Source: Alkalispirochaeta americana (GTDB lineage: Bacteria > Spirochaetota > Spirochaetia > DSM-27196 > Alkalispirochaetaceae). From it: DNA of 64,000 nt. This document shows positions 1 to 64,000 of the stretch, one piece after another. The stretch lies in assembly GCF_900156105.1 (NCBI RefSeq), contig NZ_FTMS01000007.1:1-64000 (forward strand). Reading direction: 5' to 3'. A model generated the notes under the pieces. The model searched no databases. It was not told where the DNA came from and was given only the letters and a program-made list of their open reading frames with translations. Positions within the stretch are counted from its first letter, which is position 1. Each line of letters opens with the position of its first letter. Position numbers and translations under genes: made by a program.

Positions 1-80
1 ATGAGCCCGGTTTCCCTTCCCCTTTCTTTCAAGTCTCAACTACAGTATTTCGGTTATATCCCCTGATTCATAAACAAATA

Positions 81-431
81 GTGCGGGCCTCAACACTTGA
101 GGTCAACAAGGAACTATCGCTGGTGTACATCATGAAGGAGCATCTCAACCATCTCTGGCGGTTCGACGATCACATTGCCGCCCGTGCGTGGTGGCATCAG
201 TGGTATCGCATGGCGCTCGAGAGCAACATCGATGCCTTGATTAAGTTCGCCAGAAACTTATCCATTCACATGGAGGGCTTGCTGGCACACACAAGATGCC
301 GGCTGAATACCGGTGTTCTCGAAGGTATGAACAACAAGATCAAGGTGATCAAACGGGTCACCTATGGCTTCCGGGACGACGAATATTTCTTCCTTCGCAT
401 CCGTCACGCATTCCCCGGAATTCGACGATGA
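81..431 (+). pseudogene. ISL3-family transposase, C-terminal remnant
   Basis: The 116 residues match the end of ISL3 (IS204/IS1001/IS1096/IS1165) DDE transposases. The signature LEGMNNKIKVIKR at residues 80-92 contains the last catalytic acidic residue of the family, and YGFRDDEYFFLRIRHAFPG follows as is usual. The first two thirds of the roughly 400-residue enzyme are missing. The frame is open back to base 3, but that part does not look like transposase, so the left break lies near base 80 or before the window. The copy also ends at its stop codon, directly against an oppositely oriented IS3 fragment. It cannot be active. Confidence 0.85.
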
Positions 432-434
432 ACC

Positions 435-713
435 TTTTTGGACTTCCCGCTCCATACGGGCTTCGTTCAACTCCTTGCGAAGGCGCTGATTCTCAGCGGC
501 AAGCTCAGCTACCGACGGATCGCCTGAGCGGGACCGCCCTTTCCCCGATTTCGCGGCGACTACCCAACTCGCGATGGTTCCCTTCGGTATCGATAACCGC
601 AGCCCAACCTCGCTCTGAGAGAGCCCCTGTTCATTTACCATTTTGACGGCTTCACTCTTGAGCTCGTCACTATACGATCGTTTTTTCTCGTGCATTGATT
701 CCTTGTTCCGCAT
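435..713 (-). pseudogene. IS3-family OrfA, truncated
   Basis: Read from 713 downwards, the first 93 residues are an IS3/IS911-type OrfA. They show YSDELKSEAVKMVNEQG and a helix-turn-helix around SQSEVGLRLSIPKGTIASWV (residues 33-51), then the leucine-zipper start LAAENQRLRKELNEARMERE. Where intact OrfA proteins continue with ILKKATAYF, this frame runs into the antisense of the ISL3 remnant (junction about 433-437). OrfB is absent. The outer end of this element is probably near 750, where GACTTCAGTAGACACG-like DNA occurs on the minus strand. The piece is a relic of nested or successive IS insertion. Confidence 0.8.
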
Positions 714-992
714 CTGGATCGTTCAAGTATACGTGTCTACTGAAGTCAGTATAGGCCATCTCGTTTGCGTTTGTTTGCTGATCCGGAAGAGCGCTTGCAC
801 GTCCGCGTCTTGGAAGATGATCGCACATCAGATGGGCGAAACTGGTTAGAGTACGTGCAAGACTATATGCGTAGCTAAAGAGTTGCTTCTCGGACTTGAA
901 GACGGGAGCCGTGATTGGGTATAGTTTTTCCGCTTGACTACCAGAAAGATTGTGGGAGTATAAGTGATGTGTTAGAGGTATTATCTATATCA
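714..992. other. Spacer between IS remnants and island, with a possible gene tail
   Basis: About 280 bases contain no recognisable complete gene. The first roughly 40 bases are probably the end of the IS3 fragment. From about 750 one plus-strand frame stays open and ends at TAA 876-878. Its last 32 codons read as a charged, protein-like tail starting DPEERLHVRVLEDDRTSDGR. This could be the 3' remnant of a gene cut by the IS, but the family cannot be recognised. The stretch before 993 is AT-rich and may hold the promoter of the island; no convincing -35/-10 pair was seen. Confidence 0.35.
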
Positions 993-2297
993 ATGATCAA
1001 TGAAAAATCAAACAGTATTATGAACCGCAACTATCGCCTCCCCCAGCGCGTTCTATTGACCGGTAGGGTAGCTTTGCGTTTTCAGCGAGATGTATTACCA
1101 TGGCTTCTGTTTTTCATGGGGTTCGTGGCGATGACTCCAATACTCCACGCGATCGGGTGGCGAGGGGTCTATTCGGTCGCCTTTGTGCTCGCTATCACCC
1201 TTGGGTTCATGTATATCGAGCGTTTAGAGCTTCACCCGTGGTTCATTTATCTTACTCTATCCATCGTGTGTTTATCGAGTATCTCCGCTGTGTATTGGCA
1301 AGATCCTCGGTATATTGCTTCGTCGGTTTTCTTGATCGTAGCTACGTTTTTGATTCAATTTGCTGATACAGCTTCAGTAGAACGAACAATCTCGATCGCA
1401 AGTAAATTTATGTTACTCGTTCTGATACTGAGTTGCTTTGGCTTTTTGCTATCGCTATTTGGCGTCCCGCCTTTGACTAGTTTCCCAAATCCTGATGGTC
1501 GCCCCAATTTTGTCTTCTATACGACCTTCTCTAACTCATATATCGGTGGTCTTGTTATTCGGCCCGCAGGAATCTATGACGAACCCGGCGCGTTGAGTCT
1601 TTACGTCTGTGCCATCGCTTGTTTGCGTCAGCTGCTAAACAGAGATAATCGTCTAACTTGGATCTTACTCGTTCTAGGGTTCGTTACTTTCAGTTTGGCC
1701 CACTTAATCTATGTCGTTGCTCATCTGTTCTCAGAACGTCTGGATCGTACCAACCGACGCCGGTTAATATTAGGAACTCTATTGATAGTTGTTGTTCTAT
1801 TATCTACCAATCTGAGTGCCATTTTTGATCAAGCTCTGTTTATGCGCTTGCAGCTTTCAGAAACCGGTACCGTGGAAGGGGACAATCGATCATGGAGAAT
1901 GATAAACGCGTATGAGTTGAGCAGGGATGAGCCGCACGTCGCGTTGTTCGGGGCAGATCCAGTGTGCCGTTTCGACTATGATGAATGTAAGAGAATCTTT
2001 CCACCGATGGGTGAAAACCCCTTGTCGCCGCTCGTCTTTAACGGGTTTCTTCTTTCGTGGCCTTACTATTTGAGCCTATTGTTCTTTTTATCTTCCCCAG
2101 TATTTGGCAAAAAGTACTTGGCTAGTTTTGGTTTTGGGCTCCTGCTACTTCAGCGACCCGGCATTGAGGGGATTACGAAGTCCGTGCTCGCTTCGATCGT
2201 TGTTTTTGCTGTCGTTTCGGAAATTTTTCGTTCGTCGTCCCATCGAATTATTCTGCGTTACTTGCTAAAAAATGTCTTTGTAGAACGGAAAGAATAA
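993..2297 (+). CDS. Wzy-like O-antigen/capsule polymerase (polytopic membrane protein)
   Basis: The protein of about 434 residues is strongly hydrophobic, with roughly ten predicted membrane segments. A large loop carries RPAGIYDEPGALS about 190 residues in. That motif is typical of Wzy polymerases and WaaL-like ligases, which join undecaprenyl-linked repeat units at the periplasmic face. The frame is open from 915. Met at 993 is preferred because AGAGG lies at 974-978, but Met at 1020 (MNRNYRLPQR) is also possible. It is the first gene of an AT-rich polysaccharide island and is followed by glycosyltransferases on the same strand. Assignment as polymerase rather than ligase is inferred from context. 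Confidence 0.7.
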   Translation: MINEKSNSIMNRNYRLPQRVLLTGRVALRFQRDVLPWLLFFMGFVAMTPILHAIGWRGVYSVAFVLAITLGFMYIERLELHPWFIYLTLSIVCLSSISAVYWQDPRYIASSVFLIVATFLIQFADTASVERTISIASKFMLLVLILSCFGFLLSLFGVPPLTSFPNPDGRPNFVFYTTFSNSYIGGLVIRPAGIYDEPGALSLYVCAIACLRQLLNRDNRLTWILLVLGFVTFSLAHLIYVVAHLFSERLDRTNRRRLILGTLLIVVVLLSTNLSAIFDQALFMRLQLSETGTVEGDNRSWRMINAYELSRDEPHVALFGADPVCRFDYDECKRIFPPMGENPLSPLVFNGFLLSWPYYLSLLFFLSSPVFGKKYLASFGFGLLLLQRPGIEGITKSVLASIVVFAVVSEIFRSSSHRIILRYLLKNVFVERKE

Positions 2298-2299
2298 AG

Positions 2300-2319
2300 T
2301 GGACCCCGAAAACTGGACA
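2300..2319. repeat. Orphan IS-terminus-like sequence
   Basis: Three bases after the wzy-like stop lies TGGACCCCGAAAACTGGACA, which resembles the terminal inverted repeats of many IS3-family elements. A second TGGACCCC occurs at 2408-2415. No transposase gene lies between here and 2528, and the 230-base interval has no convincing ORF. It may be a solo IS end left by deletion. Confidence 0.4.
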
Positions 2320-2515
2320 ACGCATGAAAATTGCGTCCTAACCACCCTGTAGTAGTTATACCTACGATCATCTGACCGGTTGAATGCGGGTTAAAGTAAC
2401 CGACAAATGGACCCCACCTGCCACGGTGGGGTGACACAGCCAATAATCGGGCTCTCAAGGAGGCCCGAATAACCAGAACAGTTATTGCATTCTGTTGCGT
2501 GTTGAAGGCACGACC

Positions 2516-2530
2516 AAGGAGTAAAACATA
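2516..2530 (+). promoter_or_regulatory. Shine-Dalgarno leading to an ATA start
   Basis: AAGGAG at 2516-2521 is followed by six bases and then ATA at 2528-2530, in frame with the glycosyltransferase. Translation from ATA gives (I/M)KPTLSIVTICFENPSE, the classic beginning of a GT2 domain. No ATG exists in this frame nearby. CTG 2540 and GTG 2549 are further inside beta-strand 1 and have no Shine-Dalgarno of their own. Confidence 0.6.
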
Positions 2531-3364
2531 AAACCTACGCTGAGCATTGTGACGATTTGTTTTGAGAACCCGAGTGAACTAAAGTCTACTTTGCAGAGTG
2601 TCTCTTCTATCTATAACGCATCCTTTATGGAACAGATTGTTATCGATGGTTCGAAGTCAGGCTCGTGTGATGCCGTCATAGACGAAAACCAGTGGATTGA
2701 TATAGTTGTGCGTGAATTAGATGCTGGAAAATTCGATGCCATGAATAAAGGAGTGCGCGTTGCGACTGGGCGCTATATACTTTTCTTGAATAGTGGTGAC
2801 ACGCTGGTAGAATGTGCACGGGAACAGTTTCGAGGAATAATGGATCGCTTGGATGCTGAGACTAAGCCGGTGCTATTCTACGGGGGGGTCGTCTTCCAAG
2901 TGGGTACAAGGCTCTTTTTATCAGTTCCGCCAGACCCATATTTTCTTAAAAGAGGACGATCTCGTCACCTTCCCTCGCATCAGGCTACTTTTTATCCAAA
3001 AGAATTTCTTCTGGAATATCAGTACGAACCAACCTATACCAGCGCTGCAGACACCGCAGTGGCTATTGAGGCAATTCGCTTGCTGCCAGTTATATCGTTG
3101 TGTGTCCCAATTGCAATATTTAGGTTGGGAGGGATTTCTAATGTACAGCCACACTTTCATGATCTGTTTAAACATCAAGAAGAATGGTGCCGAGCTAGGA
3201 AAGTCCGCGGTATCCGTAGGATCCGGTACATAGGGAAGTCCGTGGCTAAGTTCTTCATAATGAAGGTTATTGGTTGGCAACGATATTACTATTTCTCCTT
3301 GAGAGTGAAGCCTTGGCGGTTCCGGCTTTTGCAGGAAGTTTTAAAGGTGAAAGATGATAGATGA
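2528..3364 (+). CDS. GT2-family glycosyltransferase (WcaE-like), apparent ATA start
   Basis: A GT-A fold glycosyltransferase of about 278 residues that would add one sugar to a lipid-linked repeat unit in the cytoplasm. The N-terminal strand PTLSIVTICFEN, the DAGKFDAMNKG segment (about residues 66-75) and FLNSGD (about 86-91) resemble WcaE-type and related colanic-acid/O-antigen GT2 enzymes. A SHQATFYPK segment follows at mid-protein, as in those relatives. A strong Shine-Dalgarno points to ATA at 2528 as the initiator. If ATA is not used, GTG 2549 would give a product lacking the first part of strand 1. It overlaps the next gene by 11 bases. Sugar specificity is unknown. Confidence 0.75.
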   Translation: MKPTLSIVTICFENPSELKSTLQSVSSIYNASFMEQIVIDGSKSGSCDAVIDENQWIDIVVRELDAGKFDAMNKGVRVATGRYILFLNSGDTLVECAREQFRGIMDRLDAETKPVLFYGGVVFQVGTRLFLSVPPDPYFLKRGRSRHLPSHQATFYPKEFLLEYQYEPTYTSAADTAVAIEAIRLLPVISLCVPIAIFRLGGISNVQPHFHDLFKHQEEWCRARKVRGIRRIRYIGKSVAKFFIMKVIGWQRYYYFSLRVKPWRFRLLQEVLKVKDDR

Positions 3365-4100
3365 AAAGAATCTAAAGTGTATAGAATCAAAATCAACCGT
3401 ATACGAGTTATTCGGGATTCCTGGAAGTGGGAAAACTTTCCTCGCGAATCGGCTTATCAAAGCACTTGATCCACAGGTCAAATTTGGCGCGACTTCGATG
3501 AAAGTAGGGCTTGAGCCACGGGTGCTCCGAGTCTTCAAGAAAATACTATTAGTACTGCTTGGTGTGGTGACTAGACCAGCAATCGTAATTCAATTATACC
3601 ACATCTTGCGCTTGTACCCTCAGACAGGGCCTTTTTCAATGGCTAAGGTCGCGTTCAACTGGCTCTATATAGCCGGTGCGATCGTTCGCGATGATCGGTC
3701 TTCTAGTATTGTGGTGCTTGATCAAGGTCTTGCGCAGGCATGCTGGGCAACGGCTTTCTCGGGAAAGCGATGGCCGAATCCCCGTTCCACAGCACGCGTG
3801 TTGCGGCGTTTGGTGCGTTGTCTTTCCTTAGACCACCTGTTTATTGTTTCCGTCGAAACCACAAATAGAATCCCCCCTTGGGCAGTTTGTCTCTATGGCA
3901 AAAGGGGCTCCACGAGCCCCTTGGACCGAAAACCAATTGGCAATCTATCGTTAGCCATTGAGACTACAAAGCATATCCGATCAGTTGTTGATATAGCAGC
4001 GAATCAAAGTGCTCATATCAGTGTGTTACCGATTCACAATATGGGCTCGGGATTAACAAGTCCATGTATAAAGGATCTAATATCCAGCTGTTCTCATTGA
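3354..4100 (+). CDS. P-loop NTPase of unknown role in polysaccharide island
   Basis: The 248-residue protein begins with a clear Walker A motif, FGIPGSGKT, at residues 20-28. Further on are a hydrophobic patch (about 62-85) and a possible Walker B strand, SSIVVLDQGLAQ. Such small P-loop proteins in glycan clusters are often kinases or sulfotransferase-like enzymes, but no family is recognised here. Its ATG overlaps the end of the preceding glycosyltransferase by 11 bases, implying translational coupling and a role in the same glycan. The base composition is AT-rich like its neighbours and unlike DNA after 7.28 kb. Confidence 0.6.
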   Translation: MIDEKNLKCIESKSTVYELFGIPGSGKTFLANRLIKALDPQVKFGATSMKVGLEPRVLRVFKKILLVLLGVVTRPAIVIQLYHILRLYPQTGPFSMAKVAFNWLYIAGAIVRDDRSSSIVVLDQGLAQACWATAFSGKRWPNPRSTARVLRRLVRCLSLDHLFIVSVETTNRIPPWAVCLYGKRGSTSPLDRKPIGNLSLAIETTKHIRSVVDIAANQSAHISVLPIHNMGSGLTSPCIKDLISSCSH

Positions 4101-4145
4101 ACAGGATAAAAGCGGCTTAGGCCGCAAGATTGGGGGAATTCCATT

Positions 4146-5324
4146 GTGCGTCAGATCACCGTAGCTTTTTTCATAGTGGCTAGGCCCCGGCTGACCGGGG
4201 CTCAGAGAGTAATCAGCAATCTCCTCCAGGAACTGGCAAATAGACCTGAGTTGCGAGTCATCCTAATATGTACGGATGGTAACACGCCCATAGCCGAACG
4301 CGCAAAACGAAGTGATATAGAGCACATTGAGATGCCTTATCCCAAACGGCTAGACACTTTTGGGGGAAGACTTCTGGCATTGCGGAACTCACTTATCGCT
4401 TTTCCTGATTTTGTCCGCTATCGGTCGCAGATGCGTGACGTGGTGAAATCGCTGAGGCCGGATCTTATCTTTGCTGGCAATACTCGTGCTCTTCTTCCAC
4501 TCGTCTTGCAGCCAGCAGTTCGGTGCCCCTTAGTATGGAACATATTTCTGGGGCGGCGGTCACGAGGAGTATGGTGGTTGCTGAACGAAATTACGCTAAG
4601 AGCCGCAGACGCAATAGTTACGGAGTATACGAATCAGGCGAGTGATAACCTGACCCGGCGGCAATTTCAGCGGTTCCGACACAAAATTCACACAATAGTC
4701 ACGGCGATAGAGCTTCCTGCTAATACTCAGTTGCCAAGTAATATTACGCCGAAGTCCGCTTCTTGGACGGTCGGGTTTGCTGGAACGCTTTGTCACCGAA
4801 AGGGGCTTGATCTATTTCTTAACGCGGCCGTCGAAATGGATAGACTAGATCGCAAGCATCCTGTCCGGTTTTTTATCGCAGGGGAAACTTCTACAACTGA
4901 CCAGGGCCAGTATTTGGAAACCCAAAAGCGTCATATTTCGGTCTCTGGCGCTGAAGTTCATTTTCTCGGTTGGGTCGATCAAATGGAGTGGTTTTATTCG
5001 AATATCGATATTTTCGTCCTCTCCTCACGGGAGGAAGGTATGCCGGGCGTCGTTAGAGAGGCTATGGCGCGTGGGATTCCAGTAGTCGCCACAAATGTAG
5101 GAGGCGTTCGAGATGCATTAGGTGACGATAGCCAAGCTGCTGGTATTGTTGTGAAAAGTGAAGATTCAAACGAAATCGCCAATGCACTACTTTCCCTAAT
5201 GAACGATCCCCAGACCTATCAGCAACTCGCACGACGAGGCCGCAACCGAGCGTCGAGTCTGTTTGCGATTCAGCGTTATGCGGACGACATTTGCGCCTTA
5301 TTTCTTTCACTGGCGTCCCGCTGA
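4146..5324 (+). CDS. GT4-family glycosyltransferase
   Basis: This is a GT-B retaining glycosyltransferase of 392 residues. The N-terminal domain opens with a glycine-rich acceptor loop (LTGAQRVISNLLQEL). The C-terminal domain begins at VGFAGTLCHRKGLDLFL and carries the donor-binding EX7E motif in SSREEGMPGVVREAMARG, then PVVATNVGG. The start is GTG at 4146 behind a GGGGGAA-like ribosome site at about 4134-4140. A 45-base gap separates it from the P-loop gene. It probably extends the polysaccharide repeat unit on undecaprenyl diphosphate; donor and linkage cannot be read from the sequence. Confidence 0.85.
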   Translation: MRQITVAFFIVARPRLTGAQRVISNLLQELANRPELRVILICTDGNTPIAERAKRSDIEHIEMPYPKRLDTFGGRLLALRNSLIAFPDFVRYRSQMRDVVKSLRPDLIFAGNTRALLPLVLQPAVRCPLVWNIFLGRRSRGVWWLLNEITLRAADAIVTEYTNQASDNLTRRQFQRFRHKIHTIVTAIELPANTQLPSNITPKSASWTVGFAGTLCHRKGLDLFLNAAVEMDRLDRKHPVRFFIAGETSTTDQGQYLETQKRHISVSGAEVHFLGWVDQMEWFYSNIDIFVLSSREEGMPGVVREAMARGIPVVATNVGGVRDALGDDSQAAGIVVKSEDSNEIANALLSLMNDPQTYQQLARRGRNRASSLFAIQRYADDICALFLSLASR

Positions 5325-5459
5325 GTGTTTTGTGCAACACTGCTCTTTCGGGGGGGGGGCCGTTTCCAACAGTTGACTCCTCATAGAGTCCGTTGTTCAG
5401 GAAGCCCTAACTGGTGCCGTCTCAACTATTCTCTTGTCAAGATAGGAGCTCTAAACGAA

Positions 5460-6587
5460 ATGATTGTTCAAATCGGAAAATACTATTTACCTGAGATCGG
5501 AGGGATAGAGAACAACGTTCGACAGGTTGCTCATGCAGCGAGCCATTTTTGCGATAGTGCTGTGCTTTGTATGCGAAAGGGTCACGGTGAACGCATATCG
5601 TTTAACGATGTAAGTGTGCAAGTGATTAAATTGCGAAGCTTCGGCTGCTTTTGGCGTCAGGAGATAACCGAAAGCCCAATCCCGTTTCTTAATGGCCTGG
5701 AACCTGACATTCTGCAATTTCACTCGCCTAATCCTTTATTGGCATACCCGGTGTGGCTTTATTTGCGGAAAAACCCGCACGTGAGACTTGTGATCTCCCA
5801 TCATGCTGATTTGCAAAGGCCTGGACCGGTTCGATCTGTCGCAAATCTTGCTTTCCTTCGGTTGTTGGAACGAGCTGATACCATAATTAGTTACACGCGC
5901 ATTTTCGCGGAACAGTCGCGCGAAATCAGTAGATATGTTGATAAAGTCACGGTACTGCCGCATGGGGTGGCGTTCCCTTCAAAGGAAGACTACGTCCGCG
6001 ATGAGATTGACATAAGTCGTGCAAAAGGGTTGCGCGTTGGGTTTCTTGGCAGGCTTGAGGCTTGGAAAGGTGTCCAGATTTTGTTCAAAGCGCTTAAGAT
6101 GTGTCGACCGGAAACCCAGGTCATAGTGGCTGGCGATGGCACGTTTCACACAGCACTAAAAAAACTGGCGGAGCAATTACAGATTCTTGGCCAGGTCGAG
6201 TTTATGGGTCATGTTAGCGGTGCGGATAAGGAACAATTCTTCAGCAAAATTGATGTCTTGGCGCTTCCGAGTTTGAACTGCGGTGAATCGTACGGTCAAG
6301 CGCTTGTCGAAGCACAACTACGCCAGGTGCCAGTTATCGCGTCCGACCTGCCAACAGGCGTGCGCGAAATATGTGATTACGGTCGCACTGGTCTTTTGTT
6401 TCCGCCGGGTAACGCGGGGGCTTTGGCGGGCGCATTGAAGCAGCTCGAGAATACATCGACCTACCGTGATCTTGCTGGCTCTGCGTACCGGCGGGCCGTT
6501 TCAAATTATTCTGAGCAAGCAGTCAAGGATCGTCTCAAGGAGTTCTATTTAGAACTAATAGAGCCTCTTGCAAAAATCCCGGACTGA
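5460..6587 (+). CDS. GT4-family glycosyltransferase
   Basis: A second GT-B glycosyltransferase of 375 residues. It starts MIVQIGKYYLPEIGGIENNV, a typical N-terminal acceptor-domain opening. The donor domain has RVGFLGRLEAWKGVQILF, and the EX7E region is CGESYGQALVEAQLRQ followed by PVIASDLPTGVREI. The frame is open from 5325, but Met at 5460 is chosen because AGGAG precedes it by about ten bases and the upstream 45 codons are unlike any GT4. It is the last intact gene of the AT-rich island; an IS3 element follows within 100 bases. Confidence 0.85.
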   Translation: MIVQIGKYYLPEIGGIENNVRQVAHAASHFCDSAVLCMRKGHGERISFNDVSVQVIKLRSFGCFWRQEITESPIPFLNGLEPDILQFHSPNPLLAYPVWLYLRKNPHVRLVISHHADLQRPGPVRSVANLAFLRLLERADTIISYTRIFAEQSREISRYVDKVTVLPHGVAFPSKEDYVRDEIDISRAKGLRVGFLGRLEAWKGVQILFKALKMCRPETQVIVAGDGTFHTALKKLAEQLQILGQVEFMGHVSGADKEQFFSKIDVLALPSLNCGESYGQALVEAQLRQVPVIASDLPTGVREICDYGRTGLLFPPGNAGALAGALKQLENTSTYRDLAGSAYRRAVSNYSEQAVKDRLKEFYLELIEPLAKIPD

Positions 6588-6680
6588 CAGCCTATAATGA
6601 GCCCAAGAAATCAGACAGTCTGACGGGGCGGTTTATCGAATATCCTTACCACCCAAAGACAAAGGCGATAGGATACAGAT

Positions 6681-6977
6681 ATGCGCAAAAGCTACGATAC
6701 AGCATTCAAAGTGAAGGTAGCGATCGAGGCAGCGAAAGAGCAGGAAACACTACAGGAGCTTTCTGCCCGATTCGAGGTCAGTCCCGGACAGATCTCGCAG
6801 TGGAAGCGGCAGCTCCTTGAGGGAGCTGGAGAACTGTTTGAAAGTCCCAACAAAAAGCACAAGCGAGAGCGGGACACAGAGGCCGACCGGGAGCGGTTAC
6901 TCCAGACGGTAGGGAAGCTCACAGTAGAGAACGAATTCCTAAAAAAGTACAAGGAACTGTACGGGAGCGAGTTCTGA
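6681..6977 (+). CDS. IS3-family transposase OrfA
   Basis: The 98-residue protein begins MRKSYDTAFKVKVAIEAAKE and carries a helix-turn-helix around QELSARFEVSPGQISQWKRQ, followed by a basic linker and a leucine-zipper-like tail (LLQTVGKLTVENEFLKKYKEL). This is the usual IS3 OrfA layout for terminal-repeat binding. It overlaps orfB by one base at TGATGA, where programmed frameshifting would normally make OrfAB. OrfA looks intact; its partner is broken. Confidence 0.9.
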   Translation: MRKSYDTAFKVKVAIEAAKEQETLQELSARFEVSPGQISQWKRQLLEGAGELFESPNKKHKRERDTEADRERLLQTVGKLTVENEFLKKYKELYGSEF

Positions 6978-7277
6978 TGATCGAGGCTGACCACAAAAAA
7001 CTCTCGATAGCAGAGCAATGCCGCGTGCTGGACTTCAATCGCTCGGCGTACTATTACGAATGCTCAGACCGGCGTAGTGACGCCGATCTTGAGGATCTGA
7101 AGCTCATTCTGACAGTGCTTGGTGAGAAAGCATTCTACGGCTACCGCAAGATTGCCAGGGAGCTGAAGAGTACATATCGGCATATGACCAGCAAGCGGGT
7201 GCGGCGAATCATTCATCAGTTTGGACTGCGGGCAATCTACCCCAAGCTCAACCTGAGCAAGCCGCGTAAAGGCCATA
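6977..7277 (+). pseudogene. IS3-family transposase OrfB, 5' part only
   Basis: The first 100 residues are a normal OrfB start: KLSIAEQCRVLDFNRSAYYY, then the HTH_21 domain ending LRAIYPKLNLSKPRKGH. After codon 100 (about 7277) the frame no longer resembles OrfB and becomes the wrong-frame translation of a Wzz-like gene. The whole rve/DDE catalytic domain is therefore missing. The breakpoint is sharp, suggesting recombination or deletion rather than gradual decay. Confidence 0.85.
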
Positions 7278-7970
7278 ACCCGTCTTCAAGTCCGCGAGGT
7301 GGAGCTTCTGGAGCGCAAGCTCTCCGAGGTGGAGCAGGAGATCGCCTTCTACGAGGAGGAGATCAAGGCCTTTCAGCGCCGCTATGGCACCATCAGCCCC
7401 GAGGCCTACGCCACCGAGCAGGTCCGTATCCTGGCCGAGATGCGCGCCCGCCTGATCAACAAGGAGATCGAGCTTCAGACCTACGGCGAGTTCACCCGCA
7501 TAGACGATCCCGTGGCGGCCCGCCTGCGGGCCGAGCGGGATCAGCTCCGCCAGGCCATTAACGAGATGGAACGGCGCTACTTCGGCGGGGGCGCTCCCTC
7601 GTCGGCCCAGGGGGTCCTGGACGGCATAGACCCCCAGGATATCCCCGAGCTCTCGGTTCGCTTTGGCCGCCTGGAGCGGGAGCTCCGGGTTCAGGCCCGC
7701 ATTTTTGAGGTCCTCACCCAGCAGTACGAGGTTGCCCGCCTCTCCGCCGACGGCGAGGCCCTGCGGATGCAGATTCTGGAGCTCTCCGAGCCGCCCCAGC
7801 TCAAGGCCGGTCCCAGCCGTGCCATCATGGTGATTGTGGCCACCTTCGCCGCAGGCTTTTTTGCGGTCTTTCTGGCCTTTTTCCTGGAGTTCATACAAAA
7901 CCTCCGGAAAGACCCGGAAGTCACCGCCAAGTTCCGCACATCGGGAAAACCTGCCCGCTCCAACCGGTAA
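7278..7970 (+). pseudogene. Wzz/GumC-type chain-length determinant, 3' fragment
   Basis: Reading from about 7278, TRLQVREVELLERKLSEVEQE begins a long coiled coil. It is followed by a glutamine/arginine-rich helical region, a proline-containing LSEPPQLKAGPSRA segment and a final membrane helix (IMVIVATFAAGFFAVFLAFFLEF), then a short basic tail. This is the C-terminal half of a Wzz/GumC/KpsE co-polymerase, which sets glycan chain length in the inner membrane. The N-terminal membrane helix and Wzz domain are absent, replaced by the IS3 junction. GTG 7299 could start translation, but the product would lack half the membrane anchor. The GC-rich composition matches downstream genes. Confidence 0.8.
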
Positions 7971-8004
7971 CAGGTCGTCGGTGAAGAATAATTTTGGGCA
8001 GATG

Positions 8005-8029
8005 TGCTATACTATATCTATACTGGCAC
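8005..8029 (+). promoter_or_regulatory. Probable hicBA promoter/operator
   Basis: An extended -10 element TGCTATACT lies at 8005-8013, with a second TATACT at 8019-8024. The stretch is bracketed by GTGC (8004-8007) and GCAC (8026-8029). No good -35 was seen. HicB antitoxins usually repress their own promoter, so the repeated, partly dyad arrangement just upstream of hicB is a reasonable operator. Confidence 0.4.
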
Positions 8030-8065
8030 GAGGACTGACACGATGACTGACGCGAGGTTAGCTAC

Positions 8066-8275
8066 ATGAAGACATTTACTGCGATCATTGAGCGGGATCG
8101 TGATACTGGGTATTATGTTGGTTACGTACCGGAGTTTCCTGGGGCACACAGCCAGGGAGAGACCATCGAGGAGCTTCGGGATAACCTTGTGGAAGTGCTC
8201 ACTATGCTCATGGAAGATGAGGACCTCCCAAACGAGGTTGAGTTCATCGGTACTCAGCAGATTGTGGTTGCATAA
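8066..8275 (+). CDS. hicB: HicB-family antitoxin
   Basis: The 69-residue protein has the partial RNase-H fold typical of HicB: FTAIIERDRDTGYYVGYVPEFPGAHSQGET, followed by a helix with IEELRDNLVEVLTMLME. It would bind and silence the HicA mRNA interferase and repress the operon. It lacks the extra C-terminal DNA-binding domain of longer HicBs. Three bases separate it from hicA, so the two are co-transcribed. The order is antitoxin first, the less common order among hicAB loci. Confidence 0.9.
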   Translation: MKTFTAIIERDRDTGYYVGYVPEFPGAHSQGETIEELRDNLVEVLTMLMEDEDLPNEVEFIGTQQIVVA

Positions 8276-8278
8276 CCT

Positions 8279-8503
8279 GTGGGAAACATACCCGTCCTGA
8301 AAGCAACAGAGGTCGTCCGGTTGCTGGAGAAACACGGTTTTCGCGAGGTTCGTCAGAGAGGCTCCCACAAGCAGTTTCGTCGCGATGATGGCAGATCCAC
8401 AACAGTGCCGGTGCATAAAGGCCGGGATATCTCTCCCACGATACTTCGCAAGATCTGCGCCGACATAGATATGACCATTCACGCCTTCCTGGCGCCTCGA
8501 TAG
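8279..8503 (+). CDS. hicA: HicA-family mRNA interferase toxin
   Basis: The 74-residue protein matches HicA: KATEVVRLLEKHGFREVRQRGSHKQFRR, with the dsRNA-binding-like fold and the catalytic histidine in GSHKQFR, then TTVPVHKGRDISPTILRKI. HicA cleaves mRNA when released from HicB. The start is GTG at 8279, three bases after the hicB stop. The pair sits between a broken Wzz gene and a polysaccharide export gene, where it may stabilise the locus. Confidence 0.9.
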   Translation: MGNIPVLKATEVVRLLEKHGFREVRQRGSHKQFRRDDGRSTTVPVHKGRDISPTILRKICADIDMTIHAFLAPR

Positions 8504-8642
8504 CGTGTAGGACAAACAAGCAATTGCCCCTGTACACGCGAGGGATCAGAGGGACTGATCGCGACAGGAAATGCGCTTTCAGTCTGGCGATGCAAAAAAG
8601 ATCAGAATGAACATTTACACCCCCTAAAACAGGATACCCACA

Positions 8643-10154
8643 ATGCTACGAGATAACACCACCCGCACCACCCGATCCACCATCCTGGCCGCGCTCATGT
8701 TCCTGCTCTGTGTTGGCCTCTGTGTATCCCAGGATGCATCGGGCGCCGCCCCCGGCGCAGACAGCCAGGATGCCTCCCAGTTGCGCCGGGTCACCCTGGC
8801 CACCACAGACCCCGCCTATCCGGCAACCCCCGGCGATATCTACCGGGTCCGCTTTATGCCCGGCAGCCAGACCGTCTCGCTGGACGTGGTGGTCCAGAGC
8901 GATCTCACCGTGGAGCTGGGCGTGGTGGGGAGCTTCTCAGCCCGGAACATGCTCTATAGCGAGCTGCGCGCCGAGATTCGCCGCCGCATCAACGCCGCCT
9001 ATCCCGGAAGCCAGCCCACGGTGCAAATCCACGCCACGGGGCTCTTTCAGGTGCCCGTAACAGGCGAGGTCTCCGGAGCCTACCGCTACGAAGCCTGGGG
9101 CCTCTCCCGCCTGAGCCAGGTGATCTCGGGACGCACCACCGATCGGGCCAGCCTGCGTGCCGTGGAGGTGATCTCCTCCGACGGCAGCTCCAGCCGCTAC
9201 GATCTCTTCCGGGCCCAACGCTTTGGCGAGCAGGACCAGGACCCCCTGATCCGCCCCGGCGATCAGGTGGTGCTCCACCGGGCCGAGCGGATTGTAACCC
9301 TGGGGGGCGAGGTGCAACGCAGCGGTCGCTACGAGCTCCTGGCCGGCGAAGATTTGGAGGAGCTGATCCACCGCTACGGCGACGGCCCCACCCCGGCAGC
9401 CGATCTGGAGCAGACTCGCATCATCCGCACCGATCCCCAGCCGGGAGAACCCTCGCGGACCCTCCAGGCCGATCTGAAAGACCTGGCCCGCCGGGACCAG
9501 CCCTTTCCGCTGGAAGACGGAGACCAGGTCACGCTCTTTGCCAAGGACGCCTTCCTGCCCGTGGCCTTCTTTGAAGGAGCAGTTCAGGGAACCCAGGAAT
9601 CAGACCCGGGAACCCAGCCGGGCTACGCCCGGTATCCCCACCGGTTTCGGCCGGGGACGCTCCTCTCCCAGGCTGTGCGTGCCACGGCAGACCGCTTTCT
9701 GCCCTCGGCCGATCTCTCCCGGGCCTACGTGATGCGCACCATGGCCCAGGGAGGCGAGGTGATCACCGTGAACCTGGAGGAGCTTCTCTACCAGCGCACG
9801 CCCGCAGCCGATATGGAGCTCAAAACAGGAGACCGGATCGTCCTGCCCTTTCGGCAGAACTTTGTCATTGTCAGCGGGGCCGTCCACGCCCCCGGGCGCT
9901 ATCCCTACGTGCCGGGCCGAACCTACGAGTATTACATGGCCCAGGCTGGCGGCACCGATCGCAACCGTCACATGGGAGATCGCCCCAAGATTCGCACCGT
10001 CGATGGCAGCCGCCGCAACAAGAGTGACGAGATCCAGCCCGAGGATACCATCCACTTTTCCACCAACAGCGTGTTTTTCTTTGTGGGGCCCATCGCCACC
10101 ATTGTGAGCACCGCTACCAGCATTGTGCTGCTCTACCTGAACCTGAGTGATTGA
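8643..10154 (+). CDS. SLBB-domain polysaccharide export protein
   Basis: A 503-residue exported protein with a signal peptide (hydrophobic stretch about 14-28). A Poly_export-like region (GDIYRVRFMPG, about 60-130) follows, then several SLBB-type beta-grasp segments: FQVPVTGEVSGAYRYEAW, IVTLGGEVQRSGRYEL and FVIVSGAVHAPGRYPYVPG. It ends with a hydrophobic helix (SVFFFVGPIATIVSTATSIVLLYL). There is no lipobox cysteine, unlike Wza. Such proteins form or gate the periplasmic/outer-membrane channel for capsule or EPS. It lies just downstream of the truncated Wzz gene, its usual partner. Confidence 0.85.
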   Translation: MLRDNTTRTTRSTILAALMFLLCVGLCVSQDASGAAPGADSQDASQLRRVTLATTDPAYPATPGDIYRVRFMPGSQTVSLDVVVQSDLTVELGVVGSFSARNMLYSELRAEIRRRINAAYPGSQPTVQIHATGLFQVPVTGEVSGAYRYEAWGLSRLSQVISGRTTDRASLRAVEVISSDGSSSRYDLFRAQRFGEQDQDPLIRPGDQVVLHRAERIVTLGGEVQRSGRYELLAGEDLEELIHRYGDGPTPAADLEQTRIIRTDPQPGEPSRTLQADLKDLARRDQPFPLEDGDQVTLFAKDAFLPVAFFEGAVQGTQESDPGTQPGYARYPHRFRPGTLLSQAVRATADRFLPSADLSRAYVMRTMAQGGEVITVNLEELLYQRTPAADMELKTGDRIVLPFRQNFVIVSGAVHAPGRYPYVPGRTYEYYMAQAGGTDRNRHMGDRPKIRTVDGSRRNKSDEIQPEDTIHFSTNSVFFFVGPIATIVSTATSIVLLYLNLSD

Positions 10155-10242
10155 TTCTGCGGCAATCTGCAGAAGAACCGTTGCAACTGGTTGACAGGGG
10201 GGGAGCCATCTCGGATGATTAATATACACAAGGGGTGTCTGC

Positions 10243-11325
10243 ATGGACTTGATATTTGCCGCTGCCGGAGCAACGCTGTTTTCGGCGGTTCTGGTTCGTT
10301 TTTTGATAGGCTTGGCGCGCAATCGCGCTTGGTACGATTGGACCGACGAGCGCAAGGCCCACGATGGAAACATCCCCTTTCTGGGTGGCATCGGCATCTC
10401 GGTGAGTTTTTTCACCGTTGGTCTGAGCGCGTTCTTTCTCTTTCATTATACCGCCCAGGGTCGGGCCTTCTCCTTCTGGTACATGGCCGCAATTCTGGCG
10501 GGGTTGCTCCTGATCCACGCCACGGGTGTCTTTGACGACTTCCGGAACATCCCCGCCCTCAAGAAGCTTTCTCTCCAGATCCTGGCGGCGGGCATTATCG
10601 TTGCCGGGGGGCCTGTTATCCGCACCATCCAGTTTTTTGGCCCTGCCACGCAGATCTCCTTGGGGATCTTCGCCGTGCCCTTTACCGTGGCCTGGATTGT
10701 GGGCATGGGCAACGCCGTGAACCTGATCGATGGCATGGACGGCCTTGCCGGCGGGGTTGTCTTTATCGCCTCCCTGGTGCTGGGGGTTCTGGCTGTTGCC
10801 GAGGGAAACGCCCTCACGGCGCTTTTGGCCTTCACCCTCTGCGGGGCCATAGCGGGGTTTCTGGTCTTTAACCTGCCTCCGGCAAAAATCTTCATGGGCG
10901 ATGGCGGCGCGCTCTTTCTGGGCTACGCCGTGGCGGTGTTGCCCATCCTCTCCCGGGGGGGGGAGGTTCTCCCCGTGCCGGTGCTGGTGCCGATCTCGCT
11001 GCTTCTGGTTCCCATTGCCGATATCGTGGCCGCCGTGATCCGGCGCAAATCCCGTGGGTTGCCCTTCCACAGCGCCGATCGGGAGCACATTCATCACAAA
11101 TTGCAGGATGCGGGCCTCTCCGTTCCCCAGGCCCTGGCCGTCATCTACGGCTTTTGCGGTCTCATGGCCTTCTCGGTCCTGGCCTTCAAGCTGCTTCACA
11201 ACGGGTTCCGCCTGGCCATTCTCTCGGGAGCCTGGACCGCTGTCGCCCTGGCGGTGATCATGCTCTATCGGTATCAGGCCGCAGACTCCCGCCACCAGCC
11301 CGACGAGGTCGCCCGAACCTCCTGA
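10243..11325 (+). CDS. wecA: Undecaprenyl-phosphate N-acetylhexosamine-1-phosphate transferase (WecA/TagO family)
   Basis: The 360-residue polytopic protein transfers a HexNAc-1-phosphate from its UDP-sugar to undecaprenyl phosphate, starting lipid-linked glycan synthesis. Family marks are all present: the DD pair in VFDDFRNIP (98-99), NAVNLIDGMDGLAGG (157-171), FMGDGGALFLGY (217-228) and the HIHH motif (282-285) in the last cytoplasmic loop. About ten membrane helices are evident. AGGGG lies about eight bases before the ATG. With the WbaP-type enzyme at 25229 the window holds two different initiating transferases. Confidence 0.9.
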   Translation: MDLIFAAAGATLFSAVLVRFLIGLARNRAWYDWTDERKAHDGNIPFLGGIGISVSFFTVGLSAFFLFHYTAQGRAFSFWYMAAILAGLLLIHATGVFDDFRNIPALKKLSLQILAAGIIVAGGPVIRTIQFFGPATQISLGIFAVPFTVAWIVGMGNAVNLIDGMDGLAGGVVFIASLVLGVLAVAEGNALTALLAFTLCGAIAGFLVFNLPPAKIFMGDGGALFLGYAVAVLPILSRGGEVLPVPVLVPISLLLVPIADIVAAVIRRKSRGLPFHSADREHIHHKLQDAGLSVPQALAVIYGFCGLMAFSVLAFKLLHNGFRLAILSGAWTAVALAVIMLYRYQAADSRHQPDEVARTS

Positions 11326-11365
11326 TGGATCTGCGAGGGAAAAGATGGAGCAAAACTGCTTGTTT

Positions 11366-11387
11366 ATTTACCACATTTGTGGTAAAT
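11366..11387. promoter_or_regulatory. Perfect inverted repeat, probable ParD-type operator
   Basis: ATTTACCACA and its exact reverse complement TGTGGTAAAT are separated by TT. The dyad lies 22 bases before the start of the ParD-like antitoxin, where autorepressor binding is expected for ribbon-helix-helix antitoxins. It is much more AT-rich than its surroundings. Confidence 0.6.
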
Positions 11388-11408
11388 TGATGGTGAGGTA
11401 GCGCTTCA

Positions 11409-11633
11409 ATGAGTACTGTTTCCGTTCGCATCGATGAGGAGCTTGTGCAGGCAGCCCGTGTTGCATCAAAGGCGGAGTTTCGCACGGTGCAGGCACAGGT
11501 TGAGTTCTGGGCCAAGGTGGGCCGCTCCGCCTTGGACAACCCGGATCTGCCGGCTTCGTTTATTGCAGAGAGTCTCATGAGTATGGCCGAGCCCAAAGAC
11601 GATAGCACGGTCTTTGTTCCCCGCGCTGAATAA
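11409..11633 (+). CDS. ParD-like antitoxin
   Basis: A 74-residue protein with a short N-terminal beta strand and two helices of ribbon-helix-helix type (STVSVRIDEELVQAARVASKAEFRTVQAQVEFWAKVGRSALDNP). It resembles the ParD_like family (DUF3423). The flexible tail ends in DDSTVFVPRAE and would wrap the toxin. The gene is 12 bases upstream of a RelE/ParE-fold toxin and is preceded by a perfect 10-bp dyad. It probably neutralises the toxin and represses the operon. Confidence 0.8.
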   Translation: MSTVSVRIDEELVQAARVASKAEFRTVQAQVEFWAKVGRSALDNPDLPASFIAESLMSMAEPKDDSTVFVPRAE

Positions 11634-11645
11634 TCTGGCGGACCA

Positions 11646-11924
11646 ATGAACTGGGAAGTGCGGCAGACACGTCGTTTTGTTCGAGTGTACAAAAAGCTTC
11701 ACAAGTCTCTTTGTGCCGATGTAAATCAGGCAATTTCCGATATTTCGGCAAACCCTGATATAGGTGTTCAGAAAAAAGGAGACCTCTCGGACCTGTGGGT
11801 CCACAGATTCCGGAGTTCAGGCCAGGTTTATTTGCTTGCCTATACCCGTGAAGATTGCCTGCGATTGATTTACCTTGAGGCACTCGGGCCCCACGAGAAC
11901 TTCTACCGCGATATGAAACGATAA
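11646..11924 (+). CDS. RelE/ParE-superfamily toxin
   Basis: The 92-residue protein has the small RelE/ParE fold: MNWEVRQTRRFVRVYKKLHKSL, then the helical ADVNQAISDISANPDIGVQKKG, and the core strands VHRFRSSGQVYLLAYTREDCLRLIYLEALGPHENFYRDMK. Conserved arginine and terminal tyrosine/aromatic residues fit a ribosome-dependent RNase or gyrase-type toxin; which one cannot be decided. It follows its antitoxin by 12 bases. The pair is inserted between wecA and the wzi-like gene. Confidence 0.85.
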   Translation: MNWEVRQTRRFVRVYKKLHKSLCADVNQAISDISANPDIGVQKKGDLSDLWVHRFRSSGQVYLLAYTREDCLRLIYLEALGPHENFYRDMKR

Positions 11925-12059
11925 AGCTTCACACCAAAACACACTATGCCACGAATAATATACCAAACAACGGGCCCCTCGCCTTCGAGGGTGGCCTGTG
12001 AGTAACCTCCAGAGCGCAAGTAGCGCTTGAGGAGATCTCCCCCACCTTGGAGTATAACA

Positions 12060-13601
12060 ATGGACCGATTTCTCTCTTGCCCGGGACGGCCCTTCGGGGT
12101 CGTGGCTGTTTTCTGCATCCTGCTCGCGGGCAATCTGGGTGCCACGGAACCTCTGACAACCCTGGGGCACCCCCGGGACGACCAGCCCGAGGGATTTTCC
12201 CTTTCCGTGGCCGCACATCTTGCCGGAGGAACAGGCCGCACGCCCTTCTGGGTGCAATCCCGGCAGTGGGGGCTCTACACCGATTCTGCTCTGCAGGCCT
12301 CCCAGAGTCTGGAGGGGATCTATCGCCACCAATTCGGGGAGCACGGCGAACTCACGGCGCTTCTTGATCTTGATCTCTTTACCGATGACGACGGCCTGGA
12401 ACCGCGGTTGCGCTTTGGTTACGCTGCGCTGCAATGGCGCGAGCTCATCCTCAAAGCCGGTGTGTTCCCGGAGCTTCTGGGGATAACACCCCACCCGGAT
12501 CTCTCGTCGGGGTCCATGGCTGTGAGTGGGAACGCCCGGCCCTTGCCGAAAGTTCAGATATCAACCGACGGCTTTGTCAGTGTGCCCGGCACGCAGGAGG
12601 CGCTTCAGGTAAAACTGGGGCTGAACCACGGCTGGTACACGGGGGAGCGCTACCAGGGTCGGGAGCTGCTCCACGAGAAGTGGGCCTACGCGCGGCTGGG
12701 GTTGCCCCAGGAGTTCGGCTTCTACGCCGGGCTCATCCACCACGGCACCTGGGGCGGCGATGCAACCAGCGTTGATCTGGACAGCTATCTGCGGATTCTC
12801 CGCGCCTCCGGCGGCGGCAGCGACGATCTTGCGACCTTTCAGAAAGGAAACTTCGGGAACAACCGGGGAATCTGGGATATTGGCGTCCAGGCTCCCTTCG
12901 AGGACTTTCGGGTCGATCTGTATCATCACAACTTTTTTGAGCAAAACCGGGATTACAAGTTCCGGAACGGCCGCGACGGTCTCTGGGGTGTGGCGCTTCG
13001 GCTGGATCGCCCGGGATGGTGGCCCACCACCTTTGTGGTGGAACACGTCCGGACAAGTTACCAGAGTGGTTCCTATCATACCTTCCGGGAGCTGTACAGG
13101 GATAACGAAGAGCACTTTAAAGGCGATGGTATTGATGATGTTACCGATGATCCCGGAGCAATTGATGTGCACCGTGGAAGAAGCAGCTACTACTCCCACG
13201 GCATCTACCGAAACGGCTGGTCCCATCAGGATCGGATAATCGGCAATCCCTTCATAATGGGAACGGGGTCGGGGGAGGATTTCAGAATAGCCAGTAACCG
13301 TGTCAGAGCGGGCCACTACGGTCTGGGGGGCGCGATAGACCGGCACGTTCAGTACCACCTGCTTTTTTCCTATGTGGAGCACCTCTCTACCGAAGTGAGC
13401 GGATCGCCCCGCTACGCACCCCGCACCATCGTGCCCGAAGGGGAAACCTGGGTGCAGACCCACAGCTATCTTGGTCTCACTATGGCCCGGGCCTTCGGGA
13501 AGGATTCCCTGACCGTCTCGGCCGGTCTGGGTCTTGATGTGGGAGACGTATACGACGATGCCCTGGGAATGAGCCTCTCCCTGCGGTGGTTCTTTCGCTA
13601 G
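12060..13601 (+). CDS. Wzi-like capsule assembly outer-membrane protein
   Basis: A 513-residue exported protein. The signal peptide (VVAVFCILLAGNLGATEP) is followed by a beta-rich body with the family opening HLAGGTGRTPFWVQSRQWGLY and many alternating strands, as in Wzi beta-barrels that anchor capsule at the outer membrane. The C-terminus ends with aromatic-rich LSLRWFFR, as expected for an outer-membrane barrel. The frame is open from 12027, but ATG 12060 has GGAG about nine bases before it. The segment EVSGSPRYAPRTIVPEGETW (near residue 450) recurs in degraded form at 15.4 kb. Confidence 0.8.
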   Translation: MDRFLSCPGRPFGVVAVFCILLAGNLGATEPLTTLGHPRDDQPEGFSLSVAAHLAGGTGRTPFWVQSRQWGLYTDSALQASQSLEGIYRHQFGEHGELTALLDLDLFTDDDGLEPRLRFGYAALQWRELILKAGVFPELLGITPHPDLSSGSMAVSGNARPLPKVQISTDGFVSVPGTQEALQVKLGLNHGWYTGERYQGRELLHEKWAYARLGLPQEFGFYAGLIHHGTWGGDATSVDLDSYLRILRASGGGSDDLATFQKGNFGNNRGIWDIGVQAPFEDFRVDLYHHNFFEQNRDYKFRNGRDGLWGVALRLDRPGWWPTTFVVEHVRTSYQSGSYHTFRELYRDNEEHFKGDGIDDVTDDPGAIDVHRGRSSYYSHGIYRNGWSHQDRIIGNPFIMGTGSGEDFRIASNRVRAGHYGLGGAIDRHVQYHLLFSYVEHLSTEVSGSPRYAPRTIVPEGETWVQTHSYLGLTMARAFGKDSLTVSAGLGLDVGDVYDDALGMSLSLRWFFR

Positions 13602-13663
13602 TTTTTCTGGCGAATCACGCACAGCCCTCTGCCGACAGAGATAAAAATACCGGGAAAATTGGA

Positions 13664-14263
13664 ATGAACATGACCTCATCAGATACACAGGACACCCCCG
13701 ATCTGCGCGAGCTCGATCTGCTTGCGCACATTCACCAGGGATCTCGCCTGGAGCAGGGCCACAGCCAGCGCAGTCTGGCCGCTGCCCTGGGCCTCTCCCT
13801 GGGCATGACCAACGTTATTTTGAAACGTATGGTCACCCGGGGCTTTGTGCTGGTGCGCCGCACCGAGGGGCACCGCTCCCAGTACCTGCTCACACCTCGG
13901 GGGATGGAACAGCTGGGCAAGCGAAGCTACCGCTATCTGCGGCGTACCGTGGGCCACGTGGTGCGCTACAAGGAGCTGATCCGCCAGGAACTGCGGAATC
14001 ACCGCAAGGAGGGCGGCCGCAGGGTGGTGCTGGTTGGCACAAGCGATCTTGAGTTTATCCTGGAATGGTGCGCTTGCAAGGAAGGCCTCCTTCTGGAACG
14101 GTGCCCCACCGCGAGCGAGCCCGAAGAGCCAGGCCCGTCAGAGAGTGATACGCTCCTGCTCTGGTCCGAGAAAGCCCCGAACCCCCGGGGAAAAACCCTG
14201 ACAGACCTGCTTGAACCGCCTGCGTTACCGCGCTCGGCCAACGGGCAGAATGAAACAATATAA
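13664..14263 (+). CDS. MarR-type winged-helix regulator of the EPS region
   Basis: The 199-residue protein has an N-terminal winged helix-turn-helix (HSQRSLAAALGLSLGMTNVILKRMVTRGFV) and a wing (RRTEGHRSQYLLTPRGMEQL), then a helical linker and a C-terminal part with VVLVGTSDLEFILEWCACKEGL. The first half matches MarR-like regulators often found inside exopolysaccharide clusters. Met 13664 or 13670 are equally possible starts. It lies 16 bases before the epimerase and so is probably in its operon. It probably adjusts capsule gene expression; the ligand is unknown. Confidence 0.75.
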   Translation: MNMTSSDTQDTPDLRELDLLAHIHQGSRLEQGHSQRSLAAALGLSLGMTNVILKRMVTRGFVLVRRTEGHRSQYLLTPRGMEQLGKRSYRYLRRTVGHVVRYKELIRQELRNHRKEGGRRVVLVGTSDLEFILEWCACKEGLLLERCPTASEPEEPGPSESDTLLLWSEKAPNPRGKTLTDLLEPPALPRSANGQNETI

Positions 14264-14279
14264 CCCGACAGGAGTCTTT

Positions 14280-15350
14280 ATGAACGTATTGGTAACCGGC
14301 GCGGCCGGATTTATCGGCTATCACCTGACACAGCGCCTCCTGAGCGAGGACCACCAGGTGGTGGGCCTGGATAATGTCAACGACTATTACGATGTAACCC
14401 TCAAGGAAGGGCGCCTGCGGCAGCTGGGGATATCCCTCTGTGACGGAGCCGGCCCTCTGGCAGGACAGGAAAACTTCACCTTCCACCGGATGGACCTGGA
14501 AGACAGCGCGGCGGTTCGGGACCTCTTTTTGGCCGAGCGCTTCGACGTGGTTGTGAATCTGGCCGCCCAGGCGGGGGTTCGCTACTCCCTGACCAACCCC
14601 GGGGCGTATATTTCCAGCAACATCCAGGGGTTTTTGAGCATTCTGGAAGCCGCCCGGGCCCAGGCCGATGCAGGAACCCCCGTGAAACACCTGGTCTATG
14701 CCTCGTCCAGCTCGGTCTACGGAATAGATCCCCACAAACCCTTTGCGGAGCAAACCGCCGCAGACCACCCCGCCAGCCTCTACGCCGCCAGCAAACGTTC
14801 CAACGAGCTTATGGCTCACACCTATTCGCACCTCTATGGCCTGCCCGCCACGGGGTTGCGCTTCTTTACCGTCTATGGCCCCTGGGGCCGCCCCGATATG
14901 GCGCTCTTCCTCTTTACCAAGGCAATTCTGGAGGGAAAGGCGATCGATGTCTTTAACCACGGCAAGATGGAGCGGGATTTTACCTACGTTGATGATATAG
15001 TAGAGGGAATCCGCCGGGTGATGGATCGTGTTCCTGCGGGAGACCCCGCCTGGGACGGCCACCAAAGCGGGGTGAGCCCGGCACCCTGCCGGGTCTACAA
15101 CATAGGCCGGGGAGCACCGGTGCGACTCATGGATTTTATCGAGGCCCTGGAGGAAGAGCTTGGCCAAAAGGCCCGCAAGAACATGATGCCCCTCCAGGCC
15201 GGCGACGTGACCGCCACCTTTGCCGATTGCACCGCCCTGGAGCAGGACACGGGCTACCGCCCCGTTACGGAAGTGCGCCAGGGGATCGCCGCCTTTGTGG
15301 CCTGGTACCGTGAGTTTTATGGGATATCACGGCCCCGTCTTCAAGTCTGA
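14280..15350 (+). CDS. NAD-dependent epimerase, UDP-glucuronate 4-epimerase type
   Basis: An extended short-chain dehydrogenase of 356 residues. It has the Rossmann motif GAAGFIG (7-13), the serine triad ASSSSVYG, and the catalytic YxxxK at Tyr168/Lys172 (YAASK). Sequence features RYSLTNPGAYISSN and TVYGPWGRPDMALFLFTKAI are typical of UDP-glucuronate 4-epimerases (WbnF/Cap1J type). It would make UDP-galacturonate for capsule. Start ATG 14280 follows ACAGGAG by a good spacing; the upstream in-frame 23 codons lie within the regulator gene's end. The last residues (FVAWYREFYGI) are the normal family end. Confidence 0.85.
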   Translation: MNVLVTGAAGFIGYHLTQRLLSEDHQVVGLDNVNDYYDVTLKEGRLRQLGISLCDGAGPLAGQENFTFHRMDLEDSAAVRDLFLAERFDVVVNLAAQAGVRYSLTNPGAYISSNIQGFLSILEAARAQADAGTPVKHLVYASSSSVYGIDPHKPFAEQTAADHPASLYAASKRSNELMAHTYSHLYGLPATGLRFFTVYGPWGRPDMALFLFTKAILEGKAIDVFNHGKMERDFTYVDDIVEGIRRVMDRVPAGDPAWDGHQSGVSPAPCRVYNIGRGAPVRLMDFIEALEEELGQKARKNMMPLQAGDVTATFADCTALEQDTGYRPVTEVRQGIAAFVAWYREFYGISRPRLQV

Positions 15351-15351
15351 G

Positions 15352-15519
15352 AATCGCCCCCATACCAACCTCTCTGCGGAAGTGAGTGGCGATTCGAGTT
15401 ATGCACCGTGTACGGTCGTTCCGGAGGGAAATCCGTGGGTTCCGCCGCATGCCTTGGTTGGTGCAACCTTCACTCAGGCATTCGGCCGGGATGAACCTCA
15501 GTCTGCAGTGGAGCTTCAT
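15352..15519 (+). pseudogene. Remnant of a second Wzi-like gene (C-terminal piece)
   Basis: Translated in the frame of the following GT2, this segment reads HTNLSAEVSGDSSYAPCTVV and continues to LVGATFTQAFGRDEPQ. It parallels the Wzi-like protein at 13.38-13.55 kb (HLSTEVSGSPRYAPRTIVPE, then YLGLTMARAFGKDSLT). No start or N-terminal body exists, because the epimerase ends immediately before it. It looks like the 3' scar of a deleted or recombined wzi copy. Confidence 0.65.
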
Positions 15520-16428
15520 GTGAAACACGAAACGGTAGCGGTTTCAGTCGTTATTCCCGTTTTCAACGATGCAGAGGCCCTCGAACGGTGCCTCCGGCAA
15601 TTACAGATGCAAACGCACGACCACCGTCGTTTTGAGGTGATTGTCGTGGACAACGGGTCAACGGATCATACTCGGGAGGTGGCTACGTCGTTCCCCGGGG
15701 TGAAGCTCTTGGTTGAGTCGACGTATCGAAATAGTCCGTACTCCGCACGAAACCGTGCGATCGAGATCGCACGGGGCGCCGTGATTGCGCTCATCGACGC
15801 TAATTGTTATCCGGATCCGGAATGGCTCTCGGAGGCCGTATCCGCGATGGAGGGGGAGTCGGCGGACCTGGTGGCCGGGAATGTTCTCTTCGATATCACT
15901 GAACCGTTCCGGGCGGCACACATCGTCGATGGAATGACAAATATCCGCATGCGCGAGTCCGTCGAGAAGAAAAGTGTTGCCAAGACGGCGAATCTGATCG
16001 TGAAGAAGGACGTGTTTAACCAGCTGGGTTTGTTTCCGGAAGGCTTGCGGTCCGGCGGAGACGTCCGGTGGACGGGAGAGGCGGTCTCCATCGGGTTGAA
16101 ACTGGTATTCGCGGAGAACGCGGTTGTAAGAAAGGCGCCTCGGGATTGGGCGGAACTGCTCAAGAAACAGTGGCGGGTCGCGCGGGGACAACCGGCTATC
16201 TGGAAAGAACCAGAGAAGCATCTGCGTGTTTCCGAATTGCTCGGCAAGATGTTGATACCGCCGAGAATACGAACCACAAAGAGAAAGGCGGAGAACGTTC
16301 TCCTCGAGACGGTGGGGCGTACCGGTTTGCTCACCATTCCGCTCCTCCTGAAAATCTGGTTCTTACGTTTGGCGGTACAGATTGTGATGGGTTTCGCGCA
16401 TATCGTGTTCGTTCTGAAGCAGCGGTAA
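15520..16428 (+). CDS. GT2-family glycosyltransferase
   Basis: A 302-residue GT-A glycosyltransferase. It has VSVVIPVFNDAEALERCLRQ, the donor strand VIVVDNGSTDHT, and SARNRAIEIARGAVIALIDANCYPDPEW, where DxN replaces the classical DxD. RSGGDVRWTGEA follows as the acceptor-side acidic motif. It ends with a hydrophobic helix (PLLLKIWFLRLAVQIVMGFAHIVFVL), so it is probably membrane associated. GTG 15520 is chosen because GGAG ends six bases before it and the longer frame upstream is Wzi debris. It is paralogous to the GT2 at 20025. Confidence 0.8.
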   Translation: MKHETVAVSVVIPVFNDAEALERCLRQLQMQTHDHRRFEVIVVDNGSTDHTREVATSFPGVKLLVESTYRNSPYSARNRAIEIARGAVIALIDANCYPDPEWLSEAVSAMEGESADLVAGNVLFDITEPFRAAHIVDGMTNIRMRESVEKKSVAKTANLIVKKDVFNQLGLFPEGLRSGGDVRWTGEAVSIGLKLVFAENAVVRKAPRDWAELLKKQWRVARGQPAIWKEPEKHLRVSELLGKMLIPPRIRTTKRKAENVLLETVGRTGLLTIPLLLKIWFLRLAVQIVMGFAHIVFVLKQR

Positions 16429-16708
16429 TCGACATTTCTTCCCACTCCCCTGCATTGGCTGGTTTCGGGTGGCGCGGTCCAGTCTCTTCCGGAACAGCCG
16501 GTTGCGTCGAAGCAGATCGACCAGAGACTCCAGGCTCTCCGGGTGGGACACCGTCGATGACGGGGAGCCAATCCCGATTCGTTACACGAATCTTTTCGAC
16601 CAGTGCGATCCCGTCTGTGCTATGAACCCGATTCCCGCACCACCTGATCATCCCGATCTGCAGAATATCCTTGCAGGGAAGCCTGCACCCATGTAGAAAG
16701 AATAGATT
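16429..16708. other. Gene-free interval with possible decayed minus-strand coding
   Basis: No intact gene is seen. On the minus strand two frames join into a protein-like stretch: DGIALVEKIRVTNRDWLPVI in one frame (about 16560-16630), then HPESLESLVDLLRRNRLFRK in another (about 16490-16550). One frameshift would connect them. The family is not recognised. It may be the tail of a lost gene. Confidence 0.3.
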
Positions 16709-17671
16709 ATGACTCAAATCTACACATCCGTCGGAGGATCCTACAAGACAGGATCGTCGGCGGTGGTTGCGCTCCTGCGCGAATACCGGAACACACAGAC
16801 CTTTCCCGGTGAGTTCAAGCTCCTGGAAGGGCAGACCCGACAGATCCTGATCCGCTTGGCCCAGGGAAGCGTTGACGGCGACGCCTTGGGGCTACTGGAG
16901 CGGGAGCTCCTGGGCTATGCCAGAAGATCTTCCGACCTGGCGCGCCTTCGGGCTCAAGGTCTCCGAAGGCTTCAGGGCAAGCTGCCCGAGAACAGCAAGT
17001 TCTCAAAAATGCTTGCTCCCCACCTCAGAACCGCATCGTTTCCGGTGAAGCGTGTTTTTCCCGATTATCCCGACGCTGTTCGATCCCTTGTGGCCGACCT
17101 TCGCGCTGCACATCGGGAGAATCGCCTCTCTCCCGGGTCTGCAAGCTTGGCCCTGGAGAGCTTTCTCCTCCGGCTCTTTGCAATCTCCCCCTCTTCTCCA
17201 CAGATCCCTGTGCTTGACCAGTTTCTCAAGCCGGGGAACCTGCCCCTGGCTCCTCTCTTTCCTTCGGGCCGGTTTATTCTGGTTACCCGGGATCCCCGCG
17301 ATCAGTTCTGTGATATCCTCTCTCGAAAAACTCCCAAACCCAAATATCTCCGTCCGGAAAGGGCTGCCACCTTTGCCTGGGACTACGCCCGTCGCTACCG
17401 GCACGAAGACGAACTCCTGGCGAATGCCCCAGATAACGTTTTGGCCGTGGCCTTTGAGGATCTGGTCTATCGCTACACCGAAACAAAAAGTCGTGTTGAA
17501 GCGTTCCTTGGCCTCGATCCAGCTATGTGGCAAGGCCCCCGGTTCTTTCTTCCTGATCAGGCGCGGGCAAACACAAGACTCTATCCCGCTCATCCCCGAC
17601 AGGAGGAGATCGATCTGATTGAATCGCAGGTGGCCTTTCGCCTGTACCCCTTCGATGAGGTGTGTCCATGA
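16709..17671 (+). CDS. Sulfotransferase-like protein
   Basis: The 320-residue protein opens with a PAPS-type phosphate loop (GGSYKTGSSAV, residues 9-19). VTRDPRDQF at 192-200 corresponds to the 3'-phosphate-binding motif of the sulfotransferase superfamily. Between them is a helical acceptor-binding region. It would sulfate a glycan or other acceptor in the cytoplasm using PAPS; acceptor and activity are inferred. Its stop overlaps the next start in ATGA, so the two are translated together. A second, distinct sulfotransferase-like gene lies at 23153. Confidence 0.7.
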   Translation: MTQIYTSVGGSYKTGSSAVVALLREYRNTQTFPGEFKLLEGQTRQILIRLAQGSVDGDALGLLERELLGYARRSSDLARLRAQGLRRLQGKLPENSKFSKMLAPHLRTASFPVKRVFPDYPDAVRSLVADLRAAHRENRLSPGSASLALESFLLRLFAISPSSPQIPVLDQFLKPGNLPLAPLFPSGRFILVTRDPRDQFCDILSRKTPKPKYLRPERAATFAWDYARRYRHEDELLANAPDNVLAVAFEDLVYRYTETKSRVEAFLGLDPAMWQGPRFFLPDQARANTRLYPAHPRQEEIDLIESQVAFRLYPFDEVCP

Positions 17672-18822
17672 ACTCCCAAAAGATCTCTCTGAAGAAAAAC
17701 GATCTCCTGCTGCAAGTAGCCGAGCGGTATTTTGCCGACCGTGATCTGTCCCGTCTTGCCCTGGAGGGGCTGCCCCCGGGCCACAATGGACCCTACCGGC
17801 ACCCCGAGACGCCCCTGCGTGTTGTCTCTCACTGGGCTCTGGTAACGGCCTTTTTGTACCGTCTCTCGGGAGAAACCCGCTGGCATCAGGTCTGCTGTGC
17901 CCTGCGGGATTACATCCTCTCCGATGCCGCTCGCCCCCAGGGGGGGAACGTCTACCATCGGGAGATCGAGGGAAAAGACCGCTGTAACGGTCTGATTGGC
18001 CCCGCCTGGACCATGGAGGCGCTCACGGCATTGGGAGATGCGCTCCAGGATCAGGCCTGCCACGATCTGGCCCGGAAACTCGCAGATCTGCACCCCTTTG
18101 ACGAATCCTGGGGGCTATGGCGTGTGGTTGATCTTGATGGAACAGTCCTGGGGTTTGATAACACCTTTAATCATCAGCTCTGGTTTGCCTCGGCGGCGGC
18201 TTTTGTTGCGGATGATAATGATAGCTCCTCGCCGGTTCTTCGTCAGGTGAGACGGTTTCTGGATGCCACAGAACAGAACCTGCATATTTACCCCGATGGT
18301 CTGATATACCATTTTACCGCCCGCCGTCTGCCCAAGGCGGGACCGGGGGATCCCTTGCCCGAACGTTTTCGCCAGGCCCTCAAGAATATCCTCAAGCCTG
18401 ATCCAGGGCCTCCCCGGGAAGTCACGGCCCCGCAGCGCATGAAATGGACAGGGTATCATCAGTTCAATCTCTATGCCTTTGCGCGTCTGCACGAGCGGTT
18501 TCCTGGCCATCCCCTCTGGACACGCGGTGATTTCCGCCGGGCCGTGGCGCTTCTTTTGGCACCTTCGTACCGGGAAGAGCTGGCGGAGCCGGAGAATATC
18601 TACAGCTTCGGCTACAATCCCCCGGGTTTTGAGATCCCCTACGCTCTGGAACGTCTGGGAGACCTCACTCCGGAAGAGCTGGAAGAGGAACGGTCCTTCT
18701 GGCTGGAGCAGCAAATTTCAGCTACCTTTGATCCCCGGACGGGGCAATTTAGCAGGGGAACCGCCGATCCGGCTACTCTCACGGCGAGAATCTGCGAGCT
18801 GACCCGCTGGTCAGAACGGTAA
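17668..18822 (+). CDS. (alpha/alpha)-barrel glycan-active protein, AglQ-like
   Basis: About 384 residues with recurrent helical repeats and conserved aromatic/His motifs: GPYRHPETPLRVVSHWALV, NGLIGPAWTMEAL, FDNTFNHQLWFA, GLIYHF and KWTGYHQFNLYAF. The pattern resembles proteins called AglQ in glycan clusters and (alpha/alpha)6 toroids such as lyases and unsaturated glucuronyl hydrolases. No signal peptide is seen, so it would act in the cytoplasm. ATG 17668 overlaps the sulfotransferase stop by four bases. Its end overlaps the convergent kinase-like gene by 44 bases. The reaction is unknown. Confidence 0.6.
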   Translation: MNSQKISLKKNDLLLQVAERYFADRDLSRLALEGLPPGHNGPYRHPETPLRVVSHWALVTAFLYRLSGETRWHQVCCALRDYILSDAARPQGGNVYHREIEGKDRCNGLIGPAWTMEALTALGDALQDQACHDLARKLADLHPFDESWGLWRVVDLDGTVLGFDNTFNHQLWFASAAAFVADDNDSSSPVLRQVRRFLDATEQNLHIYPDGLIYHFTARRLPKAGPGDPLPERFRQALKNILKPDPGPPREVTAPQRMKWTGYHQFNLYAFARLHERFPGHPLWTRGDFRRAVALLLAPSYREELAEPENIYSFGYNPPGFEIPYALERLGDLTPEELEEERSFWLEQQISATFDPRTGQFSRGTADPATLTARICELTRWSER

Positions 18823-19945
18823 GGATTGGGGCCATTTTTCTGTTTCGCGGAGACAGGACCGCCAGGGATTCCAGAAGGCCCGTCAGAAGCAGCGCGGTTA
18901 CCTGCAGGGGCCGGTCCCTTCTCAGGCCACGGAGTCCTGGTGTCGCCAGTTCGGCATAATCCACGGAGGTGCCGGTGGCCACTTTTTCCCAGTATTCTGC
19001 GGCCTGAGGGCGCTGGTCCTTCTCGTGGCAGTAATGAAGCGTCTGACGCTCCAGTTCCACCAGAAGGGCTCCTTCGGTGTGGCGGTAGGCGGATGCCCAG
19101 TCGATTACGGTAATCTTCGGTGGTGTATTGTTTCGGGAGCGGGCTCTGAGCAGGTTATGTCGAGCCAGGTCGTGGTGGACAAGGGTGGTGGTGGTCATCC
19201 GGGAGAGCTCACCGGTGATCGCGGTGTCGTGTGTTATCCGGTGAAGGGCTTCAAGAAGTTCCGGAGACCATCCCCTGGCGATGGCCCTTCTGTGACATCG
19301 GGCCAGGTGTTCCGATATTCCTTCGTCAAGGGGGGCCTGGAGGTTCCGGGCGATATCGAACACAACGGGGATTACCCGGGTTGTTGTAAAGTCGGACCAT
19401 TCCTTTCGGGGACAGGGAGATCCCGGAGCAAGGGTTTGCGTAATGAATCCCAGAGTTCCGTCCAGGCCCGTGCCTGCCCTCAAGAGCAGGGGAACTCCGT
19501 CCTGCCTCTTGTCTGCCAGGGCCTGAAGGTTCTCGCTCTCCCGCCGAAACTCAGCGCTCTTTTGGGGAAGAGGCAGAATTTTTGTGATTTCCCGACGTTC
19601 CCGGTCCAGAAGAACACAGACGTTGGATGAGCCCTGGGTATACACGAAGGGTGCCGCTCCCGGGGGTGCGGCGATATGCCCGGCGCAGTAGACAATCTTC
19701 CGGGGAATCTCTCCCCGCCCCAAGCTTTGGCAGGCGATCTTCAGTATTTTGGGCAGGGATCCTGGCCCCCGCAACCTCAGGAGATACCGGAGAAGCCCCC
19801 GGCGAGATCCGATTCTGAAAAGCTTGGGTGAGAAGGCCGACCCCCACAGAGGCGTCTTTTGCCCCTCGGGATAGAGAGTTTCCAGCGCCGCGAGAAGCGC
19901 GGAATTATTCGCAGATGTAGCCCGGTGCGATGATGCCATGGCCAC
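18779..19945 (-). CDS. Kinase-like (APH/choline-kinase fold) protein
   Basis: The 388-residue protein has the small-molecule kinase core: the catalytic loop LVHHDLARHNLL (HHDxxxxN at 257-264) and the magnesium-binding aspartate in VIDWAS (282). Lys122 in EITKILPLP may be the ATP lysine, and the glutamate in EFRRESENL follows. The N-terminal 100 residues are basic and unassigned. It could phosphorylate a sugar or glycan precursor, but the substrate is unknown. The start is GTG 19945 or ATG 19939; neither has a strong ribosome site. It faces the AglQ-like gene and overlaps its 3' end. Confidence 0.65.
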   Translation of the reverse strand: MAMASSHRATSANNSALLAALETLYPEGQKTPLWGSAFSPKLFRIGSRRGLLRYLLRLRGPGSLPKILKIACQSLGRGEIPRKIVYCAGHIAAPPGAAPFVYTQGSSNVCVLLDRERREITKILPLPQKSAEFRRESENLQALADKRQDGVPLLLRAGTGLDGTLGFITQTLAPGSPCPRKEWSDFTTTRVIPVVFDIARNLQAPLDEGISEHLARCHRRAIARGWSPELLEALHRITHDTAITGELSRMTTTTLVHHDLARHNLLRARSRNNTPPKITVIDWASAYRHTEGALLVELERQTLHYCHEKDQRPQAAEYWEKVATGTSVDYAELATPGLRGLRRDRPLQVTALLLTGLLESLAVLSPRNRKMAPILTVLTSGSARRFSP

Positions 19946-20024
19946 GAGACTATCACAATTTTCCGGAATCCGGTACTCTCTGTGGTACTAACTCTTTGAG
20001 ACACCAAGCGAGCAACAATTATTC

Positions 20025-20939
20025 ATGGTCGATACAGTACTTCTTCCAGTTCCGATACCCTCGGTTACCGTCATCTGCCCCTTTTACAATCTGACCCCCT
20101 ACCTGGACCGGCTCCTGCCATCCCTGGCGTCCCAGGATTATCCCGGGCCATCCCGGATACTTCTGGTGGATAACCGCTCCACCGATGGCTCTCCCCAGGT
20201 CTGTCGGGATGCGGGTTTCACCGTTCTCTCCTGCGATCACCTGGCTTCGTCCTATGCTGCCAGAAACGTGGGGATTCGCAACGCCTCGGGGGATATCCTT
20301 GCCTTCATAGATGCCGATTGCGCGGCGGCTCCCGACTGGCTTTCCCGGGGGGTCTCGGCGCTGGAGCAAAGCGGTGCGGATTTTCTCGCGGGCAATGTCC
20401 TCTTCGAGTTCAGGAATCCTCACTCGCCCTGGGAACAGTTGGAGGCCGCACTCCACATGGATAATGAGGCGCTGGCAGCCATGGGTCGCGCCGTGACTGC
20501 CAATGTCTTTGTCCGGAGATCGCTCTTTGGCCGGGTGGGATTATACCGGGAGCACCAAGTCTCGGGAGAAGACGTAGCCTGGTCCCTGAGGGCTGTCGCT
20601 GCCGGAGCTCGCCTGGCCTACTGCCCCCGCACGGTGGTCTACCATCCCACCCGTGACGGGAGGGAATCTCTGAAGAAGGCCTTCCGGGTGGGTCGGGGCA
20701 TGCGGGCGCATCGTGCCGGTGCACACGGATTAGGGGTTCTGAAGCGAGTTATACGCAGTTTTCTCCCCCCCTCCCTTGGACCGGCCTTGCGGGCCCTTCG
20801 GGGAAAGGGATATCCCGCCCGTTCAATCCGGATTATTGGTCCCCTTTGGGCGCTTTCTCTGTGCAAGGCTGCCGGGCTCGTGCGGGAATCGGCGGTCCGG
20901 GCCTTTGTTTCGTCACAGCCATCAGGGAGCGATCCATGA
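20025..20939 (+). CDS. GT2-family glycosyltransferase
   Basis: A 304-residue GT-A enzyme. It has VTVICPFYNLTPYLDRLLPS, ILLVDNRSTDGS, then SYAARNVGIRNASGDILAFIDADCAAAPDW with the metal-binding DAD, and VSGEDVAWSLRAV near the active-site end. Its architecture and several motifs (AARN, AGNVLFEF) are shared with the GT2 at 15520, indicating an old duplication. Its TGA overlaps the start of the next gene. It begins about 80 bases from the divergent kinase-like gene, so the two may share a promoter region. The sugar is unknown. Confidence 0.8.
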   Translation: MVDTVLLPVPIPSVTVICPFYNLTPYLDRLLPSLASQDYPGPSRILLVDNRSTDGSPQVCRDAGFTVLSCDHLASSYAARNVGIRNASGDILAFIDADCAAAPDWLSRGVSALEQSGADFLAGNVLFEFRNPHSPWEQLEAALHMDNEALAAMGRAVTANVFVRRSLFGRVGLYREHQVSGEDVAWSLRAVAAGARLAYCPRTVVYHPTRDGRESLKKAFRVGRGMRAHRAGAHGLGVLKRVIRSFLPPSLGPALRALRGKGYPARSIRIIGPLWALSLCKAAGLVRESAVRAFVSSQPSGSDP

Positions 20940-21883
20940 GAACCCTTGTGCCTCCCCGCACCACCCTGGGAGCAATAGCCCGGGGATCCGTGATCCCCGG
21001 TGTCGGCACGGTGGAAAGCGTGCACCCCTTGATTTCGCGGGTTGATCGGTTGCGGGGCAGGTTTCACCGCAATAGTGCTGCCTACCTCCTGGTGACCACC
21101 GGGGGGCATTCTTTCAAGTGCGCCGTTTTTCGTCAGGCAACAACTGCGGTTGCGGCCACAGCGGAGCTGGTCCGGCGGTTTGAGGCCGGGGGACACAGCG
21201 ATGCTGTTCCCGCTGTCCGGTATGCCGATGAGTTGTGCCTGATAGCTGAATACCTTCCCGGGCGGGTTTTGTCGCCGGTCTCGCTCACCGGGGAACGGGC
21301 CTCTGAGCTGGGACACTTTATCGCCACACGGCAACTTTCGGCAGATCCTCAGAAAGATATTCCCTATCGCAGATTGCTGGAGCATACCTTGGCCAGCCCC
21401 GGGATCGACCCGAATCTCCAGAAGCAGCTTGGGCAGGCTCTTTCCCGGGCCGGCGGGTTGGACGACACGCCCTGGGGAGTGTGTTTCTTTGACAGCGCTC
21501 TGAAAAACTACGTTGAGTCTCCCCAAGGTGATTTTTCCTATATTGATCTCTTTGGAATTGCCCTGCGTCCTTTGGGAACTTCCCTGGTGCGACAGGCTCT
21601 GGCGGTTCCTTCGGGGCACCGGGAGGCGTTTCTTGACGGGTGGTTTTCCGCAACCGGGCAAGGATCTCGCATTCGCGACGGGCTCCCCGGCTACTGTTTG
21701 CATCACCTGATATATCGTTTGTGCCATCAAGCGGATCACCCGGAAAAGAGCGTGCATCGCACTGGTATGAGGCGGCGCAAACGCCGTCAGGCCTTTCTGG
21801 TTGCTGCAACGGAGCTTCAGCGGTGCCTTGATCTGCCCCACGACCCCGAAAGCTTCTACCGCTGGATCTTATCGGTCCGGTAG
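20936..21883 (+). CDS. Degenerate kinase-fold protein
   Basis: About 315 residues starting at ATG 20936, which overlaps the upstream TGA (ATGA). A loop CFFDSALKNYV gives DxxxxN spacing and YIDLFGI gives the following aspartate, as in kinase catalytic and metal-binding loops. The usual His before the catalytic Asp is missing. TAELVRRFEAGG and LIAEYLPGRVLSP fit the N-lobe and hinge. It is probably related to the kinase-like protein at 18779 but more diverged. Whether it is active cannot be judged. The context suggests partnership with the adjoining GT2. Confidence 0.5.
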   Translation: MRTLVPPRTTLGAIARGSVIPGVGTVESVHPLISRVDRLRGRFHRNSAAYLLVTTGGHSFKCAVFRQATTAVAATAELVRRFEAGGHSDAVPAVRYADELCLIAEYLPGRVLSPVSLTGERASELGHFIATRQLSADPQKDIPYRRLLEHTLASPGIDPNLQKQLGQALSRAGGLDDTPWGVCFFDSALKNYVESPQGDFSYIDLFGIALRPLGTSLVRQALAVPSGHREAFLDGWFSATGQGSRIRDGLPGYCLHHLIYRLCHQADHPEKSVHRTGMRRRKRRQAFLVAATELQRCLDLPHDPESFYRWILSVR

Positions 21884-22972
21884 AACCCCCGAGAGAATGT
21901 GCCGGACCCGTGCTTCGCGGGTGAATCGCTCCAGGAAGAGTTTCCGGGCTGTTCGGGAGAGCTCATCCTGTTGCCGGGGGTCTTCAAGGAGGGTGCGCAA
22001 GGTCTGTTCCCACTCCTCTGGTCGGGAAGGATTGCAGAGGCGTGCGCTCCCGCTTCCGACAATTTCCCGGATGATTGGCAAATCCGAGGCGATAAAGCAG
22101 CACCCATGGGCCATATACTCAAAGACTTTTAGGGGCGAGCCCCAGATCGTGTCGTCCCGCAGGGGGTTCTTACAGGCCGATTCCTGGTAGGGGGCCAGAA
22201 AAATGGGCCAGGTCCGATAATATTTGCCCAGTTCTTGCTGCGAAACCTGGCCGTGAAAGACCACGTTTTTTGGGGCCTGGGCGCTCCACTTCTGTATGTC
22301 TTCCGGGGATCCTCCCACAATATGGAAGGGTATCCCGGGCATGCGTCGGGCTACAGACAGGATCAGCCCCGGGCCTTTATGGGCGTGAAGTTGCCCGGCG
22401 TAGCCCACAGCGGGCTTTCGGATCGACGATTCTCCCGTGACCTCTATGGAGTGGGGAAGGTCCGCTCCGTTAGGTGCCACCAGAATCTCTTTGTGTGCCA
22501 GTTCAGGGAAGTTTTCCCGGTAATAGTCGGCCAGAGCACGGGATACCGTGATCAGGCGGAAGAAGGATTTCCGGGAAAAGAGACGCCGGTGAAGGTGTCT
22601 CTTTGTGGCGTTTGCCGGGGGCATATGCGCTTCATAGATCTGGGGTTGAGAGGTGTTGCCCAAAGCAAGAAGCGCGTAGATATCCCTGCCGTAGATGAGG
22701 TCTGTCTGATCAAGGAGGGTTCGGGCCTGATTTGCGGTCCTTCGCCCGAAGAGGCTTCGCGAAACCAGGGGAACCCGGCCCAGGGGGTGACGGAAGAGTT
22801 CCGGCGGGGTCTCGACGCCGTAGTAATCGGTTATCGGTTCCGATCCTCCCGTAGCCCCAAAAAGAGTGACCTGGTGCCCCTGCTGGACCATGGCGGCGCA
22901 GTTTTTCACAACCTGCACACTATTGGCCGCCCGGGAAGGAATGGGTGAGAGCGAGAGATAAAGTATCCTCAT
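21869..22972 (-). CDS. GT4-family glycosyltransferase
   Basis: A 367-residue GT-B glycosyltransferase: MRILYLSLSPIPSRAANSVQ, acceptor domain with DLIYGRDIYALLAL and VSRALADYYRENFP, then donor domain VGYAGQLHAHKGPGLIL. The donor site is PYQESACKNPLRDDTIWGSP and LKVFEYMAHGCCFIASDLP. ATG 22972 has GGAGG just upstream; the 29 extra upstream codons have no support. It converges on, and overlaps by 15 bases, the kinase-fold gene. It is divergent from the sulfotransferase at 23153 across an AT-rich promoter region. Confidence 0.85.
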   Translation of the reverse strand: MRILYLSLSPIPSRAANSVQVVKNCAAMVQQGHQVTLFGATGGSEPITDYYGVETPPELFRHPLGRVPLVSRSLFGRRTANQARTLLDQTDLIYGRDIYALLALGNTSQPQIYEAHMPPANATKRHLHRRLFSRKSFFRLITVSRALADYYRENFPELAHKEILVAPNGADLPHSIEVTGESSIRKPAVGYAGQLHAHKGPGLILSVARRMPGIPFHIVGGSPEDIQKWSAQAPKNVVFHGQVSQQELGKYYRTWPIFLAPYQESACKNPLRDDTIWGSPLKVFEYMAHGCCFIASDLPIIREIVGSGSARLCNPSRPEEWEQTLRTLLEDPRQQDELSRTARKLFLERFTREARVRHILSGVLPDR

Positions 22973-23152
22973 TGTGCCTCCAGTTATAGGAGAGTCTGGG
23001 GATAAGGTAAAGGCTTGCAGCATATTCTCTTGAATATTGTTTGCTGGGTTTTTCTGCACAAATGATTTTCTCGCATACCCGCAAAGGAAGATGAGGGAAA
23101 AAGTTGCTCATGGCTATGATAACTTTTTGATCTATGCGATAAACGAAGAGTA

Positions 23153-24172
23153 ATGGACATGAATGTAATAGATCTTGTTCTTCATATCGGTTTGCGAAAG
23201 ACCGGAACGACCACCTTTCAAAGGAAGGTCTTTCCCGCTCTTCTTCCTCAAGGATATCTTGGAAAAGGGGCAGGAAGGGGAAGGCATTTCTCATATCTCA
23301 TGGGCGAAATAATCAAAGGCCAGGATCCGGTAAAGACCATAGATATACTTCTGGATGATATTGCTCAGATCGCAGAGGGTCAATTACGAAATGATACCGG
23401 ACGTTCCTCCTTTGTGATAAGTAGTGAAGGTATGTCCTCCGGGCCTGGCCCGGGGGTTATGGCCGCTCCCAGAATCGAAGACATCCAGCCGACGATTCCT
23501 GAAAATTATCCAGTTTTCTCTGTCCTGCCAGTGCTTTGCGAGAAGTGGAGTTCGCGTTTCAGCGGCCAGGTAAAAATCATTCTGTCCATTCGTGATCAGC
23601 GGAAGATGCTCGCTTCGGAGTATTCCCAGCGAAGCGCCTACAGGATTGCCCCCTCACAACAGGATTTTGAAGATCGGGCACGAGCGTACTTACAGTCGGG
23701 AGACCATCATCTGAACTACTACCTTTGGGCCGATGCCATAGAGAAGGCTGTTGGCAGGGATAATATGCTCATTTTTGACATCGCTGCAGTCAGCAACAGA
23801 GAAGCTCTCGAGCGGCTTGCAGGTTTTTTATGTGGGGCAGATCGAACCGATTTGAATGAACTTGATGCCGAGAACCCTGCGAATGTTTCCCGCGTTTCCG
23901 GCACGTCCTGGAAGATCCGGAATTTCCGGTTAAGCAAGATCATGAAACGCTACTCATCCAGACGATTTCGTAGAACGCTGATATACCGCAAGATTCGGAA
24001 ATTCGTGAAGATCTTTGACGTTCCGGTGGGAAATCTGGTACGAAGAATTTTTGCCAGGGAATGTCCCGACGTCATAACCTTGAATGAAGACATCTTGCAA
24101 AAGATATTCGAGCAAACCGATGTTTCCAACGAGAAGCTTGGCAGGGAGTATTCTGACCGTTTGGTTCAATGA
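23153..24172 (+). CDS. Sulfotransferase-family protein
   Basis: The 339-residue protein starts VIDLVLHIGLRKTGTTTFQR, the PAPS-binding phosphate loop of sulfotransferases (GLRKTGTTT). KIILSIRDQRKMLASEYSQR corresponds to the 3'-phosphate-binding Arg/Ser segment. The C-terminal third is basic and helical. It probably sulfates a capsular sugar. It is not closely similar to the one at 16709. ATG 23153 or 23159 may start it. The gene is more AT-rich than its neighbours, suggesting transfer. A strong hairpin at 24204 lies between it and the convergent gene. Confidence 0.75.
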   Translation: MDMNVIDLVLHIGLRKTGTTTFQRKVFPALLPQGYLGKGAGRGRHFSYLMGEIIKGQDPVKTIDILLDDIAQIAEGQLRNDTGRSSFVISSEGMSSGPGPGVMAAPRIEDIQPTIPENYPVFSVLPVLCEKWSSRFSGQVKIILSIRDQRKMLASEYSQRSAYRIAPSQQDFEDRARAYLQSGDHHLNYYLWADAIEKAVGRDNMLIFDIAAVSNREALERLAGFLCGADRTDLNELDAENPANVSRVSGTSWKIRNFRLSKIMKRYSSRRFRRTLIYRKIRKFVKIFDVPVGNLVRRIFARECPDVITLNEDILQKIFEQTDVSNEKLGREYSDRLVQ

Positions 24173-24203
24173 CACAACCGCGCTTATTCATCCTGTATCA
24201 TCC

Positions 24204-24229
24204 GGTCTGGTCTATATTAGGACCAGACC
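24204..24229. terminator. Bidirectional terminator-like hairpin
   Basis: GGTCTGGTC (24204-24212) and GACCAGACC (24221-24229) form a perfect 9-bp stem around an AT-rich 8-base loop. It sits between two convergent genes that stop at 24172 and 24256. The T-run is weak on both sides. Confidence 0.6.
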
Positions 24230-24255
24230 TTCGCTAACGAGTGATCAGGGATGAA

Positions 24256-25161
24256 TCAGGAATCGGTATCCAAGGGTTCTCTGTGCTCTGTGCCGTGGTC
24301 GTCCCCGTAGACCTGCCAGGTAAACCAGTCCGTGAGCGCCACAATGCGCCGCCGGAAGGACCCCGGCAGGTGCACCATCCTCCGCAGAAAGCCCCCCGCC
24401 TCGAGCCCCACCGCCCCGTAGAGCAGGAGATGATCCTCCAGGGGCAGGGCCACCATCTGGAACCGCACCCGTTCTGCCCGCACCACGGGCACAAAAAAGG
24501 TGAGGCTCCGCAGGTTGGTCATGCCCATGCTCACCGCATCGTCCCCGCCGTAGAAACTTGCCTCAAAAAAACTCCTCCCGAAGTTGGAATCCTCAAGATG
24601 GAGCACAAAGGAGCTCTCCCGGGGGACAGCTGTCACCAGCGGGTCCGGCAGGGGGTCCCTGGAGCGCACCGATTCGATCGCGTAGACGTTGTCAAAGAGC
24701 ACCCGCATGCCCCCGGTTCGGCCTGATTCGTACTCCACCCCCGAGAGCTTGCTCACGGCCCGGAAGGTGTTGTAGAGATCCAGCAGGAGTTCTTCGTCGC
24801 TGGTGTAGGGGATTCCCCGGGAGTTTGTCTCGGGCCGGGGCAGAAGAAAAAGCACCTCGTTCACCACGTTGGGTTCAAAATGGCCAAAGCCCCCCCGAAC
24901 CTGGTCGCTGATGCTGCTCCGGGGCAGGTAGCGGAAGGTCAGGGGCTCGTCCTCGCTGTGGAAGATCAGCGAGCCTTCCTCCAGGAGTTCTGCAAGCTCC
25001 GCCCGGGAGATGCCCGGTACCAGGTCTGCTATGGTTGCCTCCAGGGCCGCCGAGCCTGAGGGATCGCTGGCCGGAGTGCCGACCGATGATTGAGACGCCA
25101 CGGGGACCACCACGTTGACGAGAGCGGCAAAGGCCGCCACAATGAAGATATTCTGTTTCAC
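24256..25161 (-). CDS. Conserved exported protein of unknown function (DUF6675-like)
   Basis: About 301 residues. A hydrophobic N-terminal segment IFIVAAFAALVNVVVPVASQ acts as signal peptide, and the mature part has LVPGISRAELAELLEEGSLI, an acidic central region, and SFVLHLEDSNFGRSFFEASFYGGDDAV. No catalytic motif is recognised. It resembles proteins labelled DUF6675, but that is a tentative memory-based match. GTG 25161 places the signal peptide at the N-terminus; ATG 25230 would add 23 residues and overlap the divergent start codon. It probably acts in the periplasm. Confidence 0.55.
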   Translation of the reverse strand: MKQNIFIVAAFAALVNVVVPVASQSSVGTPASDPSGSAALEATIADLVPGISRAELAELLEEGSLIFHSEDEPLTFRYLPRSSISDQVRGGFGHFEPNVVNEVLFLLPRPETNSRGIPYTSDEELLLDLYNTFRAVSKLSGVEYESGRTGGMRVLFDNVYAIESVRSRDPLPDPLVTAVPRESSFVLHLEDSNFGRSFFEASFYGGDDAVSMGMTNLRSLTFFVPVVRAERVRFQMVALPLEDHLLLYGAVGLEAGGFLRRMVHLPGSFRRRIVALTDWFTWQVYGDDHGTEHREPLDTDS

Positions 25162-25228
25162 CCGGGAACGGTACCATGTTTTGGGGCGTTCATCAAAGTG
25201 TTTAGGTTGTTGTAAAGAGGCGCGTACC

Positions 25229-26647
25229 ATGAATCAACGAAGGCGGTCCTTTCTTCGCTATACCCTGATGATCATCGATGCTGCGGTGATCGTTCTCTCC
25301 TACCTGTTTACCTATTACCTCCGAGACAAGCTTTTCACCTTCGGTCTCGATGATCTGGCGCCCTTTCCGGTGTACTTCAACCTTATGGGGACGGTCCTCA
25401 TCGTCTGGATGATCCTCCTGCGGCTCTTCCGGAACTACGATTTCCTCCGGGGGCACCGCCTTGTTTCGGCCTGGCGGATCTGCCGCAACCTGATCCCCGT
25501 GGAGTTGGTGGGGCTGGGTGCCCTGGCCATGGGGCTCTTCTTTATCCGGGATACCGTGATCAGCCGGACCTTCCTCATGACCTTCGCCGGCATCAATTAT
25601 GTGCTTATGGTGGCGGCCAAGCTGCTTTTCCGGGTCTATTTTTACCGTCTGCAAAAGAAGGATCGCTATCACCGGAAGGTTCTGCTTCTGGGGAACAAGC
25701 GGGCCGTGGAGCAGTTTCAGGCCACGGCCAGGACTACGCCGGAGCTCTTGCTGAACGCCACGGTGGAGCCCCGCTTTGCCCTCCCCGTCGAGGAGCATCT
25801 GAGCGATGAGGAGCGGCAGCGCTTTTTTGACGATGTCCTGGATTACGTGACAAAGAACGTGGTGGACGAGGTGGTTCTGGCCTACAGCGATCTCAGGCTC
25901 CAGGAGCTGGCGCCCCTGATCTCCGATTGCCACCGCATGGGGCTCATGGTGAACATCGTCCTGGATTTTTCCGGGATCGAGTATACCCGCTCCGAGGTGG
26001 ATACCGTGGGGCCTTTCAACATTGTTTCCTTTCAGTCCTACGATTTCAGCCCCCTTCAGCGGTTTGTGAAGCACACCATCGATTACGCCATCGGTCTGGT
26101 GGGGTTTCTTGCCTTTCTGGTGATCTTTCTGGTGGTGGCGCCGGCGATCAAGCTCGATTCGCCGGGGCCGATTTTCTTTGTCCAGCCCCGCAAGGGAAAG
26201 AACGGCCGCGATTTCAACCTGGTCAAGTTCCGTACCATGGCGGTCGATGCCGAGGCTCGCAAGGCGGAGCTGATGGAGCAGAACGAGATGCAGGGCCACA
26301 TGTTCAAGATTGCCCGGGATCCCCGCATTACCCGGGTTGGAAAGATCCTGCGGAAGACCAGCCTGGACGAGTTCCCCCAGTTTCTGAATGTCCTGAAGGG
26401 CGATATGAGTATTGTGGGTACCCGGCCGCCCACGGCCGAGGAGTTCCTTCAGTACGAGAAGCACCACCGCCGCAGGTTGAGCGTGGCCCCGGGGATCACC
26501 GGCATGTGGCAGGTGAGCGGGCGCAACCGGATCGATGATTTCGAGGAGATCGTCAAGCTCGATACCTGGTATATCGATCACTGGTCGGTGTGGCTCGATC
26601 TGAGAATTATCTTCAAGACCTTGTTTGTCCTGCTTTCGGGGAGGTGA
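25229..26647 (+). CDS. Polyprenyl-phosphate sugar-1-phosphate transferase (WbaP/EPS initiating type)
   Basis: The 472-residue protein has about four N-terminal membrane helices, a middle nucleotide-binding-like domain (KVLLLGNKRAVEQF), one more membrane helix (VGFLAFLVIFLVVAPAIKL) and the catalytic Bac_transf domain: SPGPIFFVQPRKGKNGRDFN, LVKFRTM, KILRKTSLDEFPQFLNVLKG, MSIVGTRPP and GITGMWQVSGRN. It transfers a sugar-1-phosphate to undecaprenyl phosphate at the inner membrane and starts repeat-unit assembly. ATG 25229 is used; upstream codons belong to the divergent promoter region. The next glycosyltransferase follows almost without gap. Confidence 0.9.
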   Translation: MNQRRRSFLRYTLMIIDAAVIVLSYLFTYYLRDKLFTFGLDDLAPFPVYFNLMGTVLIVWMILLRLFRNYDFLRGHRLVSAWRICRNLIPVELVGLGALAMGLFFIRDTVISRTFLMTFAGINYVLMVAAKLLFRVYFYRLQKKDRYHRKVLLLGNKRAVEQFQATARTTPELLLNATVEPRFALPVEEHLSDEERQRFFDDVLDYVTKNVVDEVVLAYSDLRLQELAPLISDCHRMGLMVNIVLDFSGIEYTRSEVDTVGPFNIVSFQSYDFSPLQRFVKHTIDYAIGLVGFLAFLVIFLVVAPAIKLDSPGPIFFVQPRKGKNGRDFNLVKFRTMAVDAEARKAELMEQNEMQGHMFKIARDPRITRVGKILRKTSLDEFPQFLNVLKGDMSIVGTRPPTAEEFLQYEKHHRRRLSVAPGITGMWQVSGRNRIDDFEEIVKLDTWYIDHWSVWLDLRIIFKTLFVLLSGR

Positions 26648-26649
26648 GG

Positions 26650-27870
26650 GTGAGGGTTTGTCATCTCACAACCCGCCTGGTGAAGGGCGGGGCGGATTTT
26701 AATATTTTCTACAATATGCTTCGGGGGGCTCCCGATCTTGTCCAGACCCTGGTGGTGGGGGCCGAGTACCATGAGGGCATGGTGGAGGAGCTGCGTCAGG
26801 CCGGGGTAGAGGTGGTGGTTGTTCCCCATATTTGCCGCGAGATCTCGCCCGGGGCCGAGGTCCGGGCGTTCCGGTGGTTGTGGCGGTTTTTCCGGAAGAA
26901 CTCCTTTGATATTGTCTATACCCATAACGCCAAGACGGGGATTCTGGGGCGTTTTGCCGTGCCCCGCCGTGCCGGGGGGGCGGTGGTGCTCCATGGGGTT
27001 CATGGGATGAGTTTTACCGATTCCATGGCGCGGCCTGTTTTTTTGTTGTTTCGCTGGCTTGAGCGGCGGGCTGCGGGCCGGACCGATCTCTTTGTCTCCG
27101 TGGGCTATACCCTGCGGGATCTTATGGTGGAGGCCGGGGTGGGCCGGCCCGGGCAATACCGGATTATCCGAAGCGGCATGGAGATCGAGCGCTTTCGTCT
27201 GGCCCGGCGGGATGAGGCCCTGCGGCAGGAGGTGGGGTGCTCGGGGCCCGACGATGTGCTTTGCGCCGTGGTGGCCCGCCTGGAGCAGCGCAAGGGGCAG
27301 CACTGGTTTCTGGAGGCCTTTGCCCGGGCGGTGGAGGAGCTGGAGCGTTCCGGCCAGGGGCTCTCCCTGCGGGCGGTGCTTCTGGGCGACGGCCCCCGGC
27401 GGGAGGCTCTGGAAGAGCAGGCCCGGCGTCTGGGGGTTTCTTCCCGGGTGGTTTTTCCCGGGTTTCGCGACAACCCCCAGGATTATTTTGCTGCTGCCGA
27501 TCTGGTCTGTCTTACTTCGGAGTGGGAGGGGGTTCCCCAGTCCCTGGTCCAGGCTGCCGCTGCAGGTCGTGCCGCTGTTGCCTTCGATGTTCCCGGGATT
27601 CGCGAGACCGTGGAGGAGGGGGTGACCGGTCTGGTGGTGCCCTTTCGGGATATTTCGGCTCTCACGGAGGCGCTGGTTCACCTGGCCCGGGACAGGGAGC
27701 TGCGCGAGCGCTTTGGCAGGGCTGCGGCAGCGCGGCCCCTGGAGGAGTGGAGCTTGCCCGTGATGGTGGAGCGCACCGACGCTCTCTATCGTCAGGTTCT
27801 GGCGCCAGGTTCTGGCGCCAGGTTCCGGCGTGGGGTTCCGGAACAGATTGGCCCGCAAAAAACTGGATAG
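26650..27870 (+). CDS. GT4-family glycosyltransferase
   Basis: About 406 residues of GT-B type: CHLTTRLVKGGADFNIFYNM, YTHNAKTGILGR, GVHGMSFTDS; donor domain VVARLEQRKGQHWFLEAFA; EX7E region SEWEGVPQSLVQAAAAGR, then PGIRETVEEGVTGLVVP. GTG 26650 is taken because GGGGAGG overlaps the preceding stop six bases before it. It probably adds the second sugar after the WbaP-type enzyme. Its last codons contain imperfect duplications of GGCGCCAGGTTC, giving an irregular tail. Confidence 0.85.
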   Translation: MRVCHLTTRLVKGGADFNIFYNMLRGAPDLVQTLVVGAEYHEGMVEELRQAGVEVVVVPHICREISPGAEVRAFRWLWRFFRKNSFDIVYTHNAKTGILGRFAVPRRAGGAVVLHGVHGMSFTDSMARPVFLLFRWLERRAAGRTDLFVSVGYTLRDLMVEAGVGRPGQYRIIRSGMEIERFRLARRDEALRQEVGCSGPDDVLCAVVARLEQRKGQHWFLEAFARAVEELERSGQGLSLRAVLLGDGPRREALEEQARRLGVSSRVVFPGFRDNPQDYFAAADLVCLTSEWEGVPQSLVQAAAAGRAAVAFDVPGIRETVEEGVTGLVVPFRDISALTEALVHLARDRELRERFGRAAAARPLEEWSLPVMVERTDALYRQVLAPGSGARFRRGVPEQIGPQKTG

Positions 27871-27912
27871 CTGACACATTTCATAGTAAGGTAAATTCTG
27901 GAGGTTCCTCGC

Positions 27913-29436
27913 ATGTCACAGGTGATTCTGGAAACGCAACATATCGTGAAGCAGTTCCCCAAGGTCCTTGCCAACGATGATATAAGCATCTGCCTGAAGG
28001 AGGGGGAGATCCTCTGTCTTCTGGGTGAGAACGGGGCGGGCAAGAGCACGCTCATGAATATTCTCTACGGCTTGTACAAACCCACCTCGGGGCGCATCCT
28101 GATAAAGGGGCGGGAGGTGGAGTTCTCGTCTCCCCGGGAGGCGATAAAAAACGGCCTGGGGATGGTTCACCAGCATTTCATGCTTCTTGATCCGCTCACC
28201 GTTACGGAGAACATCATTCTGGGTTCCGAGCCGGGCCGGGGGCCCGTGATCGATTACCGCACCGCCCGCCGGGAGGTGCAGGAGCTCAGCGATCGCTATG
28301 GTCTCAAGATTGATCCCGATGCCAAAGTGGAGAACCTCTCCGTGGGGTTGCAGCAGCGCGTGGAGATCCTCAAAGCCCTCTACCGCCGGGCCGAGATCCT
28401 TATCCTGGACGAGCCCACGGCGGTGCTCACGCCCCAGGAGGTGGAGGAGTTTTTTGCCGTGATCCGCACCCTCCGCGAGAGCGGGGTGAGTATCATTATC
28501 ATCACCCACAAGCTGGAAGAGGTTCGGGCCATCTCGGACCGGGTGTATATTCTGCGGCGCGGCCGTATTGAGGGCGAGCGCCCCACGGCGGGGGCTACCA
28601 CGGCAGAGCTGGCAAACCTTATGGTGGGGCGTTCCGTGGTGCTCACCGTGGAGCGAACCCCCCACGAGGTACAGCCCGATCCGGTTTTCGAGGTCCAGGG
28701 GCTGGGTGTTTCCGACGACCGGGGCGTTCCTTCTATTCAGGATCTTTCCCTGACGGTTCGTCCCGGGGAGATTGTGGGGATCGCCGGGGTGGATGGCAAC
28801 GGTCAGACCGAGCTTGCCGAGGCGGTGATGGGGTTGCGTCCGATCACCCAAGGCGTGATGCGCCACCTGGGCACAGAGGTCCAGGGGATGACCACCCGGG
28901 AGCGGATCAACCGCAGCATGGGCTATGTTCCGGCCGACCGCCACCGCTACGGCCTGGTCTTGCCCTTTTCCGTGGCCGAGAACATCGCCCTGGGCTATCA
29001 CGATCGGTCCCCCAACGCCTACCGGGGTGTTCTGGATTATCCCGGCATGAACGATCATGCCGGGGAGCTGATCGAGCGCTTCGATATCCGGACCTCCGGC
29101 CCCGGAGCAACGGCGTCGCAGCTTTCGGGAGGAAACCAGCAGAAGGTGATTCTGGCCCGGGAGTTTTCCCGGAAGCCCACCTTCCTTCTGGTGAGCCAGC
29201 CCACGCGGGGCCTCGATGTGGGGGCTATCGAATACATCCACTCCGAGGTTCTGGCCATGCGGGACAAGGATGTGGGGATTCTTCTGATTTCCCTGGAGCT
29301 GGAAGAGATCTTTGCCCTGGCGGATCGGATTCTGGTGCTCTTTGAGGGGCGTGTTGTGCGGGAACTGATTACGGATAAAACCAGCGAAGAAGAGGTTGGC
29401 CTCTACATGACCGGCGGAAAGGAAGCGAGCGCATGA
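27913..29436 (+). CDS. Nucleoside/simple-sugar ABC transporter, double ATPase subunit
   Basis: The 507-residue protein has two fused ATPase domains. Domain 1 has Walker A LLGENGAGKST (36-46), signature NLSVGLQQRVE and Walker B ILILDEPTAVL. Domain 2 has the degenerate GIAGVDGNGQTELA, the signature LSGGNQQKV and FLLVSQPTRGLD, where Ser replaces the usual acidic pair. This is the YufO/NupA-type layout of importers paired with BMP-family binding proteins. The stop overlaps the permease ATG, and a second permease and a BMP binding protein follow. It energises uptake, most likely of purine nucleosides. Confidence 0.9.
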   Translation: MSQVILETQHIVKQFPKVLANDDISICLKEGEILCLLGENGAGKSTLMNILYGLYKPTSGRILIKGREVEFSSPREAIKNGLGMVHQHFMLLDPLTVTENIILGSEPGRGPVIDYRTARREVQELSDRYGLKIDPDAKVENLSVGLQQRVEILKALYRRAEILILDEPTAVLTPQEVEEFFAVIRTLRESGVSIIIITHKLEEVRAISDRVYILRRGRIEGERPTAGATTAELANLMVGRSVVLTVERTPHEVQPDPVFEVQGLGVSDDRGVPSIQDLSLTVRPGEIVGIAGVDGNGQTELAEAVMGLRPITQGVMRHLGTEVQGMTTRERINRSMGYVPADRHRYGLVLPFSVAENIALGYHDRSPNAYRGVLDYPGMNDHAGELIERFDIRTSGPGATASQLSGGNQQKVILAREFSRKPTFLLVSQPTRGLDVGAIEYIHSEVLAMRDKDVGILLISLELEEIFALADRILVLFEGRVVRELITDKTSEEEVGLYMTGGKEASA

Positions 29437-30707
29437 TATCTCAGGCACTTCTGGCCACCTTGCTCATGGCCGCTGTTGTCCTCTTGGGTGCGGCGGGAAC
29501 GGTGTTGTATCTGGCGAGTTATTTCCAGGGCGGTTTGCTGATCCTGGCGGCCCTGGGGGTCTATCTCTGGCGGGTGCGTCTGGTTCAGGGGCCGTCGGTG
29601 CTGCGGGAGCTCCTGCGGCGCTGGGTAAAGCGTATGGTGGTTCCCCTCTTCGGGATCACTGCGGCGATCCTCCTGGGCGGAGTTGTGATGGCTGTCTCGG
29701 GGTATAACCCCCTGGTGGCGTACCAGGCTCTCTTTTACGGAGGGCTGGCGCGAAACTGGCACATCTCGGTCCTCAACGCAGCTCCCCTGATCTTTACGGC
29801 CCTCTCCGTGGCCTTTGCCTTCAAGGCGGGGCTTTTTAATATCGGTGCCGAGGGGCAGTACTATCTGGGGGCCATGGCGGCGGCCGGGCTGAGTCTCTAT
29901 ATGCCGTTGCCCGGGGTGATCGCCCTTCCCCTGATTTTTCTTGTGGCGGGCCTCTTTGGTGCGCTCTGGAACGTTGTTCCGGCCTACCTGAAGATGAAAA
30001 CCGGCGCTCACGAGGTGATCACCACGATGATGCTGGCCCACGTGGCGCGCTATCTCTCGCCTGTTTTTATCCGGGCCTTTGGGGGTGATCCCTCCACGAG
30101 CCGACACCCCTATGTGACAACCCGGATTCCCGACAACACCATGCTCCTGCGGTTTCGGGCCTTTCTGCCCGAGGCAAACCCCCGGCTTCATACGGGGATA
30201 CTCCTGGCTATCCTGGTGGCTCTGGTGGTGTATTACCTGCTCTACAAAACCAGTATGGGTTTCGAGATTCGTGCTGTGGGAGAGAACAAAGATGCTGCCC
30301 GGGCCCAGGGGATTTCCGTGGGCAAGAATATTTTTCGGGCTCTCTTGATTGCGGGGTTTCTGGCGGCCCTGGCGGGGTTCAACCAGGTGAACGGTCTGGA
30401 TCACCGCCTCTACGAGAATCTTCAGGCCGGCTATGGCTGGAACGGTATTTCCGTGGCCTTGCTTGCCGGGGGACACCCCATAGCGGTGGTTTTTACGGGG
30501 CTTCTCTGGGGGGCTCTTGATGCGGGAGGGCAGTATATGTCCCGTACCACCCAGACGCCCGGAGCGATCGTGGAGATCGTCAAGGGGATCATCCTCTTTC
30601 TGATTGTGGCCAGATATATCTATACCGCCTGGGGCAACCGTCGCCGACGCCGGGAGGTCCGCCGGGCCGCCCAGGCTGCAACGGCCGCCGCCGGAGAGGA
30701 GGGCTGA
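29433..30707 (+). CDS. Nucleoside-type ABC permease 1
   Basis: A 424-residue inner-membrane protein of the BPD_transp_2 (LivHM-like) family with about ten membrane segments. Typical motifs are AFKAGLFNIGAEGQYYLGAM, MKTGAHEVITTMMLAHVARY and FEIRAVGENKDAARAQGISV. It matches YufP/NupB-like permeases. Its ATG overlaps the ATPase stop by four bases, and the second permease begins four bases after its stop. A hydrophobic N-terminal extension of about 60 residues precedes the core. Confidence 0.9.
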   Translation: MISQALLATLLMAAVVLLGAAGTVLYLASYFQGGLLILAALGVYLWRVRLVQGPSVLRELLRRWVKRMVVPLFGITAAILLGGVVMAVSGYNPLVAYQALFYGGLARNWHISVLNAAPLIFTALSVAFAFKAGLFNIGAEGQYYLGAMAAAGLSLYMPLPGVIALPLIFLVAGLFGALWNVVPAYLKMKTGAHEVITTMMLAHVARYLSPVFIRAFGGDPSTSRHPYVTTRIPDNTMLLRFRAFLPEANPRLHTGILLAILVALVVYYLLYKTSMGFEIRAVGENKDAARAQGISVGKNIFRALLIAGFLAALAGFNQVNGLDHRLYENLQAGYGWNGISVALLAGGHPIAVVFTGLLWGALDAGGQYMSRTTQTPGAIVEIVKGIILFLIVARYIYTAWGNRRRRREVRRAAQAATAAAGEEG

Positions 30708-30711
30708 AACG

Positions 30712-31662
30712 ATGTTTACCCTTGAGTTTCTTACCAATTTGCTTTCGGCCACGGTGCGCCTCTCCACGCCCATTACCCTGGCGGCCATTGGGGCCACCAT
30801 CTGCGAGCGTTCGGGGATCGTCAATATCGCCATGGAGGGGATCATGGTGGTGGGGGCCTTTTTTGCGGCTATTGTGGCTTATACCACGGGAAGCCCCTGG
30901 CTGGGGCTCCTGGCGGGTGTTCTCTTTGGAGGGGTCTATAGCCTGCTCCATGCCTTTGCCACGGTGACGCTTCACATGGATCATGTGGTGAGCGGGGCGG
31001 TGATGAACGTTCTGGCCTTCGGGATAACCCGGTTTCTTATGGTGCTGATCGTGGGACACCCCGGAACAACCCCCTCCATTCCCCGGGGGCTCGGGCGCTA
31101 CCGCCTGGCGGTGCCGGTTCTTTCGGAGATTCCCCTGATAGGCCGGGCTTTCTTTGCCCAGACGCCCATTGTGTATATGGGGTTCGTTCTGGTGGCGCTT
31201 CTTACGTGGTTTCTCTTCAAGACCAAGACGGGGCTCCATATCCGTGCTGCCGGGGAACACCCGCTGGCGCTGGAGACGATCGGGGTCTCGGTCTACAAGA
31301 TGCGCTATCTGGGGGTCTTTATCAGCGGTCTTGCCAGCGGGTTGGCCGGGGCGTACCTCTCTATCGAGGCCAACGTGAGCTTCACCGAGGGGATGAGCGC
31401 CGGTCGGGGATTTATTGCCCTGGCCGCGATGATCTCCGGGGGCTGGCACCCCGTGGGGGCTTTCCTGGCGGCGCTTTTCTTCGGCTTTGCCGACGCCTTG
31501 CAGATGCGCTTTCAGGTATTGCGGGTGGTGAATCTCCCGGGAGAGCTTTTTATCATCTTCCCCTATCTGGTAACGGTGATCGCCGTGGCCGGGCTGGTTC
31601 GGCGCAGCCGGCCGCCCCGGGCTGTGGGAAAGGATTTCATGATCGAGCGGAGCGAAGATTAA
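30712..31662 (+). CDS. Nucleoside-type ABC permease 2
   Basis: A 316-residue BPD_transp_2 permease: LAAIGATICERSGIVNIAMEG, LHMDHVVSGAVMNVLAFGIT, HIRAAGEHPLALETIGVSVY and GRGFIALAAMISGGWHPVGA. It matches YufQ/NupC-like partners. ATG 30712 is chosen because it lies just after the previous stop; the longer frame would run inside the first permease gene. It forms the channel with permease 1. Confidence 0.9.
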   Translation: MFTLEFLTNLLSATVRLSTPITLAAIGATICERSGIVNIAMEGIMVVGAFFAAIVAYTTGSPWLGLLAGVLFGGVYSLLHAFATVTLHMDHVVSGAVMNVLAFGITRFLMVLIVGHPGTTPSIPRGLGRYRLAVPVLSEIPLIGRAFFAQTPIVYMGFVLVALLTWFLFKTKTGLHIRAAGEHPLALETIGVSVYKMRYLGVFISGLASGLAGAYLSIEANVSFTEGMSAGRGFIALAAMISGGWHPVGAFLAALFFGFADALQMRFQVLRVVNLPGELFIIFPYLVTVIAVAGLVRRSRPPRAVGKDFMIERSED

Positions 31663-31677
31663 CATTACCTTCCGTGA

Positions 31678-31707
31678 TTGTGGCGCTCCTGCGGGAGGGT
31701 GTATAAT
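31678..31707 (+). promoter_or_regulatory. Sigma-70-like promoter for the BMP protein gene
   Basis: TTGTGG (31678-31683) and TATAAT (31702-31707) are separated by 18 bases, about 50 bases before the ATG. A separate promoter would allow higher expression of the binding protein than of the permeases. Confidence 0.5.
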
Positions 31708-31756
31708 CGCGAAGGTTAGAGATATTATTGTTCGAAGTTCTATAAGGAGGACGAGA

Positions 31757-32803
31757 ATGAAGAAAACGATGCTGATGCTGACGCTCCTGGTTGTAGCCGG
31801 GGCGCTTGTTTTTGCCGGAGGACGGCCCGAGGCCGATCCTGATCGAAGAATAGCCGCCATGGCCACCGATGTGGGCGGCTTGGGAGACCAGAGTTTCAAC
31901 GATGGCGCCTATCAGGGGTTGCTTCTGGGAGCTCCCTACGGGTTCGAGGCGCGGGTTGTCGAGAGCAACCAGCAGACCGACTATATTCCCAACCTGAGCG
32001 GTCTGGCCGAGGACGGAGCCGAGATCGTCTTTGCCGTGGGATTTCTCATGGAGGATGCCGTAAAAGAGGCTGCCCGGATGCACCCCGATACCCTCTTTGG
32101 AGGGATTGATATCGGCGGCGACGACGATCTGCCCAACTTCCAGGGAATTCTCTACCGGGAAGAGCAGAGCGGATACCTGGCCGGTGTTCTGGCAGGGCTC
32201 ATGACCAAAGACCATGCCGATGCGATCCCCCGGTTGCGCCCGGACCACAACGTGGTTGGTGCGGTTCTGGGAATGCTGGTTCCCCCGGTTGAACGATTTG
32301 AGGTTGGCTTTATCCAGGGCGTAAAATCCGTGAACCCCGATGCAACGGTTCTGTCTGTTACGGCTGGTTCCTTTGTTGACCAGGCCGGTGGCCGCGAGGC
32401 TGCCCTGGCCATGATCGAGCAGGGGGCTGACATCGTCTTCCAGGCTGCGGGGCTCACCGGTCTGGGTGTGATTCAGGCCGCCGACGAGGAGGGCGTGCTC
32501 GCCATCGGTGTTGATATCGATCAAAACCACGTGGCTCCCGATGCGGTCCTCACCAGCGCCATCAAGAAGATCCCCGAGTCTGTCGAGGTTGTCCTGCGCA
32601 GTATTGCCGAGGGAACCTTCCAGGGCGGAACCGTGAGTTACGGTCTTGCCGAGGACGCCACGGGGCTGGCACCCTTTCACGGGTTTGATTCCATGATTCC
32701 CCAGGAAGTAAAAGACGCCCTCGAGGCTGCCCGCCAGGGAATCCTGGACGGCTCCATCGAGATTGCAACGTCCCGCTCCCAGATCCAGCACCTGATGGAT
32801 TAA
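31757..32803 (+). CDS. BMP-family nucleoside-binding protein (PnrA-like)
   Basis: A 348-residue periplasmic-type binding protein. The signal peptide MLMLTLLVVAGALVFA is followed by GGRPEAD, then MATDVGGLGDQSFNDGAYQG, the BMP/PnrA hallmark where the Asp and Phe contact the nucleoside. GAEIVFAVGFLMEDAV and GIDIGGDDDLPNFQGILYRE continue the fold. Most relatives are lipoproteins with a cysteine at the cleavage site; here no cysteine is present, so it is probably cleaved by signal peptidase I. A strong ribosome site AGGAGG precedes the ATG. It would deliver nucleosides to the upstream transporter. Confidence 0.9.
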   Translation: MKKTMLMLTLLVVAGALVFAGGRPEADPDRRIAAMATDVGGLGDQSFNDGAYQGLLLGAPYGFEARVVESNQQTDYIPNLSGLAEDGAEIVFAVGFLMEDAVKEAARMHPDTLFGGIDIGGDDDLPNFQGILYREEQSGYLAGVLAGLMTKDHADAIPRLRPDHNVVGAVLGMLVPPVERFEVGFIQGVKSVNPDATVLSVTAGSFVDQAGGREAALAMIEQGADIVFQAAGLTGLGVIQAADEEGVLAIGVDIDQNHVAPDAVLTSAIKKIPESVEVVLRSIAEGTFQGGTVSYGLAEDATGLAPFHGFDSMIPQEVKDALEAARQGILDGSIEIATSRSQIQHLMD

Positions 32804-32818
32804 GGGGAAGGGGTTTTG

Positions 32819-32851
32819 AGCCGCTGGCAACGCGCTGGCGGCTTTTTTTTT
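32819..32851 (+). terminator. Rho-independent terminator
   Basis: AGCCGC (32819-32824) pairs with GCGGCT (32838-32843) and is followed by a run of nine T. It closes the transporter operon after the binding-protein gene. Confidence 0.8.
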
Positions 32852-32929
32852 GCCATTTTTCTGCCTTTTTTCTGCCCCGGGCAGAGACTGGTGTATCGCC
32901 GCAGACAATCATTATGTGGAGGACCTCTC

Positions 32930-34246
32930 ATGAATACCGAACGATCCCCGGGTACCAGACGATCCATGCCCGACGATATCCTGCGTAATCCGGCCCTTGC
33001 TGCCGAAGGGCATCGAAAAATTGAATGGGTTCGGCGCAATATGCCCGTTCTCCGGAGCCTGGAAGAGCGCTTTTCCCGGGAGCAGCCCTTTGCGGGCATC
33101 CGCGCCGCCGTAAGTGTGCATCTGGAGGCAAAAACGGCGTATCTTGCCCTGGTGATGGCCGCCGGCGGAGCCCAGGTATCGGTTACGGGGAGCAACCCTC
33201 TCTCTACCAAGGACGATGTGGTGGCGGCGCTTCAGGAGCTGGGGCTCCATGTCTATGCCTGGCACGGGGCCACACCGCAGGAGTTCGAGGAGCATCAGCT
33301 TACGGCCCTGAGGATCGCTCCGCATGTGGTGATCGACGACGGCGGGGATCTGGTTCACCATCTTCACGAGGGTGCCCGGGAGTTCTCCCGTGATACCCTG
33401 GGGGGGTGCGAGGAGACCACCGCCGGGGTGTTGCGAAACCGGGCCCGTTCTGTGGCGGGGAAGCTGCGGTTTCCCGTGATCGCCGTGAACAACGCCCAGA
33501 TGAAGCATCTCTTTGACAACCGCTACGGCACGGGCCACAGCACAATGGACGCCCTGATGCGGACCACCAACCGGGTCCTCACCGGTGCAACCCTGGTGGT
33601 GGCCGGCTATGGCTGGTGTGGTCGGGGGATCGCCTCCTGCGCAGCCGGGTTGGGTGCCCGGGTTATTGTCTGCGAGGTGGACGAGGTGAAGGCTCTGGAA
33701 GCGGTAATGGACGGCTACCGGGTGATGCCTCTGGGGCCGCTTGAGGAGGGGGGCGCCTGCGCGGCCCGGGAGGGTGATTTCTTTGTGACCGCCACGGGTG
33801 TCTGCGATGTGATTACTCCCCGGGAGGTGGCCTGCATGAAGGATGGAGCGGTTCTTGCCAACGCCGGGCACTTCTACGACGAGATCGATCTTGAGGGGCT
33901 TGCTGCCATGGCCGGAGAGGTTCAGGAGGTGCGGGAGAACCTCACGGGCTATCGCCTGGAGGACGGGCGGTGGATCAACCTGATCGCCCAGGGCAAGATT
34001 GTGAACATCGCCGCCGCCGATGGCCATCCGGCAGAGATCATGGACACCAGTTTTGCCGTGCAGGCTCTGAGCGCCGAGTATGTGGTGCTCTCTGCGAGGG
34101 GAGGAACTCCCTTGCCGCCGGAGGTGATTCCCGTGCCTGCCGCGATAGATCAGGGTGTTGCCCGGCTTCTTCTGGCTGCCCGGGGAATCCGCCACGATAC
34201 GCTCACGGCGGCGCAGCAGGCCTACCTGGACGATTTCAACAAGTGA
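32930..34246 (+). CDS. ahcY: S-adenosylhomocysteine hydrolase
   Basis: The 438-residue enzyme splits S-adenosylhomocysteine into adenosine and homocysteine using bound NAD. Motifs are VSVHLEAKTAYLALVMAAGG, the DDGGDLVHHLH loop, GGCEETTAGVLR, the NAD-binding VVAGYGWCGRGIA, the NAGHFYDEIDL segment and MDTSFAVQALSAEY. It is of the shorter prokaryotic type. ATG 32930 follows GGAGGACCTCTC; the longer frame upstream crosses the terminator. It is placed between a nucleoside importer and an MtaD-like deaminase, which suits methyl-cycle and adenosine recycling. Confidence 0.92.
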   Translation: MNTERSPGTRRSMPDDILRNPALAAEGHRKIEWVRRNMPVLRSLEERFSREQPFAGIRAAVSVHLEAKTAYLALVMAAGGAQVSVTGSNPLSTKDDVVAALQELGLHVYAWHGATPQEFEEHQLTALRIAPHVVIDDGGDLVHHLHEGAREFSRDTLGGCEETTAGVLRNRARSVAGKLRFPVIAVNNAQMKHLFDNRYGTGHSTMDALMRTTNRVLTGATLVVAGYGWCGRGIASCAAGLGARVIVCEVDEVKALEAVMDGYRVMPLGPLEEGGACAAREGDFFVTATGVCDVITPREVACMKDGAVLANAGHFYDEIDLEGLAAMAGEVQEVRENLTGYRLEDGRWINLIAQGKIVNIAAADGHPAEIMDTSFAVQALSAEYVVLSARGGTPLPPEVIPVPAAIDQGVARLLLAARGIRHDTLTAAQQAYLDDFNK

Positions 34247-34255
34247 GTCCGAACC

Positions 34256-34337
34256 CCGCCGGCCGATGGCCTGTCGCTGACAGGTGGGCCGGCCGCCGGC
34301 CGATGGCCTGCCGCTGACAGATGGGCCGGCCGCCGGC
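34256..34337. repeat. Two 37-bp tandem repeats with strong dyads
   Basis: Units 34256-34292 and 34293-34329 differ at only two positions and a third partial copy (CCGCCGGC) follows. Each unit holds GGCCGGC-type self-complementary blocks, so the region can fold into large hairpins. It lies just after ahcY and may act as terminator. Confidence 0.75.
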
Positions 34338-34404
34338 AGAGATTACAAAAATGTAATGATTTCGCAAGGCGAGGGTAATATTTTCTTACTATGTACAAGG
34401 TACG

Positions 34405-35367
34405 ATGATACGCTTCGAAACGGTTGAGAAGGATTACGGTGATGTAAAGGCCCTGCGGGGGGTCTCCTTCGAGGTCCCTTGCGGGGGCATTGTAGGTTTG
34501 CTGGGGCCGAATGGTGCGGGCAAGACCACGGCCCTGCGCATTATGACAGGTTTTCTGGAACCCACGGCAGGGCAGGTTTTCCTGGACGATCAGCCCTTTA
34601 CTCCCGATTCCGTGGAGGCTCGACGCAGGATCGGTTATCTTCCCGAGTCGGCTCCGCTCTACGGGGATATGTTCGCCTGGGATTATCTGGTCTACGAAGC
34701 CCGGCTCCACGGGCTTGATCCCTCGGAACGGGTCCCGCAGGTGGTTCGTCAGGTGGGTCTTGCCAGCCACGTCCACAAGCCGATCCGGGAGCTCTCCAAG
34801 GGGTATCGGCAGCGGGTCGGGCTGGCCCACGCCTTGTTGCACGATCCCGAGATTCTGGTTCTGGACGAGCCGACCAGCGGCCTCGATCCAAACCAGATTC
34901 TGGAGGTTCGCGCCCTGATTCGGCGGATCGCCGAGACCAAGACGGTAATTCTTTCTACCCATATCATGCAGGAAGTGGCGGCCCTCTGCCGCCGGGTGGT
35001 GGTGATTCACCAGGGACAGGTGCGCTTCCAGGGGCTGCTGGAAGATTTCTCTCTGGGCGGTGGCGTCACCGGGGGAATGCCCGTCAGGATGGTTCTGGCC
35101 GGGATCGATCCGGTGGTGCTGCTAAAGCGCCTTGAGGCGATTCCCGGGGTTGAGCGGGTTGAGTTGCTGGAACCGGGCAGGGACGGAATTGGGGTCTATC
35201 CCGATCCCTCAGCGGTGATTGTGCGGGTTTTTCCCCGGGCGGGGTTGGAGGTTCGGCCCGAGCTGGCCCGGGAGGCGCTTTCCAGCGAGCTCTACGAGAT
35301 AGTGCAGGAACAATCGTCTCTGGAGGATGTCTTCCATGCCCTGACCAGGGAGGTTCATCATGGATAA
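34405..35367 (+). CDS. Gld-type ABC transporter ATPase
   Basis: The 320-residue ATPase has Walker A LLGPNGAGKTT, signature ELSKGYRQRVGLAHALLHDP, Walker B LVLDEPTSGLDP and the switch STHIMQE. About 90 further residues form a C-terminal regulatory part. It is of the ABC-2/GldA type. It overlaps the permease gene by 8 bases and is followed by GldG-like and DUF4340-type genes. The substrate of such transporters is unclear; in Bacteroidetes GldAFG relates to gliding, but homologues are widespread. Confidence 0.9.
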   Translation: MIRFETVEKDYGDVKALRGVSFEVPCGGIVGLLGPNGAGKTTALRIMTGFLEPTAGQVFLDDQPFTPDSVEARRRIGYLPESAPLYGDMFAWDYLVYEARLHGLDPSERVPQVVRQVGLASHVHKPIRELSKGYRQRVGLAHALLHDPEILVLDEPTSGLDPNQILEVRALIRRIAETKTVILSTHIMQEVAALCRRVVVIHQGQVRFQGLLEDFSLGGGVTGGMPVRMVLAGIDPVVLLKRLEAIPGVERVELLEPGRDGIGVYPDPSAVIVRVFPRAGLEVRPELAREALSSELYEIVQEQSSLEDVFHALTREVHHG

Positions 35368-36067
35368 ACGGGTGCGGGCGCTTCTTCGGCGCGAACTGGC
35401 CGGGTATTTTCAGTCTCCCGTGGCCTATGTGGTGGCAGTGGTCTTTCTGGGTGCCTCGGCGGCGCTCTTTTTTTCCACCTTCTTTCTGGTGCAGCGGCTG
35501 GAGATGCGCCAGTTCTTTTCGCTCTTGCCCCTGCTTCTGGCGTTGCTGATGCCGGCTCTGGCCATGCGGCTTGTGGCCGAGGAGCGGCGGCGCGGGACCT
35601 GGGAGGTCTTGGCCACGTTGCCCGTGGGGATGGTCCGGATTGTGGCGGCCAAGTTCTGTGCGCTCTGGATCACCGGTGCGGCTCTCCTGGTGCCTACCCT
35701 GGTCTTTGTTTTTTCGGTGCAGCTTCTGGGCCGCCTCGATCCGGGGCCGGTGATCGGAGGCTATCTGGGGGCGGTGCTTCTGGCCGGTGTCTACGGGGCC
35801 GTGGGGCTCTGGGCGTCGGCGATATCGCGAACCGAGACGGTGGCGCTGGTGACGGGCTCGGTGGTGACGCTGGTGCTTGCTTTGGCCGAGTTTTTCCTGG
35901 TGCTTCTTCCCGGGGGGGTGGTGCCGGTGGTTCAGTATGCGGGAACAACCTACCATTTCTCGGGGTTCACCCGGGGTGTGGTTGATTCCCGGTCGCTGGT
36001 CTATTTTTTCAGCCTGATCCTCTTTTTCCTGGTTCTGGCTCATCATCGATTGGTGCGGGAGCGATAG
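35360..36067 (+). CDS. ABC-2 permease, GldF-like
   Basis: A 235-residue membrane protein with six hydrophobic segments. It begins RALLRRELAGYFQSPVAYVV and has MRLVAEERRRGTWEVLATLPV, both signatures of the ABC-2/GldF permease family. PFAM-type ABC2_membrane features are clear from the spacing of helices. It overlaps the ATPase gene and is followed after five bases by the GldG-like gene, so a three-part complex is expected in the inner membrane. Confidence 0.88.
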   Translation: MDKRVRALLRRELAGYFQSPVAYVVAVVFLGASAALFFSTFFLVQRLEMRQFFSLLPLLLALLMPALAMRLVAEERRRGTWEVLATLPVGMVRIVAAKFCALWITGAALLVPTLVFVFSVQLLGRLDPGPVIGGYLGAVLLAGVYGAVGLWASAISRTETVALVTGSVVTLVLALAEFFLVLLPGGVVPVVQYAGTTYHFSGFTRGVVDSRSLVYFFSLILFFLVLAHHRLVRER

Positions 36068-36072
36068 GTCCT

Positions 36073-38094
36073 ATGGGAAACTCAACAAGATACCGAGCAA
36101 CGATACACCTCGTGCTGATTACGGCAATTCTGGTGGTGCTCAATCTGGTGAGCTCCAATGCTTTTTTTCGCCTGGATCTCACCTCGAGCGGTGCCTACAG
36201 TCTCTCGCCGCTGACGCGGGAGACCCTGGCCCGGGCCGAGGATCCCCTGCGGGTGCGGATCTTTTACACCGATCGGGTGCCGCCACCCTATAACGGGGTG
36301 CGCCAGTATCTCCTGGACCTCCTGCGGGAGTATGAGACCCTGGGAGGGCGCTCCTTCAGTTACGAGGTGGTGGATGTCTCCTCTCCCGAGGGGCGCGCTG
36401 CTGCCCGGGAGTACGGTCTGGAGCAGGTGGAGATCCAGGAGGTTCGCTCCGACGAGTTTCAGTCCCGGGCGGTTTTTCTGGGAGCGGTGGTGCTCTACGG
36501 AAGCGCTCTGGAGAAGGTCGATCATATTTCCCGGAGTGATGGTCTTGAGTATCTCCTCACCTCGGCCATGGAGCGGGCGATCTCCCGGGTTGATGCCTTG
36601 GCGGGGCTCACGGAGCCGGTGAAGATGAGGGCTCTTCTCTCGGCCGATCTGGAACGGTACCGGATTCAGGGGCTTGAGGATCTTCCCCGTCAGCTGGAGG
36701 ATATCTTCCATCGGATCAACCGCGATTCCTACGATCGTCTGACCTACGAGCTGTCCCGGCCCCGGGACGACCAGGGGCGTCTTGAGGTGCAGTTTATCCA
36801 GGGGGATCGCCTTCAGACCGTTCCCCTCCAGGTCTATGCGGAGCTTTTTGGAGGCTACTCGCTGGATGATCCCCAGGATATAGAGGAATCCCTGCGCTGG
36901 GGGTTGCGGTCGCTGGTGGCGGCCAACCCCCGGGTGGGGTATTCCGTGGGGTTTGGCGAGCGGGATCTTCAGGATCACCGTCAGGGAGCGGGGGCGCTGA
37001 CGCTCCTCCTCGAGAACCGCTACGATCTGGTTCCGCTGGATCTCTCGGAGGGGGAGATTCCCCCCGATATCGATACCCTGGTGGTGAACGGTCCCCGTGA
37101 GGAGTTTTCCCGGCAGGCCCTGTACCGTCTGGATCAGTTTGTGATGCGCGGCGGCCGGCTTATGGTTTTTCTGGATCGTCACTATCAGCAGATGCCGTCC
37201 CAGCAGGAGATGCTCTTTGGGGCGCAGCCCCAGTGGGTTGAGATCGAGACGGGGCTGGAGAAGGTCCTGGCCCATTACGGACTGGAGCTGACCTCGGGGT
37301 TTGTTCTGGATGAGGAGAGTTTTGTCGCTTCGGCCCAGGGGGGGCGACAGAAGATCTATCAGGCCCCGGTGCTCCGGGGGGATTCCCTGAACAGGGATTC
37401 CGTGATCACCCGGGCTCTGGAGGACGTGATTGTCCTGAACGCTCAGGAGATCGGGGTTCCCCGGGCAGACGATGCCCTGGCGGGGCGCCGGGTGACTCCC
37501 TTGCTGCAGTCGTCTCCCCGGAGTTGGACCGTGGATGATCCCTCGCTGGCCGGGCCGGGGATCCAGGGGGTTCCTCCGGGCGAGACGCCGGACCGGCGTG
37601 TTCTGGCTGCGCTTCTGGAAGGGGAGATCCCCTCTTTTTTCCAGGCTCCTCCGGAAGATCTGGTATCCGGGGAAGATCTGGTATCCGGAGAAGACTTGGT
37701 ATCCGGGGAAGATCAGGAACCCGGTGCCGGGGCCTTTCCGGAACGGTTTCGCGGGAGCTCCGGTTCCGGGGGGGCGGTTTTGCTGGTGAGTTCCTCGGAG
37801 CTTACCACGGCGCAGCTTCTGGATCCGCAGAACCGCACGCCCAACGGAACCTTTGTGCTGAACGCCCTGGATTATCTGAAGGATCAACCGGGCCGGGCAG
37901 AGTTGCGCAGCAAGGGTCTGACCGTTCCCCGGTTGCATATCGCCTCGCCGGTTCTTCCCGGAATGATTCGCTGGTTCAATCTGCTGGTGGTGCCGGCTCT
38001 GGTGGTTCTTCTGGGATTGGTGGTGCGCTCACGCCGGCGTGCCCGAAGCAGAGCCCTGGAGGCGTTCTTTTCTGATGAGGAGGTCTCGTCATGA
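36073..38094 (+). CDS. GldG-like ABC transporter auxiliary protein
   Basis: A 673-residue protein with an N-terminal membrane helix (TIHLVLITAILVVLNLVSS), a large extracytoplasmic region of the ABC_transp_aux type (FFRLDLTSSGAYSLSPLTRE, LDLLREYETLGGRSFSYEVVD, DTLVVNGPREEFSRQ, GGRLMVFLDR) and a C-terminal membrane helix (WFNLLVVPALVVLLGLVV) followed by basic residues. It pairs with the preceding ATPase and permease. A short 18-bp tandem repeat adds (DLVSGE)n around residues 529-546. Its stop overlaps the next start. Confidence 0.85.
   Translation: MGNSTRYRATIHLVLITAILVVLNLVSSNAFFRLDLTSSGAYSLSPLTRETLARAEDPLRVRIFYTDRVPPPYNGVRQYLLDLLREYETLGGRSFSYEVVDVSSPEGRAAAREYGLEQVEIQEVRSDEFQSRAVFLGAVVLYGSALEKVDHISRSDGLEYLLTSAMERAISRVDALAGLTEPVKMRALLSADLERYRIQGLEDLPRQLEDIFHRINRDSYDRLTYELSRPRDDQGRLEVQFIQGDRLQTVPLQVYAELFGGYSLDDPQDIEESLRWGLRSLVAANPRVGYSVGFGERDLQDHRQGAGALTLLLENRYDLVPLDLSEGEIPPDIDTLVVNGPREEFSRQALYRLDQFVMRGGRLMVFLDRHYQQMPSQQEMLFGAQPQWVEIETGLEKVLAHYGLELTSGFVLDEESFVASAQGGRQKIYQAPVLRGDSLNRDSVITRALEDVIVLNAQEIGVPRADDALAGRRVTPLLQSSPRSWTVDDPSLAGPGIQGVPPGETPDRRVLAALLEGEIPSFFQAPPEDLVSGEDLVSGEDLVSGEDQEPGAGAFPERFRGSSGSGGAVLLVSSSELTTAQLLDPQNRTPNGTFVLNALDYLKDQPGRAELRSKGLTVPRLHIASPVLPGMIRWFNLLVVPALVVLLGLVVRSRRRARSRALEAFFSDEEVSS
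37657..37710 (+). repeat. In-frame 18-bp tandem repeat, three copies
   Basis: GATCTGGTATCCGGGGAA is repeated three times with single-base changes, and a fourth decayed copy follows. It encodes DLVSGE units in a probable surface loop of the GldG-like protein. Copy-number change would keep the reading frame. Confidence 0.9.
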
Positions 38095-39164
38095 CACACG
38101 ATAGCACGCGCGATACTCCACAGGGCGATACCCCACAGGGCGATCCTCCGGCCGATCCCCCGAGAACCGTCCTGGCGGCTCTGAAGGCGCGGTTTCGGGC
38201 GGTTCCCCGGTCTACCCGGATTTACACGGCCCTTCTTGTGGTATTGCTGATCGTCTTTGCCATGCAACAGCTGGAGCGGGAGGCTGCCAACACGCTGGAG
38301 GCACCGGGCCTCGCTTCGGAGGTTGTCCGGATTGACCTGGAGGTGCGGGGCCGAGCCCTCACCCTGGAGCGGGATGCCGGGGCCGATCTCTGGCGGGTGG
38401 GGCCCCAGGGGTTTCGGGGCGATTCTTCGGCGGTGGAGGCCCTTCTTCAGGCGGTGCGCGATCTCTCGCGGCTGGAGGTGGTCTCTGCCAGGGGGCGTTT
38501 TGAGGCCTACGGTCTCACCGGTGATGCCCGGCGGAGCGTCGCCTTGTATGACAGCCAGGGCAGGGAGTTTCTTCTGGAGCTGGGCTATTCCGCCCAGGCT
38601 GGCGGGTCTGTCTACGGGCGAGTAAACTCCGGCCGGGAGGTGGTGCGCCTGCCCCGGGCCTTGCACAACCGGGTGAGCGCCGACGCCGATGATTTTCGCG
38701 ATTCTCTGGTGGCCCGTGTTCCCGAGGGGACGGTGCGGTCCGTGGAACTCCGTGCCCCGGGGATGGAGCCGGTGCGGGTGACTCCCCGCGATGATCAGGG
38801 TGCTCAGGAGGGGGATCGTGCCTGGCAGGCTTCCCGGGAGGTCGATCCGGGCCGTGTGCGGGATCTTTTTCAGGAGCTGCGTCTGCTGAGCGCCCTTTCC
38901 TTTGTCCCCGAGGAGGAACTCCGGGAACTGGAGGCGGGTGAGCCCTTTGCCGAGGTGGTGGTTGCCGTGACCGGGGGCGAGGAGATTGTGCTGGAGCTTT
39001 TCCCCCCTCGGGGGGATTCCCGTGATGGCCGTCTTGTTCCGGCCCGTGTGACCGGTGAGGAGTATCCCTTCTTTTTGCCCGAGTGGCGGGTGCGACGTCT
39101 CCTTTTGGGGATTGAGGAGTACCTGCGTCCCTTCACGGTTCAGGATACCTCGGGGATCTCCTAG
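38091..39164 (+). CDS. DUF4340-type membrane-anchored protein
   Basis: A 357-residue protein: a proline-rich cytoplasmic start, one membrane helix (IYTALLVVLLIVFAMQQLE), then an extracytoplasmic region with repeated beta-type segments (VVRIDLEVRGRALTLERDAG, DLWRVGPQGFRGDSSAVEAL, YGLTGDARRSVALYD). This matches DUF4340 proteins, which follow GldG-like genes in many genomes. It starts at ATG 38091 inside the upstream TGA. It ends nine bases from the convergent MtaD-like gene. Confidence 0.8.
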   Translation: MTHDSTRDTPQGDTPQGDPPADPPRTVLAALKARFRAVPRSTRIYTALLVVLLIVFAMQQLEREAANTLEAPGLASEVVRIDLEVRGRALTLERDAGADLWRVGPQGFRGDSSAVEALLQAVRDLSRLEVVSARGRFEAYGLTGDARRSVALYDSQGREFLLELGYSAQAGGSVYGRVNSGREVVRLPRALHNRVSADADDFRDSLVARVPEGTVRSVELRAPGMEPVRVTPRDDQGAQEGDRAWQASREVDPGRVRDLFQELRLLSALSFVPEEELRELEAGEPFAEVVVAVTGGEEIVLELFPPRGDSRDGRLVPARVTGEEYPFFLPEWRVRRLLLGIEEYLRPFTVQDTSGIS

Positions 39165-39172
39165 GGGATCTC

Positions 39173-40519
39173 CTAGGGGGCGGCTCGTTTCACGAGTTCC
39201 CGGGTGCAGCGGCGGGCCTCCCTCAGGACTTCTTCTTCGCCGGGAACCTGGCGGTTTTCCATGAGGACCCGGCCGTTGCAGATTACGCTGTCGACGACGG
39301 ATCCGTTGGCGCTGTAGACAAGGTTGCTCTGAAGGTTGTGGACCGGCACCATCTGGGGATGGTCCAGATCGATCAGGGCGATATCGGCGGGGGCTCCTTC
39401 GGTGAGGGCTCCGCCCACGCCCCAGGGTTCAAAGACGGTGCTCCGTGCTCCCGTTGCTATGGCCAGGATCTCTTCGGCGGGAAGGCGGGTGGAGTCCTGG
39501 AAGTGGTGCTTCTGCAGAAGTGCTGCCAGTTTCATCTCGTCGAACATGTCCAGGTTGTTGTTGCTGGCCGTGCCGTCTGTGGCAAGCATCAGCGGGGCCT
39601 TTCGCCGGGCGTAGTCCTGCCAGGGGAAGCACCCCGAGGCGAGCTTCATGTTGCTTGCCGGGTTGTGCACGGCGGTGATGCCCCATCGGGCGGCGATATC
39701 CAGCTCCGGGGGGTCCAGCCAGACCATGTGGGCTGCCACAACCCTGTCTCCCATGGTTTCCAGCACTCCCAGGTTCTGGAGATGCTCCATCGGGGGAACA
39801 CCCCGGGCGGCCAGGCATTCATCGACCTCCCGGCGGGTTTCGTTCATGTGGATGTGGTAGAGCAGGTGGTTCTCGCTGGCCTGGCGGGCGCACCACTGCA
39901 GGAGTTCGCCGCTGCAGGTGTAGATGCTGTGGGGGGCTATCACGGGGAAGACCTGTTCGGGCTCCTCCGGGGGGGATTTCCTGCGGTTGGGCCAGATCGT
40001 TTCCAGGTTGTCCTGGAGCCGATCCTGGACCTGGGCTCGCCGGTGGGGGTCGTCAAAATCGAAGAGGGCGAGCCCCAGGGCTGCCCGAATTCCGGCGTCG
40101 GTGAAGGCCTGGGCCGCTTGGGCCGGATGAAAGTACATGTCGTTGGCGAAGGTTGTGCCGCTTTTGATCATTTCCAGCGCGGCCAGGCGTGTCCCCCAGT
40201 AGATATCTTCCGGGGTCATGTGGGCTTCGGCGGGCCAGATTCGCTCCTGGAGCCAGGCCTGGAGGGGCATGTCGTCGCCGTATCCGCGCAGAAGGGTCAT
40301 GGCGGCGTGGGTGTGGGCGTTTTTGAATCCCGGGATTGCTGCTTTTCCCCGGCAGTCCACGCTGCGGGGCGTGGGTGTGCCCGGGGGCGGGGGGGAGCCC
40401 TGGGGGAGGATCGCGGTGATGGCTCCCCGGGATATCCAGAGGTCCTGGCCGGTGATGGGGCCTTGGGGAGTGAGAAGGTAGTCGGGATTGCGTAGTACCA
40501 GATCAGTGGCGTGGTCCAT
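39173..40519 (-). CDS. mtaD: Amidohydrolase, MtaD-type (5'-methylthioadenosine/SAH deaminase)
   Basis: The 448-residue metal-dependent hydrolase has the HxH metal site in GFKNAHTHAAMTLLRGYGDD, a third His in LLYHIHMNETRREVDEC, a fourth in VHNPASNMKLASG and the catalytic Asp in LATDGTASNNNLDMFDEMK. This set is characteristic of the MtaD/TRZ-ATZ group, which deaminates methylthioadenosine, SAH or adenosine. The frame stays open far upstream (to 43162), but ATG 40519 gives the normal family N-terminus (LVLRNPDYLLTPQGP). It is divergent from the fusion gene, with 45 bases between starts. It fits the nearby nucleoside import and ahcY genes. Confidence 0.88.
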   Translation of the reverse strand: MDHATDLVLRNPDYLLTPQGPITGQDLWISRGAITAILPQGSPPPPGTPTPRSVDCRGKAAIPGFKNAHTHAAMTLLRGYGDDMPLQAWLQERIWPAEAHMTPEDIYWGTRLAALEMIKSGTTFANDMYFHPAQAAQAFTDAGIRAALGLALFDFDDPHRRAQVQDRLQDNLETIWPNRRKSPPEEPEQVFPVIAPHSIYTCSGELLQWCARQASENHLLYHIHMNETRREVDECLAARGVPPMEHLQNLGVLETMGDRVVAAHMVWLDPPELDIAARWGITAVHNPASNMKLASGCFPWQDYARRKAPLMLATDGTASNNNLDMFDEMKLAALLQKHHFQDSTRLPAEEILAIATGARSTVFEPWGVGGALTEGAPADIALIDLDHPQMVPVHNLQSNLVYSANGSVVDSVICNGRVLMENRQVPGEEEVLREARRCTRELVKRAAP

Positions 40520-40564
40520 GGAAAAAGTGTAGCACATCGACTGGTCAGGATGCATTAGGGTAGA

Positions 40565-43531
40565 ATGGTTTCCATGGACAGAGCTCCTCTTCTTTCTCTG
40601 GTTATTCCTTCCCTGAACGGGAGTGTTCGTCTGGCCCGGCTTGTGCCCCGGGTGCGGTCTGTTTTGGCCGAGGCTGGCGGGGGCGAGGTGATTATCGTTG
40701 ACGACGGGAGTGATCCTGTTCACCGGGAGGCTCTGGCCGGGATGGCCGGGCCCGGGGTTCGGCTGGTTTTGATGCCCCGACGGACAGGGCAGATCGGGGC
40801 TACTCTGGCGGGGGTGGCCGCGGCGCGGGGGGAGCTGGTGGTTACGCTGGACGATGATGGGGCCCACCCTCCCGAGGTGATTCCGCTCCTGCGCCGCCGT
40901 CTGGAGGAGGTGCCGGGCTGTTCTCTGGTCTACGGTGTTCCGCGCCGAAAGGCCCGGGGGGTGCGGGGGCTGGGAACGCGGCTGAACTCTCTTTTGTTTC
41001 ATCTTTTTTTGGGGTTGCCCTGGAGCATTCCCGTGGGCAGTTTTCGCATGTTTCGGCGGGAGTTGCTGGTGAGGGCGCTGGAGCGGCCCGTGGCGTTTCC
41101 TTATCTTTCGGCGATGCTCTTGCAGTTCAGGCCTGTTACGGCGGCGGTGCGCTACGGCGAGTGGCCTCGTGGCGAGGAAAGCGGCCGCACTGCCCCGGGT
41201 GGCAACCACGAGGGCGGCCGCACTGCCCCGGGTGGCAACCACGAGGAAGGCGGCCGCGCTGCCCCGGCCGGTGGTGCTGCCCCGGGTGGCAACCACGAGG
41301 GCGGCCGCGCTGCCCCGGCCAGGGGCGCTGCCCCGGCCAGCCGCGCTGCCCCGAGTGGCAACCACGAGGAAGGCGGCCGCACTGCCCCGGCCGGGGGTGC
41401 TGCCTCGGGTGGCAACCACGAGGGCGGCCGCACTGCCCCGGGTGGCAACCACGAGGGAGGCGGCCGCGCTGCCCCGGCCGGCCGCACTGCCCCGGGTGGC
41501 AACCACGAGGGCGGCCGCACTGCCCCGGGTGGCAACCACGAGGGCGGCCGCACTGCCCCGGGTGGCAACCACGAGGGCGGCCGCGCTGCCCCGGGTGGCA
41601 ACCACGAGGAAGGCGGCCATGCTGCCCCGGGTGGCAACCACGAGGGCGGCCGCACTGCCCCGGGTGGCAACCACGAGGGCGGCCGCACTGCCCCGAGTGG
41701 CAACCACGAGGAAGGCGGCCGCGCTGCCCCGGCCGGTGGTGCTGCCCCGGGTGGCAACCACGAGGAAGGCGGCCGCGCTGCCCCGGGTGGCAACCACGAG
41801 GGAGGCCGCGCTGCCCCGGCCAGGGGTGCTGCCCCGGGTGGCAACCACGAGGGCGGCCGCACTGCCCCGGGTGGCAACCACGAGGGAGGCGGCCATGCTG
41901 CCCCGGGTGGCAACCACGAGGAAGGCGGCCGCACTGCCCCGGGTGGCAACCACGAGGGCGGCCGCACTGCCCCGGGTGGCAACCACGAGGCCGGCCGCAC
42001 TGCCCCGAGTGGCAACCACGAGGGCGGCCGCACTGCCCCGAGTGGCAACCACGAGGAAGGCGGCCGCGCTGCCCCGAGTGGCAACCACGAGGGCGGCGGC
42101 CGCGCTGCCCCGGCCAGGGGCGCTGCCCCGGGTGGCAGCAGCTATACCCTGGCGCGGCTCCTGAAGGTATACGGGTTGCTCCTGTTCTATTGGGGGCCGC
42201 TGCGGGCCCTGGGGCGGGTTGCGCGCCGTCCCCGGCGCGCGCTCCCCCGGCCCCGGCTTATGGTTCTGGGGGGTGGTAGCAGCCAGTTGGGGATTTTGGA
42301 GCGGGCCCGCCGGGAGGGGTTTTTGGTGGTCCTGGCCGATCAGGCTGAAAACCCGCCGGGGAGGGTCCTGGCTGATCGCTATGTGCAGGCCTCTACCTTC
42401 GATCATCGAGCGGTCTCCCGGGCGGCACGGGAGCTGGGAGTCGATGCAATTGTGGCGGCCGGGTCCGACCAGCCCGTGTATACCGCAGCCCGGGCTTCGC
42501 AGGATCGGGGGCTCCCCTATCCGCTTTCTCCCCGGGAGGCTCTGCTTGTTACCAACAAGGCTCACATGAAAGAGCGGTTTCGCCATGCCGGTATTCCCAC
42601 CGTTCCCTGGGCGGTTCTGGGTGATGACCCCTCGCGGTGGGATCAGGAGGGGCTGGCGCAGCTGCGCCTTCCCTGGGTAGTAAAACCCCTGGACAGCCAG
42701 GGCCAGCGGGGCATTGCGATTGTCCACAATCGTCGGGAGCTTCTGGACCATCGGCCCCGGGCTCTCTCCTTTTCCCGGGAGACGAGCCTCCTGGTGGAAG
42801 AATACTACCCCTCCCGGGAGGTGACCCTCAGCGGGTGGGCGTCCCGGAAGGGGGCACAACCCGAGATCTGGGCCGTGACGGACCGGATAACCTTCCCTCC
42901 CGACCTCTCGGGCGGTCAGGGCTTGGGCGTGTGCCTGGCACACCGCTACCCCTCGTGCTTTGCCCGGGGCCGGACCGGGGAGATCCGGGACATCACGGAG
43001 AGCATCACCCGGGCCTTCGGCCTTGGGGGGGTACCCCTCTATTTTCAGTTTCTCCTGGGAGCCGAAGGGGTGCGGGTGAACGAAATAGCCTGCCGTCTGG
43101 GCGGTGCCTACGAGGATATTTCCTTGCCCCCCGTAACAGGGGTAGATGTTCTGGGGCGGCAACTCGGGTGGTTTCAGACCGCTCTGGGCCTCCCCCGCCG
43201 GGAGGAGTCTCTGCCCCGGCAGGGTTCCTTCTGTGCGGTGCCCCTGATCTTTGCCCGCCCCGGCAGGGTCGCGGCCTGTTGCGGCAGGGAAGAGCTCCTG
43301 GAACTCCCCGGTGTGGAGGCTTGCCAGTTTCTTTTGCCCCCGGGAACGGTGATCGCTCCCCGGAGCAACTCCACCCAGCGGATCGCCTTCGCCGTTCTCC
43401 GGGGCTCCTCGCGGCAGGAGGTAAACAACCTGGTGGACCGGCTCTTTGACACCCTGCGTGCAGAAAACGCCCGGGGAGAGAACCTTCTGATCGATACCCG
43501 GGGTGATATAAAGGTGCGCTCCGGGCTATGA
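40565..43531 (+). CDS. GT2 glycosyltransferase / minisatellite linker / ATP-grasp fusion
   Basis: A 988-residue protein in three parts. Residues 1-200 are a GT2 domain of dolichyl-phosphate-mannose-synthase/GtrB style (LVIPSLNGSVRLARLVP, VIIVDDGSD, VTLDDDGAHPP, GSFRMFRREL). Residues about 206-525 are a tandem array of GGRTAPGGNHE-like units. After SSYTLARLLKVYGLLLFYW, the usual post-GT2 helix, residues about 560-985 form a carbamoyl-phosphate-synthetase-like ATP-grasp enzyme (VLGGGSSQLGILERARREG, AGSDQPVYTAA, LPWVVKPLDSQGQRGI, LVEEYYPSREVTLSGW, VNEIACRLGGAYED). The array sits exactly where relatives have a short loop before the helix. The next gene is seven bases downstream. The product and acceptor are unknown; ligation of an acid to a lipid-linked sugar is only a guess. 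Confidence 0.8.
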   Translation: MVSMDRAPLLSLVIPSLNGSVRLARLVPRVRSVLAEAGGGEVIIVDDGSDPVHREALAGMAGPGVRLVLMPRRTGQIGATLAGVAAARGELVVTLDDDGAHPPEVIPLLRRRLEEVPGCSLVYGVPRRKARGVRGLGTRLNSLLFHLFLGLPWSIPVGSFRMFRRELLVRALERPVAFPYLSAMLLQFRPVTAAVRYGEWPRGEESGRTAPGGNHEGGRTAPGGNHEEGGRAAPAGGAAPGGNHEGGRAAPARGAAPASRAAPSGNHEEGGRTAPAGGAASGGNHEGGRTAPGGNHEGGGRAAPAGRTAPGGNHEGGRTAPGGNHEGGRTAPGGNHEGGRAAPGGNHEEGGHAAPGGNHEGGRTAPGGNHEGGRTAPSGNHEEGGRAAPAGGAAPGGNHEEGGRAAPGGNHEGGRAAPARGAAPGGNHEGGRTAPGGNHEGGGHAAPGGNHEEGGRTAPGGNHEGGRTAPGGNHEAGRTAPSGNHEGGRTAPSGNHEEGGRAAPSGNHEGGGRAAPARGAAPGGSSYTLARLLKVYGLLLFYWGPLRALGRVARRPRRALPRPRLMVLGGGSSQLGILERARREGFLVVLADQAENPPGRVLADRYVQASTFDHRAVSRAARELGVDAIVAAGSDQPVYTAARASQDRGLPYPLSPREALLVTNKAHMKERFRHAGIPTVPWAVLGDDPSRWDQEGLAQLRLPWVVKPLDSQGQRGIAIVHNRRELLDHRPRALSFSRETSLLVEEYYPSREVTLSGWASRKGAQPEIWAVTDRITFPPDLSGGQGLGVCLAHRYPSCFARGRTGEIRDITESITRAFGLGGVPLYFQFLLGAEGVRVNEIACRLGGAYEDISLPPVTGVDVLGRQLGWFQTALGLPRREESLPRQGSFCAVPLIFARPGRVAACCGREELLELPGVEACQFLLPPGTVIAPRSNSTQRIAFAVLRGSSRQEVNNLVDRLFDTLRAENARGENLLIDTRGDIKVRSGL
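41181..42138 (+). repeat. GC-rich minisatellite, 33-bp basic unit, 23 NHE-containing copies
   Basis: The basic 33-base unit GGCGGCCGCACTGCCCCGGG plus TGGCAACCACGAG is repeated with 36-base (extra GAA/GGC codon) and longer variants that insert GCCCCGGCC-type pieces. Every change in length is a multiple of three, so the coding frame is kept. Twenty-three copies end in Asn-His-Glu, and many are identical over long runs, indicating recent amplification. About twenty copies contain GCGGCCGC (a NotI site). There are no unique spacers, so it is not a CRISPR array. Confidence 0.97.
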
Positions 43532-43538
43532 TCCAGGA

Positions 43539-44573
43539 ATGAAGAAATCGCATGTGCTTCTGCCGGTTTTGTTGATTTTGCTGGTTCTGCTTGCGGGATG
43601 CACCCCGGGAAACGGACAAGGTGACCAGGGGGCTGCACCCGGGGCGGTGCGTATCGCCGAGCAACACGGTCTGGCCTATCTTCCTCTGGTGATCATGCAG
43701 GTGGAGGGACTCCTGGAAGAGGAACTCCGCCGCGAATTTGCCCCCGACCCTGCTCCCGCCGTGGAGTGGCGGCGCACAGGCAATGCCTCGGCCATTCGCG
43801 AGGCCATGTTGGCAGGGCACCTGGATATTGGCTTTATGGGGATACCACCCTATCTGATCGGGGTGGATCGAGGTACAGGCTGGCGGGTCTTTACGGGGCT
43901 TTCCGAGGCGCCTCTGGGGCTGGTAACGATCAGGGAGGGCCTGCGGTCCCTGGACGATCTGCAGCCCCGGGATCGAATTGCCCTGCCCCAGCCCGGAAGC
44001 ATCCAGCACATTCTCCTGGCCATGGCATCGGAGGACCGCTACGGCGATCCCCGCCGCTTCGATGACCAACTGGTGAGCATGGGCCACCCCGAAGGGCTCA
44101 CGGCGCTTCTGGCGGGGCGCGATGTGGCGGCGCAGTTCACGGCTCCCCCCTTCCTCTTCTCGGCGCTGGATCATCCCGGGGGGCAGCTTCTGCTGGAAGG
44201 GCGCCAGGCCTTCGGAGGTTCCTTTACCTTCATCATCGGTGTGGCCGCCCCCGGTTGGGGAGAGAAGCCAGGGGAGGCGCGGCTGGAGCAGGCCTTCCTG
44301 CGTGCCCTGGACCAGGCTATCGATCTTGCCCGGGAGGTTCAGGCCGGGGAGCAGCAAACCCTGTTCAGGGCACTCTCCCGGGTCTACGGCGTTGAGGAAC
44401 CGGTGCTTCGAAGGCAACTCGATTATCCCGGTCAGCGCTATGGCCGGGAGGTGCGGGGCTTTGACCGCTTTATCGGCAGTATGGACCGCTACGGCTATCT
44501 TCAGGGGGAGAGGGTCCGGGATTTCCTCGCCGGTGCCGCCCCCCAGGTTCTTCAGACGAGCCATGACTCCTGA
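43539..44573 (+). CDS. ABC transporter substrate-binding lipoprotein (NMT1/SsuA-like)
   Basis: The 344-residue protein has a lipobox LLAGC (Cys21) after a hydrophobic signal, then a type-II binding-protein fold: VRIAEQHGLAYLPLVIMQVE, EAMLAGHLDIGFMGIPPYLIG, DDLQPRDRIALPQPGSIQHI, VAAQFTAPPFLFSAL. This is the NMT1/SsuA/ThiY family that captures small molecules such as sulfonates, pyrimidines or nitrate. No residue tells the ligand. It is seven bases after the fusion gene and overlaps the permease gene by 11 bases. Confidence 0.85.
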   Translation: MKKSHVLLPVLLILLVLLAGCTPGNGQGDQGAAPGAVRIAEQHGLAYLPLVIMQVEGLLEEELRREFAPDPAPAVEWRRTGNASAIREAMLAGHLDIGFMGIPPYLIGVDRGTGWRVFTGLSEAPLGLVTIREGLRSLDDLQPRDRIALPQPGSIQHILLAMASEDRYGDPRRFDDQLVSMGHPEGLTALLAGRDVAAQFTAPPFLFSALDHPGGQLLLEGRQAFGGSFTFIIGVAAPGWGEKPGEARLEQAFLRALDQAIDLAREVQAGEQQTLFRALSRVYGVEEPVLRRQLDYPGQRYGREVRGFDRFIGSMDRYGYLQGERVRDFLAGAAPQVLQTSHDS

Positions 44574-45351
44574 GAGCTCCCCCTGGCCGCCCCGGGTGAT
44601 CGCCTGGGCGATCGTTCTGGCCCTGCTCCCCCTCTGGGAGGTCCTGCGCCGGCTGGGGGGCGTCTCGCCGCTTCTGATGCCTCCCCTGGGAGAGATCGCC
44701 ACAGCGCTTCTGGAGGCGCTGCGGGGGGGCTCCCTGGTGGCCCAGGTCCTTACTTCCCTGGGATTTATCCTCACCGGGGCGGCGATCGCCCTCGTCCTCG
44801 CCCTGACGGCGGTGCTCCTTTCGGCATCCCTGAGGAGCGTGGCCGCCCTGATGCGGCTCCTGGGGGCGCTCCTCCACCCCCTGCCGGGAATTGTCTTGCT
44901 GCCGGTGATCGTCCTCTGGGCAGGTATTGGCCCCGCAGCGGTGCTGGTGGTGATTGTCCACAGCGTGTTTTGGCCCGTTCTTACCAATCTCCAGGCTGGA
45001 TACAGCGCGATCCCCCTTACCTGGCGAATGGTGGCGCGAAACTACCAGCTGGGGGGGCTGCAGTATTTGCTGCGGATTGCCCTGCCTGCCACAGCACCCT
45101 ATCTGCTGGCAGGGCTCCGTATCGCCTGGGCCAGGGCCTGGCGTGCGCTGATCAGCGCCGAGATGCTCTTTGGCTCCGTCTCCGGGTCAGGCGGGTTGGG
45201 GTGGTTTATCCACTCCCGGCGGGTCTTCATGGATACGGCGGGGCTCTTTGCAGGAATCGTCACGGTGATGGCCGTGGGAAGCCTGGTGGAAACCGTGGTC
45301 TTCCGGGTGGTGGAGGAACGGACCATTCGCCGCTGGGGGATGACAGCATGA
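44563..45351 (+). CDS. ABC permease (SsuC/ThiX-like)
   Basis: A 262-residue inner-membrane permease of the BPD_transp_1 family with six hydrophobic segments. The EAA-type cytoplasmic loop is LQYLLRIALPATAPYLLAGLRI. It starts at ATG 44563, within the end of the binding-protein gene, and ends in ATGA with the ATPase start. It is the channel of the import system headed by the lipoprotein at 43539. Confidence 0.88.
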   Translation: MTPESSPWPPRVIAWAIVLALLPLWEVLRRLGGVSPLLMPPLGEIATALLEALRGGSLVAQVLTSLGFILTGAAIALVLALTAVLLSASLRSVAALMRLLGALLHPLPGIVLLPVIVLWAGIGPAAVLVVIVHSVFWPVLTNLQAGYSAIPLTWRMVARNYQLGGLQYLLRIALPATAPYLLAGLRIAWARAWRALISAEMLFGSVSGSGGLGWFIHSRRVFMDTAGLFAGIVTVMAVGSLVETVVFRVVEERTIRRWGMTA

Positions 45352-46073
45352 GCAACACCCTGGCTGGCGCTCCCCGGGGAGCATCGCCCCTCTTGCATCT
45401 GGAGAAGATCACCCTGGCCTACGACGGCGCCCCCATTCTTCACAACTGTTCGCTCACGCTCGAAGAGGGAGAGCTGGTATGTCTTCTGGGCCCCTCGGGG
45501 TGCGGAAAAACGACGCTCCTGAAGGTGGCCGGCTCATTTCTGCTTCCCCGGTCCGGAGAGGTCCTTCTCCAGGGACGGCCCGTGACGGCCCCCGACCCCC
45601 AGCGGATCATGGTCTTTCAGGATCAGGATCAACTCTTTCCCTGGAAACGGGTAGAGGACAACGTGATCCTTGGAATAACCCGTGGGCGCCCAACCCCGGC
45701 CGAGAGGGAGGCCGCCCGGGCCATCCTGACCGAGGTGGGGCTTGGCGAGGCCCTCCGCCGCTATCCTCACCAGCTTTCGGGGGGAATGCGGCAGCGGGCT
45801 GCCCTGGCCCGAGCCTTCGCAGGACGCCCCCGGCTCTTTCTGATGGATGAGCCCTTTGCCTCGGTGGACGCGCCCCAGCGAAGAGAACTGCAGGGCCTCC
45901 TTCAACGCCTGCTCCGGGACCACCGGGGAACAGCCCTTTTTGTCACCCACGATGTGGAAGAAGCCCTTCTTCTGGGCTCCCGGGTTCTTGTCATGAACCG
46001 CCGGGGGGAACTCCTTCCCGAGGACCCCCGCCGGGACCGGGACCGTCTGAACCAGGCCCTTCAGGAGGGATAA
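45348..46073 (+). CDS. ABC transporter ATPase (SsuB/TauB-like)
   Basis: The 241-residue ATPase has Walker A LGPSGCGKTT, Q-loop VFQDQDQLFPWKRVEDNV, signature LSGGMRQRAALARAFAG, Walker B RLFLMDEPFASVD and switch FVTHDVEEAL. This is the nitrate/taurine/sulfonate subfamily. It starts at ATG 45348 overlapping the permease TGA. Its last 83 bases are also used on the other strand by the GT39-like gene. Confidence 0.9.
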   Translation: MSNTLAGAPRGASPLLHLEKITLAYDGAPILHNCSLTLEEGELVCLLGPSGCGKTTLLKVAGSFLLPRSGEVLLQGRPVTAPDPQRIMVFQDQDQLFPWKRVEDNVILGITRGRPTPAEREAARAILTEVGLGEALRRYPHQLSGGMRQRAALARAFAGRPRLFLMDEPFASVDAPQRRELQGLLQRLLRDHRGTALFVTHDVEEALLLGSRVLVMNRRGELLPEDPRRDRDRLNQALQEG

Positions 46074-47754
46074 GGTTCCGGTCGGGAAGGCTCTCTTCGG
46101 GAGGAACAAGGCGGTAGATCACCACCCGGGGGTCTATCCGCGAGGCCAGGGGAATCAGGCGTGCCCCGTACCAGGGAGCCAGAAACGAATCCTGTACCTG
46201 GCCTCGCCGTTCCAGAAGCTCCTCCAGTTCCCGATAAAACCGGTGAGGGTTGCCGTAGACCTGGTTCCAGAGGGGCCGTTCCCGGTAGACCAGAGCCAGC
46301 TCCTCCCGGGGGATCACCACCCATTCCACCCGTTGCTCAAGCAAAAACCGCTCCAGAGACCCCTCCAGAGGATCCAGTGATTCCAGATCGCGAAAGACGC
46401 GCAGCTGTCCCGGCTCAAAGGCAAAGGCGCTGTTGAGGCTCGCCAGAACGGGAGCTCCCGGGGGAACACTGGAGTTAATCCTCGCCAGATACTCTGTGTA
46501 GGTGTAGGTGTAGGTGTAGGTGTAGGTGCAGGTGCTGTCAGAATCGAGCCCCCGGACATCGGCCCCCCGGCCATGATCCTCCGGAACGACCCTGGCGGGG
46601 AACATCTCGATAAGTTCTGTCGTCACGAGGGTCCCGGTTATTCCCGCCAGCCCCAGGCCAAGCCCGGTCAGGAGAAGTCTCACCCCCCGCCGGGGCCAGC
46701 CTTTGGCCACCGCCCCCGCCAGCGCCCCCAGGGTGTAGTACAGGCCGGGAAGCAGAAAAACCGTGGAGGGCGGACTGTACTTGCCGATGATCACCAGCGC
46801 CGCCGCCGTGAAAAGGCTCGAGAAGGCGCACGTACGCAGCAGGCGCCGGCTCTTTCCGGGTATCCCCCGCCAGGCCGAAAGTGCCAGAGCCAGAGGGGTG
46901 GCAATCCCCAGAGCGGCAAGCTGGATCAAGGAGGGGGGCAGATAATAGGTTCCGGCGATCCGCTGGCTCATCTTGATGATGAAGTTTACCGCCTCCCGGA
47001 GCCGCACCAGGGGGTGGGCTGTGACACCCACGGAACGCCCAAAGGCCAGATAATTGCTGAAAAATTGAGGGTCCCAGAAGAGACTCAAAGCCAGAGCCAG
47101 CGTCCCCGCCAGGGCCAGCATTCCCAGATAGATCGCCAGATCCCGCACCATCCGGCCGGGCCTGCTCCGATACACCACCCAGGGAAGAACAGCGGCAGCA
47201 GCGACAAACGAGTTGGGGTGAATAAAAACAGCCAGCCCCAGAATGATTCCGGCAACCAGAGCAGACCCTGCGGCGATTCCCCCCGCAAGAGCCGCCAGAA
47301 GGAGCGCCTCCTGCCGGGCCAGATGGCTCGCGGCGAAAAGAAGCGGGTCCAGGGCAAAAGCCAGGGTGAGCGCCACAGCCACGGGCGGGAAAATCTTCTC
47401 ACGGCGCAGGACCAGCCCCAGGAGAGCCACCGTGATCAGCCCTCCTGCCAGGGAGGGTGCCCTGGCAGCGCCGATAGTCCACCATCGCGACACCAGCGGG
47501 CCCTGAATAAGGTGATACAAGGTCTTGATCGCGTGGGGGTGACGCGGCGTAAGGAGGAAAAACTCCTCCGTGGCGGCGAGGTTTTTTTCAAGCCAGATGG
47601 TACGGCTCAGCGAAGCAAGCCAGGCCTCGTCGGAGTGAACAAAGGGAAACCACGGGAGACTCCAGAGATGAAGTCCCAGATAGGCCACCCCCAGGAGAGT
47701 CGCCGCCACGGCCGCCACCAGTGCCAGGGAATCCACGGCACCCGGGGTGTTCAT
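45991..47754 (-). CDS. GT39/83-like polytopic glycosyltransferase
   Basis: A 587-residue membrane protein with about ten to twelve hydrophobic helices. After the first helix comes PWFPFVHSDEAWLASLSRTI, whose acidic pair resembles the catalytic loop of ArnT/PMT-type GT-C transferases that use polyprenyl-phosphate sugars at the periplasmic face. A soluble C-terminal part has SLERFLLEQRVEWVVIPREE. A Thr-Tyr repeat (residues about 408-417) stems from a hexanucleotide array. Met 47754 is chosen because the longer TTG-started frame would translate a transcription terminator. The acceptor is unknown; the GT2 domain of the fusion gene could make a lipid-sugar donor. Confidence 0.7.
   Translation of the reverse strand: MNTPGAVDSLALVAAVAATLLGVAYLGLHLWSLPWFPFVHSDEAWLASLSRTIWLEKNLAATEEFFLLTPRHPHAIKTLYHLIQGPLVSRWWTIGAARAPSLAGGLITVALLGLVLRREKIFPPVAVALTLAFALDPLLFAASHLARQEALLLAALAGGIAAGSALVAGIILGLAVFIHPNSFVAAAAVLPWVVYRSRPGRMVRDLAIYLGMLALAGTLALALSLFWDPQFFSNYLAFGRSVGVTAHPLVRLREAVNFIIKMSQRIAGTYYLPPSLIQLAALGIATPLALALSAWRGIPGKSRRLLRTCAFSSLFTAAALVIIGKYSPPSTVFLLPGLYYTLGALAGAVAKGWPRRGVRLLLTGLGLGLAGITGTLVTTELIEMFPARVVPEDHGRGADVRGLDSDSTCTYTYTYTYTYTEYLARINSSVPPGAPVLASLNSAFAFEPGQLRVFRDLESLDPLEGSLERFLLEQRVEWVVIPREELALVYRERPLWNQVYGNPHRFYRELEELLERRGQVQDSFLAPWYGARLIPLASRIDPRVVIYRLVPPEESLPDRNLIPPEGPGSDGPGPGGGPREGVPPGGS
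46496..46531. repeat. Hexanucleotide microsatellite (GTGTAG)n
   Basis: Five perfect copies of GTGTAG are followed by GTGCAG. In the minus-strand GT39-like gene it codes for alternating Tyr and Thr. Slippage would add or remove two residues without frameshift. Confidence 0.9.
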
Positions 47755-47778
47755 GGCGGGAGTGAGAGCGATCCTGGA

Positions 47779-47828
47779 GAAAAAAAAGCCCCCTGCCCGG
47801 GGAGGCCTGGGGCCTTCGGGCAGGGAGC
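47779..47828 (-). terminator. Rho-independent terminator of the sulfur operon
   Basis: On the minus strand GCTCCCTGCCCG pairs with CGGGCAGGGGGC around a loop, followed by eight T. It lies just past the rhodanese stop at 47852. It shows that the GT39-like gene downstream starts after this point. Confidence 0.85.
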
Positions 47829-47851
47829 CTTCGGTACCGGAAGGGTTCCGG

Positions 47852-48793
47852 TCAGTTTGCTGTGACAACGGGATACCCGTTGTTCACCCAGCCCCGGGGA
47901 GCCGTGCGGGGTGTACCCATACCGTAGATAAGCGATACCGCATCGTAGCCCAGAAGCCGAAGCAGCCCCACCACCTGGTTTGATTGCTGGCCGCTGTAGC
48001 AGTAGACCACCAGCTTCTTGTCGGCGGGAAGCATGGAGATCATCTCGGCCATGGAGGGGTTGAAGGGAACGTTGATCGCCGTCTCGATGTGGCCTGCGGC
48101 GTAATCGTCGGCCCGGCGAACCGAGAGGAACTGAGCCGATTCATCGCCTGCGTCCAGAATCGCCTTGGCGTTCTCCTCGGAGATGAAGAAATTTGCAAAG
48201 GGCGTTCCCACCTGCTGGGCCATCTCCTGGTAGTGGTTCTGGATCATCTCCATCACCTGGGGATGCACGTCATGTCGAGCGGTGCCCAGGGAATTTTCTG
48301 TAGTCTCCAGGATATCCTCATAGCCCTCAACCCGGGCGATCCCCAGGTTCCACCCGGAGTTCACCGATACCGCCTGTATCCCGGCCAGCCGCATCATCAC
48401 GATCGCCTGTCCGGCCGTTTGCCCGCTATAGCAGTGGACGTAAACGGTCCGGTCCTGCGGCAGGTAGGGAATCGATTCCCACATGGCGCTGGTTCCCCAG
48501 GGAACGTTCACCGCACCCCGGGCGTGGCCCTTGGCGTAGTCGTCGGCGCGGCGGATATCCACGATATACATATCCTTGCCGGAACGGACATCATTCACAA
48601 AGTCATCCATGGACACGATATAACTGCGGTTCTCGGGCAGCCCCGCCAGATAACCCGCGGCAAAATCCTGGAGGGAAACCGTTGCCGGAGCCTCTGCGGC
48701 AGGAGCGGTCGTGGCAGCTTCCTCTTTTCCTCCACAGCTTGCCAGCAGAAGTGTTCCTGCCAGAAGCATCAACAGAACCATGTTCTTTTTCAT
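47852..48793 (-). CDS. Tandem-rhodanese lipoprotein
   Basis: A 313-residue lipoprotein (lipobox LLLASC) with two rhodanese domains. The first has DIRRADDYAKGHARGAVNVP and the active loop VHCYSGQTAG; the second has SVRRADDYAAGHIETAINVP and VYCYSGQQSN. Both keep the catalytic Cys, so both could carry persulfide. It would act in the periplasm, handling sulfane sulfur before transport. ATG 48793 follows GGAG. It is the last gene of the minus-strand sulfur operon and ends at a strong terminator. Confidence 0.88.
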   Translation of the reverse strand: MKKNMVLLMLLAGTLLLASCGGKEEAATTAPAAEAPATVSLQDFAAGYLAGLPENRSYIVSMDDFVNDVRSGKDMYIVDIRRADDYAKGHARGAVNVPWGTSAMWESIPYLPQDRTVYVHCYSGQTAGQAIVMMRLAGIQAVSVNSGWNLGIARVEGYEDILETTENSLGTARHDVHPQVMEMIQNHYQEMAQQVGTPFANFFISEENAKAILDAGDESAQFLSVRRADDYAAGHIETAINVPFNPSMAEMISMLPADKKLVVYCYSGQQSNQVVGLLRLLGYDAVSLIYGMGTPRTAPRGWVNNGYPVVTAN

Positions 48794-48817
48794 ACGCCTT
48801 TTCTCCTTTTTTGGGGC

Positions 48818-48908
48818 AAGCCCCGTCTCGGGCAAGCCCCGTCTAAGCCAGCCCCGTCTAAGCCAGCCCCGTCCGGGGCCAGCCTGTGTGAGCCAGCTCG
48901 TGTGAGCC
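48818..48908. repeat. Degenerate 15-16-bp tandem repeats between rhodanese genes
   Basis: Copies of CAAGCCCCGTCTCGGG/CAGCCCCGTCTAAGC recur about four times, then two CCAGC(C/T)(T/C)GTGTGAG copies. The spacer has no gene. It separates two co-directional rhodanese genes and may form hairpins that set their relative expression. Confidence 0.7.
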
Positions 48909-48924
48909 GGCCTGTACGTCAGGA

Positions 48925-49872
48925 TCAGGACTGATCCGGCGCCCGAAGGCGCAGAGTCTCCGGATCAGGTCGATATACCGGGTTCATGGGATTTGCTGTC
49001 CACTCAACCCAGGCACCATCGTAGAGACGGAGCGAGCGATAGCCCGCGTTATAGAGGGCCAGGAACGTAGGAGTTCCCCGGATCGAGGTATGGCAGTAGA
49101 GGATCACATCCTTTGTGTAATCTATCCCCTGCTTCAGGTAGTCGATCCTGATGTGGTTCACGGGCTTGAAGGTCCCATCGCGGAAGTTGTTCTGCCGGTA
49201 ATCGATGTGGAGCGCCCCGGGGATGTGCCCTTCCAGGAACTCTTCATCGGAACGGGTATCGATGAGGACAACCGAAGGATCGGGCTCGTTCAGGTGAGCA
49301 CGAACTTCGGCGGCGGAGATCATCATGGTCTTGTCAGCCTGTTGTGCCGTGAAGACTGCCGGTGTGATCGCCGGAGCCTCCGTGGTGAGGCTGTAGCCCT
49401 CCCGCTTCAGTGCCTCCAGCCCTCCGCTCACCACCTTTACCTGATGATGGCCGTAGACCTTCAAGGTCCACCAGAGACGGGCCGCGTCCATATTGTTGTT
49501 GTCGTCGTAGACCACCACCAGAGAATCGTTGCTGATCCCCCGGGAGCCCAGGGCGCGTTCAATCTGTTCCGGCGGGGCAAGCAGGGCCGGGAAGGGGGTC
49601 ATCACCACGATATCGGCCCGGGAGACGTTCACCGCTCCGGGGATGTGCCCCTGCCGATAGTCAGGAGCGCTCCTGGCGTCTACCAGTATTGCCCCGGGCT
49701 GCTCCAGCAGAGCTGCCACGGCCGAGGCCTCGACAATTTCCGTTCCCGTCTCTCCCGTGGGCCTGGGAGCGCAACCTGCCAGAATTACCAGTCCCAGAAT
49801 CACCACCCCCGTACACGCGATCTTCAGGAGATTTCCCGAGGCTGCTGCAGAAGACCGTTTTCTTCGGTTCAT
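48925..49872 (-). CDS. Thiosulfate-sulfurtransferase-like lipoprotein
   Basis: A 315-residue protein with a basic start, signal helix and lipobox VILAGCAP. It has two rhodanese domains as in SseA-type sulfurtransferases: the first (VDARSAPDYRQGHIPGAVNV, VVVYDDNNNMDAARLWW) lacks the Cys; the second (IDTRSDEEFLEGHIPGALHI, ILYCHTSIRGTPTF) has the catalytic Cys. It probably transfers sulfur from thiosulfate at the outer face of the inner membrane. Its ATG overlaps the end of the upstream flavoprotein gene by four bases. Confidence 0.88.
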   Translation of the reverse strand: MNRRKRSSAAASGNLLKIACTGVVILGLVILAGCAPRPTGETGTEIVEASAVAALLEQPGAILVDARSAPDYRQGHIPGAVNVSRADIVVMTPFPALLAPPEQIERALGSRGISNDSLVVVYDDNNNMDAARLWWTLKVYGHHQVKVVSGGLEALKREGYSLTTEAPAITPAVFTAQQADKTMMISAAEVRAHLNEPDPSVVLIDTRSDEEFLEGHIPGALHIDYRQNNFRDGTFKPVNHIRIDYLKQGIDYTKDVILYCHTSIRGTPTFLALYNAGYRSLRLYDGAWVEWTANPMNPVYRPDPETLRLRAPDQS

Positions 49873-51128
49873 AGCGCCACCTCAACGGGCGTCTCCACCA
49901 GCTTGTTCAAGGCCTCGGCGACGCTCTTTTTGTCGCACCGGGTGGAGGTCTCCACCACCTCCCCAGCCTTGGTGTAGAAGACTGTCATGGGTTCTACATC
50001 ACACCCCAGGCGTTCACAGAGGCTCTTGCCCTTGTACTGGTCAATCACGTTCAGCTTTACCTGGCCGTTGAAAGCGGTCTCGATCTCCTGCATCATGGGC
50101 AACAGTTCCCGGCTGGGAGCATCGATTGCGCTATAGACGTAGATGAGCCCCACCTTTTCTTTCTGCATCAGCTGGTTCTCGAACATCTCTGTCTCGGCGA
50201 TGTATTTTTCTGCCCCCACACCGGCTATGGCGCCGTCACCCACGGCGGTGGCCACCTGCTTCAGCTCCTTCTCCCGCACATCGCCGCAGGCAAAGACCCC
50301 GGGGATTCCCGTTTCCATGTGCTCGTTGGTGATGATGTACTGTCGCTGGGACATGGAGACCTTGTCCACAAAGATCTCCGTGTTGGGCTCGTAGCCGATA
50401 AACTCGAAACAGTTGTCGACATCCACGGGGATGATCTCGCCGGTTTTGAGATTCTTCAGGTTTACCCGGCTCAAGTGGCCGTCGCCTTCAAAACTCTCGA
50501 CCACGGTGTTCCAGATGAAGGTCATCTTGGGGTTTGCCAGGGCCGCGTCGCGGGCGATCTCGTTGCAGTCCATCTTGCCCTCGTCGTGGATCACGCTGAC
50601 GATCACCTCTTTGGCAAACTTGGAGAGAAAGGTCCCCTCCTCAATGGCTGCATCGCCGGAGCCGATCACCATCACCGTCTTGTCGGTGTTGGCGGCGGCG
50701 TCGCAGGTGGCGCAGAAGGATATCCCCTTGTCAAAGAGGTATTTTTCCTCGTTTTTTGCCTTGGTCACCCGGGGGCGCCCCCCCGAGGCGATGATCACCG
50801 TCTTGGCCTCGTAGGTGGTGCGGAAGGTTTCAACCTCTTTTGTCTCGCCCTCGAGGGCCACCGATTTCACGTCGGTGAGCTTGAACCGTACGCCGAACTT
50901 TTTGGCCTGCTTGTGAAAGAGCTCCATCAGCCCCAGACCGGTGGTTCCCTCGGGAAAGCCCGGGTAGTTCTCGATCTCGTTCGTGTAGGTTGCAAGACCT
51001 CCGATAAGCGATTTTTCTATGAGTAGTGTGGACAGGTGTGCCCTGCCGCAGTAGATTGCAGCGGTGAGGCCAGCGGGCCCCCCGCCGATAACCACCACAT
51101 CGTATTGTTCCCGTTTTTTTTCGCGCAT
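49869..51128 (-). CDS. Thioredoxin-reductase-like flavoprotein with fused C-terminal Trx-like domain
   Basis: The 419-residue protein has FAD site VVVIGGGPAGLTAAIYCGRA, redox motif CATCDA (family: CATCDG), second nucleotide site VMVIGSGDAAIEEGTFLSKF and the FAD tail GVFACGDVRE. The NADPH-specifying HRRxxxR is replaced by IHDEGKMDCNE. About 110 extra residues from VGLIYVYSAIDAPSRELLPM look like a thioredoxin fold without CxxC. Such changes suggest another electron donor or acceptor. It lies between rhodanese and YeeE genes, implying reduction of persulfides or disulfides in sulfur relay. ATG 51128 has no close competitor. Confidence 0.85.
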   Translation of the reverse strand: MREKKREQYDVVVIGGGPAGLTAAIYCGRAHLSTLLIEKSLIGGLATYTNEIENYPGFPEGTTGLGLMELFHKQAKKFGVRFKLTDVKSVALEGETKEVETFRTTYEAKTVIIASGGRPRVTKAKNEEKYLFDKGISFCATCDAAANTDKTVMVIGSGDAAIEEGTFLSKFAKEVIVSVIHDEGKMDCNEIARDAALANPKMTFIWNTVVESFEGDGHLSRVNLKNLKTGEIIPVDVDNCFEFIGYEPNTEIFVDKVSMSQRQYIITNEHMETGIPGVFACGDVREKELKQVATAVGDGAIAGVGAEKYIAETEMFENQLMQKEKVGLIYVYSAIDAPSRELLPMMQEIETAFNGQVKLNVIDQYKGKSLCERLGCDVEPMTVFYTKAGEVVETSTRCDKKSVAEALNKLVETPVEVAL

Positions 51129-51159
51129 GATCTGTTCCTTGGGAATCTGTTCCCCGGGA

Positions 51160-51711
51160 TTACATGAAGAACTTCACCAGCATTTTGCTGCCGATGACCG
51201 CTCCCAGAAAGAGGAAGGCTCCAAAGACCCAGCCCGAGAGGGAGAGCATGGAAATTCCCGAAAAGAGAGCTCCGATATTGCAGCCGAAGGCGATCCGTGC
51301 CCCGTAGCCCATCAGGAGGCCTCCCAGAACAGCCGCCACGACCTGCTTTTTTGTCTTGATCTGTTTGACTTTGAACCCCGAAGCGATAAGGACCGAGAAA
51401 AGTGCCCCCGCGATGATACCCAGATTGCGGATAGAGGCGGGATCCCGGAGAAATCCCCGTTCCAGGACTGCCTGGGCGCCGTCGGAGGAGAAGTAGTACC
51501 ACTTTCCAACGGAGCCGCCCAGGGCTTCGTAGATCCAGGCGCCCCAGTTTGCGAAGGCTGCCGATACGCCCCAGGGATTACCGGTGACAGCCAGAGAGAC
51601 GATCTGGAATACCGAGAGCAGAATCGCGCCGGTGAGATACGGCCACGCATCTTTAAGCCACAGTTTGTAGTAGTCGTTGGCAGCGATAGTATCAGACAGT
51701 TTCTTCAACAT
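51160..51711 (-). CDS. YeeE/YedE transporter, C-terminal-half subunit
   Basis: A 183-residue membrane protein with about four to five helices, matching the second half of YeeE/YedE (TsuA) thiosulfate transporters. The conserved segment GARIAFGCNIGALFSGISML and GWVFGAFLFLGAVIGSKM holds one of the functional cysteines. In most relatives the two halves are one protein. ATG 51711 is preceded by GGAG seven bases away. It is adjacent to tusA, and the N-terminal half lies just upstream of tusA. Confidence 0.85.
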   Translation of the reverse strand: MLKKLSDTIAANDYYKLWLKDAWPYLTGAILLSVFQIVSLAVTGNPWGVSAAFANWGAWIYEALGGSVGKWYYFSSDGAQAVLERGFLRDPASIRNLGIIAGALFSVLIASGFKVKQIKTKKQVVAAVLGGLLMGYGARIAFGCNIGALFSGISMLSLSGWVFGAFLFLGAVIGSKMLVKFFM

Positions 51712-51725
51712 AGAGCGCTCCGTCC

Positions 51726-51953
51726 TTACTTTGCTTTCTCGATGACCACGTCCCACTCGCCGTCGTCGACCTCTTCGATCTCGACGTTGTGTCCCGCCTC
51801 ACGGGCCCACTCGGGAACGTTTTTCATGGCGCAGGAGTGATCGATCTGAACGATCAGCACGTCGCCTACATCAAGCTTTTCCAGAGCCTTCTGGGCCTTC
51901 ACCAGCGGAACCGGACAAGCCTCGCCCAAACAATCCAGTGTTTCTTCTTTCAT
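51726..51953 (-). CDS. tusA: TusA/SirA-family sulfur carrier
   Basis: The 75-residue protein has the family motif LGEACPVPLVKAQKALEKL with the sulfur-carrying Cys13 in CPVPL. It continues to VDDGEWDVVIEKAK with the two-layer alpha/beta fold. In the YeeE (TsuA) system a TusA-like partner (TsuB) accepts thiosulfate sulfur on the cytoplasmic side. Here it is encoded between the two YeeE halves, which supports the same role. Confidence 0.92.
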   Translation of the reverse strand: MKEETLDCLGEACPVPLVKAQKALEKLDVGDVLIVQIDHSCAMKNVPEWAREAGHNVEIEEVDDGEWDVVIEKAK

Positions 51954-51986
51954 GACACGCTCCTTCAGGATTTCCTGTTGAAATAA

Positions 51987-52703
51987 TTAGTGCGTTCCCG
52001 CACGTTGTTTTGCCTTGGCGTACTTGTCAGCCGCGATCCACAGAAATGCAATGATCAGCAACTGCACTGCAATGGCCCCGAACCACCCGAAAACGTCGGG
52101 CAGAAAGACCCGGGGCGAAGTGGCGATAAAGTTGAGCTCCCACCAGCCAAAAGATGCAGCTCCCAGAAGAGATCCCACCACAAAGAAAACCAGCGAGAGG
52201 GTCTGCATGAGGAAGCCTTCGCCCACGCGCATGAGCGTTCCCGAGGCACATCCTCCGGCGATAACCATGCCGATCCCGAACATGGTAGCTCCCACAGCGG
52301 TGGAGACCCCGATGGGTGCTACAAATCCCTGGGCGGGGAGGGGCAATCCTGCCTGGTGGGCTCCGTAGAGGATCGCCCAGAATCCAAGGCTGGTAACGGC
52401 GAAGGCTGTCAGAACCGCCTTGGTAAGGCTGGTCCCCCCCGTGAGGAAGGGATCACGCAGGGACGCGGTGAAACAGAACCGGGCCTTCTGGAGGATGAAC
52501 CCGAAGGCGATCCCCGTGAACCAGAAGAACGCCAGGGTTCCCGACTCTCTCATGATGCCCAACCCGATCGCGATGATCGCAATTCCTGCAAGTAATCCCA
52601 GTGGAATCTGGCTTTTTTTCTTTTTCCTGGACCGGGAGCTCCCGCTCCGGCGGATACTCGAAGAGGACGCAGCCGTTCCAGCAGGCTCAGTTGATTCGCC
52701 CAT
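51987..52703 (-). CDS. YeeE/YedE transporter, N-terminal-half subunit
   Basis: A 238-residue membrane protein. A Ser/Lys-rich cytoplasmic start (SRSRKKKKSQ) is followed by about six helices. Conserved segments are GFILQKARFCFTASLRDPFL and GMVIAGGCASGTLMRVGEGF, each with a cysteine placed as in single-chain YeeE proteins. With the 183-residue gene after tusA it would rebuild a full transporter. It is the first gene of the operon; the AT-rich region after 52703 holds its promoter. Confidence 0.88.
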   Translation of the reverse strand: MGESTEPAGTAASSSSIRRSGSSRSRKKKKSQIPLGLLAGIAIIAIGLGIMRESGTLAFFWFTGIAFGFILQKARFCFTASLRDPFLTGGTSLTKAVLTAFAVTSLGFWAILYGAHQAGLPLPAQGFVAPIGVSTAVGATMFGIGMVIAGGCASGTLMRVGEGFLMQTLSLVFFVVGSLLGAASFGWWELNFIATSPRVFLPDVFGWFGAIAVQLLIIAFLWIAADKYAKAKQRAGTH

Positions 52704-52784
52704 AGCTATGCTCCTTCGCAGACGTGTGCATTTGGTAAAGGTTGTGTTCTGCTGTCTGTATCAGCAGTGAAATAAGTATAGGGG

Positions 52785-52798
52785 TATCTATATAGATA
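52785..52798. promoter_or_regulatory. Palindrome in divergent promoter region
   Basis: TATCTATATAGATA is a perfect 14-bp palindrome in an AT-rich spacer between the sulfur operon and a divergent small gene. CCTATAGG at 52821-52828 is another short palindrome. These could be operators for a redox or sulfur-sensing repressor; none is encoded nearby. Confidence 0.45.
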
Positions 52799-52916
52799 GT
52801 CAACCATTCTCTTCTTCTTGCCTATAGGTTATTTTATATATGATTTATCTCTATATGTTGTTATAATGATCCTGTTATTGTCAGTCTTATTCTGTTTTGT
52901 TCCAGGGAGGTGTTAC

Positions 52917-53300
52917 GTGAACGGAGAGGCCCTATTCAATCCCGACAGCTACAAGGACGATCAGGTCGATGAAGAAGCTCTGGGCGAGGCCTTTGGCCAG
53001 AAGCTGGAAAATCTGGGTGCCACCAAGGCCCGGGGAATATTTTCCCGAATACAAGAGACTTTTTCCGGGGCCGAGATGGCCGAAGTCTGCGGACGGGTTC
53101 TTGGTACCATCAACGCCGAGTGCGGGGCCGATGAGTTTCATCGGTGGAACTATGATCATCTGGAGTTCATTATCGAGCTTGCCCGGGAGTTTGATCTTGT
53201 AATTCCCCGGAACCTCCTGAACGGACTGCCGGAGCAGCTGATTCTCCTGGTGGAGGCCAAGCGGCTGGGTGATCCCGGTTGCGATGACCAGGACCGGTAG
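52917..53300 (+). CDS. Small protein of unknown function
   Basis: A 127-residue acidic protein: VNGEALFNPDSYKDDQVDEE, a helix with LGEAFGQKLENLGATKARGIF, and EFIIELAREFDLVIPRNLLN. No family is recognised and no signal peptide or metal motif is visible. GTG 52917 is chosen because GGGAGG precedes it by a suitable distance; a longer frame from 52818 would add a hydrophobic helix encoded by AT-rich promoter-like DNA. It is divergent from the sulfur operon and 116 bases ahead of lysA. Confidence 0.5.
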   Translation: MNGEALFNPDSYKDDQVDEEALGEAFGQKLENLGATKARGIFSRIQETFSGAEMAEVCGRVLGTINAECGADEFHRWNYDHLEFIIELAREFDLVIPRNLLNGLPEQLILLVEAKRLGDPGCDDQDR

Positions 53301-53416
53301 GTCCTGCCAGGTCCGGGCCACAGCCCTGGCTCGGGGCGTCTCGTGCTGACCCTTTTTTTTCCGTCTCCGGCGCTCCGGGCTTGACCTCGGGGCGCTCTCT
53401 GCGTACCTTCTGCGCC

Positions 53417-54685
53417 ATGAAAACCGAATCCCTGAAACCGTTGCCCTTTGACGCGGCCTTTCTTGAGGAGGTGGCAAAAACCCACCCCACACCGTTTCAC
53501 CTGTACGACGAGGCGGCGATTCGCGACCACGCCCGCCGGTTTCTGGAGGCCTTTTCCTGGGTTCCGGGCGGGTTTTACAACTACTATGCCGTGAAGGCCC
53601 TGCCAAACCCGGCGGTCCTGGAAATCCTGCGGGATCAGGGCATGGGGTTCGACTGTAGCAGCGCAACCGAGCTTGCCCTGATGGAAAAGATGGGCATTCG
53701 GGGTGAAGAGATTATTTTTACCTCCAACAATACGCCTGCCGAGGAGTTTCGCCAGGCCCGGGATCTGGGGGCGATCATCAACCTGGATGATCTGACGCAT
53801 GTGGATTTTCTGGCCCGCGAGGCGGGAATGCCCGAACTGATCTGCCTGCGGTATAACCCGGGTCCTCTGAAAGAGGGCAACGCCATCATCGGGAACCCCC
53901 AGGAAGCAAAATACGGCTTTACCCGGGAGCAGCTCTTTCAGGGGTACCGCAGGGCGCGGGACCTGGGAGCTCGCCGTTTCGGACTTCACACCATGGTGGC
54001 ATCCAACGAGTTGAACCCCGAGTATTTTGTCGAGACGGCCCGCATCCTCTTTGAGCTGGTGGTGGAGCTCAAGACCGAACTGGGGATACAGATCGAGTTT
54101 GTGAACCTCGGCGGCGGGATCGGGATTCCCTACCGGCCCGATCAGCAGGCTGTAGATTACCAGGTGCTCTCCCGGGGCATTCAAGGAGCGTACCAGGAGA
54201 TCATTGTGGAGGCCGGTCTTGATCCGGTGCGGGTTGTAACGGAAAACGGAAGGGTCGTAACTGGTCCCTACGGATGGCTGATCACTCGCGTCCGGCACCG
54301 GAAAGAAACCTACAAGCGCTACCTGGGGGTTGATGCCACCATGGCAGATCTGATGCGGCCTGGCATGTACGGGGCCTACCATCATATCACCGTTCTTGGC
54401 CACGAGGGCGAGCCCCCCGGTGAAACCTGCGATGTGACAGGCAGCCTCTGCGAAAACAACGACAAGTTTGCCCTGGACCGGGATCTGCCCCGGGCCGAGG
54501 TGGGAGATCTTCTTGCGATTCACGATACGGGAGCTCACGGTCATGCCATGGGGTTCAATTACAACGGAAAACCTCGTTGTGCCGAGTTGCTGCTCCGGCA
54601 GGATCGGTCGGTACAACTGATTCGCCGGGCCGAGACAATTGACGATGTCCTGCAGACGATTCAGTGGAAGAGCGACCCGGTTTAG
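53417..54685 (+). CDS. lysA: Diaminopimelate decarboxylase-like enzyme
   Basis: A 422-residue fold-III PLP enzyme. The PLP lysine is Lys60 in YNYYAVKALPNP; FDCSSATELALMEKMG, RYNPGPLKEG, KYGFTREQL, VNLGGGIGIPY and the phosphate-binding ENGRVVTGP follow. The active-site Cys appears in VTGSLCENNDKFALDRDLP. These fit diaminopimelate decarboxylase, the last step of lysine synthesis. The substrate-binding loop is unusual enough that a related decarboxylase remains possible. ATG 53417 gives the normal length. Confidence 0.85.
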   Translation: MKTESLKPLPFDAAFLEEVAKTHPTPFHLYDEAAIRDHARRFLEAFSWVPGGFYNYYAVKALPNPAVLEILRDQGMGFDCSSATELALMEKMGIRGEEIIFTSNNTPAEEFRQARDLGAIINLDDLTHVDFLAREAGMPELICLRYNPGPLKEGNAIIGNPQEAKYGFTREQLFQGYRRARDLGARRFGLHTMVASNELNPEYFVETARILFELVVELKTELGIQIEFVNLGGGIGIPYRPDQQAVDYQVLSRGIQGAYQEIIVEAGLDPVRVVTENGRVVTGPYGWLITRVRHRKETYKRYLGVDATMADLMRPGMYGAYHHITVLGHEGEPPGETCDVTGSLCENNDKFALDRDLPRAEVGDLLAIHDTGAHGHAMGFNYNGKPRCAELLLRQDRSVQLIRRAETIDDVLQTIQWKSDPV

Positions 54686-54756
54686 GAGAGAGCAGTTTCG
54701 TTGAGGAGCAACTTAGAGTTCAACTTAGTTGAGAGGCAGTTTTAGTCAGGAGCAGT

Positions 54757-55239
54757 TCAGGAGTGTGAGCGCAGGAGTGCGCCCTGAAAGGCGCTACAGA
54801 CCTTCTGCTCCACCTCTTCCTGGCAGAGGCAGGCCAAAAGCTCCTGGCGGAACAGTTCGTTTCGGGCCAGCGTTGCAAGGCACGAAAGTATGCGCAGGTA
54901 GTCAATCTGGCGATCGGGGTGGCTTGCCACAACGAAGAGCAGATGTACCGGCATGCCGTCGAAGGCCTGAAAATCTATCCCTTCCCGGGACACGCCCAGA
55001 GCGATCTCGCTGGTTGGCACCTGATAGGTTCTGCCGTGGGCTATGGCGATTCCGTGACCAAACCCCGTTGATTGTTCCTGTTCCCGTTTGATGACAGCCT
55101 GGGTGAAGGTCTCAAGATCAAGCCCGGGGATGGCCCGGAAGGTGCTGGTCTGGAAGATCGTCTCGCGGATTGCATCAAACTTGTTTGTTTGGGTCAGGTC
55201 CCAGAGAACGCTGCCCGGTGGAAAAAAGCCAGTGTACAT
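54757..55239 (-). CDS. PTS EIIA (PtsN/fructose-type) domain protein
   Basis: The 160-residue protein is a single EIIA-2 domain: FDAIRETIFQTSTFRAIPGL, REQEQSTGFGHGIAIAHGRT with the phosphorylatable His68, and LLFVVASHPDRQIDYLRIL. Without fused EIIB/EIIC it is more likely a regulatory PtsN-type protein than a sugar transporter component. It is transcribed towards lysA and ends 71 bases from its stop. The short spacer holds imperfect repeats of AGGAGCA. Confidence 0.85.
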   Translation of the reverse strand: MYTGFFPPGSVLWDLTQTNKFDAIRETIFQTSTFRAIPGLDLETFTQAVIKREQEQSTGFGHGIAIAHGRTYQVPTSEIALGVSREGIDFQAFDGMPVHLLFVVASHPDRQIDYLRILSCLATLARNELFRQELLACLCQEEVEQKVCSAFQGALLRSHS

Positions 55240-55440
55240 GACAACTACATCCCCCAGTATAGATACCGGGTGGCACCGATTGTGTCAAGGGCTTTTCAAG
55301 CGCAACTGCCACCCCTTATATCTGAATATCGGAACGGGATGGTATGAAGTAAAGCCCCAAGGAAACGAAAGACTCCCGGTACAGAAAACCTTCAGGTACA
55401 GAAAGCCCCCAGACACAGAAAACCTGCGGACACACCGCCC

Positions 55441-56214
55441 TCAGGCGATGCAGTGGAGTCGGCAGGCGCAGCGTGTGTCTGTTGTCGGGGCCTGGTCTGT
55501 TGCCGATCCCCGGGAGGACGCTTCGTCCCGGACGTGGATCTCGGCAATGGGTGCTTCCTCCGTGCCGCCAGTGATAACGGCGTATTCCTGGCCGACCTTT
55601 GTCTCGGCGGTAAAGCTCAGGGCGTGAAGCCCTGCAGGGGAGGAGAACATTCGGGGTGCCTCGTCGAGGAACCACTGAGCGTAGCGGGCGTTGTTCACGT
55701 GGGCGTTTCGGTCGGTATCGCTGGGGCGAACGCGGTGCCATCGGGCTGCTTCCAGCAGAGGAAGCGCCTCCTCCGGGGGGATCGTCGGCATCCGGCCCAG
55801 GGGCATCTCCAGCTGGTAAGCCCCGGTGAGCTTTTCGGGCGGAAAATAGCGTTCGGGCCGTACGGGCTTGCTTTCCCGGGCCGTGAGGATGATCCACGAC
55901 GACGTGGCCTCGGCCAGGAGCTCTCCCCCGGTGGTGTGGAGGGTAAACTCCCGCAGCGCCAGGAGACGTTCCATGCGGCTGGGCCAGGTGGTGATCACCA
56001 CATCTTCGCCCCAGGCGGGACGGCGGGTACACCGAACCCCCAGGCGGTGGAGCACCCAGAAGAGAGAAGGTTCATCCTCGGTGAAGGCGATCCCCAGTTT
56101 CTCGGCGTGCCGCCAGGCCCCCTCCTGAAAGAGGCTGGCCATGCCGTCAAGTCCAAGGCGATCATCGGGAGCGCAGAGAAAACTGGGAATGGTCATGGAA
56201 TATTCAAAAGTCAT
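55441..56214 (-). CDS. Acyl-ACP thioesterase
   Basis: The 257-residue protein has two hot-dog domains as in FatA/FatB-like bacterial thioesterases: GLDGMASLFQEGAWRHAEKL, LFWVLHRLGVRCTRRPAWGE, and in the second domain VRPSDTDRNAHVNNARYAQW, which holds the conserved Asp/Asn/His group. It releases fatty acids from acyl carrier protein. The C-terminal 20 residues (SSRGSATDQAPTTDTRC) are non-conserved. Its ATG overlaps the stop of the upstream GH13 gene, so the two are co-translated. Confidence 0.85.
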   Translation of the reverse strand: MTFEYSMTIPSFLCAPDDRLGLDGMASLFQEGAWRHAEKLGIAFTEDEPSLFWVLHRLGVRCTRRPAWGEDVVITTWPSRMERLLALREFTLHTTGGELLAEATSSWIILTARESKPVRPERYFPPEKLTGAYQLEMPLGRMPTIPPEEALPLLEAARWHRVRPSDTDRNAHVNNARYAQWFLDEAPRMFSSPAGLHALSFTAETKVGQEYAVITGGTEEAPIAEIHVRDEASSRGSATDQAPTTDTRCACRLHCIA

Positions 56215-59200
56215 TTGGTTCCTTTCGGTTTTTCTGATCGGGCGTTCCGTTTTGGCCCGCTCCCGGGCTGCTTGTCCGGTGCCGACTGCTTGTCCGGTGC
56301 CGACTGTGCCGGCTGTGCCGGCTGTGCCTCGGATGCTGTCTCGGCTTCGGACGCTGCCTCGAGCTCCTCCTCGGGCTCCGGCTGGAGCGCCTCCAGAAGG
56401 CGGTCAACCCGGTAGCGGCTTGCCTTTTCTGCCCGGCGCCATTCCCGGTAGACCCGGGCCATGCCGGTGGTCTCTTTCAGGACCCGTTTCCAGCTGACCC
56501 GTGTTCCTGCGGCCACGGCCGCCGTGAGCTCGTGCCAGGCCCCGATAACCAGAAGCCAGTCAATCAGCAGGTCAAAAGCTTCCTGGTTGAACCAGGTGAT
56601 CCCGTTATGGCTGTGGATACGGAGAAAGGTCTCCACGTTGGGATCTGCCAGGAGCGATTCCACAATCGTCAGGGCCGTTGTTTCCTGCGGTTCCCCTATG
56701 CCGTAGCGCCACCAGTTATGGTGTGCCAGGGTGATTTGTACCAGTTGTGACCAGTAATCGGGCAGGGAGCCGTCGGGCTGGATCTGCATCAGGATAGGGC
56801 GCAGCGTCTCGATCAGTTGCCACTCGCCGGCCTGATCCAGGGCGTGATAGCCCACAAGCTGGGGGCTGATCCGGTCCTGGCCGGAAATAAAGACATCCAG
56901 AGGCAGAAGCAGCGTCAGAGCCAGGAAGATCGATGCGTCTTCCCGTTCGGCCTCCATGTGAGAGGCTACCAGGGCACCCACCTCGTCGGGGGCGCGTTTT
57001 ACCAGCTGCGAGAGCCGATCCAGGGCCTCACCGTTGTGCTGGAAGAGCGCCACGGCGTCTTCCAGGCGGGTGGTATGCTCGCAGAACTGACCGGCTATTC
57101 CCAGGAATGTCCGGTACTGGGTGGCAAGCTCCTCCCAGTCCACGGGTGCGGCGGTCCCCACGAGCGCTTCCATGAGGGTTCGCATGATGCCGGTGTTTGC
57201 CAGGGCACCGAAGGCATCGTGGAGGGGCTGCAGCAGAAGCCGCTTCATGGCCCGGGAGATATCGGGGGTTCCCGCTCCCCCCAGAGAGTCGGCCAGGCGG
57301 GCGTAATGGGAGTAGCGGTTGTCCTCAACCTCGTACATATTGAGGCAGACCTGACTCTCGTAGCCCTTGAGCTGCAGATAGAGTCCCCGCTCCAGAATTT
57401 CGCCGCAGTTCCTGATGAACCAGAGGCCGCTGCGCTGTTCCTGAAAGATCACAAAGTGCTTCCACGAGGGGGTGAGATTCAGGGCCGGGATGAGCTGCTC
57501 CGTCATGCGTGCCCGCGATTCATCGCCGTGGATCACGTAGGGGGCCGAGGTATGGATCCACCCGGAGGCTTCCTGGTAGCTGTTGTTGTACATCACCAGG
57601 GTTCGTCCCTCCTGGTTGCCCTGGGAGTGGTTGTCCTGGGATGCCTGGCGGTTGGAATAGACAAAGACATGGGGATTCACGTCGCCGTTGGCGGCGTAGA
57701 CATCGTAGAGACGAAAATGGGTAGCATCGGCAAAGAGATGGCGCTGGTGCATGAGGGGGAAGATCTCCCGCTGGTGCCGCTCGATGAGACCCTGATTGGG
57801 GGTCTCGTCCCAATAGGCCTTGCGGTATTCCATGCCGTATTTCTCGGCGAACCCCTCGATCTGGCCATGGCCGAACATGGGAAGCCCCGGCATGGTCACC
57901 ATCATGGTGGCAACCCCGAAATATTTGTCTCCCGAGCCGAACTGGGCCACGGCGGTGTCCTCGTCGGGGTTGTTCATGAAGTTTACAAACCGCTTGAGAA
58001 CCTCCGGATCGTACTCCAGGGTATTCTTGATGGTGGTTCGGTAGTTCTCGTTCTCCTCGTTTTTGAGCATATTCATGAAGGCGCTGTTATAAACCCGGTG
58101 CATCCCCAGGTTTCGAACAAAGTAGCCCTCCATCATCCAGAAGGCTTCGGCCAGGAGAAGCGTGTCGGGCACCTCCTGGGCCACCCGGTCTACCACCTCT
58201 CGCCAGAATTCCAGGGGAATAGCCTTTTCGAAATCGGCCCGGGAGAGGCCGTGATCGCTTCGGGAGGGGATATCACCACCCTGACCCGGCGCGGGGAACC
58301 AGAGGCGCTGAATGTGCTTCTTTGCCAGGGTCATAGCGGCATCGAAACGGATGATGGGGAAGTTTTTTGCCACGGTGATGATTGTCTGAATTACCGCCTC
58401 GCGGGCCTCGGAGTTGAGATAGTTCAGCTGGGCCGTGTCGTTCCAGGGCATGCTGGTGCCATCGTTCCCGTGGTAGATATAACGAACCTCGCCGCTGGAG
58501 CTGTTTACCCGTTTGAAGACCACCGCTGCGTCGCTGCGGTTGTAGTAGTGGTCTTCCAGGTAGATCTCCACCCCTTCGCGGGTGCTGAGGTTTTCTCCCT
58601 GAAAGGTATATCCCGGGAAGGGGCTGTCGGGGAGGGATATGAACCACTCCGGGTGTTCGTGAACCCATCGGGAATCTATTCCCGTGTGGTTGGGAACCAT
58701 ATCGCTGGCGATACGGATTCCCCGCTGCCAGAGGCGACGTCGCAGGGTGTCCAGAGCCTCCCAGCCCCCCAGCTCCCGGGCAATATCGTAGTCGTAGAGC
58801 GAATAGGCGCTTGCCTCGGCCTCGGGGTTTCCGCAGAGGTTCTTGATCCGCCTGGAGGCCTGGGAGCGCTGCCACAGTCCGATGAGCCAGAGGCCGGTGA
58901 AGCCCTGCCGTGCAAGGAGATCGAGTTCGGCGTCCGGGATCGCATCCAGGGTGGTGATCTCCCGCTGATACTTTTTGGAGAGTTGGTCCAGCCAGACCAG
59001 GGTGCTTTTGGCAAGAATCACCGCTCGGGGCATCCACTCCCGGTCAGGGCTGAACCGGGCGTAGTCGGCATCCTCTCCCGGGAAATTGCCCCCGTGGGGG
59101 AACTCCAGGACGGAGCTTTCTCCGGGACCAAAGAACCGGGCCTTGTGCTCCTCGGCCAGAACATCCAGGGAGCGCAGTATCCGGTCCAGAAAGGACCCCA

Positions 59201-59933
59201 CCAGGCTGTCCCAGCGACGGCGGATGTAATCGAGCTGGGCGTGAAGATCATCGGGGTGGGCCCGGGCCGGGGCCAGGAGAAGCTCGATCAGGGTCTGATC
59301 GTCGGGCCCGAAGGAGGGCTGGGTCTCGAAGAAATCCCCGATGGCCGTCATGGCCCGGTCGTAACAGGTATCCAGAGCCAGGAGCTGCTCGTCAAACAGT
59401 TCCAGCAGGGGATAGAAGCCCAGGTTCCGGTTTCCGGTCCAGAGCAGGATCATCTCTTCCAGGGCTATCTCGCGGCCCGAGAGGCCCTCCTGGGTGCGGT
59501 CCAGACTTTCCCGGGGGCTTTCCTTGCCCTGATAGCAGGCAACCGTGGGAAAACGCTCCGAGAAGAGCATCAGGAGCCGGTCAACCTCGGCGGTTCCCAG
59601 GGTGCTTTCCAGGTGCGCCTCCAGGCGCCGAAGCATATCCTGGCCGTACTGCTGGAGGTAGAGGGAGATCACGTAATGAAAAATCTCGTCGATCAGCCCC
59701 ATGGCCAGGATATCCCCGGCGCGTACCGCCCGTTCGGGATGAAGGGCGCTTTTGCGCACAGTGTTTATGCGCATGGCAAAGTCCCGGGCCTGACGGGTTT
59801 CGGCAAAGAGAACGTGGCCCTGGATGGAGAAGATTCCCTGGGAGAAGTGGTAGGTATCACGGGCGCTGCGGGATATATGAAACTCCCGGAGCGGTCCCGG
59901 TACAAACGAATCTGTCCTGTAGATGGTTTTCAT
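56211..59933 (-). CDS. Large GH13-family alpha-glucan-active enzyme
   Basis: A 1240-residue protein. A roughly 350-residue helical N-terminal region precedes a GH13 barrel with region I DMVPNHTG, region II PIIRFDAAM (nucleophile Asp), region III LLLAEAFW (acid/base Glu) and a variant region IV NFMNNPDED, in which Pro replaces the usual His. A long helical C-terminal part ends in a low-complexity Glu/Ala/Pro/Lys tail. No signal peptide at Met 59933, so it acts in the cytoplasm on alpha-glucans, together with MalQ next door. ATG 59933 has GGGAGAG upstream; an earlier start would include repeat DNA. Specificity is unknown. Confidence 0.8.
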   Translation of the reverse strand: MKTIYRTDSFVPGPLREFHISRSARDTYHFSQGIFSIQGHVLFAETRQARDFAMRINTVRKSALHPERAVRAGDILAMGLIDEIFHYVISLYLQQYGQDMLRRLEAHLESTLGTAEVDRLLMLFSERFPTVACYQGKESPRESLDRTQEGLSGREIALEEMILLWTGNRNLGFYPLLELFDEQLLALDTCYDRAMTAIGDFFETQPSFGPDDQTLIELLLAPARAHPDDLHAQLDYIRRRWDSLVGSFLDRILRSLDVLAEEHKARFFGPGESSVLEFPHGGNFPGEDADYARFSPDREWMPRAVILAKSTLVWLDQLSKKYQREITTLDAIPDAELDLLARQGFTGLWLIGLWQRSQASRRIKNLCGNPEAEASAYSLYDYDIARELGGWEALDTLRRRLWQRGIRIASDMVPNHTGIDSRWVHEHPEWFISLPDSPFPGYTFQGENLSTREGVEIYLEDHYYNRSDAAVVFKRVNSSSGEVRYIYHGNDGTSMPWNDTAQLNYLNSEAREAVIQTIITVAKNFPIIRFDAAMTLAKKHIQRLWFPAPGQGGDIPSRSDHGLSRADFEKAIPLEFWREVVDRVAQEVPDTLLLAEAFWMMEGYFVRNLGMHRVYNSAFMNMLKNEENENYRTTIKNTLEYDPEVLKRFVNFMNNPDEDTAVAQFGSGDKYFGVATMMVTMPGLPMFGHGQIEGFAEKYGMEYRKAYWDETPNQGLIERHQREIFPLMHQRHLFADATHFRLYDVYAANGDVNPHVFVYSNRQASQDNHSQGNQEGRTLVMYNNSYQEASGWIHTSAPYVIHGDESRARMTEQLIPALNLTPSWKHFVIFQEQRSGLWFIRNCGEILERGLYLQLKGYESQVCLNMYEVEDNRYSHYARLADSLGGAGTPDISRAMKRLLLQPLHDAFGALANTGIMRTLMEALVGTAAPVDWEELATQYRTFLGIAGQFCEHTTRLEDAVALFQHNGEALDRLSQLVKRAPDEVGALVASHMEAEREDASIFLALTLLLPLDVFISGQDRISPQLVGYHALDQAGEWQLIETLRPILMQIQPDGSLPDYWSQLVQITLAHHNWWRYGIGEPQETTALTIVESLLADPNVETFLRIHSHNGITWFNQEAFDLLIDWLLVIGAWHELTAAVAAGTRVSWKRVLKETTGMARVYREWRRAEKASRYRVDRLLEALQPEPEEELEAASEAETASEAQPAQPAQSAPDKQSAPDKQPGSGPKRNARSEKPKGTK

Positions 59934-59980
59934 TGCTTCACTCTCCCTCTTTGGTTCTCTCTCGTTCTTTATCATGACGC

Positions 59981-60047
59981 GAATCATCCTGTGAATCATC
60001 CTGTGAATCATCCTGTGAAACACAGTGAGAAACACAGTGAGAAACAC
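59981..60047. repeat. 12-bp tandem repeats upstream of the GH13 gene
   Basis: GAATCATCCTGT is repeated three times, followed by two copies of GAGAAACACAGT-like units. The block lies between malQ and the GH13 gene. It creates a spurious upstream extension of the GH13 frame. Confidence 0.85.
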
Positions 60048-60102
60048 GCCACTGAATACTACACTGAAACCGTGCAGGCAGCTTGTCAGCCTGCAGGTCG
60101 GT

Positions 60103-62100
60103 TCAGCTTCGGGCTGCAAGATCCCGGAGCACTTCCTGCAACCGGGGATGATCCTGGAGCGCTTCCATGGTCAGGGGCATCCGCCAGGTCCAGTTAAAAC
60201 TGTTGGCGGTGCCGGGTACGTTGATTCTGTCCTGGCGGGATTCCTTCCGGGGAAGGTCCGGTGTCAGGGCGAACAGATCCTGGAGCTGAAAGACCACGAT
60301 TCTGCTGCTGCACGCCAGGATGCCCCGGTATACCTCCAGGGCCACCTCGGGGGTGAACTGTTCCGGGCAGGGGCGGTCCTCGCCGGAGGTGATCTCTCTC
60401 CAGAGAGCTTCCCGGCCCGACTCGTCTTCCCACCAGCCCCGGAGGGTGGAGGTGTCATGGACGCTGGGGGCGCAGACGCTGGCCTCGGGATACTCTCCCA
60501 GGGGAATGAGGGGTTCTCCCGGCTGGTCCCAGTAGTGGCTCCAGCGGGGTATGAGCAGGCTCAGGATCCCCAGTTCTCCCAGAACGCGGGGAACTGCCTC
60601 GGGGACGACCCCCAGATCCTCGGCACAGGTGAGCATATCCGTGGTGTTCTGCATGAACTTCAGGAGTGTGCGACCCTGTTCGGCCCAGAGCTCGTTGTTT
60701 TCTGCGCCCCGGCGGTCAAGGAGTTCCTCAATACGGGCCCGCTCCTCGGGGGAGAGGGTCTGGTAACGGCTGCAGTCCCGGAAGAACCAGCTTGGTGCAA
60801 AGGTTCCGTCGGGCAGCTCCAGGAGGGCCCGGTCCCGATAGCGCTCCAGGAGCCACTCCTGCTGCCCGGCGGGCAGGCCCAGGGCAATGATGTCGGCTTC
60901 TCCCCTGATTGCTGGGGAAAACAGGAAGAGATCCTCCTGATCGATCTGTTCGAAGAGAGTGGTGATCAGGCCGGGCAGATCCTCGCCCAATCCCTGATGG
61001 AGCTCTTCTCCCCGCAGGTGGGGCTCGCTGAGCCAGCGCAGGCGGCCTGCATCAAGACCAACCTGACCCAAATCATCGCGGGTGAGCCCTTTCTGGGGCC
61101 AGAAAAATCCCAGGGTACCCGAGACGTTTCGTTCCGGGATGGACCAGATGCGGAAAAATCCCAGAACGTGATCGATCCGGTAGGCCTGGTAATATTGAGC
61201 TGCCTGCCGGAGCCGCTCGCGCCACCAGGCGTAATCCTGGCTCTCCAGATAGTCCCAGTTGTAAATGGGAAATCCCCAGTTCTGGCCCAGGTCGCTGAAC
61301 ATATCCGGGGGAGCTCCGGCGCGGAGGTCGGGACGGAAGACCTCCCTGTTGAACCAGGCGTCCACGCTGTCCTGGTTCATCAGAATGGGGATATCCCCCT
61401 TCAGGGCAACTCCCAGGCGAGCCACCTCCCGGGAGGCCTCCCTGAACTGCCGGGCGAGCCGCATCTGGACCCAGGCGTAAAAACGGGTTTCCCTCTTGAG
61501 CGATGCCCGCCGCCAGAGCTTGTCCACCAGGGCTTGATCCCCCTGGCGGTGTTCCTCCCAGGTGGTCCAGGCGCGCCCCTGGTGGGCGTCCTTGAGGGCG
61601 CGAAACACGCTGTAGGGTTTGACCCAGGGGTTGGCCCGGACAAAAGCGGTGAGGTCTTTTCCCGCCGGGGTGGTGTCCGTTCCTTCCGGTCCCTCGGGGG
61701 CTGCTTCGGTAAAAATCTGCCGCAGCAGGGCGGTTTTCTCCGCCAGAACCCGGCCGTGATCGAAGCGTTCCGGGCCGTCCAGCTCCTGGTGCAGTTTTTT
61801 CAGCTGGCTCTCCAGGGCGGCCCGGACCTTCGGGGAAAGCTCCTGCAGTTCCGGCAGATCCTGGATGCGGATATAGACGGGGTGCAGGGCGTAGGCGCTG
61901 AGGGCGCTATAGGGAGAACTCTCTCCGCCTGTGTCGTTTACCGGCAGAAGCTGGATAAGATTGAGCCCCGTTGCAGAACACCACCGGGCCAGATCGGGAA
62001 GATCGGCAAACTCGCCGCAACCGATGCTGGTGGTACTGCGAAGCGCCGCCAGAGGAACCAGGACGCCCGTGATGCGGGCGGTGCCGTGGGGATATTTCAC
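60103..62100 (-). CDS. malQ: 4-alpha-glucanotransferase
   Basis: The 665-residue GH77 enzyme moves alpha-1,4-glucan segments between chains. Signature parts: SIGCGEFADLPDLARWCSAT, LIQLLPVNDTG, the nucleophile in YRIDHVLGFFRIW, AEDLGVVPEAVPRVL with the catalytic Glu/Asp loop, and VHDTSTLRGWWEDE. The length is longer than the simplest MalQ (about 500) and closer to types with extra inserted segments. It lies upstream of the GH13 gene on the same strand. Role: glycogen or maltodextrin metabolism. Confidence 0.92.
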   Translation of the reverse strand: MKYPHGTARITGVLVPLAALRSTTSIGCGEFADLPDLARWCSATGLNLIQLLPVNDTGGESSPYSALSAYALHPVYIRIQDLPELQELSPKVRAALESQLKKLHQELDGPERFDHGRVLAEKTALLRQIFTEAAPEGPEGTDTTPAGKDLTAFVRANPWVKPYSVFRALKDAHQGRAWTTWEEHRQGDQALVDKLWRRASLKRETRFYAWVQMRLARQFREASREVARLGVALKGDIPILMNQDSVDAWFNREVFRPDLRAGAPPDMFSDLGQNWGFPIYNWDYLESQDYAWWRERLRQAAQYYQAYRIDHVLGFFRIWSIPERNVSGTLGFFWPQKGLTRDDLGQVGLDAGRLRWLSEPHLRGEELHQGLGEDLPGLITTLFEQIDQEDLFLFSPAIRGEADIIALGLPAGQQEWLLERYRDRALLELPDGTFAPSWFFRDCSRYQTLSPEERARIEELLDRRGAENNELWAEQGRTLLKFMQNTTDMLTCAEDLGVVPEAVPRVLGELGILSLLIPRWSHYWDQPGEPLIPLGEYPEASVCAPSVHDTSTLRGWWEDESGREALWREITSGEDRPCPEQFTPEVALEVYRGILACSSRIVVFQLQDLFALTPDLPRKESRQDRINVPGTANSFNWTWRMPLTMEALQDHPRLQEVLRDLAARS

Positions 62101-62175
62101 CGAGTAACCTCCATAATGGGTACTCTGATTATAGGGTAGAAAAACTCCGCCTGCAATGACGAGAGCAGGGAGGGA

Positions 62176-62748
62176 TTACAATTCGTTGAGCTGATCGCGG
62201 ATACGCGCAGCCTCCTCGTAGTTTTCTGTCTCCACGGCCTGCTCCAGAGCTTTCTCCAGCTCTTCCCTGTTGGCCTGGTCGCCGGGGTCTTCCAGGAAGG
62301 GCTCGTCCGGTTCCAGTTGAGCCTCGTTCTCGGAGATGAGGTTCACCGCTACGCTGGCCTCGTCCACAATTGTCTCGGCGATGAAGACCGGACAGTGAAC
62401 ACGGGAAGCGATTCCCAGGCTGTCCGAGGGGCGCGCGTCCAGGGTGACCCGTTTCATGCCGTGTTTGAGAAGAAGCCGGGAATAGAAGGTGCGGTCCTTG
62501 AGTTCCGTGATTTCCACGCGTTCCACGGAGACGTTGGTTTTCTCCAGGACCGAGAGGAAGAGATCATGGGTCATGGGGCGCGGCACAGGAACCCCGGCGA
62601 GACCGAAGAGAATCGACTGAGCCTCCAGCTGGCCGATGAAAATAGGAACGGCCCGATCGCTACCCACGGGCTTGATCAGTACGGCGTTTCCTTTTTCTGT
62701 TCGGGCCACTGTCCAGATTTCTGCTTCAATAAGCATAGTTCTTCTCAT
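62176..62748 (-). CDS. Bifunctional-nuclease-family (DUF151) protein with UVR motif
   Basis: About 190 residues. The BFN/DUF151 domain reads LIEAEIWTVARTEKGNAVLI, FIGQLEAQSILFGLAGVPVP, RPMTHDLFLSVLE and TLDARPSDSLGIASRVHCPV. The C-terminal 35 residues (LEQAVETENYEEAARIRDQL) are a UVR motif like those in UvrB/UvrC. The combination is common in this family, whose biochemical role is not settled. ATG 62748 or 62736 may start it; GAAGGAG lies close to the first. It follows NAD synthetase on the same strand. Confidence 0.88.
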   Translation of the reverse strand: MRRTMLIEAEIWTVARTEKGNAVLIKPVGSDRAVPIFIGQLEAQSILFGLAGVPVPRPMTHDLFLSVLEKTNVSVERVEITELKDRTFYSRLLLKHGMKRVTLDARPSDSLGIASRVHCPVFIAETIVDEASVAVNLISENEAQLEPDEPFLEDPGDQANREELEKALEQAVETENYEEAARIRDQLNEL

Positions 62749-62935
62749 ACGCTCCTTCACGGGTTCTCCGTTCCGCAGACCCGGTAAGACCCGGCATAGA
62801 GGAGGCACAGGTCCCGTCGTGCCCTGCAACCCGACGGCCCTGGTCCGGCCTGCGCTGGTTTCTCCTGCTTCTACAGGTAATGATAACGCTGCCCCGCCGG
62901 ATAATCAATGTTGCCGGCCCTATCCGCAGAGATTC

Positions 62936-64000
62936 CTAACGGGAGGTTTCGTAGATATGGCGGGCGATGGGAATCCTGCGTCCCGTGCCGAAGGCTCTGG
63001 GGCTTACCTTCAGAACCGGCGGGGCCTGGCGCCGTTTGTACTCGCTGCGCGCCACCAGGCCCAGGACGTGCTCCACCGTGGCCGGATCGTGTCCCCGGGA
63101 GACAATTTCCTGGAAGGTCCGGTTTTCCAGAAGGTATTCCTCCAGAATGGTGTCCAGCAGGGGGTACGGAGGGAGGCTGTCCTCGTCCTTCTGATCGGGC
63201 CGCAATTCGGCCGAAGGCGGTTTCACGATGGTGTTCTCCGGTATGATCTCCCTCTCGCGGTTCATAAACCGGGCCAGGGCGAAGACTTCCGTTTTCAGGA
63301 CGTCCCCAAGTACCGCCAGAGCACCGGCCATATCGCCGTAGAGAGTGCAGTAGCCCACGGCAAGTTCGCTCTTGTTGCCTGTGGTAAGGGTCAGGGACCC
63401 GAACTTGTTGGACCAGGACATCATCAGAAGACCCCTCAACCGGGCCTGGATGTTTTCTTCGGCCAAACCCGGGGCGGTTCCGGCAAACTGGTCTTCCAGG
63501 CAGGCCGTCACGGCCTGGTAGAGGGGATCGATGGGGAGGATCTCCCGCTGGATACCCAGGTTATCGGCCAGAGCTTCGGCATCGGTGATGCTCCCCGGGC
63601 TTGAATATCGGGAGGGCATAAGAAACCCCGTGACCCGTTCCGGTCCCAGGGCCTTCACGGCCAGAGCTGCCACCACGGCCGAATCGATCCCGCCCGAAAG
63701 CCCCAGGTGCACCCGGGAGAAGCCTGTTTTCTCCAGGTAGTCTCGCAGTCCCAGCACGAGAGCCGCCTCGATCTCGCTTATTTCATCGGTCGGTTCATTC
63801 GATGGCGGAAGATGGCGCGGGGCTGCCCGCTCTGCTTCCGTCGGACTTTCCGGAAGGGGGGTGAGATCGACCAGGGTCAGATCTTCCCGGAAGCGGGCGC
63901 TCTCCTCCAGGACCTCCCCGGATCCACGGGTGGCGAAGGAGCCGCCGTCGAAGATCAGGCTGTCGTTGCCGCCCACGGCGTTCACATAGATCAGGGGAAG
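62936..64000 (-). CDS. nadE: NAD+ synthetase, glutamine-dependent type (3' part; start outside window)
   Basis: The frame is open to the window edge. About the first 75 visible residues are the end of a nitrilase-type glutaminase domain (VNAVGGNDSLIFDGGSFA). The synthetase domain has the ATP P-loop HLGLSGGIDSAVVAAL, FLMPSRYSSPGSITDAEALA, TTGNKSELAVGYCTLYGDMA and ends RRIPIARHIYETSR. It amidates nicotinate adenine dinucleotide to NAD+ with ammonia from glutamine. The missing N-terminal part should hold most of the glutaminase domain. Confidence 0.93.
   Translation of the reverse strand, partial: LPLIYVNAVGGNDSLIFDGGSFATRGSGEVLEESARFREDLTLVDLTPLPESPTEAERAAPRHLPPSNEPTDEISEIEAALVLGLRDYLEKTGFSRVHLGLSGGIDSAVVAALAVKALGPERVTGFLMPSRYSSPGSITDAEALADNLGIQREILPIDPLYQAVTACLEDQFAGTAPGLAEENIQARLRGLLMMSWSNKFGSLTLTTGNKSELAVGYCTLYGDMAGALAVLGDVLKTEVFALARFMNREREIIPENTIVKPPSAELRPDQKDEDSLPPYPLLDTILEEYLLENRTFQEIVSRGHDPATVEHVLGLVARSEYKRRQAPPVLKVSPRAFGTGRRIPIARHIYETSR

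Follow-up and report, generated by a model that had tools for sequence, protein, structure and literature searches.

Seven open reading frames occupy positions 16709-24172 of the window, the 64-kb stretch of Alkalispirochaeta americana DNA that we analyzed (Table 1). As described in an earlier sequence-only reading, they encode two sulfotransferase-type proteins (ST1 and ST2), an AglQ-like barrel, two kinase-type proteins (KIN1 and KIN2), and glycosyltransferases of the GT2 and GT4 families. The 4-base start/stop overlaps mentioned in that reading are exact ATGA sequences in two cases, ST1/barrel gene (17668-17671) and GT2b/KIN2 (20936-20939). The KIN1 gene meets the barrel gene tail-to-tail with a 44-base overlap, the GT4 gene meets KIN2 in the same manner over 15 bases, and because KIN1 and GT4 lie on the minus strand, the seven genes do not constitute one operon. 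They sit inside a capsule/EPS locus, of which they probably form the variable, modifying part. Export and initiating enzymes of a Wza/Wzy-type capsule locus were identified using Pfam (SLBB, Wzi, PF00953, and PF02397), and no Wzx or Wzc was recognized in the window. Judged by its sequence, the upstream nucleotide-sugar epimerase is presumably of the UDP-glucuronate 4-epimerase type, and the true start of GT2a is probably downstream of its ORF start. A supply of UDP-GlcA is plausible because a member of the UDP-glucose/GDP-mannose dehydrogenase family was found in the genome.

Table 1. Features of the A. americana capsule/EPS locus, with window coordinates and the basis of each assignment.
Feature	Coordinates	Strand	Basis
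Probable Wzy-type polymerase	915..2297	+	Hydrophobic, judged by reading; no Pfam match
Wza-like export protein, SLBB domains	8643..10154	+	PF10531 above cut-off, PF02563 just below
WecA-type initiating glycosylphosphotransferase	10243..11325	+	PF00953 E 2e-40
Wzi-like capsule assembly protein	12027..13601	+	PF14052 E 2.2e-18
Nucleotide-sugar epimerase	14211..15350	+	PF01370 E 5.6e-58
GT2a, GT2 glycosyltransferase	15220..16428	+	PF00535 E 6.5e-29, match begins at residue 109
ST1, PAPS-dependent sulfotransferase (Sulfotransfer_3)	16709..17671	+	Pfam PF13469, 33.2 bits vs cut-off 27
AglQ-like (alpha/alpha) barrel gene, probable epimerase of a uronate or sugar, alternatively a trimming enzyme of glucuronyl-hydrolase type	17668..18822	+	Structure model
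KIN1, APH-type kinase, HHDLARHN motif	18779..19945	-	PF01636 E 2.5e-4, 21.3 bits, cut-off 23.2
GT2b, GT2 glycosyltransferase	20025..20939	+	PF00535 E 1.2e-24
KIN2, orphan APH/choline-kinase-fold protein	20936..21883	+	Model and conserved residues
GT4 glycosyltransferase	21869..23059	-	PF13692 E 6.8e-17
ST2, divergent sulfotransferase-like protein	23153..24172	+	PF00685 (Sulfotransfer_1) E 0.0026, below cut-off
WbaP-type initiating sugar transferase	25115..26647	+	PF02397 E 2.8e-65

The proposal of two different sulfotransferase-like genes holds for ST1, which is above the Pfam cut-off and is the sole PF13469 match in its genome, and is left less certain for ST2, which scores 17.6 of the 22 bits required for Sulfotransfer_1. 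By eye, both proteins contain stretches (KTGSS and RDPRD in ST1; KTGTT and RDQRK in ST2) that resemble 5' and 3' PAPS-binding sequences. A sequence search of the PDB returned tyrosine sulfotransferases for ST1 at E 0.05-0.2 only and chance-like matches for ST2. The GC3 of ST2 (0.51) is below that of the neighboring genes. Elsewhere in the genome, the genes for CysQ, CysD, CysNC, and a DASS-type permease lie side by side; CysNC has an APS kinase domain (E 2.9e-65), and the CysQ and CysD profile matches are above cut-off, from which the organism is predicted to make PAPS and to clear the PAP by-product. This PAPS is apparently not spent on assimilatory reduction: NIR_SIR (sulfite reductase) matched none of the order's 46 genomes (control matched in 11 of 14), and the only PF01507 (PAPS_reduct) match in the genome is CysD, other PAPS-reductase-family proteins being absent, within an assembly that is 95.6% complete, so that neither absence is absolute. 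Together with the capsule-type flanks, these genes strongly support the suggestion of a sulfated surface glycan, and the cluster very probably puts sulfate on a surface sugar chain.

KIN2 has no significant match in Pfam, NCBIfam, or PDB sequence searches, and none of its six members matches PF01636 (APH) at E values up to 1. Its model has the APH/choline kinase fold (Foldseek E 5.6e-10), and the best 50 structural matches (Z 13.7-16.6) include homoserine kinase (Z 16.6, 6.2 Å, 273 aligned), N-acetylhexosamine 1-kinase (Z 15.1, 5.9 Å, 282 aligned), LicA (Z 14.3, 5.3 Å, 255 aligned), fructosamine kinase, and maltokinase. On the basis of this model, KIN2 represents a sequence-orphan family of that fold. 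Residues Lys91, Asp216, Asn221, and Asp234 are invariant in all six members, and by motif, rather than by superposition, we assign them as the nucleotide Lys, catalytic Asp, Asn, and metal Asp. The αC Glu is not conserved, and the His of the HxD motif is replaced in every member (FFD or FSD; CFFDSALKNY in the A. americana copy), in agreement with the earlier observation that one kinase-fold protein lacks the His that normally precedes the catalytic Asp. Because the other catalytic residues are invariant, the missing His alone does not imply an inactive kinase. The second protein assigned a kinase fold, KIN1, is weakly supported as a kinase: its APH score is under the cut-off, a PDB sequence search gave no match, and its one homologue among 118 genomes (in G038) has a motif lacking the Asn.

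Within the genomes searched, KIN2 appears narrowly distributed in spirochaetes (5 of 118 relatives' genomes), and it keeps company with sulfotransferases. A sulfotransferase-type gene lies within 2 kb of KIN2 in four of six loci (the A. americana window, L015, L018, and L019); the one nearest to KIN2 in the window is the sub-threshold ST2, with ST1 being 3.3 kb away, and no sulfotransferase was seen in the other two loci, on contigs of 4.3 and 7.3 kb (L016 and L017). The probability of this linkage by chance is 2e-10 (31 PF13469 matches, 5-kb reach), an estimate that treats the loci as independent and their placement as random, although neither assumption is strictly true. All five KIN2 genomes possess PF13469, compared to 14 of the 41 others of the order, and the same counts apply to a strong APS kinase, defined as E below 1e-30 by a threshold chosen after the match list had been viewed; one genome of the same genus (G005) has the strong APS kinase and no PF13469. 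A close homologue of the window GT4 (phmmer E 2e-116) adjoins KIN2 in L018. Conserved co-occurrence is therefore found for KIN2 and sulfotransferases, but the neighborhood survey does not sustain the AglQ-like protein and kinase as a unit: both occur in 3 of the 46 genomes of the order, two of which belong to one genus and carry the genes on different contigs. The KIN2/barrel module is considered accessory because it is absent from five genomes of the same genus (G001-G005), and the patchy occurrence of the barrel and KIN2 led us to abandon the view that the set belongs to the core of the genus.

The AglQ-like protein, whose sequence found no significant match in Pfam, NCBIfam, or PDB searches, was modeled (pLDDT 72.5, pTM 0.80) as the (alpha/alpha) barrel that had been anticipated, folded as reported for archaeal AglQ; the model resembles the single (alpha/alpha)6 barrel of AGE epimerase, AglQ, and Agl32. 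Its best structural match is cellobiose 2-epimerase (AGE; Z 22.8, 3.9 Å, 327 aligned), unsaturated glucuronyl hydrolase (Z 21.6, 3.6 Å, 314 aligned) and GH76 (Z 18.9) also match, and the Foldseek E value is only 3.9e-4. The His residues that are invariant among the homologues are His57, His171, and His283, and Asp166, just before a helix, is also invariant. The homologues are GT4 fusions or are placed among glycosyltransferase genes: the barrel is C-terminal to GT4 in L003/L020 and L005 and lies between two GT4-like parts in L004/L022 (genomes G038, G044, and G013). Two of the five barrel genomes (G012 and G013) have neither PF13469 nor a strong APS kinase; since the barrel can be present where such sulfotransferases are missing, it is a module separate from sulfation. 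The proposal that barrel and sulfation travel together failed (Fisher 0.33, a type of value that ignores shared ancestry, G038 and G044 being one genus). Plasmids yielded no copy of the barrel, and none of 21 pattern matches in viral contigs was confirmed. Squalene-hopene cyclases also match the model (Z 17.9, 3.8 Å, 283 aligned); the terpene-cyclase assignment was rejected since DxDD, which we take to be the signature of those enzymes, is missing from all five homologues.

The explanation that we favor, with moderate confidence, is that the locus produces a sulfated surface polysaccharide that contains uronate and is further tailored by an epimerase-like barrel and a sugar kinase. The GT2 and GT4 enzymes would assemble a lipid-carried oligosaccharide that includes uronic acid, and ST1, and probably ST2, would move sulfate to this glycan from PAPS made by CysD/CysNC, with CysQ removing the PAP by-product. 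The barrel would modify one of the sugars while the chain grows, most likely by epimerizing a uronic acid, and KIN2, perhaps along with KIN1, would act as a small-molecule kinase of the APH fold, adding phosphate to a sugar that belongs either to this glycan or to the pool of its precursors. Computed support for this scheme comes from the pathway to the sulfate donor, the capsule surroundings, the folds, and the KIN2-sulfotransferase linkage; we infer the epimerase role of the barrel, the kinase substrate, and the order of the steps, and a phosphorylated product is a plausible conjecture.

Other roles can be envisioned for the kinases. It is quite possible, although we lean against it, that KIN1 and KIN2 are NahK-like free-sugar kinases serving nucleotide-sugar salvage and precursor supply, so that the polymer is sulfated only and carries no phosphate. 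The resemblance of KIN2 to N-acetylhexosamine 1-kinase, fructosamine kinase, and maltokinase fits such a role, but the genes that accompany KIN2 are those of GT4 enzymes and sulfotransferases, not sugar-nucleotide genes, and non-exhaustive inspection by annotation and by eye noticed no nucleotidyltransferase beside KIN2 in the window, L015, L017, or L018. There is little likelihood that the two proteins instead generate an amino-alcohol phosphate in a LicA-like manner, to supply decorations of the phosphocholine or phosphoethanolamine type. The structural matches of KIN2 do include LicA, and in the A. alkalica locus (L019) KIN2 shares its cluster with a LicD-family protein and a fusion of cytidylyltransferase and APH; that pathway, however, already has its own kinase domain apart from KIN2, and no LicC- or LicD-like gene was recognized in the capsule region of the window.

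For the barrel, the scores for glucuronyl hydrolases and GH76 are near those for AGE epimerase, and the invariant Asp166 would likewise suit a glycosidase of either kind that trims chains for quality control or length setting. We regard this function as rather unlikely, as the GT4 fusions are suited to building rather than cleaving and no lyase that would create an unsaturated end was noted nearby. A peptide-modifying system, of lanthipeptide or other type, composed of the kinases and a LanC-like barrel is very improbable; the notion was raised by a class III lanthipeptide synthetase low in the Foldseek list (E 6e-3). The CHG motif, the LanC-like signature, and an invariant Cys are absent from all five barrel homologues, which are instead fused to GT4 or located among glycosyltransferase genes, and the lanthipeptide assignment was dropped on the missing CHG.

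The sulfated, epimerase-tailored polysaccharide that we favor has partial counterparts in known systems. The sulfated capsule of Vibrio sp. KMM 8419 (PMC11641403) similarly has sulfotransferase genes amid glycosyltransferases and a genomic cysDNC, but it differs in having a cysDNC copy inside the capsule locus and ABC transporter export, and the available text mentions neither an APH-fold kinase nor an AGE/UGL-type barrel. Sulfated glycosaminoglycan-like exopolymers of Pontiella (PMC7356697) are associated with PF13469 sulfotransferases, one of them in a GT2/GT4 cluster as found here; the main text of that paper contains neither the word kinase nor the word epimerase. AglQ of Haloferax volcanii is a soluble protein of the archaeal N-glycan pathway with a proposed epimerase role, and the structural homologues given in the portion available (PMC3827465: 1fp3, 2afa, Bacillus sp. 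GL1 UGL, 2zzr, and 1nc5) recur in the list for the barrel, a capsule-locus protein likened to AglQ by fold. Agl32 of Halobacterium salinarum, according to the accessible part of its description (PMC13308652), is a D-glucuronyl C5-epimerase; its single helical domain is nearest to AGE epimerases, a feature that the barrel shares at the level of fold. The substrate of Agl32 is GlcA within a short glycan, to which two different enzymes also add sulfate (PMC11980604); these are alkaline-phosphatase-like, in contrast to the PAPS-type sulfotransferases encoded here. KIN2 shares with the APH/choline kinase/N-acetylhexosamine kinase superfamily its fold and the invariant Lys, Asp, Asn, and Asp, and departs from it in the replaced HxD His, the lack of a Pfam or NCBIfam match, and the narrow spirochaete range in the searched set. 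Our literature search found no paper joining aminoglycoside phosphotransferase, sulfotransferase, glycosyltransferase, and exopolysaccharide and, judged by titles and the starts of abstracts, none on an Alkalispirochaeta capsule.

Enzymes that make sulfated polysaccharides in bacteria are in demand because they could provide heparin-like materials, and very few glucuronyl C5-epimerases have been described from bacteria, one being named in the available part of PMC13308652. It would be a long shot, but the barrel might represent a new sequence family of glucuronyl C5-epimerases that acts on a lipid-linked chain and, in relatives, forms a domain of the glycosyltransferase, the two sulfotransferases might sulfate its product, and KIN2 might be a new APH-fold kinase for a sugar in the glycan, yielding a polymer with both sulfate and phosphate in a bacterial parallel to the assembly of sulfated, iduronate-bearing glycosaminoglycans. 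A spirochaete that makes PAPS with no detectable sulfite reductase offers a clean setting for testing sulfation, and KIN2, if it truly acts on glycans, would add the phosphorylation of glycans to the activities of the APH fold.

The window is the first part of contig 7 of a draft genome (3.3 Mb, 95.6% complete), and the seven genes picked out in the sequence-only reading, from ST1 through ST2, were all found in place. They are surrounded by a capsule/exopolysaccharide locus with Pfam matches to SLBB/Wza-like, WecA-type and WbaP-type initiating, and Wzi proteins and several GT2/GT4 proteins; a hydrophobic Wzy-like ORF, recognized by reading only, lies at its left end. The 4-base start/stop overlaps noted earlier are exact (ATGA) at ST1/barrel and GT2b/KIN2, but the set is not a single operon: KIN1 and GT4 are encoded on the opposite strand to the others, so it comprises several short units. 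GC3 was 0.62-0.66 from ST1 through GT4 and 0.51 in ST2, compared with 0.70-0.80 in the Wza, WecA, Wzi, regulator, and epimerase genes, a contrast that fits the central region having been swapped in.

Other features of the window were also recorded. The left end has 45-50% GC (GC3 0.44-0.48) versus about 60% across most of the remainder, and its Wzy/GT part was perhaps recently imported. By reading, a truncated IS3-type transposase-like ORF continues into a Wzz-like C-terminal fragment, giving the appearance of a chain-length gene split by an insertion. At its start, the GT2a ORF contains a stretch that echoes the C-terminus of the Wzi-like protein (SAEVSGDSSYAPCTVVPEG versus STEVSGSPRYAPRTIVPEG); at the DNA level the match is only short, and the stretch is perhaps an old duplicated Wzi remnant.

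Features of the window and of related loci
Feature	Positions	Strand
Low-GC left end	1-6600	
IS3-type/Wzz-like ORF	6977-7970	
Wzi-like C-terminal part	13360-13601	
GT2a	15220-16428	+
Wzi-like repeat in GT2a	15350-15530	
ST1, sulfotransferase-type	16709-17671	+
Barrel, AglQ-like	17668-18822	+
KIN1, APH-type	18779-19945	-
GT2b	20025-20939	+
KIN2, APH/choline-kinase fold	20936-21883	+
GT4	21869-23059	-
ST2, sulfotransferase-type	23153-24172	+
DUF6675 protein (E 7.5e-40), after ST2	24256-25230	-
GT4-barrel-GT4 fusion, locus L022	999-4436	
SHMT-like to LicD-family genes, locus L019	668-4296	

ST1 scored above the Sulfotransfer_3 (PF13469) cut-off and is the sole match in the genome, whereas a PF00685 (Sulfotransfer_1) search of the genome gave no match, ST2 falling below threshold. 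Genes for a DASS-type permease, CysQ, CysD, and CysNC are adjacent, as in the genus mate G006; sulfite reductase (NIR_SIR) was found in none of the 46 genomes of the order (controls positive in 11 of 14), and the one PF01507 (PAPS reductase family) match in the genome is CysD itself. From this gene content, the host makes PAPS and removes the by-product, and nothing points to assimilatory reduction. Within the order, a strong APS kinase match, at a threshold chosen post hoc, occurred in 13 of 19 genomes with PF13469 versus 6 of 27 without. Sulfation of some substrate in the host is very likely, and the position of the genes makes it likely that the surface glycan of this locus is sulfated. In two relatives (G038, contig C258; G044, contig C391), a PF13469 sulfotransferase lies ∼2.5 kb or less from cysD, and its contig also carries the APS kinase gene.

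KIN2 belongs to a sequence-orphan family. Of 118 relatives, five carry it, G006 among them; across 392 genomes drawn from the whole phylum it turned up in two, which share a genus and are already counted in the five; a seed-based scan of 84,980 species, which misses distant relatives and does not include the window's own record, returned five loci, in spirochaetes only. The model (pLDDT 78, pTM 0.76) has an APH/choline-kinase fold. As the sequence-only reading had said of one kinase-fold protein, the His before the catalytic Asp is missing, its position being occupied by Phe. All six sequences retain the Lys, the catalytic Asp, the Asn, and the second Asp, which makes an active kinase more likely than a pseudokinase, although the alphaC Glu is not conserved. 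KIN1, whose APH-like match fell below the cut-off, has one homologue among the 118 genomes, with the motif Asn lost, and is probably an APH-type kinase; we claim nothing further for it.

A sulfotransferase stands beside KIN2 in four of six loci, the nearest ≤2 kb away in each: the window (ST1 and ST2, with KIN1 and GT4), L015 (two, with a KIN1 homologue and GT4), L018 (one, with a close homologue of the window GT4), and the A. alkalica locus L019 (a Sulfotransfer_1-type neighbour, a Sulfotransfer_2 protein 8 kb off, GT4, and, by reading, a second APH-like protein). None was present at L017 (GT4 and two P-loop proteins) or at L016, which meets a contig end. Between the Sulfotransfer_2 gene and the KIN2 group, L019 also encodes three proteins that may form an amino-alcohol-phosphate decoration pathway: one SHMT-like, one a fusion of cytidylyltransferase and APH kinase, and one of the LicD family.

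The barrel matched no sequence family. Its model (pLDDT 72.5, pTM 0.80) aligned with cellobiose 2-epimerase (Z 22.8, 3.9 Å, 327 residues) and unsaturated glucuronyl hydrolase (Z 21.6, 3.6 Å, 314 residues). The published account of AglQ names this group of structures as its homologues and favours an isomerase (PMC3827465); Agl32, a reported D-glucuronyl C5-epimerase, is described as a single helical domain closest to AGE epimerases (PMC13308652). In G038 an 811-residue GT4 protein ends in the barrel as its C-terminal part, and the arrangement in G044 is similar; in G013 the barrel sits between two GT4-like parts (by reading and phmmer) of a 1145-residue protein, and in G012 it is encoded separately, with GT2 genes around it. 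These fusions and neighbours support a role in chain building, but G012 and G013 gave no PF13469 match, so the barrel is not specific to sulfated glycans.

Genome-level evidence thus reinforces the sulfated glycan proposed from the sequence, and adds no strength to its phosphate part or to a fixed AglQ-kinase set. The locus is of a known kind, a sulfated capsule, carrying two orphan tailoring families.

Follow-up and report, generated by a model that had tools for sequence, protein, structure and literature searches.

An in-frame minisatellite inside the glycosyltransferase module of a GT2/ATP-grasp fusion protein of Alkalispirochaeta americana

What is a repeat array of nearly 1 kb doing inside the reading frame of an enzyme, and in which part of the enzyme does it sit? 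The locus that raises this question lies in a 64,000-nucleotide stretch of DNA from Alkalispirochaeta americana, a free-living spirochaete of soda-lake type (the stretch is here called the window; positions 1 to 64,000 of contig NZ_FTMS01000007.1), which belongs to a 3.3-Mb draft genome in 65 contigs. A first-pass annotation had described a GT2 domain joined to an ATP-grasp domain by a minisatellite linker, and had proposed that changes in linker length tune a surface-glycan enzyme between cells. The gene and its parts are listed below.

40565..43531, plus strand: fused GT2/ATP-grasp gene, 988 aa, ATG start (open frame, orthologue alignment, NG86 dN/dS)
40595..41068, plus strand: GT2 (GT-A fold) catalytic domain (PF00535, residues 11-168, E 6.5e-19; 15-homologue profile against ArnC, E 2.6e-45)
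41180..42136, plus strand: in-frame minisatellite of 23 NHE-ending units and a partial unit (957 bp, 319 aa, 79% G+C)
42137..42232, plus strand: C-terminal juxtamembrane-like helix of the GT2 module, SSYTLARLLKVYGLLLFYWGPLRALGRVARRP, putative JM2/IFH2 equivalent (aligns with the ArnC SKYSFMRL helix and with SRY(S/T)xxxL of the orthologues)
42257..43465, plus strand: ATP-grasp ligase domain with a LAL_C2 C-terminal domain (LAL_C2, residues 895-967, E 3.3e-11; phmmer to 4dim, E 1.8e-11)

The single 988-residue frame reported earlier was confirmed: it is open throughout, with PF00535 before the array and LAL_C2/ATP-grasp-type matches after it. An alternative start at 40574 is possible and aligns with the start of the Alkalispirochaeta alkalica orthologue. 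LAL_C2 (PF18603, E 3.3e-11) scored above its cutoff, and the ATP-grasp core gave weak Pfam and PDB matches only. The GT2 motifs VDDGS and LDDDGAHP are present in the window protein, and D47 and D131-D133 (numbered on the first sequence) are invariant in 15 members of the GT2 family.

We delimited the repeat units by cutting the array at every NHE. The resulting units measured 33, 36, 51, 54 or 69 bp and the terminal piece 45 bp; each length is divisible by 3, and the 23 copies of GGCAACCACGAG share one frame, so that the earlier claim of an in-frame minisatellite was borne out. The count of 23 NHE units also stood. The description of the units as about 33 to 36 bp left out those of 51 to 69 bp, which carry an additional 18-bp AAPA-type insertion, and the extent given before as 41181-42138 is corrected to 41180-42136. 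Near-identical tandem units of about 10 to 100 bp that lie in an open reading frame and keep it are a coding minisatellite, or intragenic tandem repeat. There are 16 distinct unit types, the partial unit included, and the commonest, GGCGGCCGCACTGCCCCGGGTGGCAACCACGAG, has seven copies. All 23 units share the same GNHE codons, and the other unit positions vary. The 319 residues, which begin at residue 206 of the protein, include 25 His and 30 Glu and would form a long disordered segment, as judged from composition only. The G+C content is 79% in the array versus 66% in the remainder of the host gene. Tandem Repeats Finder scored the array at 1245 versus 187 for the runner-up, a separate array, in 404 kb of the same genome (a sample that took in 340 kb of stretches outside the window), and the array is therefore far beyond chance. 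Two further observations concern this stretch. Twenty of the 21 NotI sites (GCGGCCGC) of the window fall in the array (41180-42136). On the minus strand, an ORF of 1329 aa (39173-43162) spans an amidohydrolase and the entire array; we rejected it as a gene extension, since the units have no stop in that frame and the amidohydrolase frame simply continues across them.

The position of the array differs from the one first proposed. The residues directly after its end, SSYTLARLLKVYGLLLFYWGPLRALGRV, correspond in relatives to the GT2's own C-terminal helix, and the ATP-grasp begins about 40 residues beyond the array. Where relatives have the two as separate genes, the GT2 terminates shortly past this helix. 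By alignment with these relatives, the array sits within the GT2 module, immediately ahead of the C-terminal helix. It is therefore not the linker that joins GT2 to ATP-grasp, as had been claimed, and its placement before the SSYTLARLLKVY helix was upheld. The best PDB match of a profile built from 15 GT2 homologues was ArnC (E 2.6e-45), followed by GtrB and DPMS. The window family resembles these enzymes in its GT-A core, after which come an S-(K/R)-Y motif, in most members, and an amphipathic helix; the S-R-Y-S of the family aligns with the ArnC S-K-Y-S, and the array-bearing loop precedes the motif. Most family members have S-R-Y, and the window protein and A. alkalica have S-S-Y. Aligned in this way, the array would occupy the equivalent of the ArnC/GtrB/DPMS acceptor loop, which connects the final strand of the GT-A core to the juxtamembrane helix. 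The acceptor loop of Pyrococcus DPMS (residues 202-210) runs directly into interface helix 2 and shuts over the active site (PMC5526996). GtrB is highly sensitive to mutation in its second juxtamembrane helix and in the surrounding residues (PMC4728340). Unlike ArnC, GtrB and DPMS, the window family has not retained the Arg and Lys of the acceptor loop as such, and the alignment of the loop Arg was inconsistent. Judged from sequence, there are no transmembrane helices after the juxtamembrane helix; the ATP-grasp domain or the protein end follows at once. When the A. alkalica fusion was modeled from an alignment whose sole second row was the window protein, the predicted structure had a mean pLDDT of 34.8, too poor to place the loop.

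We compared the locus with one genome per species. The array unit was found in none of the 45 other genomes of the order and is single-copy in its own genome, where it is confined to the array; a mobile or dispersed repeat was therefore rejected. The nearest gene-bearing relative was A. alkalica DSM 8900, the sole return of the genome-contigs scan, which shares an average nucleotide identity of 81% with A. americana (PMC13286283). Its orthologue is 84% identical over aligned residues and is likewise fused, and the loop site holds only GDARGSREIDGSASSY, an ordinary short loop; this difference documents repeat turnover at the level of species only. Across 28 orthologues, the stretch from YxS to S-R-Y spans 25 to 46 residues (median, 28), compared to 345 in the window protein, which agrees with the short loop that had been expected of relatives. 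Loop length differs even among close relatives (38 residues in G070 versus 46 in G090). A GT2 gene was present in the same locus at all 31 related ATP-grasp loci examined. The two genes are fused at 5 of these 31 loci, as well as in the window, and since the fused loci are spread over three families (f1, f31 and f33), the fusion probably arose more than once. Two separate observations were made in another loop of the GT2 domain: the A. alkalica orthologue (L075:2775-4886) carries a 35-residue insertion (residues 59-93) that is absent from the window protein, and the corresponding place in G001 (L026) is taken by a GTRGAGGTRGAG repeat.

Both domains that flank the array are under purifying selection. 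NG86 dN/dS between the window protein and A. alkalica was 0.21 for GT2 and 0.15 for ATP-grasp, values that cover all change from the time at which the two lineages parted and are blind to a very recent loss of function. With G001 as the outgroup, unique substitutions in the window protein versus A. alkalica numbered 5 versus 5 in GT2 and 13 versus 11 in ATP-grasp. The array-bearing protein is no faster evolving, which argues against an old pseudogene; a very recent loss would escape.

Downstream of the fused gene, the window carries an ABC importer.

43539..44573, plus strand: SsuA-like substrate-binding protein of the importer (TIGR01728, E 2.1e-12, below the curated cutoff)
44122..45351, plus strand: ORF with an ABC permease (TIGR01183, E 2.7e-20, residues 189-377, below cutoff)
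44970..46073, plus strand: ORF with an ABC importer ATPase, true start further in (PRK11248 taurine ATPase, E 2.2e-56, below cutoff)

The true start of the permease must also lie further in, because the N-terminal part of its ORF overlaps the binding-protein gene. In the loci that we read, the GT2/ATP-grasp pair stands upstream of an importer of the sulfonate/taurine/nitrate type; an SsuA-like binding protein follows the pair, with a permease in several, and the window has all three importer genes. The pair beside an SsuA-like ABC importer is conserved in spirochaetes (window 40565-46073, L025-L038 and L108-L124) and is fused in at least three families. The operon looks as much like a cluster for transporting and ligating small molecules as like a glycan locus. 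Given this neighborhood, the label of a surface-glycan enzyme is a guess, and one among several.

The genome is a 65-contig draft, and we considered whether short-read assembly could have created or collapsed the array or altered its unit number. The longest exact repeat within the array is 74 bp. All 77-mers are unique and no adjacent unit pair recurs, which is the pattern left by an assembler that resolves only repeats shorter than its k-mer; an assembler limited to 77 bp would give the same pattern from a longer array, and 23 units may therefore be an underestimate. However, the same uniqueness allows each unit to be placed by reads of more than 77 bp. The array has continuous flanks and 16 distinct unit types, and no unit breaks the frame. 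Recurring adjacent pairs would be a sign of block duplication; there were none in the array, but under random order their absence is unremarkable and not significant (P 0.19). Together, these points make an artifact highly improbable, and it is very likely that an array, of whatever length, exists.

How, then, is the array to be understood? The reading that we favor, and consider probable, is that it is a young, species-specific, in-frame coding minisatellite in a length-tolerant surface loop, tolerated by an enzyme that is still constrained. The units are near-identical and the sister species has no array, and on this time scale the array is therefore young. A unit of 33 bp, rich in Gly, Ala, Pro and Arg, would have arisen from local sequence; a local seed is plausible but unproven, since native loops in relatives hold AAPGG- or DPGG-like residues. 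Replication slippage, or recombination between units (unequal exchange), would then have multiplied the unit, and selection would have removed changes that broke the frame, leaving every length a multiple of three. The enzyme could tolerate a long disordered insert at this site because the loop varies in length. In the same genome, the period is divisible by 3 in 41 of the 60 arrays of period 6 or more (404 kb sampled), and neighboring genes differ from those of A. alkalica by small in-frame repeat-based insertions. Such smaller in-frame repeats, differing from A. alkalica, were seen at 37653-37714, 46496-46534 and 56211-60119 (GEDLVS, TYTYTY and QPAQSAPDKQ). From this background, these insertions and the 35-residue insertion of A. 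alkalica, the array can be seen as the extreme of a general tendency. No other repeat in the 404 kb sampled comes near it in size, and there could be a special reason for this. By analogy with other bacterial coding minisatellites, strains probably differ in unit number, and the enzyme is most likely little affected by it.

Other readings give the array more to do. Cell-to-cell gain and loss of units could alter the length of the acceptor loop and hence the activity or geometry of the enzyme, as an adaptive contingency locus. Near-identical in-frame units are a substrate for such length change, and the array maps to the loop that gates the active site of DPMS (PMC5526996). Precedents exist in the alpha-1,3-fucosyltransferases FutA and FutB of Helicobacter pylori, whose heptad number differs among related strains (12 repeats in PMSS1 versus 4 in SS1; PMC5358919), and in the in-frame repeat of Escherichia coli tolA, in which RecA-dependent recombination changes copy number, with contraction at 6.9e-5 (PMC3477136), and copy number affects stress tolerance. 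Yet no relative carries the array, and the operon encodes an SsuA-like importer, which leaves the surface-glycan role a guess; we regard adaptive tuning as unlikely. It is likewise unlikely that the protein is a polyprenyl-phosphate-type glycosyltransferase with a recombination-prone minisatellite as its acceptor loop, such that loop lengths and activity differ within one population.

The 25 His and 30 Glu in 319 residues, together with the invariant GNHE codons, raise the idea of a flexible functional domain, a His/Glu-rich tether that would bind a metal or a partner or hold both enzymes near the membrane. The invariance amid a variable remainder is a weak hint of constraint on the motif. It may also stem from recent homogenization, however, and the array does not lie between the two domains and is missing from the 84% identical orthologue and every other relative, all of which makes this role improbable. 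A 319-residue insert beside a catalytic gating loop could, on the other hand, easily disrupt GT2, the more so as the corresponding juxtamembrane region of GtrB is very mutation sensitive (PMC4728340) and the array looks young; the protein would then survive as an ATP-grasp ligase or be a nascent pseudogene. The intact frame, the catalytic motifs and a GT2 dN/dS of 0.21 without window-specific acceleration speak against such an inactivation, which is very improbable, although a recent loss would escape these measures.

Against known systems, what is new is narrow. FutA and FutB belong to a different GT family and have 21-bp units at a C-terminal position. They resemble the window protein as bacterial glycosyltransferases with an in-frame coding minisatellite, in their case one whose unit number is known to differ among related strains. 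The window array lies inside the catalytic module by the gating loop. TolA is an envelope protein with its repeats in a structural region and not in an enzyme loop; it shares an in-frame intragenic tandem repeat, for which both effect and rate have been measured. Similar G/A/P/R repeats elsewhere in the class occur in unrelated sequences such as IF2. In the IF2 N-terminal region of another spirochaete (L126:2-1918), in-frame GGRPAPGGRPQQ units are similar in composition to the array, but the gene is unrelated and the units precede the GTPase domain instead of lying within a catalytic module. The earlier statement that no protein of this form had been described therefore holds for the position in the catalytic module and fails for glycosyltransferases with a length-varying in-frame repeat, of which FutA and FutB are examples. 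Coding minisatellites, including one in a glycosyltransferase, are already known; the position inside the catalytic module is new.

The GT2/ATP-grasp pair next to an ABC importer, fused several times, may matter as much as the array. At the array locus itself, the turnover of repeats in a spirochaete could be measured. Should the enzyme work with 319 additional residues by its gating loop, it would serve as a natural experiment on how large an insertion a GT-A glycosyltransferase tolerates there, and if unit number varies and alters activity, the locus would offer a rare example of a catalytic loop tuned by repeats.
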